Assembly (NCBI GenBank): GCA_902552035.1 | Contig: CACDFC010000006.1 | Span: forward strand, 1 to 57,033 | Source of the DNA: an uncultured Pelagibacteraceae bacterium | Lineage (GTDB): Bacteria > Pseudomonadota > Alphaproteobacteria > Pelagibacterales > Pelagibacteraceae | Length of the DNA stretch: 57,033 nt | Direction: 5' to 3' | Shown: positions 1 to 57,033 of the stretch, in pieces | Position numbering within the stretch: the stretch's first letter is position 1 | Layout of the letters: each line of letters begins with the position of its first letter | Made by a program: the position numbers and the translations under genes | The notes under the pieces: generated by a model | What the model was told of the DNA's origin: nothing | The model's database searches: none | What the model saw: only the letters and a program-made list of their open reading frames with translations

Positions 1-703
1 AAAACTTATAGAAAAAAATTTGATTAAACCTAAAGCAAAGATTGGTTTAAATTCAATTCTTAATTTGTTTAGTAAATGGAGAGATGATTATGAAAAAAAA
101 CAAATTGGTCATATTAAACTTTTACAAACTGTACTAGATGAGTCAGGTTATAGTAAAATGCTTAAAAATAAGAAAGATTTAGAAAATGAAGATAGATTAG
201 AAAATATTAAGGAATTAATTGGTGCAATGAAAGAGTTTGATAACCTTGAAACTTTTTTAGAACATGTGTCGCTTTCTACTTCGATTGATGAAGATTGGGA
301 TGGACAAAAAATAAATTTAATGACAATGCATGCATCAAAGGGTCTTGAATTTGATGTAGTTTTTTTACCAGGTTGGGAAGAAGGCCTATTCCCACATCAA
401 AAATCAATGGATGAAAAAGGACAATTAGGTTTAGAAGAAGAAAGACGATTGGCTTACGTAGGAATTACAAGAGCAAAAAAAATATTAAACATCTCATTCT
501 CAATGAATAGATTTTACCAAGGAGATTGGATAGATTCTATTGCATCAAGATTTCTTGATGAACTTCCAGATGAAAATGTAAAAAAAAATAATACATTTGA
601 TGAAACGGAGGTTGATGATTTTGAATTTAATCAAGATAACGATTTCCAATCCGAAATTGAGAGTCCAGGATGGAAGAGATACCAAAAAAGAATAAAAAAT
701 TAA
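1..703 (+). CDS. uvrD: UvrD/PcrA-type DNA helicase, C-terminal part (5' end outside window)
   Basis: Superfamily 1A 3'-5' DNA helicase that removes the excised oligonucleotide in nucleotide excision repair and acts in mismatch repair. The reading frame is open to the window edge, so only the last ~234 residues are present; the TTG at 20 is an internal codon, not the start. Helicase motif V (TMHASKGLEFD) and motif VI (EEERRLAYVGITRAKK) are visible, with the alphaproteobacterial-style GWEEGLFPHQ between them. The C-terminus is acidic and low-complexity. One base separates the stop from the next start, so the two genes are probably co-transcribed. The family is clear; uvrD versus pcrA naming is convention. 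Confidence 0.9.
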   Translation, partial: KLIEKNLIKPKAKIGLNSILNLFSKWRDDYEKKQIGHIKLLQTVLDESGYSKMLKNKKDLENEDRLENIKELIGAMKEFDNLETFLEHVSLSTSIDEDWDGQKINLMTMHASKGLEFDVVFLPGWEEGLFPHQKSMDEKGQLGLEEERRLAYVGITRAKKILNISFSMNRFYQGDWIDSIASRFLDELPDENVKKNNTFDETEVDDFEFNQDNDFQSEIESPGWKRYQKRIKN

Positions 704-704
704 A

Positions 705-5238
<4,534 letters not shown>

Positions 5239-5293
5239 AAAATATATAAATTATAATTTTTATCAGATTATTTTATAATAACTAATTATTTAT

Positions 5294-6220
5294 TTAAGCT
5301 ATCGATCTTAAAAAATAGTTATTAACAAGGGCTTTGGGTAAAGTTTTACTTTTAATTTCAAGAATTGAATAGTTAGCATCATTAGCTAAAATTTTTCTTA
5401 AAACTTGATTTGTTAAATTATGTCCGCCTTGCGAACATTGAATATTTGCCAGCATTTTATAACCAGTTAAATATATATCTCCAATACAATCTAATATCTT
5501 ATGATTTACAAATTCTTTATTATTTCTAAGACCTTCTTCATTCAATATTTTATTACCTTTAACTACTACCGCGTTTTTTAGACTTCCACCTCTAGCTAAA
5601 TTCATTTTTTTTAATTTTTCTATATCATCATACAAACAAAAGGTTCTGGAAGACAATATTTTATCTATATCATCTTCATATACATTTATCATATTTCTTT
5701 GTTTACCTATTAAAGAATTTGGAAAATCTATCTCAAAGTCGATGGTTAAATTTACTCTGCTTGGTGAAATTTTGATATATTTTTCTCCTACAGAAAGTTT
5801 AATTTCTTTATCAATTTTTATTAATTTAATAGGCTGATCGCTTATTTCTAGTCCTACATCATCAATTAATTTTAAAAATTCTTTAGATGAACCATCCATT
5901 ATTGGGATCTCAGGTCCATTAACTTGTATAATTGCATTATCTATGCCTTTTACATAAAGAGCTGCCATCAAATGCTCAATTGTAGAAATCTTTACTCCAA
6001 ACTCGTTTGATATCGTGGTGCAGAAACTTGCTTCACTTACATTAAAAACATTAGGTATTATAATATTATTTTTTTTTAAATCGTTTCTAATAAATGTGAT
6101 TCCTGTATTAGGAGAAGATGGTAAAATTTTAACTTCTACTTTTTTACCAGAATGCAAACCGATACCATTGAATTTTGTCGGTTTTTTTATGGACTTCTGA
6201 TTTAATATATTTGAATTCAC
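5294..6220 (-). CDS. lpxC: UDP-3-O-acyl-N-acetylglucosamine deacetylase LpxC
   Basis: Zinc-dependent deacetylase and committed step of lipid A synthesis in the cytoplasm, which implies an LPS-bearing outer membrane. At 308 aa it is full length. The zinc ligands line up with the family: His83 in IEHLMAA, His240 and Asp244 in NHKILDCIGD, plus a catalytic His in GGHNLTNQ. The start codon is GTG. A 65-bp gap separates it from the truncated ftsA upstream, the largest spacer in this cluster. In related genomes ftsZ usually fills this slot; here it lies at the far end of the cluster. Confidence 0.97.
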   Translation of the reverse strand: MNSNILNQKSIKKPTKFNGIGLHSGKKVEVKILPSSPNTGITFIRNDLKKNNIIIPNVFNVSEASFCTTISNEFGVKISTIEHLMAALYVKGIDNAIIQVNGPEIPIMDGSSKEFLKLIDDVGLEISDQPIKLIKIDKEIKLSVGEKYIKISPSRVNLTIDFEIDFPNSLIGKQRNMINVYEDDIDKILSSRTFCLYDDIEKLKKMNLARGGSLKNAVVVKGNKILNEEGLRNNKEFVNHKILDCIGDIYLTGYKMLANIQCSQGGHNLTNQVLRKILANDANYSILEIKSKTLPKALVNNYFLRSIA

Positions 6221-6285
6221 AATGATGTTATAAATTGTTTATAAAAAACTATAAAAACAACTAATATTTCAAAAAAATGCGAATA

Positions 6286-6996
6286 TTATCTTAGGAAAAA
6301 TTTGAACAATCTCTCAAAAAAAGGATGTTTTTTACTGGTTTTTGGTACTATTTGAACTTCATTTTCATTCATGCCCATTATGGTTTTAATCCCCGCTCGA
6401 GAAATTTGCAGTTCTTCCGGTAAATCTTTTTCTAAAATTGATTCAAGATATTTAGAACAAATAAACTTATTAACCTTGATTTGATTTTTTTTTAGCAAGT
6501 TTTTGAAATTAAGAATATCTTCAGATGGATAGCATATAAAATTTAAAATAATTGAAAAATCTTCTGCACTAAAATTTTTCAAGATTTCAGTTTTTTTTAT
6601 CTTGTTAATATAAAAGTTCTCAAGGACTATATGTAGAATTGTAAGATTTTTATTTTGTTCAATAATTTGTTGCCTTGCATCTTGGATGAGATATTTAATA
6701 TCCTGATGAGTAACTTCTAAATTTTCTTTTTTTTTAAAAATATTTAATTTTATATTTATAGATTTATTAAGATCTAAAATTATATTTATTTCGTTTACAA
6801 ATTCTCCAATTTTTTTTTCAATTTTAATTATATTGTCTCTTATTATATTTGACAAATTTTCTAAACTCTCTCGACTCGAAAAATCAAGTGTTATAGAATT
6901 AGAATATTTATTTTCATAATTTGAGTTACATGCAGTAAAAATAATTTTTAGATTTTTAAATTCTAGAAAAACAAATATTTTATTATTTTTTATCAT
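6286..6996 (-). CDS. ftsA: Truncated FtsA-like division protein lacking the ATPase core
   Basis: FtsA normally tethers FtsZ filaments to the inner membrane. This 236-aa protein is about half the usual ~420 aa. Reading it against E. coli FtsA from memory, residues 1-60 resemble the start of subdomain 1A, ~69-130 resemble subdomain 1C (VTHQDIKYLIQDAR matches VTQEDV...AK, and LHIVLENFYIN matches LHVIPQEYAID), and ~145-185 resemble the rest of 1A. The phosphate-binding GTxK and DIGGGT motifs and all of domain 2 are absent. The end (~222-236, HPFFERLFKFFLR) looks like the membrane-targeting amphipathic helix. Its place after ftsQ, with a 14-bp overlap, supports the call. The frame is intact, so it is not an obvious pseudogene. 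Confidence 0.7.
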   Translation of the reverse strand: MIKNNKIFVFLEFKNLKIIFTACNSNYENKYSNSITLDFSSRESLENLSNIIRDNIIKIEKKIGEFVNEINIILDLNKSINIKLNIFKKKENLEVTHQDIKYLIQDARQQIIEQNKNLTILHIVLENFYINKIKKTEILKNFSAEDFSIILNFICYPSEDILNFKNLLKKNQIKVNKFICSKYLESILEKDLPEELQISRAGIKTIMGMNENEVQIVPKTSKKHPFFERLFKFFLR

Positions 6997-7675
6997 ATAT
7001 TATTACTTGGTCTTTAATTCTTAAATCAATAACATAATTACTTTTATCTTTATTTTTTTTTATTATTTTCTTTGATAGTAAAAGATTATGCCCTAGTTTT
7101 TTTGTTGGTAATTTTATTTTAATTCCATTTTTATTCTCCAAATCCCATCTACCACTAGGAAAATAATAAAACGATTTTATATCACTTAATTTAAATCCAT
7201 TTTTTTTAATATAAAATAAAAGGTTTAAAAATTTTTCTTTTTGATAATCACCAAAAAAATTAGGTATATCTTTTTCTAACTTTATCAAATCATTTTCGAT
7301 AATATTACCGTTTGATCCTAAATAATATTTTTTATTATTAATATTTATTTTTGCTAATAAAGATGTTTTTTTAATATTAATAATTAATGTGGATGGTAGT
7401 TTTTTTTTAATATCAAAGCTTTCAATAAAACTAATTCTATTAAAATTATCTTTAATCTTTTTTTTATTAATAAAAAAAATATTTTGTCCTATAAGGTTAC
7501 TTGTATTTTTTTCTATTATTTTTTTAAATTTAGTATCAATATTATAAACTTCAATATTTTTTACCAAATATATTTTGGATATTTCTAAAATTTTAGTATT
7601 ACTTATTGTAGTCAATAAAAAAAATAAAAATAAATAAAAAAATATTTTTGTTTTTTTATCTAAGTATAGATGCAT
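6983..7675 (-). CDS. ftsQ: Cell division protein FtsQ
   Basis: Bitopic inner-membrane divisome protein linking early and late division proteins. At 230 aa it is on the short side. A single membrane segment (about 10-27, FFYLFLFFLLTTI) follows a lysine-rich cytoplasmic start. A POTRA-like part follows (FIESFDIKKKLPSTLIINIKK fits the usual R-x-L-P-x-T-L-x-I-x pattern) and then the FtsQ beta domain, including GRWDLENKNGIKIKLP. It overlaps ddl by 20 bp and ftsA by 14 bp, consistent with translational coupling in the classical ddl-ftsQ-ftsA order. Confidence 0.88.
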   Translation of the reverse strand: MHLYLDKKTKIFFYLFLFFLLTTISNTKILEISKIYLVKNIEVYNIDTKFKKIIEKNTSNLIGQNIFFINKKKIKDNFNRISFIESFDIKKKLPSTLIINIKKTSLLAKININNKKYYLGSNGNIIENDLIKLEKDIPNFFGDYQKEKFLNLLFYIKKNGFKLSDIKSFYYFPSGRWDLENKNGIKIKLPTKKLGHNLLLSKKIIKKNKDKSNYVIDLRIKDQVIIYDKK

Positions 7676-8576
7676 CTCTTATCATCCATTTTATTAATTT
7701 GTAGAAATTAATATTATTATATTTTGCAATTTCGGGTACTAATGATAAAGATGTCATTCCAGGCTGTGTATTTAATTCTAATAAATAAAATTTATTTTTG
7801 TAAAATCTGAAATCCGATCGAGTTGTGCCTCTACATTTTAATAATTTATGAGCTTTAAAAGATATACTCATTACCTTCTCGTAATTTTTTTTCGATATTT
7901 CTGCTGGCATTATATGTTCTGTTTTCGCATTTTTATCGTATTTAGCACTATAATCATAAAATTTTCTTTTAGGTTTTAGTTCTATTGCGCCTAGCTTTTT
8001 GTTTCCCATAATTGCAGCCTGTATTTCTCTTCCTGGAATGTATTTCTCAATAATAATCTCTTTATTATCTTTTAGGTAAAAAATTTTCTTTAATAAGTTT
8101 TTTTTATTACAGATATAAACACCAACACTTGAACCTTCATTTATTGGTTTAATAACTACAGGAAAACCTAACTTTTTATTAATTTTCATTATAAGTTTTT
8201 TTTTTTTAATTTTATCTTTGAAATTAAATACAATGTACTTTGGTGTAAGAATATTGTTTTTGATAAATAATTTTTTTGAAAGGACTTTATCTATAGCCAA
8301 AGATGATGAGATTACACCTGAATGAGTATACTTTACCTTTTCTTTTTCTAAAATCGTTTGTATATAACCATCTTCGCCATATCTTCCGTGCAATGCATTG
8401 AATACAACAGAAGGTTTATATTTTTTTAGACTCGAGATAAAATTGCCATCTGGTTCAAATATTTTTGTTTTATATTTATTTTCCTTTAAGACTTTTGAAA
8501 CTGCTCTAGCACTTTTTAAACTTATCTCTCTCTCTTTTGAAAAACCCCCAGCTAATATTAATATTTTTTTGGACAT
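7656..8576 (-). CDS. ddl: D-alanine--D-alanine ligase
   Basis: ATP-grasp ligase that makes the D-Ala-D-Ala dipeptide added by MurF. At 306 aa it is normal length. Visible family features are the N-terminal GGFSKEREISL loop, HGRYGEDG, the ATP-grasp lysine segment VVIKPINEGSSVGV, EKYIPGREI, and the C-terminal LELNTQPGMTSLSLVP loop that binds metal and substrate. It lies three bases after murB and overlaps ftsQ, as in other murB-ddl-ftsQ clusters. Confidence 0.97.
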   Translation of the reverse strand: MSKKILILAGGFSKEREISLKSARAVSKVLKENKYKTKIFEPDGNFISSLKKYKPSVVFNALHGRYGEDGYIQTILEKEKVKYTHSGVISSSLAIDKVLSKKLFIKNNILTPKYIVFNFKDKIKKKKLIMKINKKLGFPVVIKPINEGSSVGVYICNKKNLLKKIFYLKDNKEIIIEKYIPGREIQAAIMGNKKLGAIELKPKRKFYDYSAKYDKNAKTEHIMPAEISKKNYEKVMSISFKAHKLLKCRGTTRSDFRFYKNKFYLLELNTQPGMTSLSLVPEIAKYNNINFYKLIKWMIRDASILR

Positions 8577-8579
8577 TGT

Positions 8580-9488
8580 TTATATTACCCTAACTATTTC
8601 TAGTTCTAGATCGATACCTGTTTTTTTCTTCACTTTATCTTTTACAAAATTGATTAAATTGTTCATATCATCAAAATTAGCATTATTTTCATTCACAAAA
8701 AAATTACAGTGTTTTTTTGAAATAGAAGCTCCTCCAAATTTTGTATCTAATGGAACTGACTCTTTAATTAATTCCCATACCTTTTTTTTTGTTTGGTTTA
8801 CAGGATTTTTAAATGTACTTCCGCTAGTTTTGATTTTTGAAGGTTGGGCTAAATTTTTTTTTGCTTTCATATCATTAATTTGCTTTTCAATTAATTGGAT
8901 ATTTCCTTTTTTTCCGCGAAAAGTAGCGCTTAAAAAAATAAGATCTTTTGAAAAATCACTTTTCCTGTAATCAAATTTAATTTTGCTTGTATTTATGGCT
9001 CTTATGTTTCCATCCATGTCAATAGCTTGCACTGATAGTAGTATATCTTTAAATTCATTTTTAAAACAACCTGCATTCATCTTAATACCTCCGCCAATAG
9101 AGCCAGGAATACAAGATAGAAACTCAAAACCGCTAATACCATTATTTTTTGCAAACTCAGATAGTTGTTTATCCGTTGAACTGCTTCCTGCAATTATAGT
9201 AGTTTCATCCTTAAGAGAAATATTACTAAACATCTTGCCAAGTTTTATTACTACACCTTCATAATCTTCGTCACTGAATAAAACATTAGAACCTGCTCCA
9301 ATAATAAATATTTTACCTCTGTTATTATACAATTTTAAAAAATTTTTTAATTCTGTGAGTGAACTTGGTTTAAAAAATATCTTACATTTTCCACCAATAT
9401 TAAACCAATTTGTTTGTTTAAGGTTTTTATCAAATTCTATATTTGCACTTATTTGCTTTGAAAATTCTTTAATATCTTCCAGGTTCAT
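8580..9488 (-). CDS. murB: UDP-N-acetylenolpyruvoylglucosamine reductase
   Basis: FAD/NADPH enzyme that reduces UDP-GlcNAc-enolpyruvate to UDP-MurNAc. At 302 aa it fits the shorter type II MurB. The FAD-binding region (IIGAGSNVLFSDEDYEGVVI), SCIPGSIGGGIKMNAGCF, and the catalytic Ser in SGSTFKNP are visible. The gene sits head-to-tail with murC, sharing one base (start and stop at 9488), so the two are likely translationally coupled. Confidence 0.97.
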   Translation of the reverse strand: MNLEDIKEFSKQISANIEFDKNLKQTNWFNIGGKCKIFFKPSSLTELKNFLKLYNNRGKIFIIGAGSNVLFSDEDYEGVVIKLGKMFSNISLKDETTIIAGSSSTDKQLSEFAKNNGISGFEFLSCIPGSIGGGIKMNAGCFKNEFKDILLSVQAIDMDGNIRAINTSKIKFDYRKSDFSKDLIFLSATFRGKKGNIQLIEKQINDMKAKKNLAQPSKIKTSGSTFKNPVNQTKKKVWELIKESVPLDTKFGGASISKKHCNFFVNENNANFDDMNNLINFVKDKVKKKTGIDLELEIVRVI

Positions 9489-10882
9489 TAAATTAAATTA
9501 GGTATCATTTTCATCCAATTAGAAATTGTGCCAGCGCCCATCCCAATAACTATACTTTGCCCATAAACACATTGTCTAACATATTTTGATAGTTCATATT
9601 GATCATTTATTAAAATTAGTTTCACATCTGAATTCTTTATAATTTCTTTTGCAAAATTGTCATAGTTAATTTTTGTTTTTGAAGTTTCACCAGCTTTATA
9701 TATTGGGCATAAAATTACCTCATCCGCATTTTTAAAAGATTTACTAAATTCCTTCCTTAAGTTTTTTACTCTTGAAATTCTATGAGGTTGAAAAACGCAA
9801 ATAATTTTTTTATTTTTATATACATCCTTCACACCATTAAGAACTTCACTTATTTCAGTTGGATGGTGGGCATAATCATCAATAAAGATTGCATCTCTGT
9901 ATTTAAATAAGAAACTAAAACGTCTTTGAACACCCTTAAAACTTTTTAAACCATTTTTTATAAAATCTTTTGATATTCCAACAGTTGAAGCAACTGCAGA
10001 AGCAGCTGTTGCATTTCTAATATTGTGCAGACCATTTAATGGGATTTTTATATTTTTTAGATATTTATCTTTTTTTCCAGGTATAGTAATTTTTATATCA
10101 AATTTGGAGTAATAAATATTTTGGGAAATGTTAAAAATTCTAAAATTTGATTTTTTATCAACTCCATATGTTAAAAAATTTGTATTTTTTAATTTAGACA
10201 ATATAGATTTGTTATTTTTATCATCTATACAAATAAAATTTTTTCCAAATGAGGGTGTTTTGTTTATAAAATTTATAAAATTTTTCTTTAAATTTTCTAA
10301 TGATTTATAATAATCTAAATGTTCTGAGTCTAAATTTGTAACAATTGAATAAGTCAGAGGTAGGTTTAAAAAACTCCCATCAGATTCATCAGACTCGAGA
10401 ATGCACCAATTGCTTTTTCCAAGCCTAGCAGAATTTTCAAAAGCATTCAAAATTCCACCATTTATCACTGTCGCATCTATATTTGATTTTGCAAAAATTG
10501 AACTAATTAAAGATGTTGTTGTAGTTTTTCCATGAGATCCGGCTACTACTATGTTTTTCATCAATGAAACTATATGTCCTAACATTTCACCTCTTTTATA
10601 TATTGGAAGCCCTCTTTTTTTTGCTTCTGTATACTCAGGATTATTTTTTTTAATTGCAGAAGATATAACTAAGATAGTAGAATTTTTAATATTTCTTTTA
10701 TTGTGCCCAAAAAAAACTTTAATTTTTTCTTTTTTTAAATTATCAGTATTTTTATTTGAAAATAAATCACTACCTTGAACTTTAAAACCTAGCCCTTTCA
10801 TTATAATTGCAAGACCATTCATTCCTATTCCACCAATACCAACGAAATGGATAAGTTCATTTTTAGCTAGTTTAATTTTCAT
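9488..10882 (-). CDS. murC: UDP-N-acetylmuramate--L-alanine ligase
   Basis: Adds L-Ala to UDP-MurNAc, the first of the Mur ligase steps. At 464 aa it is full length. Visible are the N-terminal Rossmann motif FVGIGGIGMNGLA, the ATP loop AGSHGKTTTTSL, the ligase motif ESDESDGSFL, HLDYY, and the C-terminal DDYAHHPTEI. It overlaps murG by 11 bp and abuts murB. Confidence 0.98.
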   Translation of the reverse strand: MKIKLAKNELIHFVGIGGIGMNGLAIIMKGLGFKVQGSDLFSNKNTDNLKKEKIKVFFGHNKRNIKNSTILVISSAIKKNNPEYTEAKKRGLPIYKRGEMLGHIVSLMKNIVVAGSHGKTTTTSLISSIFAKSNIDATVINGGILNAFENSARLGKSNWCILESDESDGSFLNLPLTYSIVTNLDSEHLDYYKSLENLKKNFINFINKTPSFGKNFICIDDKNNKSILSKLKNTNFLTYGVDKKSNFRIFNISQNIYYSKFDIKITIPGKKDKYLKNIKIPLNGLHNIRNATAASAVASTVGISKDFIKNGLKSFKGVQRRFSFLFKYRDAIFIDDYAHHPTEISEVLNGVKDVYKNKKIICVFQPHRISRVKNLRKEFSKSFKNADEVILCPIYKAGETSKTKINYDNFAKEIIKNSDVKLILINDQYELSKYVRQCVYGQSIVIGMGAGTISNWMKMIPNLI

Positions 10883-11948
10883 TTATTAAGTCAATTAATT
10901 TTTTATTTATATTATTCCAAGTGTTTTGATAAGAAATTTTACTTAAATTTTCTTTTTTAATATCATAATCTTTTTTATTTTCTATGATTTCTTTGAATAT
11001 GTTTATTATTTTATCAGTGCAATGATTATTTTGACTTACTAACCAACAAGAATTTTTTTTATTATAGAACTCAGCATTATAAAACTGATGATTATCTTTT
11101 GCATAAGGAAATGGTATAGCAATAAATGGAATATTAAAAAAAGTAAGTTCTGCTAAAGCTGATGCTCCGGAACGTGTTATAGCGATATCGAAGGTATTTA
11201 ATTTTTTATGTAAAATCTTATCATAATTAAAAAATTCATATTCTATATTTAATTTTTTGTACTCATTTTCTAATTCTTTATGGTTTTTTAAATTAAATAT
11301 TTGTTGATATAAGCTTATTTTACTAAATCTGTAAATTTTAATTATTACATCTTTGACCATTTTATCGAAAAAAAATGCACCTTGACTACCACCTAATACT
11401 AAAATTTTAATTGTATCTAATTTTTCTTTATTTTTTTTTTTTTCAAAGTTATATGTTTCTTTTCTCATTAAATTATTAATGACCGTAATCTTATTATAAA
11501 AATTTTTAGGAAAGTTTATTATTTTATCATGGTAACATATAATTTTTTTTGCATATTTAAGAATTACTTTATTTGATCTTCCAAGAACTATATTTGGCTC
11601 AAATAGAATAATTTTAATTTTAAATAATTTTGAGATTATACAAAGTGGTAATGACATATAGCCACCAGTGCTTATAAGAATATTGATTTTATTTTTTTTT
11701 AAAAAAAAAAAAGATTTAATTAATGAGAAAACGAATAAAATAAAAAATTTTGGAAACAAAAATATTGAATTATCAATTTTAGGAACATCAATTAATTCAA
11801 AAGGATATAAATTTTTATCTATAAAGTTAGTTCCTCTTTTATCTGTTACTAAGATTGTTTCAAAATTATTTTTTAAATGATCGAATATAATTAAAGAAGG
11901 TATTACATGTCCGCCTGATCCTCCAGTTGAAATTAATATTTTTTTCAC
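10872..11948 (-). CDS. murG: Lipid I N-acetylglucosaminyltransferase MurG
   Basis: Peripheral inner-membrane GT28 enzyme that adds GlcNAc to lipid I, giving lipid II. At 358 aa it is full length. Visible are the N-terminal glycine loop TGGSGGHVIPS, the second loop STGGYMSLP, the domain-linking LVLGGSQGA, and the C-terminal SGASALAELTFFNIPFIAIP and PYAKDNHQ. The ATG overlaps the ftsW stop by 4 bp and the gene overlaps murC by 11 bp. Confidence 0.96.
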   Translation of the reverse strand: MKKILISTGGSGGHVIPSLIIFDHLKNNFETILVTDKRGTNFIDKNLYPFELIDVPKIDNSIFLFPKFFILFVFSLIKSFFFLKKNKINILISTGGYMSLPLCIISKLFKIKIILFEPNIVLGRSNKVILKYAKKIICYHDKIINFPKNFYNKITVINNLMRKETYNFEKKKNKEKLDTIKILVLGGSQGAFFFDKMVKDVIIKIYRFSKISLYQQIFNLKNHKELENEYKKLNIEYEFFNYDKILHKKLNTFDIAITRSGASALAELTFFNIPFIAIPFPYAKDNHQFYNAEFYNKKNSCWLVSQNNHCTDKIINIFKEIIENKKDYDIKKENLSKISYQNTWNNINKKLIDLINEN

Positions 11949-13072
11949 AAATTACTTACCGTTCTTTTAGTTAAATTTAGTATTATACCTGATAACATAG
12001 CTGTACCTACAATTGATGAACCACCATAACTTATAAATGGTAGAGTCATTCCGGTAGTCGGCAAAATTCTTATATTTACACCAAAATGAATGTAAGTTTG
12101 TATTAACAAAATAGAAATTGATCCGGTTAAAATTAATTTTACTAGATTATCATTTTCATCATCAATTTTTTTGGCAATTGTAAAGGCCAAAAATAGATAA
12201 ACAAACATTATTAAAATTACCAAAATTATACCAAATTCTTCTGAGATAACAGAAACAATATAGTCAGTATGTGCCTCGGGTATTTTTGAATTTAGCTTGC
12301 CTTCTCCTAACCCTCTTCCAAAGAAACCACCATTGATTATTGCTTCTGATGCTCTCTCTGACTGATAATTATTACCTGTATTTGGATCAATAAAAGATAA
12401 TATTCTTTTTTTTATATAAAAAAATTTGGGAACAAATAAAACTAGATAAGATAGAAAAATTCCTATTATTGTAAAGAAAGAAAAAAAAATAAAAAGATTA
12501 ACACCTGATACAAATATTAACGAAAACCATGTTAATACAATTAATGTTGTTTGACCAATATCTGGCTGATTTATTAATAGTAAAATTACAGGTAGTGCAA
12601 CAATAAAACTTAACAAATATTTAGCATAGATTTTACTTAAATAGTTAGAGGATAAAATTACAGCAACTAACACTATAAAAAAAGGTTTTAAAATCTCTAT
12701 TGGTTGAAATCTTGGCAAAGTGCCGATATCTATCCATCTTCTGGAACCTTTGACTTCTGTTCCAAAGATTGGAACCATTAATAAAGCAATAAATGACAAA
12801 AAAAATAAGAATATACAGATTTTAATTAATTTAGTTTTTTCTAAAGAGGAAAAAAAAATAAATATAGCAAGCGATATTAGAATAAAAATCAAGTGTTTTA
12901 AAAAAAAATAATACGAATTTGTATTTAGCTTATCACTTGCAATTAAAGAGGTCGAAACTAAAGAAAAAAATAATCCCAAAGAAAATAAAAATATTATTAA
13001 TAACAAAATTATTTTATCTACACTTTTCCACCAATCATAATAAAATTTATGTAAATCAAATTTTTTTTTCAT
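11945..13072 (-). CDS. ftsW: Septal peptidoglycan polymerase FtsW (SEDS family)
   Basis: Multi-pass SEDS glycosyltransferase that polymerises lipid II at the septum together with FtsI. At 375 aa it has about ten hydrophobic segments. Motifs seen are GSRRWIDIG, QPDIGQTTL, GRGLGEGKLNSKIPEAHTDY, ISEEFG and the C-terminal PFISYGGSS. It sits between murD and murG, as in the standard dcw order, which favours FtsW over the elongation paralogue RodA. It overlaps both neighbours by 4 bp. Confidence 0.96.
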   Translation of the reverse strand: MKKKFDLHKFYYDWWKSVDKIILLLIIFLFSLGLFFSLVSTSLIASDKLNTNSYYFFLKHLIFILISLAIFIFFSSLEKTKLIKICIFLFFLSFIALLMVPIFGTEVKGSRRWIDIGTLPRFQPIEILKPFFIVLVAVILSSNYLSKIYAKYLLSFIVALPVILLLINQPDIGQTTLIVLTWFSLIFVSGVNLFIFFSFFTIIGIFLSYLVLFVPKFFYIKKRILSFIDPNTGNNYQSERASEAIINGGFFGRGLGEGKLNSKIPEAHTDYIVSVISEEFGIILVILIMFVYLFLAFTIAKKIDDENDNLVKLILTGSISILLIQTYIHFGVNIRILPTTGMTLPFISYGGSSIVGTAMLSGIILNLTKRTVSNL

Positions 13073-14361
13073 ATGGCCTTTTTTATAAAATTTGTTTTCT
13101 TAAGCATTTTATTAAAAAATTCTCCTCTTTTTTCAAAATTTTCAAATTGATCAAAAGATGCAGAGCAAGGACTAAATACGATATTCAAGTTTTTATCTTT
13201 TTCTTTTTTTAAGTCTTTTAGAACTCCAAATAGAGCGTGACGGATATCTTTAAAATTTTTAAAAGGTATTTTATTTGTCAAATTTCTTTGAAAAAAGTTT
13301 TTATTTTTTCCATAAATATAAGCTTTAATGTTTTTAAAATATTTTTTTTCAAGAGAAAAATGGTCACCTTTTTTTGGAAGACCACCTAATATCCAAAATA
13401 TATTTTTATAAGATTTTAAAAGCTGATTCGTCGAAGAAAAACTAGTTGATTTCGAGTCGTTAATAATTTGTAAATTTCTTCTCTTATAAATTATTTGTTG
13501 TCTATAAGGAAGACCTTTAAAAGAATTTATTGCAATTTCTGTTTTTTTTTTATTCAAACCTAATTTTTTAGAAATTGATATTGCAAATGATAAATTATTC
13601 AAATTATTTAGATTTTTGAAATAATGATTTTTTATTTTATTTGTTTCTTGAGGAAATTTTTTTACTTTTATAATTTTAGAATTAATTTTTTTGTTACTCA
13701 AAAATTTTAAATTACTTTTATTTATAAAAGTTAGACCATTTTTATTTTGATTTTTTATTAACTTTAATTTGGCGTTTATATATTTACTAAACGTTTGATG
13801 TCTCTCAAGATGGTCTGGGGATATATTTAAAATTGCAGCTATATCAGATCTAAAATATTTGCTATATTCGATCTGGTATGATGACGCTTCTATAACGAAT
13901 AATGTATTTTTGTTAATATTTTTCTCAAACAACAGCGGTTTTCCAATATTTCCTCCTAACCTAACATCCTTATTATTTTTTTTTATAATTTCATAAATCA
14001 ACTTGGCAGTTGTTGACTTACCGTTTGTACCGGTAATTGTAATTTTTTTATTTTTTAAGTTATTTAGATAAAAAATATCTAATTCAGTAACAGTTTTGTG
14101 ATCATTTTTTTTTATGAATTTCGACAATCCACATTTTTTTTTATCTATTCCCGGGCTAATTATAATTATATCAAATTTGCTTTTTAAAATTTTTTCTTTA
14201 GTAATTTTTTTTTTTGTTACAGAGGAGATGATTTTTTTATTATCATCGTAAATAAAAACCTTATTTTTTTTTTTAAGATAATGAAAGCAAGCCTTGCCAC
14301 TTATTCCATACCCATAAATTAAAATTTTTTTGCTATTAAAATTTTCTTTTAAATCAAGCAT
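13069..14361 (-). CDS. murD: UDP-N-acetylmuramoyl-L-alanine--D-glutamate ligase
   Basis: Adds D-Glu to UDP-MurNAc-L-Ala. The frame is open upstream to 14448, but the ATG at 14361 is preferred: it begins MLDLKENFNSKKILIYGYG, which leads straight into the nucleotide-binding fold, and it overlaps the mraY stop in a TAATG arrangement. This gives 430 aa, the family size. The ATP loop TGTNGKSTTAKL, GGNIGKPLL, SSYQIE, HLERH and the DSKSTS substrate motif are visible. The 3' end overlaps ftsW by 4 bp. Confidence 0.95.
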   Translation of the reverse strand: MLDLKENFNSKKILIYGYGISGKACFHYLKKKNKVFIYDDNKKIISSVTKKKITKEKILKSKFDIIIISPGIDKKKCGLSKFIKKNDHKTVTELDIFYLNNLKNKKITITGTNGKSTTAKLIYEIIKKNNKDVRLGGNIGKPLLFEKNINKNTLFVIEASSYQIEYSKYFRSDIAAILNISPDHLERHQTFSKYINAKLKLIKNQNKNGLTFINKSNLKFLSNKKINSKIIKVKKFPQETNKIKNHYFKNLNNLNNLSFAISISKKLGLNKKKTEIAINSFKGLPYRQQIIYKRRNLQIINDSKSTSFSSTNQLLKSYKNIFWILGGLPKKGDHFSLEKKYFKNIKAYIYGKNKNFFQRNLTNKIPFKNFKDIRHALFGVLKDLKKEKDKNLNIVFSPCSASFDQFENFEKRGEFFNKMLKKTNFIKKAI

Positions 14362-15446
14362 TATCTTAACTTGAGAGTAGCCAATCCTATCATAGCTAGT
14401 ATTATAGATATTATCCAAAAACGTATAACTACAGTTGACTCTGGCCATCCTTTCTTTTCAAAATGATGATGAACAGGAGCCATTTTGAATATTCTTTTAC
14501 CAGTTATTTTAAATGATAAAACTTGAACTATTACTGATATTGCCTCAAAAACAAATAAACCTCCAGTTATAGCTAATACAATTTCGTGCTTAGTTATTAT
14601 ACCAATTGAACCTAGAGATCCTCCTAAGGCTAAAGAACCTGTGTCTCCCATAAATATTTTTGCTGGTGGAGCATTGAACCAAAGAAATCCTAAGCACGAT
14701 CCTATAATTGCTCCGCAAAAAATAGTAACTTCACCCGCTCCTTCGATATAAGGAATGTGTAAATAATCAGAAAAGACAATATTTCCTGTTACATAACTGA
14801 TAAACGCAAAGCAAGCAGCAACTAAGATTACTGGCACAGTTGCAAGACCATCCAAACCATCAGTTAAATTTACTGCATTAGAAGATCCAACGATAACAAA
14901 TAAGTAAAACGGCACAAAAAACCAACCTAAATTAATTATTAAGTTCTTAAAAAAAGGAAAATACAAATTTTTAATTTCACTAAAATCACTTAAAATGTAA
15001 AGCACAAATATACCAATTAGAGCGAATAAAATTTGAAATAAGATTTTTATTTTTAATGATATGCCCGCTGAACTTTTTGTTTTAATTTTTTTAATATCAT
15101 CAATGGCGCCAATTAATCCAAAAGAAAAAGTTATAAAAATTATAAACCATACTAAATGATTTGTTAAATCACACCAAAGGAAAACACTCAAAAATAATCC
15201 TAATAAAATTAAAACTCCACCCATGGTTGGTGTGCCAATCTTTCTAACTATATGGTCCTCAGGGCCATCTTTTCTAATTGGATCATGAATTTTTTTTGAT
15301 GAGAAAAAATTTATAAAAGGATTGCCAATAATAAAAACAATAACCATAGAAGTAAACATTGCTAGACCGGTTCTTACTGTTAGGTATTTAAAAACATTTA
15401 AAAACGAAAAAGTATCAACCAAACTCAAAAATAAAGAATAGAGCAT
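14361..15446 (-). CDS. mraY: Phospho-N-acetylmuramoyl-pentapeptide transferase
   Basis: Polytopic inner-membrane enzyme that transfers phospho-MurNAc-pentapeptide to undecaprenyl phosphate, forming lipid I. At 361 aa it has about ten membrane segments. Visible are the catalytic loops GAIDDIKK, NLTDGLDGLATVP, FMGDTGSLALGG and the family signature MAPVHHHFEKKGWPE. It starts on the same base (15446) at which murEF ends, indicating coupling, and is followed by murD. Confidence 0.98.
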   Translation of the reverse strand: MLYSLFLSLVDTFSFLNVFKYLTVRTGLAMFTSMVIVFIIGNPFINFFSSKKIHDPIRKDGPEDHIVRKIGTPTMGGVLILLGLFLSVFLWCDLTNHLVWFIIFITFSFGLIGAIDDIKKIKTKSSAGISLKIKILFQILFALIGIFVLYILSDFSEIKNLYFPFFKNLIINLGWFFVPFYLFVIVGSSNAVNLTDGLDGLATVPVILVAACFAFISYVTGNIVFSDYLHIPYIEGAGEVTIFCGAIIGSCLGFLWFNAPPAKIFMGDTGSLALGGSLGSIGIITKHEIVLAITGGLFVFEAISVIVQVLSFKITGKRIFKMAPVHHHFEKKGWPESTVVIRFWIISIILAMIGLATLKLR

Positions 15447-18283
15447 TAGATTACTCCTCTGTTAAATTGTGATACAACCTCATTTAAACCTGTTGCATTA
15501 GATCCTTTTATCATTAAATAATCGTTATTCGATAAATCATTTTTAATAAAATCTATAATTTCATTTTTATTTTTAAAAATTTTACCCTTTTTATGTGTTT
15601 TTATCTTATTAAATGTGTGTCTTATATGTTTACCATATACATAAATTTTGTTTGCATTAGATTTATTTATAAATTTAGCTATTTTGATATGAAGGTTTTT
15701 TGAAAACTTTCCAAGTTCTAACATATCACCTAATAAAATATTTTTTCTTTTATTGTTAATTCCAATTTTATTAAACTTATGAACTGCAAATTGTAAAGAT
15801 AAAGGATTTGAATTATAGGACTCATCTATAATTTTTAAATTCTTTGTACCAATTTTTAAATTAATTTTATTTCCTCTTCCATTTGGGATTGTAAAATTCA
15901 AAAATAATTTATTATTTAAATTTACTATATCTATAAAATTAGAGATTACAGCTAGTGCTGCAAGTATATTATCAACATATAAATAATTTTCTTCATTTAC
16001 TAAAAATTTCTTAATTTTATTTTGTATTTTCACAGTAATTGAGTAGTAAGATTTTTTTTTAATACATTTAATAAATTGAACATCTGCTATTTTTTTTTTA
16101 CTGAATGAAATTATTTTTAAGTTTTTTTTAATAGCTTTATTTTTAAAAAAATTAAAAAAATCATCATCTTTATTTAAAACCATAGTTCCATTTTCTGCTA
16201 TATTGTCTATTAATTCTGATTTTGCTTCAGCAATTTTTGAAATTTTTTTAAAATTTTTAATATGTGCGTATGATATATTTGTAATAACCCCTATTTCAGG
16301 CTTTACTATTTTTGACAATTCATTAATTTCTCCTTTTTTGTCCATTCCTATTTCAAAAACTCCATAAAGATTTTTTTTATGAATATTTAAAAGGGATATA
16401 GGTACCCCAAACTTATTATTAAAAGAATTTCTAGTATAAAATGTGGAATTTAATTTGTTTAAAGATCGTCCAAGCAACTCTTTTAAAGATGTTTTTCCAG
16501 AACTACCTGTTATAGCAATTGAATTTATATTTGAAGCTTTCCTAAAATTTTTAGCAATTTTTAAAAAAAAATTAAAAGTATTTTTAACTTTTATTTTTTT
16601 GTTTTTGAATTTATTGGAATAGTCTTTATCTATAACTGAAAATAATGCACCATTTTTAATAGCATTGTCTGCAAAAATATTTCCATTTTTAATTTTTCCT
16701 TTTAAACCGACAAATAAGTCGTTTTTTTCTATTTCCTTTGAATTTATTGAAATTTTATTTATTTTTTTTGAATTGTTAATTTTAAAATTATCTAAAGACT
16801 CGTTTATAACATTTATCTTCCAATCATTTGAGATACTTTTGTTTTTTTCGTTTATATATTTTAATATGCATGCTCTGTCAGAAAATAAAATTTTTTCTCG
16901 ATATTCCTGATAGTTCTCATGACCTTTGCCTGCAACTAACAATACATCTCCTGAATTTAAATTTAATATTGCCTGCTTAATTGCTTTTTCTCTTGATGAT
17001 ATTTCAAATAATTTTGATTTATTTATTTTTTTTTTGATTTGATTTCTTATTTTAAATGGTTTTTCATTTCTTGGATTATCATCGGTTAAATAAATCTTAT
17101 TACAAAAATTACTTGCTACTTCTCCCATCATTTTTCTTTTTGGCTTATCTCTTTCGCCTCCGCAACCAAATACAATAGAGATATTGCTCAATTTGTAATG
17201 ATTTTTTAAATTTCTTAGACATACCCTTAATGCCTCAGGTGTATGTGCATAATCTAAAATAACTTTTGAATTATTATTTAATTTTCCAATATTTTCCATT
17301 CTTCCTTTAACTTCTTTTATTTTATGAATTGATTTTAAAATTTTATTAATTCGAACATATTTGCTCGCTGCAATAATAGCCATTAATAAATTTTTAATTT
17401 GAATTTTACCAATCAGCGGTGTTTCAAATGAAAATATTTTTTTCTTATACTCAAAGAAAACTTTTTGCTTATCTTTTAACGAAATCTGTTTAATTAATTT
17501 TAAATTGGAACATTTTCCACCTATAATAAGGCACCTTGAATCATTTTTTTTGGCAATTTTTTTAATTTTAGCACCATATTTTGAATTTGAGTCAAATATC
17601 ACAGTAGATTTTTTTTTCATTAATTTTTTAAATAAAATCATTTTAGAGTCAAAATAATTTTTAAATGACTTGTGATAATCAAGATGATCTCTTGATAAAT
17701 TTGTAAATATTCCAATATCAAAATGAAGTCCATCTAATCTATTTTGCTTAAGTCCGTGTGATGACGCTTCCAAAATTACTGTATCGATTTTTTTTTTTTT
17801 TAAATTGTATAAAATTTTATTTAAACTCAATGGATCAAGAGTTGTATTTGATAAATTGTAATCAATTTTTTTTTGATTTACACCAAGTGTGCCTATTGCA
17901 GCAGCCTTTTTATTATTTAATAACATGATTTGTAAAAAAAAATTTGAAACTGAGGTTTTGCCATTTGTGCCTGTAACTGCAATAAGATTTTTGGGTTTCT
18001 TATTATAAAAAAAAGTTGAAGCTTCTGCTAATGTTTTTCTCGGATTCTTACTTTTTAAAAATAAAATATCTTCTTTATAACCTTGAAATTTTAAATCAGA
18101 TACAATGGTTTTCGCGCCATTTTTAATTGCATTATTTATAAATCTATTACCATTTATTTTTGTACCTCTTATTGCAAAGAAAATATCATTTTTCTCACAG
18201 TTATTACTGTTAAATTCTATTTTTGAAAAAGAATGGTTTAGATATTTTTTATCTAAATTTTTAAATATTTTTTGTAATTGCAT
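15446..18283 (-). CDS. murE-murF: MurE-MurF fusion: bifunctional UDP-MurNAc-tripeptide ligase / D-Ala-D-Ala adding enzyme
   Basis: One uninterrupted 945-aa frame carries two complete Mur ligases. The MurE half (about 1-475) has VTGTNGKTSVSN, EASSHGLKQNRLDG, HLDYH and TDDNPRNE; the DNPR signature indicates meso-diaminopimelate as substrate. The MurF half (about 485-945) has its own N-terminal domain (RINGNK-like region KINKISINSKEIEKNDLF), ITGSSGKTSLKE, EIGMDKKGEI, YNSNP and GDMLELG. Both ATP loops look intact. MurE/MurF fusions are known from some other bacteria such as Bordetella. The gene lies between ftsI and mraY, where murE and murF normally stand as separate genes. Confidence 0.95.
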   Translation of the reverse strand: MQLQKIFKNLDKKYLNHSFSKIEFNSNNCEKNDIFFAIRGTKINGNRFINNAIKNGAKTIVSDLKFQGYKEDILFLKSKNPRKTLAEASTFFYNKKPKNLIAVTGTNGKTSVSNFFLQIMLLNNKKAAAIGTLGVNQKKIDYNLSNTTLDPLSLNKILYNLKKKKIDTVILEASSHGLKQNRLDGLHFDIGIFTNLSRDHLDYHKSFKNYFDSKMILFKKLMKKKSTVIFDSNSKYGAKIKKIAKKNDSRCLIIGGKCSNLKLIKQISLKDKQKVFFEYKKKIFSFETPLIGKIQIKNLLMAIIAASKYVRINKILKSIHKIKEVKGRMENIGKLNNNSKVILDYAHTPEALRVCLRNLKNHYKLSNISIVFGCGGERDKPKRKMMGEVASNFCNKIYLTDDNPRNEKPFKIRNQIKKKINKSKLFEISSREKAIKQAILNLNSGDVLLVAGKGHENYQEYREKILFSDRACILKYINEKNKSISNDWKINVINESLDNFKINNSKKINKISINSKEIEKNDLFVGLKGKIKNGNIFADNAIKNGALFSVIDKDYSNKFKNKKIKVKNTFNFFLKIAKNFRKASNINSIAITGSSGKTSLKELLGRSLNKLNSTFYTRNSFNNKFGVPISLLNIHKKNLYGVFEIGMDKKGEINELSKIVKPEIGVITNISYAHIKNFKKISKIAEAKSELIDNIAENGTMVLNKDDDFFNFFKNKAIKKNLKIISFSKKKIADVQFIKCIKKKSYYSITVKIQNKIKKFLVNEENYLYVDNILAALAVISNFIDIVNLNNKLFLNFTIPNGRGNKINLKIGTKNLKIIDESYNSNPLSLQFAVHKFNKIGINNKRKNILLGDMLELGKFSKNLHIKIAKFINKSNANKIYVYGKHIRHTFNKIKTHKKGKIFKNKNEIIDFIKNDLSNNDYLMIKGSNATGLNEVVSQFNRGVI

Positions 18284-18300
18284 TTTAATAATTTAAAGTC

Positions 18301-19959
18301 TTAGTATTTTGTGGCTAAAATTGGCCCAATTTTTTCAATCATCTTTCCTGCAATTTCAACCGAAGTCCAACCGGCTGTATTAAAAGGCGTACCTTTTAAA
18401 GTAAAATTCGAATTTCTTAATTTGTAAACATAATCTTCTGAAGTCTTTGGAGCTTCTAATAATACAACTAATACAAATTTTGGATTTATTGATGGAAAAA
18501 TTGATGCAAAAGTATTTATTTTTACTCTAGAATATCCATCACCGATAACTTGCTGCGCTGTACCTGTCTTTCCTGCAACATCATATCCTGGTACATTGGC
18601 TTGTTCAGCTGTCCCCTCTTTGGTTGATACTATCTTTCTTAAGGCAGTATTAATTTTTTCTGAAACTCCTTTTTTTAATATTTGATTTTTTTTTTGTAAA
18701 TTTTTTTTTTTTATTAAAGTAGGATCAATATCATAACCACCATTAGATAGAATTGCATAACCTTTTGCTATTTGTAATGGTGTTGTTGTTATACCATGAC
18801 CAAAGGATACAGTTGCAAGTTTGCATTTACCCCAATCAAATGGAATAGGTTTACCAACTTCTTCAAGATCAAAATCAATTTTATTTAGGATACCAATTTT
18901 TTTTAAAAATAATTTATGCTTATCTTCTCCTATTTTTTGGGCAATGCGAACAGAGCCTATATTTCCTGACCTAACTAATATTTGTTCAGCAGTAAGATCG
19001 GTTGGAATTTTTTCATCATATTCCCTAATAATATGTTTTCCACATCTAATAGCTTTTTTTAAATCTAAAAACTCAGTATTTGTGTCAACAACACCCTCAT
19101 TAAGTGCCGATGCTAAAGTAAATGTTTTAAATACAGAACCAAGCTCGTAAACACCTTTCGTGGCTCTATTAAGATAAATCTTGTCACTTAAATCTATCCT
19201 TTTATTTAAATCGAAATCAGGTAGAGATACCATTGAAAGTATTTCTCCAGAATCTATATTCATAAGAATTGTTGTACTTCCAACATTTTTAAAAATTTCT
19301 GTAAATTTTAATAACTCTTGCCTTATAATGTATTGTAAATTCATATCTAAAGTAAGTTTTAAGGAATCTTTATTGCTTCGAAGTTCATAATCATAAGATT
19401 TTTCAATACCTGAAATACCTTTGTTGCTATCATCTATTTGTCCTATCACATGACTAAATAGTTCTTTCTGTGGATAAATTCGTGAAATTTTTTGTTCTTC
19501 AATTATTGCCTTGTCGCCGAGGAAAAAGAGCTGATTATATTTGTCTTTTGAGATTTTTTTTTCTAAATAAAAAAATTTACCTTTTTCAATTTTATCTGAA
19601 ATATCCTCAAAATTTTTAGTTGGAAATATTATTTTTAGATTAATTAATAATTTTTTTTTATCTATAATAAGTTTAGGGTTTATTCCAATATTAGTTGTGA
19701 GCACACTTTGCGCTAAAATATTGTTATTTCTATCTATTATAGATGATCTAAAGTCAGACTGATATATTTTAACTTTTGGGTGTTGTTTTTGTGATCCTAA
19801 ATAAATAATTTTAATAGAAAAAATAATCGTAATAACAAAAAGAATAAAAATTATAAATGCAATTCTGTTAAAAGATATATCTTGATTTGATTTTAATCTT
19901 ATATTTTTAAAATCTGCTTCATATTCCTCTAAAACTAATCGATTTTGATTTTTACTCAT
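18301..19959 (-). CDS. ftsI: Septal peptidoglycan transpeptidase FtsI (PBP3)
   Basis: Class B penicillin-binding protein that cross-links septal peptidoglycan in the periplasm. At 552 aa it has an N-terminal membrane anchor (about 29-50), a PBP dimerisation domain and a transpeptidase domain. The three active-site motifs are visible: SVFK (~273), SGN (~330) and KTGT (~462). It overlaps ftsL by 8 bp, and 17 bases separate it from murEF. Order and length both favour FtsI over another class B PBP. Confidence 0.96.
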   Translation of the reverse strand: MSKNQNRLVLEEYEADFKNIRLKSNQDISFNRIAFIIFILFVITIIFSIKIIYLGSQKQHPKVKIYQSDFRSSIIDRNNNILAQSVLTTNIGINPKLIIDKKKLLINLKIIFPTKNFEDISDKIEKGKFFYLEKKISKDKYNQLFFLGDKAIIEEQKISRIYPQKELFSHVIGQIDDSNKGISGIEKSYDYELRSNKDSLKLTLDMNLQYIIRQELLKFTEIFKNVGSTTILMNIDSGEILSMVSLPDFDLNKRIDLSDKIYLNRATKGVYELGSVFKTFTLASALNEGVVDTNTEFLDLKKAIRCGKHIIREYDEKIPTDLTAEQILVRSGNIGSVRIAQKIGEDKHKLFLKKIGILNKIDFDLEEVGKPIPFDWGKCKLATVSFGHGITTTPLQIAKGYAILSNGGYDIDPTLIKKKNLQKKNQILKKGVSEKINTALRKIVSTKEGTAEQANVPGYDVAGKTGTAQQVIGDGYSRVKINTFASIFPSINPKFVLVVLLEAPKTSEDYVYKLRNSNFTLKGTPFNTAGWTSVEIAGKMIEKIGPILATKY

Positions 19960-20221
19960 TTCTTAAATCCAAAACCTGAATATCTGATCTACTTATATGC
20001 TTTAATTTTTGATCAAAATATTTTTCATTAAATTCTATTAATTTAGATGGTGAACTTAAATAATTATAATCTAATAATAATAATTCATACTTATACTCTA
20101 AGAGAAGAATATTTTCTTTTATTTCAAAAATTTTTTTATCAATGTTTTTTGTGGAATTTTTAATTGATGTTGTTAAAAAAATTAAGCTTACAACAACAAG
20201 TACTAAAAAAAAATTCTTCAT
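19952..20221 (-). CDS. ftsL: FtsL-like small divisome membrane protein
   Basis: This 89-aa bitopic protein has a single hydrophobic segment at about 4-20 and then a Leu/Ile/Glu/Lys-rich helical stretch compatible with a coiled coil (KIFEIKENILLLEYKYEL). FtsL forms a subcomplex with FtsB and FtsQ that activates FtsWI. FtsL sequences are poorly conserved, so the call rests on size, topology and position between rsmH and ftsI, overlapping them by 4 and 8 bp. The C-terminal half contains SSPSKLIEFNEKYF, similar to the region after the coiled coil in other FtsL proteins. Confidence 0.8.
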   Translation of the reverse strand: MKNFFLVLVVVSLIFLTTSIKNSTKNIDKKIFEIKENILLLEYKYELLLLDYNYLSSPSKLIEFNEKYFDQKLKHISRSDIQVLDLRNE

Positions 20222-21219
20222 AATTGATCAGCAAATTCTTCTATTTTAAGTAAATATTCAAATTTTTTTAAAAACTCATCAAAGTTTTTGTGGTTGTAAA
20301 TTTTTTGAACACATCTTAGTTTTGCAGATCTTGATGAAGGATTTAATTTAATTTCTTGGCTACTTGGTGTTATGGGTTTTTTATTTATGACTTTGAAAAT
20401 TTTTTTATTTTCCTTTAATTCAGGTAAATATCTTGAGCTTTTTTTTTCATCAGAATAATTTTTAAAGAAAAATTTTACTATTCTATCTTCCAAAGAATGA
20501 AACGTAACAACTGCTAAAATACCTCCTACAGGAAGTAATTTAAAACTGTTAATTAATCCAAATATTAATTCGCTTACTTCATTATTCACTAGAATTCTTA
20601 AAGATTGATAAACTTTTGTAGATTTATTTGTTTTTGAATATTTTTTTTTTACACTTTCTATAATATTGACCAGATCTTCGCTGAGTATTTTTTTTTTTAA
20701 TCTTTTCTTAATAATATTTCTTGCAATAATTTTTGATTTTTGTTCATCTCCAAAAAATTTAAACACTTTATTAAGTTTCTCATAAGATAATTTATTTATC
20801 ACATCATCAGCAGAAATTAAGTTTTTTCCTAATCTCATATTTAATTTTCCCTTTGAATTAAATGACAGACCTTTTTTTGAGTCATTTATTTGACTAGTAG
20901 AATAACCTAAATCAAAAATAATTGCTTTTAGATTTTGATCAGATATTTTTAATGCATTAATATTTGAAAACTTTTCATTCTCAAATCTAAATCTACCTTT
21001 AAACTTTTTTAGTAATTTCTTAGCTTCTATTAAAGTTTCAGGATCTCGATCTAAAGCTACCACTTTATTATTTTTATTAGATAAAATTTCCCTCGAATAA
21101 CCACCTTGACCAAATGTACAGTCAATAAATGTGCCACCATAAAGAGGGGAAATAATGCTGATTAATTCATCTAGCAGAACTGGAAAGTGTTTTTTTTCCA
21201 GATTTATGGTGGCGTTCAT
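20218..21219 (-). CDS. rsmH: 16S rRNA (cytosine-1402 N4) methyltransferase RsmH
   Basis: SAM-dependent enzyme that methylates C1402 in the ribosomal P site; formerly mraW. At 333 aa it is typical. Visible are HFPVLLDELI at the N-terminus, the SAM loop DCTFGQGGYSREIL, ALDRDPETL, the IFDLGYSTSQI motif, and the C-terminal VTFHSLEDRIVK and SRSAKLR. It is normally next to mraZ, but here ftsZ lies between them. It is 18 bases downstream of ftsZ and overlaps ftsL by 4 bp. Confidence 0.97.
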   Translation of the reverse strand: MNATINLEKKHFPVLLDELISIISPLYGGTFIDCTFGQGGYSREILSNKNNKVVALDRDPETLIEAKKLLKKFKGRFRFENEKFSNINALKISDQNLKAIIFDLGYSTSQINDSKKGLSFNSKGKLNMRLGKNLISADDVINKLSYEKLNKVFKFFGDEQKSKIIARNIIKKRLKKKILSEDLVNIIESVKKKYSKTNKSTKVYQSLRILVNNEVSELIFGLINSFKLLPVGGILAVVTFHSLEDRIVKFFFKNYSDEKKSSRYLPELKENKKIFKVINKKPITPSSQEIKLNPSSRSAKLRCVQKIYNHKNFDEFLKKFEYLLKIEEFADQL

Positions 21220-21237
21220 TTATTTTTTTGAAGACCA

Positions 21238-22677
21238 TTAATTTTTTTGTCTTCTCAAAAATGCGGGAATTTCAAATTCGTCATCATCTTCTGTATTATT
21301 TTCATTGTTATCAAAAGATATTGGTTCTTCTTTATCAGTGCTATCGTCTGAATTAAAAAGCTCTAAAGTTTCTTCCTCTATATTAAAGTTTTCAAGACCA
21401 TTGGCATTTTTATTCTCTTGATCTAGATTTTCAGGTTTAGCCTCATTATCACTAATAGTTATATTTTTCTGAGTTATATTTGTATCCAAGTCTTTTATTA
21501 GATTATTATCTTCACTAATTATTTCTGGGTTAATTTCATTTTCCAGAAATTCTTCATCTATTTTTAAGGCATTTGTACCCTCGGTTGAGGATGACATACT
21601 TTGTGAAAAATTAAATGATTGACCAGAAACATTGTTTAGAGGTTCTGAGTAGCCAGGATTCCTATTTTGAATTCTATGGACCATATTAATTACAGATTTT
21701 GACTCTGGCTGTTGTCCATCTAAAGCGGTTGCAACAATTGAAACTCTCATTTTACCGTCTAATTCTGGGTCAGTAATTGCACCAATTATTAATTCAGCTT
21801 CTGGATCTACTTCTGATCTTACTTTGTTTACTGCTTCGTCAACCTCAAAAAGTTTCAAATCCTTTCCGCCTGTTATATTAATTAATAATCCTTTTGCACC
21901 TTTAAGAGTGTAATCATCAATTAAAGGGTTTGTAATAGCCATCTCAGCAGCTTTAATTGCTCTACCTTCTCCTTCGGCTGATCCTGTTCCCATCATTGCT
22001 TTGCCCATTGAGCTCATTACTGTTTCAACATCTGCAAAATCTAAGTTTATTAAACCAGGTCTTACCATTAAGTCAGTTATGCTTTGAACTCCGTGCAATA
22101 AAACGTCATTTGAAAGTTCAAATGATTCCTCAAATGTAGTTTGCTCACTTGCTATTTTAAATAAATTTTGATTGGGAACTACAATAATAGTATCTACGTG
22201 TTTTCTTAATTCTTCTAATCCTTGTTGTGCTCTTCTCATTCTTGATGGGCCCTCGTATAAAAATGGAAGTGTAACAACACCAACAGTTAGAATATTAAGC
22301 TCTTTTGCAGCTCTAGCAATTACATGTGCTGAACCTGTACCAGTTCCTCCACCCATTCCAGCAGTTATAAAAACCATGTTAGAACCTTGTAAAATATTTA
22401 TAATTTCATTCAAAGACTCATCTGCTGCGGCTTGGCCTATGTCTAATTTTGCACCTGCGCCCAATCCTTTTGTTAAATTTAAACCCATTTGAATTTTTGC
22501 TTTGGCTCTACTTTCTTTTAAATCTTGAGCGTCAGTATTTACTGCAATAAATTCTACACCTTGTAATCCCGCATCGATCATTCCATTTATTGCATTTCCT
22601 CCCGCTCCTCCAACGCCAAGAACAAGTATTCTTGGCTTTAGTTCTCTTATATCTGGTGCTTTGAAGTTAATTGTCAT
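21238..22677 (-). CDS. ftsZ: Cell division GTPase FtsZ
   Basis: Tubulin-like GTPase that forms the Z ring. At 479 aa it has the GTP signature GGGTGTG (109-115), the T7 synergy loop NLDFADVE (~212), an acidic Asn-rich linker (~330-465), and the C-terminal peptide EIPAFLRRQ that normally binds FtsA, ZipA or SepF. The ATG is preceded by a strong Shine-Dalgarno-like AAGGGGG, unusual among the weak sites here and suggesting high translation. Position is odd: it sits directly after mraZ, not after ftsA. The gene is intact and alphaproteobacterial in type. Confidence 0.99.
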
Positions 22678-22687
22678 TTTTCCCCCT

Positions 22688-23143
22688 TTAGTTGTTAAAT
22701 TGCTTTTCCCATTTAAGGCTTCCTCTATGTATATTTGACTTTTTCTTTGCGTTTACCCTAAATTTTTCAAAAATTGTTGGCTCCCAAATTTGAAAAGTTT
22801 TTCCTTGTCCAACAAATAAAATGGTATCCTTAATTTTAGCATGTTTTAATAATTTTGTAGTTAAGAGGATCCTTCCTTCACCATCAAATTGTAAATTTAT
22901 ACTTTCAGCGAGTATTGATGTTGCAAAATAATCTTTCTTTTCTTCAAATGGATTCAAAGAGTCTATTGCATTAGAAATCTTTTCTATTCTATCTTGGGGC
23001 CAAGACTCTATACATTGATTGTTAAAAGATGGATAACAAACAACTCCATTATATCCTAAATTTGAAAGATATGATCTAAAAGAAGCTGGCACAGAGACCC
23101 TTCCCTTTTTGTCTAATTTGTTTTCGTACGTAGATAAAAACAT
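22688..23143 (-). CDS. mraZ: Transcriptional regulator MraZ
   Basis: DNA-binding regulator that heads dcw clusters and, in E. coli, represses its own operon by binding TGGG direct repeats. At 151 aa it contains two SpoVT/AbrB-like swapped-hairpin domains: [14 protein letters not shown] near the N-terminus and [16 protein letters not shown] in the second half. It is the first gene of the minus-strand division cluster, followed 10 bases later by ftsZ. The leader is about 30 nt, and three TGGG boxes overlap the promoter, consistent with autoregulation. Confidence 0.95.
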
Positions 23144-23166
23144 ATTTCATAATTTAAACCCTAATT

Positions 23167-23209
23167 TGGGTTTTTATGGGATATTATGGGTTTTAAATAC
23201 AACCGTCAA
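23167..23209 (-). promoter_or_regulatory. mraZ operon promoter with overlapping MraZ-type operator (three TGGG boxes)
   Basis: On the minus strand TTGACG (23204-23209) and TAATAT (23181-23186) are separated by exactly 17 bases, a good sigma70 promoter. Three TGGG boxes on the plus strand at 23167-23170, 23177-23180 and 23187-23190 recur every 10 bp, the TGGGN-N5 spacing reported for E. coli MraZ. One box abuts the -10 inside the spacer and the others lie at the start site, so binding should block initiation. The first box also belongs to the palindrome AAACCC-N6-GGGTTT at 23156-23173. Confidence 0.7.
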
Positions 23210-23282
23210 TAGTTAAATTTATAGAAATTTCTTTTTTTTTAACGTTCAGGAGACTAAATTTTAGAAATTTTTATTAATAGAG

Positions 23283-23644
23283 ATTGCCAGATAAACTATA
23301 AGCCGGGTTCTGTCGTTTAAACTTATCATTTATCTAGGCCTTAAATCACTTTAAGGCTCAAGCAACTAACCCTGATGACTAGCCAAAGACTGCTTTTAGT
23401 TATTTCTAACAATGTCATCTCTACTCAGTTTTGCTCTTGGTGGGGTTTTCCATGCGCTGTCTGTTACCAAATCAGCCGGTGTGCTCTTACCACACCTTTT
23501 CACCCTTGCCTTGATTAGGCGGTTTATTTTCTGTGGCACTGTCCCTGGGGTCACCCCCGCCAGCCATTAACTGGCACCATGTCTTTGTAGAGCCCGGACT
23601 TTCCTCTTTTAAAAGTTAAAGCGATAAGTCGTTTATCTGGCAAT
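23283..23644 (-). ncRNA. rnpB: RNase P RNA, bacterial class A
   Basis: Catalytic RNA that trims tRNA 5' leaders. Read on the minus strand it shows the conserved core: GAGGAAAGTCCGGGCTC near the 5' end, the AGGGTGAAAAGGTG region, GGTAAGAGCACACCG, and the 3' signature ACAGAACCCGGCTTA. The ends pair as a 14-bp P1 helix (ATTGCCAGATAAAC with GTTTATCTGGCAAT), which sets the boundaries. Length ~362 nt is normal. It lies between the amidase gene and mraZ on the same strand. Confidence 0.96.
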
Positions 23645-23647
23645 GAA

Positions 23648-23675
23648 TAAATATAAGTATTCTATAAAATTTCAA
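23648..23675 (-). promoter_or_regulatory. Putative rnpB promoter
   Basis: Minus-strand TTGAAA (23670-23675) and TATTTA (23648-23653), spaced 16 bases apart, sit directly upstream of the RNase P RNA 5' end and touch the 3' end of the preceding amidase region. The match is moderate and the background is AT-rich, so this is inference. Confidence 0.4.
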
Positions 23676-23679
23676 GCAA

Positions 23680-24411
23680 TTAAATCCCAAGTTTTATTAA
23701 GTTTTTTGCAATAAGAAAACACTCCTCGTCTGAAATTCCATTAATTAACTCAGTTCTAAACCTTCTTTGAAAAGATAAAATTAAGCTTTTTTGCTTATAG
23801 CCCCTATAACCAATTTTTTTCAAAAAATTATTAAATTTTTTATTTTTTTTTATATTCAGCTTTTTACCTCGTTTTTTTATCAAATAAGAAGCATTAAGTT
23901 GATGCCATATGCTTAGTTTGTTCTTAGACAAAAACTTCCAGGGAAATTTCTCTCCTGGATCTTTTTTTCTATCAGGTGCTATATCGGAATGTCCTAAAAT
24001 AAAATTTTTCTTAACTTTGTATTTTCTTTTTAGAAACTTTAATAACTTTAAAAGTGAATTAATTTGTTGTTTAGGGTAATTTATATAATTATTGTAGTGC
24101 CCAGGGTTATGAATTTCTATACCGATCGATGATCTATTTAGATACTTTTCATTTTTCCACCGAGAAATTCCAGCATGCCAAGAAGCATATTCCTCCGGTA
24201 CAATTTGAACTATTCTTCCATTAGATCTTATAAAATAATTACAACTTACATTAGATTTATTAGATGTAAGTTTTTTAATAGCTTTGAGCTCGTTTCTCAT
24301 TCCTGTGTAATGTAAAATTATGAATTTAACATCCTTTTCTTTTCTTTTTTTTGAATAAAAATTCTGTGAATAATTGTGATCAAAGGTTATTTTTTGCTTT
24401 ATTTTCGACAC
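23680..24411 (-). CDS. N-acetylmuramoyl-L-alanine amidase, AmpD-like (amidase_2 family)
   Basis: Zinc amidase that cleaves the MurNAc-L-Ala bond. At 243 aa it shows the family zinc ligands: His in FIILHYTG, His and Asp in GHSDIAPDRKKDPGEKFPW; SWHAGISRWK and SIGIEIHNPGH are also typical. No signal peptide is visible, suggesting cytoplasmic peptidoglycan recycling as for AmpD, though AmiD-type enzymes share the fold. The C-terminal ~70 residues (IGYRGYKQKSLILSFQRRF) look like a small peptidoglycan-binding-type helical domain. It is divergent from mlaA and upstream of rnpB. Confidence 0.88.
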   Translation of the reverse strand: MSKIKQKITFDHNYSQNFYSKKRKEKDVKFIILHYTGMRNELKAIKKLTSNKSNVSCNYFIRSNGRIVQIVPEEYASWHAGISRWKNEKYLNRSSIGIEIHNPGHYNNYINYPKQQINSLLKLLKFLKRKYKVKKNFILGHSDIAPDRKKDPGEKFPWKFLSKNKLSIWHQLNASYLIKKRGKKLNIKKNKKFNNFLKKIGYRGYKQKSLILSFQRRFRTELINGISDEECFLIAKNLIKLGI

Positions 24412-24469
24412 TTTTTTTCCCTTTATTTATCTATATTACGCTATATAGATTTGAATATATATATATAAA

Positions 24470-25261
24470 ATGAAACAAATCATAAAATATTCTGTTTTGA
24501 TTATTATTTTACAACTTCTTACTTTTCATGCTTTCGCTGGCTCGGATGGTACAATAAATATTTCTAAAAATAATAAGCCAGTAAAAGATTGTTTTGAGAA
24601 AATAAATAGAGCGACTTTCGCTCTTAACCAAGGTTTAGATAAAGCGATATTTAAACCTATAGCAAAAGGTTATAATAAGTTACCAACACCAATCAAAAAT
24701 GGCTCAAGTAATTTTGTAAGTAATATTTCAAATTTAGTTACAATTCCAAACAATATCTTGCAGGGAGACTTTAAATCTGCAGGAACAAATACAATTAGAC
24801 TTATTATAAATACGACTTTGGGGATAGTTGGATGGTATGATGCTGCAGAAGCAATGGGATTACAAAAACTTGATAAAGAAGATTATGGACAAACATTGGG
24901 TAAAGCAGGTATTGGACCTGGATGTTATTTAGTTTTACCAGTTTTAGGACCTTCTACTGTTAGAGATACGGTTGGATCATTAATAAACTTAAGTGGTGGA
25001 GACCCTTTTTATAATATAACTATTAAAAATGACACACATTACTTTAGCGAACCAGATTACTATTCAACAAGAGCTACTAACGCACTTGATTTTAGAGCAA
25101 AAAATTTAGGAAGTTTAGAAAATTTAGAAAAAAACTCTGTAGATTTTTATGCTGCTGTTAGAAGCTTATATTTACAGGATAGACAAAAAAAAATAGCAAA
25201 CAATAGTAGTTTGACTGAAACTATGGATAATAGTGATTGGGAAGAAATAGAAGAAAATTAA
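24470..25261 (+). CDS. mlaA: Outer-membrane phospholipid asymmetry protein MlaA (VacJ family)
   Basis: MlaA removes phospholipids from the outer leaflet of the outer membrane and passes them to MlaC. At 263 aa it has a cleavable signal peptide (about 1-23, ending AFA). The mature part has DCFEKINRATFALNQGLD, PTPIKNGSSNFVSNI, DYGQTLGKAGIGPGCYLVLPVLGPS, and the terminal YYSTRATNALDFRAK, all family hallmarks. Unlike E. coli MlaA there is no lipobox cysteine at the cleavage site. mlaC follows 7 bases after the stop. The MlaFED transporter genes are not in this window. Confidence 0.93.
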   Translation: MKQIIKYSVLIIILQLLTFHAFAGSDGTINISKNNKPVKDCFEKINRATFALNQGLDKAIFKPIAKGYNKLPTPIKNGSSNFVSNISNLVTIPNNILQGDFKSAGTNTIRLIINTTLGIVGWYDAAEAMGLQKLDKEDYGQTLGKAGIGPGCYLVLPVLGPSTVRDTVGSLINLSGGDPFYNITIKNDTHYFSEPDYYSTRATNALDFRAKNLGSLENLEKNSVDFYAAVRSLYLQDRQKKIANNSSLTETMDNSDWEEIEEN

Positions 25262-25268
25262 TTTTCTC

Positions 25269-25850
25269 ATGAAGACTAGAAACATAGTACTTACGATCTT
25301 ATTATATTTACTTTTTTTAAATAGTTCATTTGCAAAAAATCCAAGTGATTTTATTCAAGAAATTACTGATAATGCTTCAAAAATTTTATCAAGTGATTTG
25401 TCAAAAAATGAAAAGCAAAATAAATTAAAAGATATTGCTGAAAATACTGTTGATATAAGAGGTATTGGATTTTATACACTTGGTAAATTTAGAAAAACTT
25501 TAAACGAAGATAAAAAAAAAGAATATTCAATTTTGTTTAAAGAATATTTTTTAAAAAGCTTCTCTAGTAGACTAGTAGAATATTCAAACCCTAAAATTAC
25601 AGTAGTATCTGAAGAAGTTTTAAATGAAAAGTATACTATGGTAAGTAGCGTATTAGCAGCCACAAAAGATAGGCCTGAAATCAAAATTGATTGGAGAGTT
25701 TATACTAAAAATAAATCTGAACCTTTAATAAGAGATTTAATTATTGAAGGCTTGAGTTTAGCAAGAACACAAAAAGAAGAGTTTGCATCAATAATATCTT
25801 CTAATGATAATAACGTTGAAATTTTATTTAAAACACTCAAACAATTTTAA
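25269..25850 (+). CDS. mlaC: Periplasmic phospholipid carrier MlaC (Ttg2D family)
   Basis: Shuttles phospholipids across the periplasm between MlaA and the MlaFED complex. At 193 aa it has an N-terminal signal peptide (about 1-22, ending SFA). The mature part carries VDIRGIGFYTLGKFRKTL, FKEYFLKSFSSRLVEYSN, and the C-terminal IRDLIIEGLSLARTQKEEFASII, characteristic of the family. It forms a two-gene unit with mlaA, a common alphaproteobacterial pairing. The glycosyltransferase island begins 10 bases after its stop. Confidence 0.93.
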   Translation: MKTRNIVLTILLYLLFLNSSFAKNPSDFIQEITDNASKILSSDLSKNEKQNKLKDIAENTVDIRGIGFYTLGKFRKTLNEDKKKEYSILFKEYFLKSFSSRLVEYSNPKITVVSEEVLNEKYTMVSSVLAATKDRPEIKIDWRVYTKNKSEPLIRDLIIEGLSLARTQKEEFASIISSNDNNVEILFKTLKQF

Positions 25851-25859
25851 AATTATTTT

Positions 25860-26834
25860 TTGAAAGAAAAAAATAGAATACTAAATAAATTTGATCAAGA
25901 TAAAACTAGACCAGTTTTATTTAGTGAAAGTTTTGGGGGGAGTGAAAGTCAAGTAAGATTACTATTTAAACATGTACCTGATAAAAATTTTGAAAATATA
26001 AATTTAATTTTAAATAATACAGAACCAACCTTAGTAGAAAAAGATAAAATTAACGTTTTATGGGTTCATCATTTTATCAATCAAAAAGAGGTTCAAAATT
26101 TATCTGATAAGACTTATTTAGAAAAAATTGATTATATTATTTTTAATTCAATGTGGAATTTTAAAAAACATTTGCATTATTTTAAGATCCCAGAAAAAAA
26201 GTGTCTTGTAATAAAAAATGCTATTGAGAGAATAGATCCTGCTCAGAAACCAAAGGATCAAATGAATCTTATTTATCACACAACTCCTTGGAGAGGTCTT
26301 AAACTACTACTAGATGTATTCAAAGAAATAAAAAAAAAAGAAAACCTAAAACTTAATATTTGTTCATCTACAATAATATATGGAGAAAAATTTTTTTCAG
26401 AGTATGAGAATAAATTTCATGATTTATTTGAAGATTGTAAAAGAACAGAGAATGTTGAATTTCATAGTTATATGAAAAATGATAAAATTATTGAATTACT
26501 AAAGAATATGCATATATTTTCTTATCCAAGTATATGGCCAGAGACTAGTTGCATTGCGGCTATAGAAGCAATGGCTTCTGGTTGTGAAATAGTTACTACA
26601 AATTTAGGTGCTCTTGTAGAAACATGTAAAAAATTCGGGACTTTCGTAAATTTTGAAACAGATAATGAAAATTTAAAAAAAAAATTTAGAGAGAAATTAG
26701 AATTTAGTATAGATAATTTTTGGTCAGAAAGTAATCAACAAAAATTAAACGAACAAAGTAAGGAAATAAACAAACTTTACTCATGGGAAACAAGAAAATT
26801 AGAGTGGATTAATTTTTTGGAAAAATTAAAATGA
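25860..26834 (+). CDS. Glycosyltransferase, GT4-like (GT-B fold)
   Basis: A 324-aa protein with the C-terminal nucleotide-sugar binding region of group 1 glycosyltransferases: YHTTPWRGLKLLLDVF, then SYPSIWPETSCIAAIEAMASGC containing the E-x7-E pattern. The N-terminal ESFGGSESQVRLLF fits the acceptor domain. The start is probably the TTG at 25860, as the next in-frame Met is far inside the conserved region. It lies 10 bases after mlaC and overlaps the convergent gene on the minus strand by 9 bp. Donor and acceptor are unknown; a role in surface polysaccharide is inferred from the neighbours. Confidence 0.85.
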   Translation: MKEKNRILNKFDQDKTRPVLFSESFGGSESQVRLLFKHVPDKNFENINLILNNTEPTLVEKDKINVLWVHHFINQKEVQNLSDKTYLEKIDYIIFNSMWNFKKHLHYFKIPEKKCLVIKNAIERIDPAQKPKDQMNLIYHTTPWRGLKLLLDVFKEIKKKENLKLNICSSTIIYGEKFFSEYENKFHDLFEDCKRTENVEFHSYMKNDKIIELLKNMHIFSYPSIWPETSCIAAIEAMASGCEIVTTNLGALVETCKKFGTFVNFETDNENLKKKFREKLEFSIDNFWSESNQQKLNEQSKEINKLYSWETRKLEWINFLEKLK

Positions 26835-27563
26835 GTCTAATTTTAATTTTTGCATTTCATCGAGCATATATTTAAAACTTACAAAAGCTTTTTTATCTCT
26901 CTCTTTTACTGCATCTATCAAATTTTCAGCATATGTAGAAATTAAACCTGATTTGTTGTTATGAGATACGTAAATTGTCTTTTTTTTTCCCATTTCATCC
27001 TCTTTTAAAAAATTGTGTAGAGACAATATTTTATTTTTTTTTATAAAGAATAGAAAAAAAGATATCCATAAATCATCATACAAAAATAATTCAAAGTTAT
27101 CTTTTACAATTTTATCATAAAATATATTTATATTTTCTAGTGAATTTGTATTTATTGCAAAACCATCTGCGCCTTGACCAATTCCAAATTTGCCTAAAGG
27201 ATGAACATAAAAACTATAAGCATTATTAGGATTCTTTCGATAAAATTTATAAAACGTTTCTAACATGTAATCCTCATAGATTTGATCATCATCTGCAAGA
27301 ACTATTAAAGAATTTTCTTTTAATTTATTAATTGAACCAAGTAATTTTGTTCCAGGACCACAATCATCACACCTTGTTATTTCTACAATATCTGGCAGTT
27401 TGGGAATGTCTTTATCTATGATAGTCTCTTTAAAACGTTTAAAGTATTTTGGAATGTTTAAAAATATTTTATCTGGTTTTAAAGATTGATTCATCAATGA
27501 GTCAATAGACTTATTTATTGTGTTAATTCTTGAAGGTATAGTGCTTAAAGATACATAAATCAT
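26826..27563 (-). CDS. Putative GT-A-like glycosyltransferase of unassigned family
   Basis: A 245-aa protein starting MIYVSLSTIPSRINTINKSI, a pattern seen in glycosyltransferase-like proteins that begin with a beta strand followed by a helix. It contains LIVLADDDQIY, an aspartate-rich motif resembling the metal/nucleotide-sugar site of GT-A enzymes, then a G-Q-G-A-D-G segment and LFLYDDLWISFFLFF. The gene lies two bases downstream of the GT17-like gene and is likely co-transcribed with it. Function beyond sugar transfer cannot be stated. Confidence 0.6.
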   Translation of the reverse strand: MIYVSLSTIPSRINTINKSIDSLMNQSLKPDKIFLNIPKYFKRFKETIIDKDIPKLPDIVEITRCDDCGPGTKLLGSINKLKENSLIVLADDDQIYEDYMLETFYKFYRKNPNNAYSFYVHPLGKFGIGQGADGFAINTNSLENINIFYDKIVKDNFELFLYDDLWISFFLFFIKKNKILSLHNFLKEDEMGKKKTIYVSHNNKSGLISTYAENLIDAVKERDKKAFVSFKYMLDEMQKLKLDSF

Positions 27564-27564
27564 T

Positions 27565-28383
27565 TTAGTGATAAAAATAAAATTTTTTATTATCTTCCAT
27601 AAGCATTAGTAGATCCTCTGGGAAAAAATTTTTTTGTATTTTTTTCTTTTTTACTTTTCTTTTAAATAAATCTGTACCATTTTTTAAACAATTATTAATA
27701 TGTTCTTCACTTTTAAAATAATCGTTATTATATTCGCTATGTGCAAACGCCTCAAACTTTTCTCGTATTTTTTCTAAACTACCAAAAGATGAAAAACTCC
27801 AACCTGCTTGAGCTAACATAGAAATTCTCCACCGATTATTCCTTAAATCTTGGGGTTTAAATTTTTGTATAATTTCATTTTTGGTTGCAATTGTTCCAAC
27901 CCACTTTTCTAGGTTTAAATATTCACAATTAATGTGAAATAAAAATTGTTCAAATGCGACTGGGTTAATCTCATCGAATTCACATTCTTTTAAAAATTTT
28001 ATTTTTTTTAATGATGGAATTTCATCAACATCACTTATTAATATTATATCTTCTTTAGAAAAATCTTTGCATGCATTTTGAATAAAATTTCTTTGAATAT
28101 TTTCTATTTTCCAAGATTTTCCACCTTTAACATTTTCTGATATCCAGCCCTCATTTTTCTCAATATCTTTTTCATCTATAGTCAATTTGTGATACTTTAT
28201 TTTATTCTTAAAAGGCAAAAGATTTGTATTTAATATCTTTTCAAAATTCCATTCTTTGGTCTTTCCCTGATGGGTAATATTAGCCTCAACAATTACAAAA
28301 AAATCGACTTCATCTTTTAAGTATTTGATCCTCAGGTCAGCTAATTCTTTTTCATTAAAATATAAAAATGTATCTATAATCAT
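27565..28383 (-). CDS. Glycosyltransferase family 17-like protein
   Basis: A 272-aa protein resembling the GT17 family (beta-1,4-mannosyl-glycoprotein N-acetylglucosaminyltransferase type). It begins IIDTFLYFNEKELADLRI, followed by VDFFVIVEANITHQGK, DIILISDVDEIPSL with the acidic DVDE site, and WSFSSFGSLEKIREKFEAFAHSEYN. These are the family's hallmark segments in bacterial members. Its bacterial substrate is unknown. It is transcribed divergently from the next glycosyltransferase across a 42-bp AT-rich gap. Confidence 0.8.
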   Translation of the reverse strand: MIIDTFLYFNEKELADLRIKYLKDEVDFFVIVEANITHQGKTKEWNFEKILNTNLLPFKNKIKYHKLTIDEKDIEKNEGWISENVKGGKSWKIENIQRNFIQNACKDFSKEDIILISDVDEIPSLKKIKFLKECEFDEINPVAFEQFLFHINCEYLNLEKWVGTIATKNEIIQKFKPQDLRNNRWRISMLAQAGWSFSSFGSLEKIREKFEAFAHSEYNNDYFKSEEHINNCLKNGTDLFKRKVKKKKIQKNFFPEDLLMLMEDNKKFYFYH

Positions 28384-28425
28384 ATATGTTTGATTATAAA
28401 ATATATTTAAAATATTAATACTTTA

Positions 28426-29310
28426 ATGAAAACTATAAAATTTGCAGGTTTGGGCTGGGATGGTTACACAGGCCAAATATCAAGGATTAGGGAGGGTGTA
28501 AAAGAATTAGGTCATTCGCTAGACCTTGAAAATCCTGATCTAATATATTGTAATGATCCTACTCAATATATTAATGCGATCAAACTTAAGAGAAAATTTC
28601 CAAAGTCCTTTTTAATCTTAAATTTTTTAGATGTTCCTTGGCATATGCCTGGAGTAATAAAAAAATTGACTCTAGAGGCAACCATCATGAAAAAGGAAGC
28701 AAATATAGTGACGGTTATTAGCAATAAAGTAAAAAAAGATTTATTGAAATTTTACGATGGTGAAACGGAAGTTATATACAATCCTGTTAAAGACGTAAAA
28801 TTGAATAAAGAAATATCAAAAATTAATAATTATCTTTATGTTGGGAGAGCAAATGATCCAATTAAAAGAGTTAAATTAATTCATGAAACTTTCAAGAACG
28901 AAGAAAAAACACTTAATAAAATTATATTCTGTGGCTTTGAAGACCCTAAGTTTGGAAATTATTTAGGAGTTGTAAAAGATGAAAAACTGACAGAATTATA
29001 TAATTCATCAAAATTTGTTTTACTGCCTTCAAAAGCTGAGGGAATTGGTTTATCGATGATAGAAGGCATGATATGTGGTGCAGTTCCAATTATGTGTTCA
29101 GATAATTTAACTGCGAAAGAATTTGCACCTATAGAATTTATTTGCGATCCTGATCATATATCTTTCAAAAAGAAAATTGAAGAAATTGAATCGAATTATG
29201 AAAAGTTTAGAAAATTAGCAATTTCCTATGGAGAAAAATATAAGGTTCAATTCAATAAAAAAACAATAGCAAAAAATATAATTAATATTTACAATAAAAA
29301 CATTGAATAA
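28426..29310 (+). CDS. Glycosyltransferase, GT4-like (GT-B fold)
   Basis: A 294-aa protein with a short N-terminal domain (KFAGLGWDGYTGQISRIREG) and a C-terminal nucleotide-sugar domain (YVGRANDPIKRVKLI, then LPSKAEGIGLSMIEGMICGAVPI) with the acidic E-x7-E pattern. It is the first gene of a plus-strand run of five that ends at the tRNA genes. The next gene starts 8 bp inside it. The transferred sugar is unknown. Confidence 0.82.
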   Translation: MKTIKFAGLGWDGYTGQISRIREGVKELGHSLDLENPDLIYCNDPTQYINAIKLKRKFPKSFLILNFLDVPWHMPGVIKKLTLEATIMKKEANIVTVISNKVKKDLLKFYDGETEVIYNPVKDVKLNKEISKINNYLYVGRANDPIKRVKLIHETFKNEEKTLNKIIFCGFEDPKFGNYLGVVKDEKLTELYNSSKFVLLPSKAEGIGLSMIEGMICGAVPIMCSDNLTAKEFAPIEFICDPDHISFKKKIEEIESNYEKFRKLAISYGEKYKVQFNKKTIAKNIINIYNKNIE

Positions 29311-30007
29311 AAAAATTAAATTAAAAGATGTTACATTGTTAGCAGCATCGTCAGTTAATATTGATCACACTCAAGATGCACTGATGATAAGTTCATATAA
29401 CTTAGATTTTTCGTCGATTAAATTGCTTTCACCATCCAGGCCAAAAAATATATTTAGTTCAATAGAATATGTTCAAATACCAAATATCGATTTGAAAGAT
29501 TATAATAAATTAATATTAAACGAATTATATAAATATTTCGATACATCTCATTGCCTAATTGTTCAATCTGATGCGTTTATTATTAATTCTGAAATGTGGA
29601 CTGATGAATTTTTAGATTATGATTACATAGGGGCTCCTTGGACAGAAAAAATTAAACCAAATAACAAACTTACTTTAGATTTAAAAAAAAATAGAGTTGG
29701 AAATGGAGGTTTTTCATTAAGAAGTAAGAAACTTACAAATATTACAAAAAATTATAAATATAAAGATATGAACTTTCCTGTTGCACAAGAAGACGTTATA
29801 ATTTGCTATTATCTTTACGATGAGCTCAAAAAAAAAGATATAAATTTTGCGCCAATAAATTTAGCTGCAAAATTTTCAGTTGAAGACCCACGGACTAATG
29901 AAAAATTTGGTATAAATGATAAAAATGTATTTGGATTTCATGGAAAACATTTACAAAAATATTTTAAAGAAAATTTTATTAAAAATAGTTTAAGATATAA
30001 ATTATAA
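29303..30007 (+). CDS. DUF5672 family protein, probable glycan-modifying enzyme
   Basis: A 234-aa protein with the DUF5672 pattern: VTLLAASSVNIDHTQDAL, the SHCLIVQSDAFIINSEMW segment, FLDYDYIGAPW, GNGGFSLRSKKL and a terminal FGFHGKHL. Members are often found in polysaccharide clusters, and their D-x-D-like site suggests glycosyltransferase ancestry, but the reaction is not established. A TTG start at 29303 overlaps the preceding gene by 8 bp; no better start is seen upstream of the conserved part. Confidence 0.75.
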   Translation: MNKKIKLKDVTLLAASSVNIDHTQDALMISSYNLDFSSIKLLSPSRPKNIFSSIEYVQIPNIDLKDYNKLILNELYKYFDTSHCLIVQSDAFIINSEMWTDEFLDYDYIGAPWTEKIKPNNKLTLDLKKNRVGNGGFSLRSKKLTNITKNYKYKDMNFPVAQEDVIICYYLYDELKKKDINFAPINLAAKFSVEDPRTNEKFGINDKNVFGFHGKHLQKYFKENFIKNSLRYKL

Positions 30008-30009
30008 AC

Positions 30010-30711
30010 ATGCTTAAAAAATTTTATTTAAAATTAGACAAATCAAAGTTTCCTGAGATATGTATCCAGAAAGCATCTGCAGAGAATAAATTTTGTGAAA
30101 CTGTAATTAATATCAATTGGTATGATATACTTTTCAACAGAATTTCATTTATATCTCTAGCAACTCAAAAATTTAAAAATTGTAAATATTTGGAAATAGG
30201 CACAGATTTAAATTTATGTTTTAATTGCATACCTGTAATTGATAAAATAGGAGTCGATCCAAAGCGAGGTGGAACAATTAGAAAAACATCTGATGATTTT
30301 TTTACTGATAATAAGGATTTATTTGATGTTATATTTGTTGATGGTCTTCATACATTTGAACAATGTCGAAAAGATGTAATAAATTCAATCAAATTCTTAA
30401 ATGTGGGCGGTTACCTTTTTATACACGATCTTATACCAAGAAATTTTATGGAGGAATTTAGTCCTCCTATGGGAACTCCCTGGTCAGGTGATGTTTGGAA
30501 AGTTGCACAAGAACTTTGTAAATCTGATGGTATAGAATTTTATGTAATAAAAGCTGACCACGGCATTGGTCTAGTCAAAAAAATAAAAAAAAATGTAAGT
30601 TACCATGATGACTATGAGAGACTTAGTACGTTAAAATTTAAAGATTTTTTAGAAATCAACAGTGATATTAAATATATAGACTCAGATGAAGCAATTAAAA
30701 TTATTAAATAA
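30010..30711 (+). CDS. Class I SAM-dependent methyltransferase
   Basis: A 233-aa protein with a Rossmann-type SAM domain: YLEIGTDLNLCFN (motif I), KIGVDPKRGGT, and DLFDVIFVDGLHTFEQCRKD, then GGYLFIHDLIP. This resembles the methyltransferase_24 group, which often acts on sugars or glycan precursors. It lies two bases after the DUF5672 gene, within the sugar island. Substrate unknown; O-methylation of a surface glycan is a reasonable guess from context. Confidence 0.8.
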   Translation: MLKKFYLKLDKSKFPEICIQKASAENKFCETVININWYDILFNRISFISLATQKFKNCKYLEIGTDLNLCFNCIPVIDKIGVDPKRGGTIRKTSDDFFTDNKDLFDVIFVDGLHTFEQCRKDVINSIKFLNVGGYLFIHDLIPRNFMEEFSPPMGTPWSGDVWKVAQELCKSDGIEFYVIKADHGIGLVKKIKKNVSYHDDYERLSTLKFKDFLEINSDIKYIDSDEAIKIIK

Positions 30712-30728
30712 TCAATTTAATTAAGTTT

Positions 30729-31430
30729 ATGAAAAAAATAGAGATATTTGTAAGACATTGTAATTTTTCAAAGCACAGCTCAAATAGAGAGAGGATTAAT
30801 AATTTCTCCAAAGAATCTTGTTTTAAAAATTTAAAAGAAACCATTGATAAAGATAACGCAAATATCACTTTTTTAATGGATGGTAATTTAGAAAGTCATT
30901 TTCTTAAAAATGAAAAAGAATATAAAGTTGTTCAAATAGATGGTGGCAATAACGCTAAGAGCTTAAATAATACTTTTCAGTATGTTGACAAGTGTAATTT
31001 TTCTAATGACCAAATAATATATTTTTTAGAAGATGATTATTTACATAAAAAAAATTGGACAAATGTACTTCTAGAGGGTTTTGAATTAAAAGCAGAATAT
31101 ATAAGTTTGTATGATCATCCTGATAAGTATCAACTACCCCAATATAATAAACTGCAATCGAAAATTTTAATTACAGAATCTTGTCATTGGCGTACAGTTC
31201 CATCAACAACAGGTACATTTGCTGTAAAATTTAATACATTTAAAAAGCATCTTAATATTTACAAGAAATTTATTTATATTGATGCAGGTACGACAAAAGA
31301 TCATGAGATGTTTTTGGAATTATGGAAAAGTGGATCAAGTCTAATTACACCAATTCCTGGTTTTGCATCACATATGGATCTTCATTGGCTATCACCAATG
31401 ACTGATTGGGAAAAAATAATTAAAATATAA
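30729..31430 (+). CDS. Unassigned island protein with GT-A-like features
   Basis: Not recognised with confidence. It is a soluble 233-aa protein with IYFLEDDYLHKKNW, an acidic E-D-D site followed by an aromatic, and a preceding ITFLMDGN strand. The C-terminal half has ITESCHWRTVPSTTGTFA and TTKDHEMFLELW. The layout resembles small GT-A glycosyltransferases in which the acidic site binds metal. It lies 17 bases after the methyltransferase and 15 before the DPM1-like gene, so it is likely part of the same transcript. Confidence 0.5.
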   Translation: MKKIEIFVRHCNFSKHSSNRERINNFSKESCFKNLKETIDKDNANITFLMDGNLESHFLKNEKEYKVVQIDGGNNAKSLNNTFQYVDKCNFSNDQIIYFLEDDYLHKKNWTNVLLEGFELKAEYISLYDHPDKYQLPQYNKLQSKILITESCHWRTVPSTTGTFAVKFNTFKKHLNIYKKFIYIDAGTTKDHEMFLELWKSGSSLITPIPGFASHMDLHWLSPMTDWEKIIKI

Positions 31431-31445
31431 TTTTAATTAATTGAG

Positions 31446-32150
31446 TTGAAAATGAAAAAAATATTAGTTTTTACAGCAACCTATAATGAAAAAGAAAATA
31501 TCAGAGAGCTTATAAGTTCAATATTTAGTAATTGTCCGTATGTAGATATATTGATAATTGATGATAATTCTCCTGATAAAACAGCTGAAGAAATTTTAGT
31601 ACTAAAAAGTGAATTTAAAAAAATTTCTCTAATAAATAGAGAAAGTAAGCTTGGTTTAGATACAGCTCACAAATTGGCATATAAATTTGCAAAAGAAAAG
31701 GATTATGATTACTTAATAACAATGGATGCTGATTTATCACATGATCCAGCTGAATTAACTAACTTTATAAAAAATTTGGAAACCTATCCATTTGTAATAG
31801 GATCAAGATATGTTTCTGGTGGGAAATGTTTAATGAGAGGAAGAAGACTGATTATAAGTAAATACGGAAATATTTTTATTAGATTAATTCTTGGTATTGA
31901 CTGTAATGAATTTACAACATCATACCGTGGTTTTGATATAAAAAAGTTAGGATCTTTCAATTTAGATATAGTTAAGGCATCAGGTTATAGTTTTTTTATG
32001 AAAACTATATATGAAATTTCTAAAAGAAATATAGAAATTAAAGAAATACCAATTACTTTTAAGGATAGATCATTTGGCTATTCGAAATTGCCTAAAATTG
32101 AAATTTTTAGGACTTTATTAAATTTATTTATAATGCTTTTTAAAAAATAA
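31446..32150 (+). CDS. Polyprenyl-phosphate glycosyltransferase, DPM1-like (GT2)
   Basis: A 234-aa GT2 enzyme with the dolichyl/polyprenyl-phosphate mannose synthase layout: FTATYNEKENIRELI, IDDNSPDKTAEE, TMDADLSHDPAEL, and KEIPITFKDRSFGYSKL at the C-terminus. It probably charges a polyprenyl phosphate with one sugar, giving a lipid-linked donor for membrane GT-C enzymes. Only a weak hydrophobic end (LFIMLF) is seen, so it is DPM1-like without extra membrane domains. The stop lies 15 bases before the tRNA-Ile 3' end, with the tRNAs on the opposite strand. Confidence 0.88.
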   Translation: MKMKKILVFTATYNEKENIRELISSIFSNCPYVDILIIDDNSPDKTAEEILVLKSEFKKISLINRESKLGLDTAHKLAYKFAKEKDYDYLITMDADLSHDPAELTNFIKNLETYPFVIGSRYVSGGKCLMRGRRLIISKYGNIFIRLILGIDCNEFTTSYRGFDIKKLGSFNLDIVKASGYSFFMKTIYEISKRNIEIKEIPITFKDRSFGYSKLPKIEIFRTLLNLFIMLFKK

Positions 32151-32259
32151 AAACTCAATTACTTGTGGTGGGCCCGCCAGGACTCGAACCTGGGACCAAT
32201 ACATTATGAGTGTACTGCTCTAACCAACTGAGCTACAGGCCCAAACAAATTTGAGTTTT
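32150..32259. repeat. Inverted repeat enclosing tRNA-Ile
   Basis: AAAACTCAA at 32150-32158 is complementary to TTGAGTTTT at 32251-32259, on either side of tRNA-Ile. On the tRNA strand the 3' arm runs into a T-rich stretch (TTGAGTTTTTATTTTTT). It could form a stem below the acceptor stem and help processing or termination, but nine AT-rich base pairs could also arise by chance. Confidence 0.4.
32166..32242 (-). tRNA. tRNA with CAU anticodon, probably tRNA-Ile2(CAU)
   Basis: Minus-strand cloverleaf of 77 nt with encoded CCA. Acceptor stem GGGCCTG/CGGGCCC (one T-G pair), canonical D loop AGTTGGTTA, anticodon loop CTCATAA, variable region TGGTC and canonical T loop TTCGAGT. CAU can be initiator Met, elongator Met or Ile2. 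The TTGGTC variable region and C4-G69/C5-G68 pairs resemble Ile2, whose C34 is modified to lysidine by TilS. Elongator Met cannot be excluded by eye. Confidence 0.9.
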
Positions 32260-32315
32260 ACTTCTTTTATAAAAATTATTCAATAAATCAATTAAATAAA
32301 AACTTTAATTCTTTC

Positions 32316-32390
32316 TGGTGGGCCGTGTTGGTTACGCTCCAACTACCCCTGCAATGTCAATGCAGTACTCTACTATTGAGCTAACGGCCC
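32316..32390 (-). tRNA. tRNA-Val(GAC) with non-canonical elbow
   Basis: Minus-strand 75-nt cloverleaf with perfect stems and encoded CCA: acceptor GGGCCGT/ACGGCCC, D stem GCTC/GAGT, anticodon stem CTGCA/TGCAG, loop TTGACAT (anticodon GAC), variable GGGTA, T stem GTTGG/CCAAC. The D loop is AATAGTA, with A in place of G18. The T loop is AGCGTAA instead of TTCRANT, so T54-A58 is changed to A54-T58. Intact stems and CCA argue for a working tRNA. It lies 73 bases upstream of tRNA-Ile on the same strand. Confidence 0.88.
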
Positions 32391-32396
32391 TAATTT

Positions 32397-32425
32397 ATTT
32401 TATAATGAATAAAAATTAATAGCAA
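32397..32425 (-). promoter_or_regulatory. Putative tRNA-Val/tRNA-Ile promoter
   Basis: Minus-strand TTGCTA (32420-32425) and TAAAAT (32397-32402) with a 17-base spacer end six bases before the tRNA-Val 5' end. This suits a short leader and could drive both tRNAs. The match is moderate in AT-rich sequence. Confidence 0.4.
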
Positions 32426-32428
32426 ATT

Positions 32429-33667
32429 TTATACTAAAAAAATATTTTTATACAAAGAAATAAAATAAAATATTAACATGTAAGCAAATATAAAATTTAT
32501 TTTATTGAGGCTTCTAAAATTAACCAGTTTGTTAATTAATTTTAAGTCAAACATTGTAAAAATTGCTATAAATAATATTGGGTCAAAAGTTTCTTGGTAA
32601 AATTGACTGTCAACTTCTAATAAACAAAAAATAGCTAAAAGAACTAAATTAGATCTTATTTCTAAATTTAAAAATAAGTTAACAGTAAAAATAGAGATTA
32701 GTGATACTATGAAAAATAATTCTTTTGTTTTAATATAATTAAAAAATAAGTGATAATAAAATCCTCCTCCAGTAGAAGATTTATAATTGAAGAAAAATAA
32801 GAAAAGTATAAATAAAATTAGACTTAGTAAAAAAATCGTAAAGGATTTTTTAAATAATAAATTTCTATAAATTAATATAAACGGAGTTAAATAAAAAAAA
32901 ATAACTAAATATGAAAGACCTATTTTTGTAACAAAATTAGTATTTGTATTTATTAAAATATTAAAAAAATGAACATTAAGATAAAAAATATAATAAACCG
33001 CAGGGGCTGATAAAATAAGATTAAAAATTAAATAATAAATTAATTTATTATGATTATAATTATTTAAGATTATTTTATAGAAAAAAAATATAGAAAAAAT
33101 ACAATAAATCGGCCTAATATATGATGCACAAGCAATAAAAAAAATATTTAGAAATATATATTTCAATTGGTCATTTTTATTAATATTTTGTATAAATTTT
33201 AGGTAATAATAAATTGATGATAGAAAAAAAATAATAGACAAATTTTCACTTCCTGGCCAATATGCCAATGATCTAAAGTATGGTGAAATAAATACAAAAC
33301 AACTTAAATAAACTAAAACTAATTTATTTTTAGATCCAAATCTTAGTTCTAAACACTTAAAAAACAAGACAGGAATAAGTAAGGACGATGATAGTGAAAT
33401 AATTCTAGTAATTATTGGATAATCTGAAATATTTAATAAATGAAATATTAAAATAATTACTGGAGAGTGAGCATTTCCATAATCATCATAATTAAAAAGA
33501 AAATATAAAATATTATTTTTAATTTCATTTGCAGTATTTGCGTGAATTTTAAAATCATTATACGCTCCACCAGTGGAGTCTTCACCTAATATAAACCCTA
33601 TTAAGTAGGAAAAAATTAAAAATACAGAAATATAGAAAATATAATTTTTTTTGTTAATTGTATCCAT
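32429..33667 (-). CDS. Polytopic membrane protein, GT-C glycosyltransferase-like
   Basis: A 412-aa protein with about ten or more hydrophobic segments. An extracytoplasmic loop after the first membrane segment contains GEDSTGGAYNDFKIH, an acidic loop of the type used catalytically by GT-C enzymes that take polyprenyl-phosphate sugars as donors. A later loop has YWPGSENLS. No close family is recognised. It starts 18 bases after rpoD and may be co-transcribed with it. The DPM1-like gene across the tRNAs could supply its donor; this pairing is inference. Confidence 0.6.
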   Translation of the reverse strand: MDTINKKNYIFYISVFLIFSYLIGFILGEDSTGGAYNDFKIHANTANEIKNNILYFLFNYDDYGNAHSPVIILIFHLLNISDYPIITRIISLSSSLLIPVLFFKCLELRFGSKNKLVLVYLSCFVFISPYFRSLAYWPGSENLSIIFFLSSIYYYLKFIQNINKNDQLKYIFLNIFFIACASYIRPIYCIFSIFFFYKIILNNYNHNKLIYYLIFNLILSAPAVYYIFYLNVHFFNILINTNTNFVTKIGLSYLVIFFYLTPFILIYRNLLFKKSFTIFLLSLILFILFLFFFNYKSSTGGGFYYHLFFNYIKTKELFFIVSLISIFTVNLFLNLEIRSNLVLLAIFCLLEVDSQFYQETFDPILFIAIFTMFDLKLINKLVNFRSLNKINFIFAYMLIFYFISLYKNIFLV

Positions 33668-33685
33668 TTTGGATAAATTAAAGAT

Positions 33686-35509
33686 CTAACTTTCTAAGAA
33701 ACTTTTTAGTTGTTTTGATCTACTTGGATGTTTGAGTTTCCTTAAAGCTTTAGCCTCTATTTGTCTTATTCTTTCTCTAGTTACAGAAAATTGTAATCCA
33801 ACTTCTTCAAGAGTATGATCTGTATTCATACCTACACCAAACCTCATACGTAAAACTCTTTCCTCTCTAGGTGTTAAAGTTGATAGAATTTTTGTAGTAG
33901 CTTCACTTAGATTTGATTTTATAGCTTGCTCTAACGGCGCCAAAGCTTTAGTGTCCTCTATAAAATCTCCTAAACTACTATCTTCTTCATCTCCAACTGG
34001 TTTTTCAAGTGAAACCGGTTCTTTTGAGATTTTTAAAACCTTTCTTACTTTTTCAAGAGGCATCCTTAATTTTTTTGCTAATTCTTCTGGGGTTGCTTCT
34101 CGTCCGAACTCACTTAAAATCAGTCTTTGAGTTCTAACAATTTTATTTATCGTCTCAATCATATGAACTGGAATTCGTATTGTTCTCGCTTGGTCAGCTA
34201 TTGACCTTGTAATTGCCTGCCTTATCCACCAAGTCGCATATGTTGAAAACTTATAGCCTCTTCTGTATTCAAATTTGTCCACAGCCTTCATAAGACCTAT
34301 GTTTCCCTCTTGTATTAAATCTAAAAACTGCAAACCTCTGTTTGTATATTTTTTTGCAATTGAAATTACTAATCTTAAATTTGCTTCGACCATTTCTTTT
34401 TTTGCAATTCTTGATTCTTTCTCACCTTTTTGAACTCTACTTACTAATTTTTTATATTCGGATACTGAAATTCCTAATTTATAGCTAATTTCGATGAGTC
34501 TCTCTCTTATATTTTTAAATTCATCCTTATTTTTTTGAAAAAATTTTTTCCAGGTTTCGTTAGTATCTAAGAAAGCTTTAAGATTTGGATTAATCTCATT
34601 TCCTACATAAAATTTTATAAATTCATCTCTTGTTATTTTACTATTAAGTGCAAGTCTAAGCAAACTACCTTCTAGTGAAATTATTTTTTTATTTTCAAAG
34701 TAATGTTTTTGAACTAGTTCTTCTAAAACTGAAGGTGACAATTGAAGGGACTTAATATTTTTTAATATATCTTCGACAATTTTTAAATAATTTTTTTCTT
34801 TAGATTTCGAAAAACTAATGGAGTTTAATTCACAATTAAGTTTCTCTTTTTGATACTTAAGTAATTTACTGTATTCTTTTGTTAAAGTTTGTACTGTTTG
34901 TAAAACCTTTGGTTTTATTTCTGTTTCCATTGCAGCTAAGGTTGGATTAAACTCGTCATCTTGTGAATCATTTGTCTCTGACTGTTCCTGATTTTCTTCA
35001 TTTTTTTGCTTTTGATTTGAGCCTGTATCTTCATCCTCCATATAATTCGTATCAATATCAATTATTTCTCTTACTAATATTTCATCTTTTTGAAGTTTAT
35101 CATTCCAATCAAAAAACTGTTGTGCTGTTATAGGACTTTGAGATAATGCATTTAACATCACATCTTTTCCTGCTTCAATACGTTTTGCAATCGCTATCTC
35201 TCCTTCCCTAGATAATAATTCAACACCTCCCATTTCTCTTAGATACATTCTTATAGGATCATCACTTTTTTCTACTGATTTTCCATCTTCCTTAGAGGAG
35301 TTTTCTTTCTTTCTTATAACTTTATAATCTGATTTTTTTTCTACTAACGAAATCTTTTCATCAAGTATATGTATTAAAGCCTGATCTAAATTATCTAGTG
35401 ATAAATTTCTTTTACCAAGTGACTTAAATAATTCTTCATGGGTAATAAAACCTCTGTGGACACCTCTGCCCATTAATCTTGCAAATGATTTTGTAATTAT
35501 TCTTTCCAC
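33686..35509 (-). CDS. rpoD: RNA polymerase primary sigma factor RpoD
   Basis: Housekeeping sigma70 that directs RNA polymerase to most promoters. At 607 aa it has a GTG start, a short region 1.1, an acidic Gln/Glu/Asn-rich non-conserved segment (~155-185), region 2 ([19 protein letters not shown], then [11 protein letters not shown]), region 3 ([12 protein letters not shown]) and region 4 ([20 protein letters not shown]). It lies downstream of dnaG with a 65-bp gap, the classic macromolecular synthesis arrangement, with yqeY in place of rpsU at the front. Confidence 0.98.
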
Positions 35510-35574
35510 AATAAAAAGTTTGGAAGATCTATATAATACTTAATTTGAAAAAATCCACGCTTAAATTCAACTTT

Positions 35575-37350
35575 TTAATTGATTTTTTGTGTTTTTTTGA
35601 GCTCTCTTAGTTCATTAAAAGTTTGCTCACTAAAATCTTTAGAAAATTTTGACTCTAACTCCTCAATTCTTGATTCTAACTCATAGTTTTTAAGATCTCT
35701 CTTAACTTCCATAAATAAATCGATAATTTTTTGTTCATCATTTATATATTTATTTATGATGTTTTTTATTGAAGCAAATTTAAAAATTTTGTCAATTAAT
35801 TGATTATCAATTTCAAGGTCATCTATTTTAAATTTTTTAGAAACTTTTAAATGAGAAAATAACTTCTGTAATATTTGCTTATTTTCATTAGTAAAAAACT
35901 TTATATCTTCTAATAAGTTTAAATTATTCTGAAATATAACAATATTTTGTAAAATTATATACAAAAGTGAAAATTCTTTTAACTCTACTGTTGTTAAAGA
36001 CTTGCTTTCATTAAAATGCTTTTGTGTTTTTTTCAATGTTTTTGTTTTTATACTTTTATAATTTTTATTAAATTTGCTAAGATTTGGTGTAAATAATGAA
36101 ATTTGTTCTAAAAAATATTCTAAAACATATTTTTTAATAAATTGATCTTTAATATTGCTTGCTATTTCCCTTAGTTTTTTTTCAAAAATTGCCATCGATG
36201 ATGGATTGTCCTCAGTCTCTTTGTGGTAATGTTCAAAAATAAATTTATGAATTTCAATTTTATTTTTTTTTGTAAATTCAAAAAAATAATCTTTTTTATT
36301 TTTATTTACAAAGCTATCTGGATCTTCTCCATCTGGTAAAAAGAGAAATGAAATTTTCTTTTCAGGTCGAAGTTCTTTTATTGAATTTTCTGCTGCTCTA
36401 ACCGCTGCCTTGTACCCGCTATTGTCACCATCGAAACAAATAACTATTTCATTAAAAAATTGACCTAAAGTTAATATTTGTCTTTCAGTCAAAGAAGTTC
36501 CTAAATTTGCAACTACATTATTTATTCCACTCTTGCTTAAACCAACTACATCCATATAGCCTTCTACTAAATATACATAATCAATTTTATTGGATAGCTT
36601 TCTTACAAAATCTAAATTGTAAAGATTTGAACCTTTTTTAAAGAACATTGTTTCAGGTGAATTAATATATTTTGCTAAATAATTTTTATCTTTAATTATT
36701 CTTCCACCAATTGCAATTGGTTTACCTGAAATATTATTTATTGGAAAAATTATTCTATCTTTAAATCTTTCAACAAAAAGTTTTTTTTTATCATCAAAAT
36801 AAAATAATCCACTTTCTTCTATATTTTTTTCACTAAATTTCTCTTTTAGTTTTTCATAATAACTTGGATTACTTTCCACATAACCAATCATGAACTTAGA
36901 TACCTCTTGTTTGGTTAAATTCCTGATTTTTAAATATTGTCTAGCTTCATTCGCTTTTTCGTCTTTTAAAAGACTATCATGATAAAATTTAACATAAGTA
37001 TTATATATTTCAGAATATTCTTGCCATTTTTTTTCTCTTTCCTCATCTGCTTTTGTAAAAGTATAAGGTTTAATACCAGCAAGATTTGCAAGAGCTTTAA
37101 CAGCTTCTCCAAATCTTAAATTTTGAGTTTTCATTATAAAATCAAAAATATTGCCATGTTCACTAGTACTAAAACAATGATAAAAACCTTTTTCATCATT
37201 TACTGTAAATGAGGGAGTCTTTTCATTTTTAAATGGTGATAATCCTACAAATTCCTTGCCACGTTTTTTTAAAATAACTGTTTTTGAAACCACAGTTGAA
37301 ACTTTTAATCTTGTTTTTATTTCATCTAAATATTCTTTTGGATATTTCAT
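35575..37350 (-). CDS. dnaG: DNA primase with degenerate zinc-binding motif
   Basis: Makes RNA primers for replication. At 591 aa it has an N-terminal CHC2-type domain, the RNA polymerase core with TOPRIM motifs (YLVEGYMDV and FDGDNSG) and a C-terminal DnaB-interacting region. The usual zinc ligands Cys-His-Cys-Cys correspond here to Ser38, Lys41, Cys59 and Thr62 (SPFKNEKTPSF and FYHCFSTSEHGN), so three of four are lost while the surrounding sequence is conserved. The catalytic core looks intact. It overlaps yqeY by 4 bp. Confidence 0.96.
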   Translation of the reverse strand: MKYPKEYLDEIKTRLKVSTVVSKTVILKKRGKEFVGLSPFKNEKTPSFTVNDEKGFYHCFSTSEHGNIFDFIMKTQNLRFGEAVKALANLAGIKPYTFTKADEEREKKWQEYSEIYNTYVKFYHDSLLKDEKANEARQYLKIRNLTKQEVSKFMIGYVESNPSYYEKLKEKFSEKNIEESGLFYFDDKKKLFVERFKDRIIFPINNISGKPIAIGGRIIKDKNYLAKYINSPETMFFKKGSNLYNLDFVRKLSNKIDYVYLVEGYMDVVGLSKSGINNVVANLGTSLTERQILTLGQFFNEIVICFDGDNSGYKAAVRAAENSIKELRPEKKISFLFLPDGEDPDSFVNKNKKDYFFEFTKKNKIEIHKFIFEHYHKETEDNPSSMAIFEKKLREIASNIKDQFIKKYVLEYFLEQISLFTPNLSKFNKNYKSIKTKTLKKTQKHFNESKSLTTVELKEFSLLYIILQNIVIFQNNLNLLEDIKFFTNENKQILQKLFSHLKVSKKFKIDDLEIDNQLIDKIFKFASIKNIINKYINDEQKIIDLFMEVKRDLKNYELESRIEELESKFSKDFSEQTFNELRELKKTQKIN

Positions 37351-37808
37351 TTATTAAGAATTTCTTTCAATATTGCGCCTGTTTTAGAAAAATCTAACGT
37401 ATCATCATAATTTTTTTTTAGTTCTCCCATAATCTTTCCCATATCCTTAATAGATGTAGCGCCTAACTTCTGGATTACATCTTCACATATCTTTTTGGTT
37501 TCTTGGTCGTCTAACTGTTTTGGTAGATAATCTGATAAAATTGCAACTTCATTTTCCTCAATTTCTAACAAGTCTTTTCTATTTCCTTTTTTGTAAACTT
37601 CTATCGATTCGGTTCTTTGTTTTACCATTTTTTTTAAAAGCTTTTTTATATCATTGTCATCTGTTTCTTTTTTATTTGGACCAGACCTATTACTAATGTC
37701 TAGGTCTTTAATGCCAGACAATACTAACCTATAAGTTGATATTTTATTTTTCTCTTTCGATTTTAAAGCATTTTTATAGTCACTTTCGATTTTTTCTCTC
37801 AAAGGCAT
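37347..37808 (-). CDS. yqeY: GatB/YqeY domain protein
   Basis: A 153-aa stand-alone YqeY protein with MPLREKIESDYKNALKSKEK, STYRLVLSGIKDLDI, VAILSDYLPKQLDDQE and MGKIMGELKK. It resembles the C-terminal tRNA-binding domain of the GatB amidotransferase subunit; the cellular role of stand-alone YqeY is not settled. It is the first gene of a yqeY-dnaG-rpoD unit common in alphaproteobacteria and is divergent from carA across a 117-bp intergenic region. Confidence 0.92.
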   Translation of the reverse strand: MPLREKIESDYKNALKSKEKNKISTYRLVLSGIKDLDISNRSGPNKKETDDNDIKKLLKKMVKQRTESIEVYKKGNRKDLLEIEENEVAILSDYLPKQLDDQETKKICEDVIQKLGATSIKDMGKIMGELKKNYDDTLDFSKTGAILKEILNK

Positions 37809-37875
37809 TTTTTTAATCTACTTGATAGATAAATTTCTTCAAAAGAAAAATTTTTATTATTCCACATTACTTATG

Positions 37876-37904
37876 TTGCGGTAATTAGGGTTTTATTGTA
37901 TTAA
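37876..37904 (+). promoter_or_regulatory. Putative carAB promoter
   Basis: TTGCGG (37876-37881) and TATTAA (37899-37904) with a 17-base spacer lie upstream of carA, implying a leader of about 15 nt. No PyrR-type or attenuator structure is visible in the 117-bp yqeY-carA gap. Moderate match only. Confidence 0.4.
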
Positions 37905-37925
37905 CCTTTAACTCATGAGTTGTAA

Positions 37926-39122
37926 TTGAAGAAAAAACACAAAAAAAATAACTCAAAAAAAATCTTAAAGATTAATACAGGCGTCTTAGTTCTTGAAAAC
38001 AAAACTGTTTTTAAAGGAATTGGAATTGGCTATCAAGGCACAACAACAGGGGAAGTATGTTTCAATACATCATTAACTGGATACCAAGAAATTATTTCTG
38101 ATCCTTCTTATGCTGGTCAAATAATTAATTTTACATTTCCTCATATAGGTAACGTTGGCACTAACAAAGAAGATCATGAGTCTGATAAAATTTGGACAAG
38201 AGGAGTAATTTTAAATTCCGAAATAACAAGCCCTTCAAACTATAGATCATTAATAAATTTAGATATATGGCTTAAAAAACACAAGATTGTTGGCTTAACA
38301 GGATTAGATACAAGAAGTTTAACAAATTTTATTAGAGACAAAGGTGCTCCTAAGGGCACAATTTCATTTTCTAAATATGGAAAATTTAATATAAATAAAT
38401 TAATCAACCTTTCAAATAGGTGGACAGGATTAAATAATCTTGATCTTGCAGAACAAGTTACCACCAAAAAAAATTATGTATGGCATGGTTTTAAAACCTG
38501 GAAAAAAGAGGAAGGTTATAGAAAAAGTAAGAAGACATTTTTTAATGTAGTTGCTATAGATTACGGTATAAAAAAAAATATACTAAGATATTTTTCTGAC
38601 TTTAACTGTAAAGTTAATATAGTTTCGTGCAAAACAAGTGTTGAAAAAATATTAAAATTAAAACCAAATGGCATATTCTTATCTAATGGTCCAGGAGATC
38701 CAGCAGCAACTGGAAAATATGCAGTACCAATTATAAAAGATTTAATAAAAAAAAATCTTCCAATTTTTGGAATTTGTCTTGGTCACCAAATACTAGGTTT
38801 AGCCTTGGGTGCAAAGACAAAAAAAATGAAGTTAGGCCACAGAGGTGCAAATCATCCAGTAAAAAATCTTATTGAAAATAAAGTTGAAATTACTAGTCAA
38901 AATCATGGTTTTGAGATTGTTAAAGAAAATTTACCAAAAAATATTCAGATAACCCATACATCTTTATTTGATAATTCTATTGAAGGTATAAAACTTAAAA
39001 ATAAACCAGTGTTCTCTGTTCAGTATCATCCAGAGTCAAATCCTGGGCCACAAGATAGTGTTTACCTATTTAAAAATTTTATAACTAGTATGAGTCAAAA
39101 TGCCAAAAAGAAGAGATCTTAA
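37926..39122 (+). CDS. carA: Carbamoyl-phosphate synthase small subunit
   Basis: Glutamine amidotransferase subunit supplying ammonia to CarB for carbamoyl phosphate, used in pyrimidine and arginine synthesis. At 398 aa, the N-terminal CPSase domain has [20 protein letters not shown], and the C-terminal class I GATase has the nucleophile Cys in GICLGHQ (~284) with His/Glu in YHPESNPGP. The start appears to be TTG at 37926; the nearby ATG at 37915 is out of frame and hits a stop. The last 23 bp overlap carB. Confidence 0.97.
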
Positions 39123-42100
39123 AAAAATTTTAGTTGTTGGAGCTGGACCAATAGTAATTGGTCAAGCTTGTGAATTTGACTATTCTGGAACACAAGCTTG
39201 TAAGGCTCTGAAGGATGAAGGATATAAGGTTATATTAATTAATTCGAACCCAGCAACAATTATGACTGATCCAAATGTTGCCGATAAAACCTATATAGAA
39301 CCAATAACTTTAGAAATCTTAGAAAAAATAATAATAAAAGAAAAACCTGATGCAATATTACCAACAATGGGAGGACAAACTGCACTTAACCTTGCAATAG
39401 AGGCAGAGAAAAAAGGAGTTCTAAAAAAATATAAAATTGAACTTATTGGTGCAAAATCTAAAGCTATAGCAAACGCAGAGGATAGAAAAAAGTTTAGAAA
39501 AAATATGTTAGAAATAGGTTTAGATTTACCAAAGTCAATAATTGTAAATAAATTTAAAACTGCTCAAACGGCATTAAAAAAAATTGGTCTACCAGCAATA
39601 ATAAGGCCTGCATTTACCTTAGGTGGACTAGGTGGAGGTATTGCAAAAAATAAAAAAGATTTTTTTAAAATAGTAAAAAATGGATTACAAGAATCTCCTG
39701 TCAAACAAGTCTTGATTGAAGAATGTTTAGAAGGATGGAAAGAATTTGAAATGGAAGTTGTTAGGGACCGAAATGATAATTGTATTATTATTTGCTCAAT
39801 AGAGAATGTGGATCCGATGGGTGTTCATACTGGAGACTCGGTAACAATTGCGCCAGCTTTGACACTTACAGATAAAGAATATCAAGTAATGAGGAATGCA
39901 TCTATAGCATGTTTAAGAAAGATTGGTGTTGAGACAGGTGGATCCAATGTTCAATTCGCAATAAACCCAAAAGATGGAAGAATGGTAATAATTGAAATGA
40001 ATCCAAGAGTTTCAAGATCCTCAGCTTTGGCCTCAAAGGCGACAGGATTTCCAATAGCAAAAATTGCAGCAAAATTAGCTGTCGGATATACTCTTGATGA
40101 ACTCAAAAACGAAATAACAAAAGTAACTCCTGCTTCATTTGAGCCTACTATTGATTATGTTGTAACAAAAATTCCAAGATTTACTTTTGAAAAATTTTCT
40201 CAATCTCCAGCAATTTTAGGTACGTCCATGAAATCAGTTGGTGAAGCAATGGCTATTGGTAGAAATTTTAAAGAGTCTTTTCAAAAAGCTTTGTCATCAT
40301 TAGAAATTGGACTATCTGGATTAGATAGATTGTTTAATATCAGTAAAAAAGAAATAGAGAAAAAACTCAAAGTCAATATTCCTAATAAATTAATTTTAGT
40401 TGCCGAAGCTATAAGAAAGAAAGTATCTTTAAAAAAAATCCAAAAATTATCAGGTATTGATCCGTGGTTTTTAGAACAATTAAAAGAGATTGTGGAAGAA
40501 GAGAAAAAGATAATAAGAGAAGGAATACCAAAAAAATTTGAAGATTTTAATAAAGTTAAGTCCATAGGTTTTTCAGACAAAAAAATTGCAGAGCTAACAA
40601 AAACCGATGAAAAAACAGTAAGATTAAAAAGAACAGCTCTTAAAGTTTTCCCAGTTTATAAAAAAGTAGATACTTGTGCTGCAGAATTTAAATCTTTTAC
40701 TCCATATATGTATTCAACTTACCAAAGAAATTTTTCAATTAAAACAGAGTGCGAAGCTCAACCAACCAGAAAGAAAAAAATTATTATTTTAGGTGGAGGA
40801 CCAAACAGAATAGGACAAGGCATAGAGTTTGACTATTGCTGTTGCCAAGCTAGTTATGCTTTAAAAGAAGATGGCTTTGAGACGATAATGATAAATTGTA
40901 ATCCTGAGACTGTATCTACGGATTATGATACAAGTGATAGATTATACTTCGAACCTTTAATTGAGGAGTATGTTCATAATATAATTCTAAAAGAGAAAAC
41001 AAATGGAAGTTTGATTGGAATAATTGCACAATTTGGAGGTCAAACTCCAATAAAGTTAGCAAAGTTTCTTCACGAAAATTCTTTTCCAATAATTGGAACA
41101 CAGTACTCATCTATTGATTTAGCTGAGGATAGGGACAGATTTAGAAAACTTTTAATTAAATTAGATCTAAAACAAGCAGAAAGTGGAATTGCTAAAACAT
41201 ATAATGAGGCAATAGATATAGCTTTAAAAATTGGTTTACCATTGATGGTACGACCATCGTATGTTTTGGGTGGAAGAGCTATGGAAATAGTTTATGAAAA
41301 AAGCCAGTTAAAAGACTTTGTAGTTGAAGCATTCAAGGCTGGAGAAAATAATCCAATTTTAATTGATAAATTTATTAATAATGCAATGGAAGTTGATGTT
41401 GATGCTATCTCAGATGGAAAAAATGTTTTTGTTGCAGGTATAATGCAGCATATCGAAGAAGCAGGTATTCATTCAGGTGACTCTGCTTGCTGTTTGCCTC
41501 CAGTAGCAATTAAAGCGGATTTGATTAAAGCTATTGAAAATCAAACTAAAAAACTTGCATTGGCCTTAAAAGTTAAAGGTTTTATGAATGTTCAATATGC
41601 AATTAAAGATGATGAAATTTTTATTATAGAAGTAAATCCAAGAGCTAGTAGAACTGTGCCGTTTGTCTCAAAGGCTAAAGGAATTCCTTTGGCAAAAATA
41701 GCTTCAAGTGTAATGGCTGGAAAGAAATTATCTCAATTTAATTTAAAAAATAAAAATTATAAAATGTATGCGGTTAAAGAAGCAGTTTTTCCTTTTAATA
41801 AATTTCCAAATGTAGATGTATTGTTAGGACCTGAAATGAAATCGACTGGTGAAGTAATGGGATTAGATAAAGATTTTGGTTTAGCATACGCGAAAAGCCA
41901 AATAGCTGCATCAAATTCTTTACCTACAAAAGGGATGGCTTTTATATCACTTAAAAATAGTCATAAAGAGGAAGGAATTGATTTAGCTAAACAATTATTA
42001 AAACTAAATTTTACTCTTTCAGCTACAGAGGGAACTGCGAACTTCATAAGGAAATATGGGATGAAGTGCAAAAAAATTAACAAAGTAAGTGGTGGATCTC

Positions 42101-42324
42101 CTCATATAGTTGACGTATTAAATTCAAAAAAAATCGCTTTAGTTATAAATACCGGTGGAGGAAAAAGCGAACACCGTCTTCAAGATGCAATTGCTCTTAG
42201 GAGGGCAACATTAATAAATAAAGTCCCATACTGCACAAATATGTCAACTGCTCAAGCTTGTTTAAAGGGAATTAGATCTTTAAAGATTAAGAAAATATCT
42301 GCAAATCCTATTCAAGAGATTTAA
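39100..42324 (+). CDS. carB: Carbamoyl-phosphate synthase large subunit
   Basis: Two ATP-grasp halves make carbamoyl phosphate from bicarbonate, ammonia and two ATP. At 1074 aa it is full length. The N-terminal half begins [20 protein letters not shown], the second half [20 protein letters not shown], each followed by its own [10 protein letters not shown] or [10 protein letters not shown] motif and metal-binding [15 protein letters not shown] or [10 protein letters not shown]. The C-terminal allosteric domain ends with NTGGG and [17 protein letters not shown]. It overlaps carA and ends one base before the convergent 2OG-oxygenase gene. Confidence 0.99.
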
Positions 42325-42987
42325 TCATTCAACTTTCCAATCAGTTGGAAAAGTAACATAATTTACCTGAAGACATCTTCTCTCTTTTTTTATTTCTTTT
42401 TTTTCCATACCATGCCAAGTATTTGGGCCGCTAGTAAAAAAATATCCATAATTATTTTTATAAGGAACGGTTTTAATTTTTTCTAATTTTTCATTATAAA
42501 AATCTGTTCCAAGATCTTCGGATTCATTTAACTTATTTACAAATATTAAACCGGATAATAATTTTTCTTTTATGTCACAGTGAGGTTTTAACCAAAAACC
42601 TTTCCTGTCACAAATTACCTCAACTCTTACATAAGACTTGGATAAATCTTTATTTATTAATTTTGATAGTGTCTCATGAGTTTTTTTAGATTGTAATTCT
42701 TTCACAAACTTAGTGAGATGTGGAAAACTTTCAGTATTTTCTTTTGTTATAAAACATCGAAATTTTATGGCTTTTCCTCCTGATGTGATGCCCTCTCTAA
42801 ATTCGGGAGCACCCCCATCAATGGCCCTAGTTCCATCATATTCTAAGTTATGCTCATTTATGTCAGCTATATCAGCATTTACAATTTCCTCAATTGCTCC
42901 TGTAGACAACGGATCATTATACTCCCAGTGATCAAAAGGAATTGAAGATTTTTTGGATTTATTTGTTATTGATTCAAGAAAAGTCAT
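42325..42987 (-). CDS. Putative 2OG-Fe(II) oxygenase-like protein
   Basis: A 220-aa protein with a likely double-stranded beta-helix core: KPHCDIKEKLLSGLIFVN supplies an H-x-D metal pair, TWHGMEKKEI a distal His, and RRCLQVNYVTF an Arg for the 2-oxoglutarate carboxylate. These fit the Fe(II)/2OG dioxygenase pattern but no named family is recognised. It overlaps the upstream ELM1-family gene by 14 bp, so the two are translationally coupled and may share a pathway. The substrate is unknown. Confidence 0.62.
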   Translation of the reverse strand: MTFLESITNKSKKSSIPFDHWEYNDPLSTGAIEEIVNADIADINEHNLEYDGTRAIDGGAPEFREGITSGGKAIKFRCFITKENTESFPHLTKFVKELQSKKTHETLSKLINKDLSKSYVRVEVICDRKGFWLKPHCDIKEKLLSGLIFVNKLNESEDLGTDFYNEKLEKIKTVPYKNNYGYFFTSGPNTWHGMEKKEIKKERRCLQVNYVTFPTDWKVE

Positions 42988-43924
42988 GTTTATTAATTTT
43001 ATCCTTTATATATAGTGATACTCTTTTAGTTTCATCTAATTTCTCATAGGTCCAATTCTCTATTCTTAAATTAAGATTTTTTGTGATATTTAGTTTCTCA
43101 AATAAGCGATAAAAATCCTGAAATCTTTTATTATCTTTAATTGGTGGCATTTGGGCAATGTATATTGGTTTTCCAGTCAATGCAGCTTCTGAAATCATAG
43201 AAGTAGAGTCACATGTAACCACTATATGATTTGCTAGTTGCAAAGATGAGAGATAAGCTTTTTTATCAACTTCTAAAATAACAATTTGATCTTTAAAATA
43301 ATTTTTTGCCATCTCAATTATTTTTTTAGGTGTCCTTATTGAAGGAATTATTATCACTTGATAATCATTTTGTATAAAATTTTCTTTTACTTGAGAAAAG
43401 ATCTTATTAACTGAATTATTATCATATTTATAATATTTATTTGGACCTCCAATAATAAATGAAACAATTTTTTTATTTAAGTTTATTTTAGGTTTAAGAT
43501 AATTTTCGTTAGTGATTAGCTCCTCATTAGTCAAATAATGAACTGCACCTTTTGTTTTCAATATATTTGATCCTGATAGATTGTCGTGTTCTGGTACTAT
43601 TATAAAGTCAAAATTTTCTGCTGATACTTTTGGATCCTGAATATGAATATTAATAATTTTTTTTTTATATTTTTTTTTCAGATAAATTGAAGGTATTACA
43701 CTTTTCCTTCCGCATGATATTACAATATTAAACTCATTTTCTAGATCATTTTTAAAAACAAATTTTTTTATCGGTGTTATTTTGGGAGGTAAAAATCCCC
43801 ATATATTATTAAGTTCAATTTTTTCGTGTATAAATTCTAAGTCTAAAGATTTTGCTAATCCTTCAACTTGGCTAATCATTCCATGCATACCTTCTGTTAA
43901 TAATAAACCTTTTAATTTAGACAT
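42974..43924 (-). CDS. ELM1/DUF1022-family protein, GT-B-like
   Basis: A 316-aa protein matching the ELM1 family (DUF1022), named for the plant mitochondrial fission protein and widespread in alphaproteobacteria. Visible are LLLTEGMHGMISQVEGLAKSL, NIVISCGRKSVIPSIYLKK, INIHIQDPKV, FIIGGPNKYYKY and the C-terminal VTCDSTSMISEAALTGKPIYI, which resembles the nucleotide-sugar site of GT-B enzymes. Bacterial function is unestablished; envelope glycosyltransfer is plausible by fold. It is divergent from trxB and coupled to the 2OG-oxygenase-like gene. Confidence 0.85.
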   Translation of the reverse strand: MSKLKGLLLTEGMHGMISQVEGLAKSLDLEFIHEKIELNNIWGFLPPKITPIKKFVFKNDLENEFNIVISCGRKSVIPSIYLKKKYKKKIINIHIQDPKVSAENFDFIIVPEHDNLSGSNILKTKGAVHYLTNEELITNENYLKPKINLNKKIVSFIIGGPNKYYKYDNNSVNKIFSQVKENFIQNDYQVIIIPSIRTPKKIIEMAKNYFKDQIVILEVDKKAYLSSLQLANHIVVTCDSTSMISEAALTGKPIYIAQMPPIKDNKRFQDFYRLFEKLNITKNLNLRIENWTYEKLDETKRVSLYIKDKINKHDFS

Positions 43925-43945
43925 AAATTACTATATAGCTCTCAT

Positions 43946-44893
43946 ATGAACCAAAAGCCAACTAAACACACAAAAGTGTTAATAATTGGATCCGGCCCAG
44001 CTGGATATACTGCTGCGGTTTATGCGGCGAGAGCAATGTTAAAACCTGTAATGGTTGCTGGAATGGAACCAGGCGGTCAATTAACAACAACAACTGATGT
44101 TGAAAATTATCCTGGATTTGCAGAGGTAATTCAAGGACCATGGCTAATGGAGCAAATGAAAGAACAAGCTGAAGCTGTGGGTACTGAAATGATACAAGAT
44201 CATATATCGTCTGTAAATTTAAAATCTAAACCTTTTGAAGCGATTGGTGATGGAGGACAAAAATATTCTGCTGATACAATAATTATCTCAACAGGAGCAC
44301 AGGCTAGATGGCTAAATATAGACTCAGAACAAAAATTTAGAGGATTTGGTGTATCAGCATGTGCAACTTGTGATGGTTTTTTCTTTAAAGATAAAACAGT
44401 TGCAGTTGTAGGTGGTGGGAATGCTGCTGTGGAGGAAGCAATGTTTCTAACGAAATTTGCATCGAAGGTTAAATTAATACATAGAAGAGACAGCTTAAGA
44501 GCAGAAAAAATGCTTCAAAATAAATTGATGGCAAATAAGAAAATAGAAATTGTATGGGATAGTGTAGTTGAAGAAGTAATAGGCGATGAAAATCCAAAAA
44601 CGGTTAAAGGTTTAAAAATCAAGAACGTAAAAACAAATAAATTAGATGAACTAAAAATAGATGGACTTTTTATTGCAATAGGTCACGATCCAGCAACACA
44701 TTTATTTAAAGATCAATTAAACATGGATAAAGAAGGATATCTAGTAACCAAAGCAGACTCAACTGAAACAAATATTCCTGGTGTGTTTGCCGCAGGGGAT
44801 GTCAAAGATAAAGTTTTTAGGCAAGCTGTTACTGCGGCTGGAATGGGATGCATGGCTGCTCTTGAAGCTGAGAAACATCTTTCCCATAACTAA
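43946..44893 (+). CDS. trxB: Thioredoxin reductase
   Basis: FAD/NADPH enzyme that keeps thioredoxin reduced. At 315 aa it has the FAD loop IIGSGPAGYTAAVYAARA, the redox pair CATC (Cys139/Cys142), the NADPH loop VVGGGNAAVEEA, HRRDSLRAEKM, and the C-terminal FAAGDVKDKVFRQAVTAAG. All are standard for the low-molecular-weight class. It is nine bases upstream of the next oxidoreductase gene and 21 bp from the divergent ELM1-family gene. Confidence 0.98.
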   Translation: MNQKPTKHTKVLIIGSGPAGYTAAVYAARAMLKPVMVAGMEPGGQLTTTTDVENYPGFAEVIQGPWLMEQMKEQAEAVGTEMIQDHISSVNLKSKPFEAIGDGGQKYSADTIIISTGAQARWLNIDSEQKFRGFGVSACATCDGFFFKDKTVAVVGGGNAAVEEAMFLTKFASKVKLIHRRDSLRAEKMLQNKLMANKKIEIVWDSVVEEVIGDENPKTVKGLKIKNVKTNKLDELKIDGLFIAIGHDPATHLFKDQLNMDKEGYLVTKADSTETNIPGVFAAGDVKDKVFRQAVTAAGMGCMAALEAEKHLSHN

Positions 44894-44901
44894 AATCTAA
44901 G

Positions 44902-45924
44902 ATGACTGAAAAAGTATTAGTAACCGGCGTAAGTGGATGGATTGCAAAGCACACAACAATAGATTTATTAAATAAAGGATACGAAGTTTTAGGAACTGTA
45001 AGAAATAATAATTTAATTGACCAAACTAAAGAAACTATAAGTAAATACGCTCCAATAGAAAAACTCAAATTTATTGAATTAGATCTATTAAAAGATGAGG
45101 GATGGAACGAAGCTGCAAAAGGATGCAAATATATAATGCATATAGCATCTCCATTTCCAATGAAAGTTTCAAATAATAGAAATCTTTTATTGCCAGTTGC
45201 TGTAGATGGAACTTTAAGAGTTTTAAATGCTGGTTTAAATGCTGGTGTAGAACAAATAATTAAAACTTCTTCTATAGTCGCAATGTTTAGAAAACCAAAT
45301 AGAAGTAATCCTTATTCATTTGGAGAAAGTGATTGGACTGATGAAAATTGGATAGAAGGCGTTAACGACTATTTTTTATCAAAAACAAAAGCAGAAAGAA
45401 CTGCTTGGGAATTCATGGAAAGTAAGGGATTAAAAAATAAATTAACAACAATCAATCCTGGTGGTGTTTTTGGTGATGCACTAGATAAAAAAGGAGGCAC
45501 ATCAATAGAATATGTAAGACAATTTATGGCAGGAAAATTTCCAGGCGCACCTAAATTTGCAGTATTAATTTCTGATGTTAAAGATATAGCAAGAGCACAT
45601 GTTGCCTGCATTGGAAATAGTAAAGCTGGTGGCAGAAGATTGATTGTAGGAAAAGAAGTAAAAAAATTAGTTGAGTTATCTCAATTAATGGCTGAAGCAA
45701 TGCCTGAATATGCAAAAAAGCTACCAAAAAAAGAACTACCAAATTTTATGGTTAAATTAATTAGTTATATAGACTCCAGTGCTAAAATGATGATTCCTGA
45801 TCTTGAGTTTGTAATGCAAACTGATGTATCATACGCCGAAGATATACTTGGTTTTAAGTTTAAACCAGCAAAGGGCTGTATATCTGAAAATGCTAGATCA
45901 GTAGTTAGACTGGGCCTAGTTTAG
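44902..45924 (+). CDS. NAD(P)-dependent extended SDR, dihydroflavonol-4-reductase-like
   Basis: A 340-aa extended short-chain dehydrogenase with the N-terminal VTGVSGWIAKHTTIDLL nucleotide loop, GTVRNNN, IMHIASPFP, TSSIVAMF and the catalytic Y-x3-K in DYFLSKTKAER. This fits the aldehyde reductase/dihydroflavonol-reductase group. In bacteria these reduce assorted aldehydes and ketones, so the substrate cannot be assigned. It follows trxB closely and overlaps the convergent gene by 9 bp. Confidence 0.82.
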   Translation: MTEKVLVTGVSGWIAKHTTIDLLNKGYEVLGTVRNNNLIDQTKETISKYAPIEKLKFIELDLLKDEGWNEAAKGCKYIMHIASPFPMKVSNNRNLLLPVAVDGTLRVLNAGLNAGVEQIIKTSSIVAMFRKPNRSNPYSFGESDWTDENWIEGVNDYFLSKTKAERTAWEFMESKGLKNKLTTINPGGVFGDALDKKGGTSIEYVRQFMAGKFPGAPKFAVLISDVKDIARAHVACIGNSKAGGRRLIVGKEVKKLVELSQLMAEAMPEYAKKLPKKELPNFMVKLISYIDSSAKMMIPDLEFVMQTDVSYAEDILGFKFKPAKGCISENARSVVRLGLV

Positions 45925-46572
45925 AGCTAATTCAGCTATTTCATTAGACTCAAAAATAGTTTTCTTTAGGTTTTCACTTGCGACTTTTATCATTACTTTT
46001 GCAACTTTTTCGGATTGAATTGGCCTCATTTTCTTTAATGGTCCTAAAAGTAATGGTGAAAAAATTTTAAAGAAAAATATTCCCACTTCTTCTCCTGGCC
46101 TTTTTTCTTTCCTATTTCCAACCAAAAATGATGGTCTCATTATCCCAAGAATTGAAAAATTTAGTTTTATTAATTCCTCTTCCACCTGACCTTTATTCTT
46201 TAGATAAGCGCTTGAACTTTTAGAGTCAGCAAAACCTGATGAGACATAAAAAAAAGAATTAATTGAATTTGATTTTGCAATTTTAGCAATTTCCACAGGA
46301 ATATCATATTCAATTCTCCTATATTCATCTTTATCAGGTGTATTTTTTTTTGTAGTTCCAATACAAAAAAAACAATCATCACCGTTTATATCTTCTTTAT
46401 GGTTTGATAAATTTTTAAAATCTGTATTAATTATTTCTATTTTAGAAGTTTTAATCTCAGAAGTTGATCGGACAAATAATTTAATTTTTTCGTAATTACT
46501 ATTTTTATTCATTAATCTAACTAGATGGCTACCTACTAGACCTGATGATCCAAATACTAGCGCTGTTTTCAT
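45916..46572 (-). CDS. NAD(P)H-binding oxidoreductase, HTATIP2/YbjT-like
   Basis: A 218-aa atypical short-chain dehydrogenase with ALVFGSSGLVGSHLVRLM and a Rossmann fold, DCFFCIGTTKKNTPDK, YVSSGFADSKSSSAYLKNK (Y-x3-K) and MRPSFLVGNRKEKRPGE. These resemble the HTATIP2/oxidoreductase group. Function unknown. Its ATG overlaps the aminotransferase stop by one base (TGATG), suggesting translational coupling. Confidence 0.8.
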   Translation of the reverse strand: MKTALVFGSSGLVGSHLVRLMNKNSNYEKIKLFVRSTSEIKTSKIEIINTDFKNLSNHKEDINGDDCFFCIGTTKKNTPDKDEYRRIEYDIPVEIAKIAKSNSINSFFYVSSGFADSKSSSAYLKNKGQVEEELIKLNFSILGIMRPSFLVGNRKEKRPGEEVGIFFFKIFSPLLLGPLKKMRPIQSEKVAKVMIKVASENLKKTIFESNEIAELALN

Positions 46573-47762
46573 CAGCTATTTAAATTTTCACAAAAAGTTT
46601 TTATTCTATCCATTGCTACTTTGAGTTTTTCCATAGAAGTTGCATATGAAATTCTAAAATATCCATCCAATCCAAATGCTGAGCCTTGAACAACTGCAAC
46701 ATTAGCCTTTATCAAAAGTTGTTCAACAAAATCTGCATCTGTTTTCAATTTTGTTTTCTTATTCAATAATTTTTTACAATTTGGAAAAACATAAAAAGCT
46801 CCATTTGGCTTAACACAACTTAAACCCTTTATTTTATTTAAAGAAGATACGACAAAATCTCTTCTTTTCTTAAAAGCATTTGATCTCTCAGATATAAAAT
46901 CTTGATTTCCATTTAAAGCTTCAACAGCTGCTGCTTGACTTATGGAAGATGTATTTGATGTAGATTGTGACTGAACCTTCCCCATAGCTTTAATTAATTC
47001 TTTTGGACCAGCAGCATAACCTATTCTCCAGCCAGTCATTGCGTATGATTTACTTACTCCATTTAATGCTAAAGTTCTATCTTTAAGTTTAGATACTTGT
47101 GCAATAGTAAAAAAATTAAAATTATCATAACGAATGTGCTCGTAAATATCATCACTCAGTATATGAATTTTTTTATTTTTTATTAATATTTTTGATAATT
47201 CTTCTATTTCGTCTTTTGTATACCCTGCTCCTGTTGGATTAGATGGAGAATTTAAAATCAACCATTTAGTTTTTTTTGAAATAGCTTTTTTTAATTTTTT
47301 AGGAGTAATTTTAAAACCATCACTCTCATTGCATTTAATTATTTTAGGTTTTCCTCCAGCTAGTAAAACCATATCAGGATAAGAAACCCAAAATGGAGCT
47401 GGTATTATTACTTCATCACCTTTGTTCAGTGTAGCCACAAAGGCATTAAAAAGAACTTGTTTTGCTCCTGTTCCAACTGTTACTTGCTCAGTTGAATAAA
47501 CCAAATTATTTTCTCTCTTAAACTTATCAACAATTGCTTTCTTTAAGGCTGGAGTTCCATCTACTGCTGTATATTTAGTATCTCCATCTTTTATTGCTTT
47601 AATGCCAGCGTCTTTAATGTTGTCTGGTGTATCAAAATCAGGCTCTCCTTGACCTAGGCCTATCACATCTACACCTGCTGCTTTTAATTCCCTTGCCTTT
47701 TGGCTAACAGCAATTGTAGCTGATGGCTTAATTCTTTTTAAAGTATCTGATATTATGCTCAT
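46572..47762 (-). CDS. aspC: Aspartate aminotransferase, class I PLP enzyme
   Basis: PLP-dependent transamination of aspartate and 2-oxoglutarate; the alphaproteobacterial class I-gamma type may also use prephenate. At 396 aa it has GLGQGEPDFDTP, the SPSNPTGAGY motif, LSDDIYEHIRYD, and the PLP lysine in NGVSKSYAMTGWRIGY (~236), with C-terminal FRISYATSMEKL. It is divergent from uvrB across 33 bp and upstream of the HTATIP2-like gene. Confidence 0.93.
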   Translation of the reverse strand: MSIISDTLKRIKPSATIAVSQKARELKAAGVDVIGLGQGEPDFDTPDNIKDAGIKAIKDGDTKYTAVDGTPALKKAIVDKFKRENNLVYSTEQVTVGTGAKQVLFNAFVATLNKGDEVIIPAPFWVSYPDMVLLAGGKPKIIKCNESDGFKITPKKLKKAISKKTKWLILNSPSNPTGAGYTKDEIEELSKILIKNKKIHILSDDIYEHIRYDNFNFFTIAQVSKLKDRTLALNGVSKSYAMTGWRIGYAAGPKELIKAMGKVQSQSTSNTSSISQAAAVEALNGNQDFISERSNAFKKRRDFVVSSLNKIKGLSCVKPNGAFYVFPNCKKLLNKKTKLKTDADFVEQLLIKANVAVVQGSAFGLDGYFRISYATSMEKLKVAMDRIKTFCENLNS

Positions 47763-47795
47763 TGAAAAAATATATTATTAAAATACTCTAATTAT

Positions 47796-49967
47796 ATGCA
47801 AAATACATATCAAGATTTAATTACAGATATTCAAAGTAAAAATCCTGAAATAAATGGAAAACTTGAAGGTGGCAAAAAATTTGTTATCAAATCAGATTTT
47901 AAACCTGCCGGTGACCAGCCTGAAGCAATTAAAAAACTCGTAAGTAGTGCAAAAAAAGGTGAATTTAATCAAGTTTTATTAGGCGTAACTGGATCAGGAA
48001 AAACTTTTACAATGGCAAAAGTAATTGAGGAAACCAATAGACCAGCTTTGATTTTAGCTCCCAATAAAACTTTAGCAGCTCAACTTTATGGTGAGATGAA
48101 AACTTTTTTTCCAGACAATGCTGTTGAGTATTTTGTCTCTTACTACGATTACTATACCCCTGAAGCTTATGTACCACGTTCAGATACCTATATTGAAAAA
48201 GAAGCATCTATAAATGAACAAATAGATAGGATGAGACACTCTGCAACGAGATCTCTACTTGAGAGAGATGATGTTTTAATTGTAGCAAGTGTCTCTTGCA
48301 TTTACGGACTGGGATCAGTCGAAGCATATAGTAAAATGACTTTAACACTTCAAAAAAATTATGATTATAATAGAGAGCAAATTATTAAGTCACTTGTAAA
48401 TTTACAATATAAAAGAAATGATCAAAACTTTTATAGAGGAACTTTTAGAGCAAGAGGGGAATATTTAGAAATCTTCCCATCACATTTAGAAGACAGAGCA
48501 TGGAGACTAAATTTATTTGGAGACAAACTAGAAAAAATAGAAGAGTTTGATCCATTAACTGGGGATCAAGTAAGAGATTTAAATTTAATAAAAATTTACG
48601 CTAATAGTCACTATATAACTCCAAAGCCAACTATTGAACAAGCAATTATAAATATAAGAAAAGAATTAGAAGCAACATTAAAAAAACATAAAGCAGAAAA
48701 TAAATTATTAGAAGCTCAAAGATTAGAGGAGAGAACTAAGTTTGATTTAGAAATGATAGAGGCTACAGGTTCATGCGCAGGCATTGAAAACTACTCAAGA
48801 TTTTTATCAGGAAGAAAGCCTGGGGAACCTCCACCAACATTATTTGAGTATTTTCCTGATAATACTTTAATCTTTGTTGATGAATGTCATGTGACTGTTC
48901 CGCAACTTAATGGAATGTTTAAAGGTGATAGATCTAGGAAAAGCACTTTAGCAGAATATGGATTTAGATTGCCTTCTTGCATGGACAATAGACCTCTTAA
49001 ATTTGAAGAATGGGATATGATGAGAACTCAAACAATTTTTGTATCTGCTACTCCTGGTCCATGGGAATTGGAGCAAACAGATGGAAAATTTATCGACCAA
49101 GTAATTAGACCAACTGGTCTAATTGATCCGCCAGTAGAAATTAGACCTGCTAAACACCAAGTAGATGATCTTATGCAAGCATGTAAAGAAACTATTGAAA
49201 AAAATAATAGAGTACTTGTAACAACTCTTACAAAAAAAATGGCAGAAGATTTAACTGAATATCTGCATGAAAACGGCATCAAGGTTAGATATCTTCATTC
49301 AGATATAGACACACTTGAAAGAATAGAAATTATGAGAGACTTAAGATTGGGTGTTTTTGATGTTTTAGTTGGAATTAATCTTTTAAGAGAAGGTTTAGAT
49401 ATACCTGAGTGTGCCTTAGTTGGTATATTAGATGCAGATAAAGAAGGTTTTTTAAGATCTGAAACATCCTTAATACAAACAATTGGAAGAGCAGCAAGAA
49501 ATCTAGATGGTAAAGTAATTCTTTATGCAGATAAAGAAACAAAAAGTATTAAAAAAGCAATAGAGGAAACAGATAGAAGAAGAGGAATACAGCTAGCTTA
49601 TAACAAAAAAAATAAAATAAGTGCCACAACGGTAAAGAAAGAAATAAATGATGTACTAGAAAGTGTTTACGAGAAAGACTATGTTAAAATTGGAACAGGT
49701 TCAAATATTGGAGGTAATCTCAAAAAACACCTAAAAGCTTTAAATAAAAAAATGAAAGAGTCTGCAACAAATTTAGAGTTCGAAGAGGCTGCAAAAATAA
49801 GAGATGAAATAAGAAAACTTGAAAGTACAGAATTAGAGATTACACTTAATCCTAAATTAAAAAAATACAGCAAAAATAATAAAATGTATCCTAAAGGTAG
49901 ATCCACAATGGGTATGCCCGGTACCAGAGCCCAAAAAGGTAAAAAGAAATGGAAGCAAATAAAATAA
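47796..49967 (+). CDS. uvrB: UvrABC excinuclease subunit B
   Basis: Damage-verifying helicase-like subunit of nucleotide excision repair. At 723 aa it has a lysine-rich N-terminal extension, [14 protein letters not shown], Walker A GVTGSGKT, the beta-hairpin region [18 protein letters not shown], the DECH box ([10 protein letters not shown]), motif VI IGRAARN and a C-terminal UVR domain (about 650-690) that contacts UvrC. The 3' end overlaps the next gene by 19 bp. Confidence 0.98.
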
Positions 49968-50704
49968 TTATTACAGGTGGAGCAACCAGAATAGGTGCTG
50001 CAATTGCAGAAAAATTATCTGGTCCAAGAAAAGAAATAATAATTCATTTTAATAAATCGAAGTTAAAAGCCGAAAATTTAAAAAAAAAATTATCAAAAAA
50101 AGGAACTAAAGTTTATTTGATTAAAGGTGATCTTAGTGTTGAAAAAGATGTTAACAAAATTGTGAAATTTTCTAAATCTAAATTAAAATACTTTGATTGT
50201 TTAATTAATAATGCATCATTATTTGAAAATGATAAAATTGAAAATTTTACAACGGACAGTTGGGGCAAACATTTAAGAACGAATTTAAGAACACCAGCAC
50301 TTTTATCAAAAGAGTTTGCTAAAAATATTAGAGGAAAAAATAATAATATTATTAATATTATCGATCAGAGAGTTTTTAAATTAACTCCACATTTTTTTTC
50401 ATACACTATAAGTAAAACGGGCCTTTATACTCTCACGAAGACTAGCGCTATGAGTCTTGCTCCAAATATACGAGTCAATGGTATAGCTCCAGGTCCTACA
50501 ATCAAGAATAAAAGGCAATCTGAAAAACACTTCAAGAGACAATACATGGCAACACCTTTGAGAAGACAAGTAGATGTAGAACAAATCTGTAATGCAGTTG
50601 ACTTTTTTATTAAAAATAGATCTATTACAGGACAGGTAATTTCCGTTGATAGCGGTCAAAGTTTAAACTGGCAAACACCAGATATAATGCGAGGAAAGGA
50701 ATGA
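49949..50704 (+). CDS. Pteridine reductase-like short-chain dehydrogenase (FolM-like)
   Basis: A 251-aa SDR with [15 protein letters not shown]; the T-R-I-G form is characteristic of pteridine reductases and FolM rather than generic SDRs. Also visible are NNAS in [10 protein letters not shown], the catalytic [13 protein letters not shown], and APGPT. It probably reduces dihydropterins or dihydrofolate. folB lies two genes downstream, supporting a pterin/folate role. It starts 19 bp inside uvrB and ends 4 bp inside the next gene. Confidence 0.75.
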
Positions 50705-51654
50705 AAAAATATTTAGGTCTAGTTTTAATTAGTTTGTTATTATGTACCAATGTTTATGCATCAAAGGAAAGCATAAAAAAAGATGGTTTTATAATACCGA
50801 CAAATAAATGGAAAGATAAAATTGAAATTGAAGAAAAATTTGAAGTAAAAAATCCTAAAGATAAAATAATAATAATTTACAATCATGGTTCCAGTGTAAA
50901 TGATGTTAAATCAAAAGATTGTTTCTGGATTCGAGAGCTTAGGAATTGGACCCAATTAGCAGGACAAAAAATTAATGATAAAGAAATTATGGTTTATATT
51001 CATTGTCAGGGCCAACTTGAAGGCGATTTAGGTGCTAAATTAGGAAAAATAGGAATGTGGATGAAAAAATGGGAAGGTCCTTATCCAGGTACCTCAAAAA
51101 TGGATCGAAGAGTTGAGGGTAATTTGGAAGTTGTTAAAAAATTTGTTAACTTAGGCGTACCAAAGAAACAAATTTTTATATCTGGTCACTCTTGTGGTGG
51201 ATGGGCAACATTAAGATTTACAGCAAAATATATGAGCGAAGTGGGTGGAGGCATATCATTACTGCCTGCATGTTTTTGGAATTTATCAAAAAAATATAAA
51301 GTAAAAAAAGTTGGCTATGAAAAAGCTATGGAAAAATTTCATAAAAAGTATCCTGGTATGGCTCAGTGGAGACAAGATCAGATTGATATAATTATAAAGG
51401 GAAATGCACCAATTTTAATTTTCACTCATCCGCTGGATCATTATGAGGGATTAACTTCTGATTGGATGGATAATGTTCCTAACTTTCAAAGAATTGTAAT
51501 TTCTGAAAATAAAAAAATTAACGGAAAAAGTTGTAATACAGCTGGATCAGATTGGCAAGAGCCATTAAATGAAGGTCATATTATCAACAAAGCAGATTGC
51601 TTTATGCATTATTATCCACTTATTAAAGAATATATTGCTTCAAGAATGAAATAA
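50701..51654 (+). CDS. Secreted alpha/beta hydrolase-like protein
   Basis: A 317-aa protein with a clear signal peptide (about 1-20, ending VYA). The mature part shows an alpha/beta hydrolase pattern: IIIYNHGSSVND oxyanion region, a nucleophile elbow FISGHSCGGWATLRF (Ser ~164), a candidate acid in FTHPLDHYEG, and a candidate His in EGHIINKADC. Cysteines flank the site (DCFWIREL, HCQGQ, ACFWN), suiting a periplasmic disulfide protein. Substrate unknown. It lies between the FolM-like gene and folB with 4-bp and 0-bp junctions. Confidence 0.7.
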   Translation: MKKYLGLVLISLLLCTNVYASKESIKKDGFIIPTNKWKDKIEIEEKFEVKNPKDKIIIIYNHGSSVNDVKSKDCFWIRELRNWTQLAGQKINDKEIMVYIHCQGQLEGDLGAKLGKIGMWMKKWEGPYPGTSKMDRRVEGNLEVVKKFVNLGVPKKQIFISGHSCGGWATLRFTAKYMSEVGGGISLLPACFWNLSKKYKVKKVGYEKAMEKFHKKYPGMAQWRQDQIDIIIKGNAPILIFTHPLDHYEGLTSDWMDNVPNFQRIVISENKKINGKSCNTAGSDWQEPLNEGHIINKADCFMHYYPLIKEYIASRMK

Positions 51655-52074
51655 ATGAAAAAAAATAACCTTAAAATAGTTAAGCTTCAGAAATCTCTAT
51701 TTAATTACGAAAAAAAAGTAATTATCAACGAATTAATATTAAGCCTTAAACTTGGATATTATGATTTCGAAAAAGAGAAACCTCAAAAAGTTAAATTTAG
51801 CTTAGAAGCAAACTACCTAGATAAAAAACCTACAAACGATAAAGATTTAAAATCAATTGTGAACTATGACAAACTAGTAAGGCTTGTCAAAAAACTTACA
51901 AAAAATAAACACTATAATTTTTTAGAAACTTTAGCTGAGGATGTTTTTGACGAATTATTTAAAGATAAAAGAATAGATAAAATTACCCTTCAAATAGAAA
52001 AAATGGAGATAATGAAAGACTGTTCATCTGTTGGTATTCAAATTTCTAAAAAAAGAAGCCATGGTAAGCTCTGA
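51655..52074 (+). CDS. folB: Dihydroneopterin aldolase
   Basis: Cleaves dihydroneopterin to hydroxymethyl-dihydropterin in folate synthesis. At 139 aa it has a ~20-residue N-terminal extension before the domain, then [18 protein letters not shown] with the substrate-binding Glu, [10 protein letters not shown], and the catalytic Lys segment [20 protein letters not shown]. It starts immediately after the hydrolase stop and overlaps uvrC by 14 bp. Paralogous epimerases (FolX) are similar, but the motif spacing favours FolB. Confidence 0.85.
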
Positions 52075-53896
52075 TAGCGGAAAAGAAGTAATTAAAAAAG
52101 AAATCCCATTGGTACCTAAACTGCCCGGTGTTTATAGGATGTTAAATTCAAATAACGAGGTTCTGTATGTTGGAAAGGCAAAAAACCTACCTAATAGACT
52201 TAAGAGTTATGTATCTGAAAAGAGTCACATAATAAGAACTGAGAGAATGTTGTCTCAAACTAAAAAATTAGAGATAACAACTACATCAAATGAAAGTGAA
52301 GCCCTACTTTTAGAGGCAAATTTGATCAAAAAATTTAAACCAAGATTTAATATTTTACTAAGAGATGATAAATCTTTTCCATTCATTTTTATTGGAAATC
52401 AAGACAAGTGGTCGCAAATAAAAAGACACAGAGGAAAAAAAAATAGAGAAGGTTTCTTTTTTGGACCTTTTGCGTCTGCAGGATCAGCCAATTGGACAAT
52501 TAAAATGATACAGAAAATTTTTCAGTTAAGAGTTTGTGACGATACTGTATTTAAAAATAGACAAAGACCATGCATTTTATATCAAATTAAGAGGTGCTCA
52601 GCACCATGTGTGGGCTATGTTAATGATAAAGACTATAAAAAATCTGTTGAGGACGCTATAGAATTTGTATCTGGAAAATCTAGAAAAATTCAAAAAAATC
52701 TCTCTAGTGAGATGGAAAAAGCAAGTGAAGATTTAGACTTTGAAAAAGCTGCTATATTAAGAGATAGAATTAAATCTCTAAATATAATTCAATCATCACA
52801 AAGAATTAACGAAGCAAATTTAGTAGAGGCAGATGTAATTGCTGGGTATAAGGAGTCTGGAAAAACTTGCATTCAAATATTTTTTTACCGATCAAAACAA
52901 AACTGGGGTAATCAAGCTTTTTTTCCAAAACACGACCCAGATGATAGTCTTAAAGATATAATTAATTCTTTTGTTTCACAGTTTTATGAAAACAAAACTG
53001 TACCGAGTTCAATAATTTTAAGCGAGGATATAAAAGAAAAAGAATTAATAGAAAAAACTTTAACTAAAAAAGAAGGTAAACAAATTAATATTTCAGTTGC
53101 AAAAAAAGGTTCTAAATTAAAAGTGGTTAAACAAGCAATCAAAAATGCTAAAGATAGCCTGAACAGGAAACTTTATGAAAGTCAAAATAATAAAGAATTG
53201 TTTGAAGAAGTTTCACAGAAATTTAGACTTGAGTCTAATATTAATTTAATTGAAGTTTATGACAATAGCCATATTCAAGGAACAAATAGTGTTGGTGCTT
53301 TAATCGCATTTGGAGACGAAGGTTTTATTAAAAAAAGATACAGAAAATTTAATATTAGAATTAAGAAGAATGAGCAGGATGATTATGGAATGCTTAGAGA
53401 GGTTCTTAATAGAAGATTCAAAAGAGCGTTACAAGAAAAAGATAATTATTTAACAATGCCTGATTTATTGCTTATTGATGGCGGTAAAGGTCAATATTCA
53501 GTTGCGAGAGAGGCTGTTAATGAATTAGGACTTCATGATATTCCAATTATCGCAATAGCTAAAGGTAAATTTAGAAATAGTGGGAATGAAACATTTTTTC
53601 ACAACGGTAGAGAATATAAATTTGAGAAAAATGATCCAACCCTCTTCTTTCTACAAAGATTAAGAGATGAGGCACATAGGTTTGCAATAAGTGCGCATAG
53701 GGCAAAGAGAAAACGTGGACTGAGCAAATCGTTGTTAGATCAAATCGAGGGAATTGGCTCTATTAGAAAAAGATCTTTATTAAATCACTTTGGGTCTGCT
53801 AGGGCTGTAGAATCTGCAAGTTTGGATGAAATTAAATCTGTTGATGGTGTTGAGGACAAAGTAGCTAAAAAAATATATAACTTTTTTCACGAATGA
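52061..53896 (+). CDS. uvrC: UvrABC excinuclease subunit C
   Basis: Dual-incision nuclease of nucleotide excision repair. The frame is open from 52031, but the ATG at 52061 ([10 protein letters not shown]) is preferred, as only ~20 residues then precede the GIY-YIG domain ([23 protein letters not shown]). This gives 611 aa. [10 protein letters not shown], the UVR domain (~205-240), the endonuclease V-like domain ([27 protein letters not shown]) and C-terminal helix-hairpin-helix repeats ([14 protein letters not shown]) are all present. It overlaps folB by 14 bp and pgsA by 4 bp. Confidence 0.97.
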
Positions 53897-54477
53897 AAAT
53901 TAAAATACCTAATTATCTTACCATTGGAAGAATAGTAATAGTGCCTATATTTGTTCTGGCCTTTTATCTTCCAGGTTTTTATGGTGATATAGTACCTTTT
54001 ATATTATTTGTTTTAGCATCATTTACAGATTTCTTAGATGGTCTTCTTGCAAGAATGTACAAGGAGGAATCAAAATTGGGTGAACTCTTAGATCCAATTG
54101 CAGATAAAATTATAGTTGCTGCCGCTCTTATTCTATTAGTAATGGATCAAACAATTAAGGGTTTTGAAGTGATCGCAGCAATAATCATTCTTACTAGAGA
54201 GATACTTATATCTGGCCTTAGGGAATTTTTAGCAGTAGGAAAAATAAGTATGCCTGTATCTAGTTTAGCAAAATTGAAGACATTTTTACAAATGTTTGCA
54301 ATTAGTATTTTACTAACTGGAGAAACTGGAAACAAAATTATAAATTTTCAAGATTATAATGCACAAACTATAGGAATAATATTGCTATGGTTATCAGCAT
54401 TCTTAACTCTTTATACTGGTTACGACTACTTAAGAAAAGGTATAGATCATGCTATTTCTGAGGACAACAAAAATTAG
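53893..54477 (+). CDS. pgsA: CDP-diacylglycerol--glycerol-3-phosphate 3-phosphatidyltransferase
   Basis: Inner-membrane CDP-alcohol phosphatidyltransferase that makes phosphatidylglycerol phosphate. At 194 aa it has about five hydrophobic segments and the family motif D-G-x2-A-R-x8-G-x3-D-x3-D (in [18 protein letters not shown] through LLDPIADK). The ATG overlaps the uvrC stop (ATGA). The pairing uvrC-pgsA is common in proteobacteria. It ends 4 bp into the convergent ilvE. Confidence 0.96.
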
Positions 54478-55355
54478 GCAGCTTTTTTTTTACGCACCAA
54501 TTTATCGTAGCTTTCAGACAAATCTAAAATTAAATTACATACTTCGTATTGATGTTTCGAAATAGTTGATACAGGTGTAATTTCCGCGGCAGTACCAGTT
54601 AAAAAACACCCAACAAATTTTGAAATTTCATTAAGTTTGATTTTTCTCTCAACAACTTTTATATTTTTTGATTTTGCAATTTCAATTACTGTTCTTCTCG
54701 TAATGCCATCTAAAAAGGAGTCTGGAATTGGCGTATGAAGTTCTCCATTAGTATCTTTAAAAAATATATTAGCTCCAGTAGCTTCTGCAACATTACCTTC
54801 ATGATCCAGCATTAGGGAGTCTGTATAGCCTTGTTTTTCAGCTTCATGTTTTGACAAAGTGCAAATCATATAAAGTCCTGATGCTTTTGTGTCCCATGGT
54901 ATAGAGTCTGGAGATGGTCTTCTCCAATTTGAAACGTTTAATTTGATTCCTTGAGTTTTAAGTTTTGGGTCGAAGTATGTACCCCACTCCCATGTAGCAA
55001 TAGCCATATGAATTTTTGTTTGTTGTGCAGATATTGCCATCATTTCACTTCCTCGCCAGGCAAAAGGTCTTACATAACCATTTAGCACGTTTTGAACAGT
55101 TACAATCTTTTTCGTAGCTAAATTAATTTCCTCTTTTGAATATGGCAAATCTATTCCCATTCTTTTTGCAGAGTGAAATAGTCTATCTGTATGTTCCGTT
55201 AACTTAAATATTTCTCCGTCATAAACTCTCAATCCTTCGAATACACAACTAGCATAGTGCATTCCATGGCTAAGGACATGAAATTTAGCATCCCTCCAGT
55301 CAATTAGTTCATTATTGAACCATATTTTACCGTCTCTTTTATCATAAGGAATCAT
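54474..55355 (-). CDS. ilvE: Branched-chain amino acid aminotransferase, class IV
   Basis: PLP fold type IV enzyme, last step of Leu/Ile/Val synthesis. The frame is open to 55415, but the ATG at 55355 (MIPYDKRDGKIWFNNEL) is preferred: it matches the family N-terminus, and the upstream part is a promoter and homopolymer region. This gives 293 aa. HVLSHGMHYASCVFEGLRVY, TKASGLY with the PLP lysine, EATGANIFF and FLDGITRRTVIEIAK are visible. It is divergent from the MarR gene. Confidence 0.93.
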   Translation of the reverse strand: MIPYDKRDGKIWFNNELIDWRDAKFHVLSHGMHYASCVFEGLRVYDGEIFKLTEHTDRLFHSAKRMGIDLPYSKEEINLATKKIVTVQNVLNGYVRPFAWRGSEMMAISAQQTKIHMAIATWEWGTYFDPKLKTQGIKLNVSNWRRPSPDSIPWDTKASGLYMICTLSKHEAEKQGYTDSLMLDHEGNVAEATGANIFFKDTNGELHTPIPDSFLDGITRRTVIEIAKSKNIKVVERKIKLNEISKFVGCFLTGTAAEITPVSTISKHQYEVCNLILDLSESYDKLVRKKKAA

Positions 55356-55373
55356 AAGATTTTTTTTTTTAAA

Positions 55374-55402
55374 AAAATATCTTTGTATGTATAATATGTC
55401 AA
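55374..55402 (-). promoter_or_regulatory. Probable ilvE promoter
   Basis: Minus-strand TTGACA (55397-55402, perfect -35) and TATTTT (55374-55379) with a 17-base spacer, about 20 bases before the ilvE ATG at 55355. The -10 overlaps an AAGAT-tract-ATCTT inverted repeat (about 55356-55382). The promoter lies between ilvE and the divergent MarR gene, so MarR could act here. Confidence 0.55.
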
Positions 55403-55416
55403 TATAACTTACCAAT

Positions 55417-55854
55417 ATGAAACAGCTTCTATACCTTAAAGATGAACAATTAAAACATTTTATAGAGAAAATTTTTATGGGTTATAGAGAAACCTTTGCA
55501 GATGCAAAAAAAATTTTAAATAACTACTCAATTGGTGTGGCTCACCATAAAGCCTTGCATTTAATTTCTTTATATGAGGGCATCTCAATATCGGAACTTT
55601 TAAAAAAACTCAAAGTTACTAAACAGAGTCTAAACAGAGTGCTTAAAGATTTAATAAAAATAAATGCAATAGAATTTAAAAAGGATAATAAAGATACAAG
55701 AATTAAACATATATATCTTAGTGACAAGGGTACACAAATATATGAGGAAATTTTTATCGTTCAAAAGAAAAGAATTTATAAAGCACTAATTAATTCTACT
55801 TCAAAAGAAGTATTGAATTTCGATAATGTTTTAAAAAAAATAATAAATGAATAA
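55417..55854 (+). CDS. MarR-family transcriptional regulator, PetP-like
   Basis: A 145-aa winged-helix regulator: VAHHKALHLISLYEGISISELLKKL, then KVTKQSLNRVLKDLIKINAIEF (recognition helix) and the wing KDNKDTRIKHIYLSDKGTQIYEEI. It overlaps the response regulator by 8 bp. In Rhodobacter a MarR gene (petP) precedes the OmpR-type petR in the same arrangement, which makes PetP a plausible relative. The ligand is unknown. The divergent ilvE promoter is a candidate target. Confidence 0.85.
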   Translation: MKQLLYLKDEQLKHFIEKIFMGYRETFADAKKILNNYSIGVAHHKALHLISLYEGISISELLKKLKVTKQSLNRVLKDLIKINAIEFKKDNKDTRIKHIYLSDKGTQIYEEIFIVQKKRIYKALINSTSKEVLNFDNVLKKIINE

Positions 55855-56524
55855 TTTTGATACACATATTCTTGTTGTAGACGATGATGAAGAAATAAGA
55901 GAATTGGTAAAAGAATATTTAAAAAAAAATAAGTATTTAGTAACTACCGCAAAAGATGCAGAGGATGCACAAAATAAAGTTAGATTTGTTAAGTTTGATT
56001 TAATTATCTTAGATATAATGATGCCTGGTAAAAGTGGTTTAGAATTTACCAGAGATAATAAAAACCATTTAAATACTCCAATTATATTATTAACAGCAAA
56101 AGGTGAGCCTGCTGAAAGAGTTACAGGCCTTGAGATAGGTGCTGATGACTATCTGGCAAAACCATTTGAGCCAAAAGAGTTAATATTAAGGATAAATAAT
56201 ATTCTTAACAAAACAAAAACTAAATTTACAAAAAGGCTTATTGAATTTGGTGACGTAAAAATTGATTTAAATAAATTAATTATTAAAAAAAATAGCGTTG
56301 AATATAAAATAAATAATACAGAAAAATCAATTTTAGAGGAAATGATTAATTCTCCAGGAAAAATTTTTTCAAGACAAAATATATCATCAATTATTAATAT
56401 TGAGAAAGAAAGATCAATTGATGTTATTATTACTAGATTAAGAAAAAAAATTGAGAGTAATCCAAAAAAATCAAAATACTTACAAACAATAAGAGGTGAA
56501 GGATATGTCCTTTGGATTGAGTAA
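55847..56524 (+). CDS. OmpR-family response regulator
   Basis: A 225-aa two-domain regulator. The receiver domain (1-~120) has the acidic pocket VDDDEE, phospho-acceptor Asp56 in ILDIMMPGKSG, Thr83 in LLTAKG and Lys105 in LAKPFEP. The C-terminal winged-helix domain has SIDVIITRLRKKIE and LQTIRGEGYVLW. It overlaps the MarR gene by 8 bp and the downstream kinase by 20 bp, so it is probably the kinase's partner. Alphaproteobacterial PetR/OmpR types fit; targets unknown. Confidence 0.95.
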   Translation: MNNFDTHILVVDDDEEIRELVKEYLKKNKYLVTTAKDAEDAQNKVRFVKFDLIILDIMMPGKSGLEFTRDNKNHLNTPIILLTAKGEPAERVTGLEIGADDYLAKPFEPKELILRINNILNKTKTKFTKRLIEFGDVKIDLNKLIIKKNSVEYKINNTEKSILEEMINSPGKIFSRQNISSIINIEKERSIDVIITRLRKKIESNPKKSKYLQTIRGEGYVLWIE

Positions 56525-57033
56525 GTTTTTAAAAAATATTTTACCTAAGCAACTATTTTATAGAGGTTTACTAATTGTTGCTTTACCAATTATTATTTTA
56601 CAATTTACAATCTCAATAGTTTTTTTTGATAGCTTATGGATAAAAACTAACAAAGGTATGACTAGAGCTCTAGTAGCGGAGGTAAAAACTTTTATGCAAG
56701 CATACGATCAAGAGGAGACTAATAAAGAAATGGTAATTAAATTATATGAGGAGAATTTAGAATTTAAAATAAATTTAGAAAAAAATTTAATTATGCCTGA
56801 AAAATTGAAAGAAAGGTGGTTCAGTCCTGTTGATAGATCTTTGAGAAGAGAACTTAAATCAAAAGGATTTGATTATTGGTTCAACACAACAAGTTACAAA
56901 AAAAATATTGATTTAAAAGTTAAGTATAAAGATGGCTATTTTCAATTTTATATTCCAAGAGATAGATTGACAAGCAGTTCTGTAAGATTGTTTGGGTTAT
57001 GGATTACTGTTCCAGCTTTATTAATAATATCTA
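56505..57033 (+). CDS. Sensor histidine kinase, EnvZ-like, N-terminal part (cut by window end)
   Basis: The ATG at 56505 opens a frame running to the window edge (176 codons seen). It begins MSFGLSKFLKNILPKQLFYR and continues into a hydrophobic first membrane segment (GLLIVALPIIILQFTISIVF), typical of alphaproteobacterial EnvZ kinases. A periplasmic domain of about 120 residues follows, then the start of a second membrane segment (LFGLWITVPALLIIS). HAMP and kinase domains would be outside the window. The 20-bp overlap with the regulator supports pairing. Confidence 0.85.
   Translation, partial: MSFGLSKFLKNILPKQLFYRGLLIVALPIIILQFTISIVFFDSLWIKTNKGMTRALVAEVKTFMQAYDQEETNKEMVIKLYEENLEFKINLEKNLIMPEKLKERWFSPVDRSLRRELKSKGFDYWFNTTSYKKNIDLKVKYKDGYFQFYIPRDRLTSSSVRLFGLWITVPALLIIS

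Follow-up and report, generated by a model that had tools for sequence, protein, structure and literature searches.

A half-size FtsA without domain 2 in the ftsQ-lpxC slot of SAR11 bacteria

The dcw cluster of an uncultured Pelagibacteraceae (SAR11) bacterium, contained in 57,033 nucleotides of contig CACDFC010000006.1 (the whole stretch analysed, referred to here as the window), raises the question of which protein takes the place of FtsA and what such a protein may still do: the gene following ftsQ codes for only 236 residues. A sequence-only reading of the window had described the product as an FtsA that retains subdomains 1A and 1C and an amphipathic C-terminal helix, but is devoid of the phosphate motifs and of all of domain 2, and had considered for it either a new mode of FtsZ anchoring or a role as a membrane adaptor toward FtsQLWI. 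The open reading frame was found between ftsQ and lpxC, as that reading had placed it; it lies on the minus strand, and its product is called mini-FtsA in the following; the coordinates of the gene, of its parts and of the relevant neighbours are collected in Table 1.

Table 1. Positions in the window of mini-ftsA, of the parts of its product and of other division genes.
Feature	Positions	Strand	Remark
mini-FtsA, 236-aa FtsA-derived protein (1A + 1C + membrane helix)	6286..6996	minus	ATG start
First part of subdomain 1A, residues 1-76	6769..6996	minus	phosphate-1 motif lost; approximate boundary
Subdomain 1C (SHS2-like), residues 77-157	6526..6768	minus	approximate boundary
Second part of subdomain 1A, residues 158-190	6427..6525	minus	approximate boundary
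Linker, about residues 188-194, versus about 140 residues of domain 2 (2A/2B) in long relatives	6415..6435	minus	joint alignment-dependent
Helix, residues 194-206, probably the last 1A helix (after domain 2 in FtsA)	6379..6417	minus	from sequence alignments
Predicted C-terminal amphipathic membrane-targeting helix, residues 226-235	6292..6321	minus	structure model and hydrophobic moment
ftsQ	6983..7675	minus	14-nt overlap with the start of mini-ftsA
lpxC, downstream neighbour of mini-ftsA	5294..6220	minus	65-nt gap after mini-ftsA
ftsZ, between mraZ and rsmH	21238..22677	minus	
FtsZ C-terminal peptide EIPAFLRRQ	21247..21273	minus	
ftsW, septal synthase partner, downstream	11945..13072	minus	
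ftsI, septal synthase partner, downstream	18301..19959	minus	
89-aa ORF in the ftsL position, N-terminal hydrophobic stretch	19952..20221	minus	name from position alone

The order of the genes on the minus strand is mraZ-ftsZ-rsmH-(ftsL position)-ftsI-murE/F-mraY-murD-ftsW-murG-murC-murB-ddl-ftsQ-X-lpxC-bamD, where X is the gene under study and several of the names derive from reading the translations and from the query set used. Three features of this region may be recorded on their own account. In those dcw stretches read that include ftsZ, from either family of the order, the gene lies between mraZ and rsmH and away from ftsA. murE and murF form a single ORF in the window (15446-18283), 945 aa long and comprising two Mur ligase modules; the murE-murF ORF has about 870-960 aa in the same-genus loci holding it whole and about 475 aa in the second family. 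Finally, positions 25860-32150 contain glycosyltransferase-like and other sugar-related ORFs on mixed strands, as judged by eye.

The 236-aa protein is descended from FtsA. Taken singly, it matches Pfam SHS2_FTSA at residues 88-132 (E 0.003; 18.3 bits, under the 25.4-bit cut-off) and NCBIfam TIGR01174 (ftsA) at residues 44-184 (E 2e-5; 23.9 bits, far under the equivalog cut-off of 175.85), and SHS2_FTSA is above cut-off in two relatives having a protein of the same short type (G034 and G008). Among 19 such short forms, three reach SHS2_FTSA at 0.01 and none reaches PF14450. A profile built from the 19 matches residues 64-193 of an E. coli FtsA chain (7q6d) with E 8.7e-5 and two further FtsA chains below E 0.001; T. 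maritima FtsA was reached only with E 0.83, behind an unrelated chain at 0.51. The connection is closest within SAR11, where a long FtsA also exists: the long forms match solved FtsA structures (best E 2.2e-15), PF14450 is found in 9/9 of them, and the alignment of the short profile with a profile of nine long SAR11 FtsA has a probability of 99.9 and E 1e-33 over 180 columns, ending right before domain 2.

The predicted structure points in the same direction. The model of mini-FtsA, obtained with 19 aligned rows, has a pLDDT of 84.8 and a pTM of 0.78; a Foldseek search against the PDB gave FtsA chains as its top 19 matches (E 2.9e-12 to 4.7e-9), followed by PilM and EpsL/GspL, so that the fold is not one unrelated to FtsA. 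In the comparison with E. coli FtsA, 197 residues are aligned, model residues 4-208 corresponding to positions 6-388 of a 383-residue chain; both ends of FtsA are thus matched while about half of the chain is skipped, and sequence alignments suggest that the skipped half is domain 2. For the long form of HTCC9565 (L081), the model (pLDDT 83.3) is that of a full FtsA. At the C-terminus, the best 11-residue stretch of the tail, FFERLFKFFLR, has a hydrophobic moment of 0.88; the tail-helix region is modelled with middling to low confidence (block means 50-53) and is preceded by a low-confidence linker.

Where the long form has domain 2 (2A/2B), with about 140 residues, the short form has a linker of about 10. 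The position of the joint varies with the alignment: residues 211-351 of L081 are without short-form counterpart in a 60-row alignment, and the hhalign match stops at position 184. The deletion is accompanied by the loss of the nucleotide motif that domain 1 should carry, since the aspartate of the phosphate-1 motif is present in 0/30 short forms versus 19/19 long proteins of the same genus, and the glycine of the same D-x-G in 2/30 versus 19/19. Loss of this half-site also is what would be expected if ATP is no longer bound. Other positions did not change: a glutamate of 1A is invariant in both groups (30/30 and 19/19), and one column of the tail is phenylalanine in all 30 short and all 19 long proteins. 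The phosphate-2 and adenosine motifs of the actin fold are located in the missing domain 2; the GGG of the usual phosphate-2 loop is absent from the SAR11 long forms when their alignment is read, and in long FtsA from outside the genus (L059-L063, L095, L195-L197, L200, L201) the phosphate-1 aspartate is found in 7/11 and the glycine in 5/11. The lack of GGG in the long forms, together with an aspartate in only 7/11 proteins outside the genus, suggests that the loss of the domain may have followed upon a weakening of the ATP site. Mini-FtsA is FtsA by descent, yet it fails three of the FtsA-defining features tested, namely domain 2, the nucleotide motif and the equivalog score. On these points the sequence-only reading is borne out: 1A and 1C are recovered by TIGR01174, by the short-form profile against E. 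coli FtsA and by the predicted fold, the phosphate-1 aspartate and domain 2 are gone, and an amphipathic C-terminal helix is predicted where it had been proposed.

The slot was compared in related genomes, as had been suggested from the sequence. The order ddl-ftsQ-X-lpxC was seen in the 29 loci whose contig covers the slot, X being split by a stop in one genome (G010) and frameshifted in another (G012). Between ftsQ and lpxC, the frames of same-genus genomes have 377-398 aa in some and 231-237 aa in others; the existence of two length classes in the same slot of related genomes indicates that the 236-aa ORF is not due to chance. A search with the window protein found matches in 28/61 related genomes at E <=0.1, some of them by chance (frames of about 1010 aa are among the weakest), while a model including both short and long forms matched 275/399 genomes of the genus at 1e-4 and 131/147 genomes in an order-wide draw. 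The genus of the window is represented in this draw by 76 genomes, 44 with a short form (220-245 aa), 22 with a long one (370-401 aa), seven with fragments and three without match; four fragments (G180, G165, G383, G432) and one of the genomes without match (G131) break at contig ends, and in the other two (G142, G430) ddl lies less than 480 bases from a contig end. The other three fragments are those of G012, which has a frameshift, G494 and G499. A natural comparison is offered by G408, with a short form, and G427, with a long one. The other genera of the family gave 16 matches: the frame has 378-420 aa in 14 of them, and the remaining two (216 and 320) are located less than about 1000 bases from a contig start. 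In the second family, the frame length is 397-403 aa for all 42 matches. No match was obtained in 13 genomes outside the genus, and the two of them that were read have long frames (G050, 397; G474, 399). Since the matches in other genera and in the second family are long when intact, the short form is confined to the genus of the window in this sample, where it is the commoner of the two forms.

Some irregularities of the locus were observed along with these counts. In G012 the reading frame of the short ftsA shifts within a poly-A run, some 75 codons from its start, for which a sequencing error, a real break or a programmed slippage are all possible; in G010 (AG-910-M23; L036, L080) the long ftsA has an in-frame TAA after an open frame of 185 codons, near the border between domains 1 and 2 and within poly-A/T runs. 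Contigs of many relatives (L182-L187, L018, L020, G142:C15, G430:C1) end in or beside the ftsQ-ftsA stretch; such ends seem commoner than a few tens of contigs per genome suggest, and the place is perhaps hypervariable or hard to assemble.

The number of origins of the short form is a point on which the trees differ. A tree of 12 dcw proteins from 31 genomes needs four changes for the short form, at least three of them forced by the starred branches, and a dcw tree with 63 rows again needs four, three of them forced; a single vertical origin is rejected by the dcw data (lnL 268.85 lower, p-AU 1e-10, with a quick tree and a simple model). The dcw trees are without G003, G017, G019, G028 and G036, in which the slot is unseen, and the 63-row tree also without G035; G021, cut by a contig end, was counted as short from its sequence type, while the missing domain 2 decided the class of G012 and, in the first tree, of G035. 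The 60-row tree of the FtsA columns common to both forms (229 columns, leaving out the broken or cut G010, G012, G021 and G035) instead brings its 30 short forms together with support 100/99; placing the window next to its dcw sisters is rejected by it (p 0.001), as are two further groupings from the dcw trees (p 0.007 and 0.018). Parts of the protein do not decide between the two views: three changes are needed with 1C alone, which rejects neither (p 0.144 each), two with the first part of 1A, and one with 1C plus the second part of 1A (78/90). The flanking genes also reject neither view, with four changes for FtsQ (p 0.35 and 0.082) and three for LpxC plus BamD (p 0.47 and 0.15). Both the lateral spread of one short allele and the repeated loss of domain 2, up to four times and with convergent change in the remnant, fit these results.

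Descent from FtsA leaves some other accounts of the protein to be considered. The ftsA slot could have been taken over by a relative of GspL or PilM from the same superfamily, and the next best folds are indeed of this kind: with a structural aligner, the cytoplasmic domains of GspL/EpsL have Z 11.7-11.2 and PilM up to 11.3 (11.7-9.3 for the whole group). However, FtsA structures score higher (Z 16.2-12.9), the sequence profiles pick FtsA, and the slot is also occupied by long FtsA relatives, to which the short protein can be aligned in 1A, 1C and the tail; such a replacement is hardly credible. It also is very improbable that FtsA was split rather than reduced, with a separate gene supplying domain 2 in trans. 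The stop in the long ftsA of G010, close to where the two domains join, would be in line with a split, but with poly-A/T runs around it an error of sequencing may be its cause; moreover, a split enzyme would keep the phosphate-1 half-site of domain 1, which is lost. A search with PF14450 in 25 short-form genomes, 24 listed as at least 95% complete plus the window's own genome at about 80%, found no match in the ftsA slot and no second FtsA: 23 genomes have a single match over the cut-off in a frame of the size of MreB (344-366 aa), two have none over it, and in four there is one more frame, of 642-646 aa, that matches under the cut-off. In the window's genome, the one in which this identity was read, the lone match is MreB by its sequence and by its mreC-like neighbour; two long-form genomes searched along with these give the extra match in the ftsA slot. 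Thus, a full-length FtsA elsewhere, which the sequence-only reading had named as evidence against itself, was not found in the 25 genomes by this search.

A decaying, functionless remnant would agree with the fast evolution of the protein, whose identity to 18 other short forms is 21-33%, with the poly-A frameshift of G012 and with an in-frame TAA in one further short form (G248). Against decay, frames of 220-245 aa are found in 44/76 genomes, G012 is the only one seen broken internally, the partial frames of the four fragments listed above stop at contig ends, and the glutamate of 1A and the phenylalanine of the tail are invariant in the 30 short forms. Selection was estimated by the Nei-Gojobori method in seven pairs of close short forms, the window protein being in none of them and some pairs being near silent-site saturation: the dN/dS of short ftsA is 0.154-0.372, close to that of FtsQ in the same pairs (0.166-0.441), with 0.050-0.193 for Ddl and 0.039-0.114 for LpxC, and FtsA in three long pairs has 0.146-0.220. 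Short ftsA is under purifying selection, constrained about like ftsQ, and we regard decay as highly unlikely; the lineage of the window, which has no relative close enough, is judged by its open frame and conserved residues alone. The argument against decay made from the sequence holds with one correction: the frame is maintained and the overlap with ftsQ exists, whereas on the lpxC side there is a gap.

As regards function, the background is taken from three papers. FtsA forms its longitudinal contacts through IIA-IIB and its lateral ones through IC, and the FtsN tail is bound in the IA-IC cleft (PMC7613929); the FtsZ tail binds to 2B (PMC9098913), and 1C is reported to be required for the recruitment of FtsQ and FtsN, and deletion of 2B reportedly abolishes FtsZ binding and causes filamentation (PMC4281207). 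Without domain 2 and the phosphate-1 motif, mini-FtsA has neither the known site for the FtsZ tail nor the IIA-IIB filament contact, and its cell needs a substitute for the former, given the effect of the 2B deletion. We consider it rather probable that mini-FtsA is a natural deletion form of FtsA, acting as a nucleotide-free membrane adaptor through its 1A-1C cleft and not polymerising head to tail; we infer from the parts kept and lost that it binds the membrane, which partners it has, and that it neither binds ATP nor forms longitudinal filaments. Together with 2A and 2B the protein would have lost its ability to bind ATP, to polymerise head to tail like actin and to take up the FtsZ tail at the known site, and the 1A-1C unit would stay on the amphipathic membrane helix. 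Bitopic division proteins (FtsQ and/or a putative FtsN-like protein) would insert their cytoplasmic tails into the 1A-1C cleft, mini-FtsA would in this way help to switch on FtsWI, and FtsZ would get to the membrane through another or weaker contact. Some oligomerisation may remain, since 1C is also reported to be required for the self-interaction of FtsA (PMC4281207) and makes the lateral contacts. Furthermore, the FtsN tail raises FtsA self-interaction (PMC9098913) and double filaments of FtsA and FtsN have been proposed to organise synthesis (PMC7613929), both of which speak against a simple picture where the monomer is the active form.

The main rival is that mini-FtsA still tethers FtsZ, a new site on 1A or 1C having taken over the FtsZ tail after the loss of 2B. 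The intact EIPAFLRRQ noticed in the sequence-only reading was confirmed in the C-terminal 11 residues of the window's FtsZ, and the same peptide is kept in 13/13 short-form and 9/9 long-form FtsZ proteins, with EIPAFLRRQ or EIPSFLRRQ in eight more; its retention suggests that something probably still binds it. Other candidates for this task were looked for in 12 genomes, seven of them short-form: SepF is over cut-off in none, with three weak matches below it, and FtsE is over the equivalog cut-off in none, a result of less weight because many ABC ATPases match below it. These absences and the phenylalanine shared by the tails of short and long proteins would favour a new site. On the other hand, the site on FtsA reported for the FtsZ tail lies in 2B (PMC9098913) and is now gone; the FtsZ tail is identical in long- and short-form genomes and may serve other partners; and no new conserved surface appears, with five invariant columns of 246 in 19 short forms. 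A new FtsZ site is the less likely reading, though it deserves more attention than the accounts discussed before, and the adaptor toward FtsQLWI is the favoured of the two roles.

The role of the ATP site and of the filaments of FtsA is an open question in bacterial division. In a free-living group that is very abundant in the ocean, nature seems to have deleted both and the FtsZ site as well, while close relatives keep them. It appears about equally arguable either way that much of SAR11 divides without an FtsA able to bind ATP, to polymerise head to tail or to grip FtsZ in the known manner, with 1A-1C and a membrane helix as a sufficient FtsA core and a Z-ring tethered by an undescribed mode; the division machinery of the many SAR11 bacteria with the short form probably works outside the textbook model. 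If so, FtsA could not be reduced beyond the 1A-1C unit, and a new explanation would be required for how FtsZ is tethered in short-form cells; mini-FtsA also offers a core of 236 residues for studies on the binding of FtsQ and FtsN tails. No description of a half-size FtsA was found in the literature on SAR11 or Pelagibacter FtsA, on truncated or domain-lacking FtsA and on FtsA loss, as far as its text was accessible, with subscription papers mostly and bioRxiv preprints wholly outside the search.

Mini-FtsA resembles canonical FtsA (E. coli, T. maritima, S. aureus; TIGR01174) in its slot after ftsQ, in the folds of 1A and 1C and in its predicted final 1A helix and tail helix, and differs from it in having neither 2A/2B nor the phosphate-1 motif and in scoring far under the equivalog cut-off. 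It shares with the long FtsA of SAR11 (370-401 aa in the genus, e.g. HTCC9565) the ftsQ-lpxC slot and alignable 1A, 1C and tail; unlike mini-FtsA, the long proteins of the same genus keep domain 2 and the phosphate-1 D-x-G. The cytoplasmic domain of GspL/EpsL and PilM have a related fold, but with Z scores below those of FtsA and no profile match up to E 1. The superfamily of FtsA, PilM and GspL yields membrane adaptors. PilM binds the tail of the bitopic PilN in the same interdomain cleft that FtsA uses for FtsN, although in a different mode (PMC7613929). A likeness may also be proposed with FtsA* (FtsA R286W) and other self-interaction mutants, which are less self-interacting and good recruiters of downstream proteins (PMC9098913); these, however, carry point mutations in an FtsA of full length, with its ATP and FtsZ sites retained, so that mini-FtsA may represent their natural extreme.
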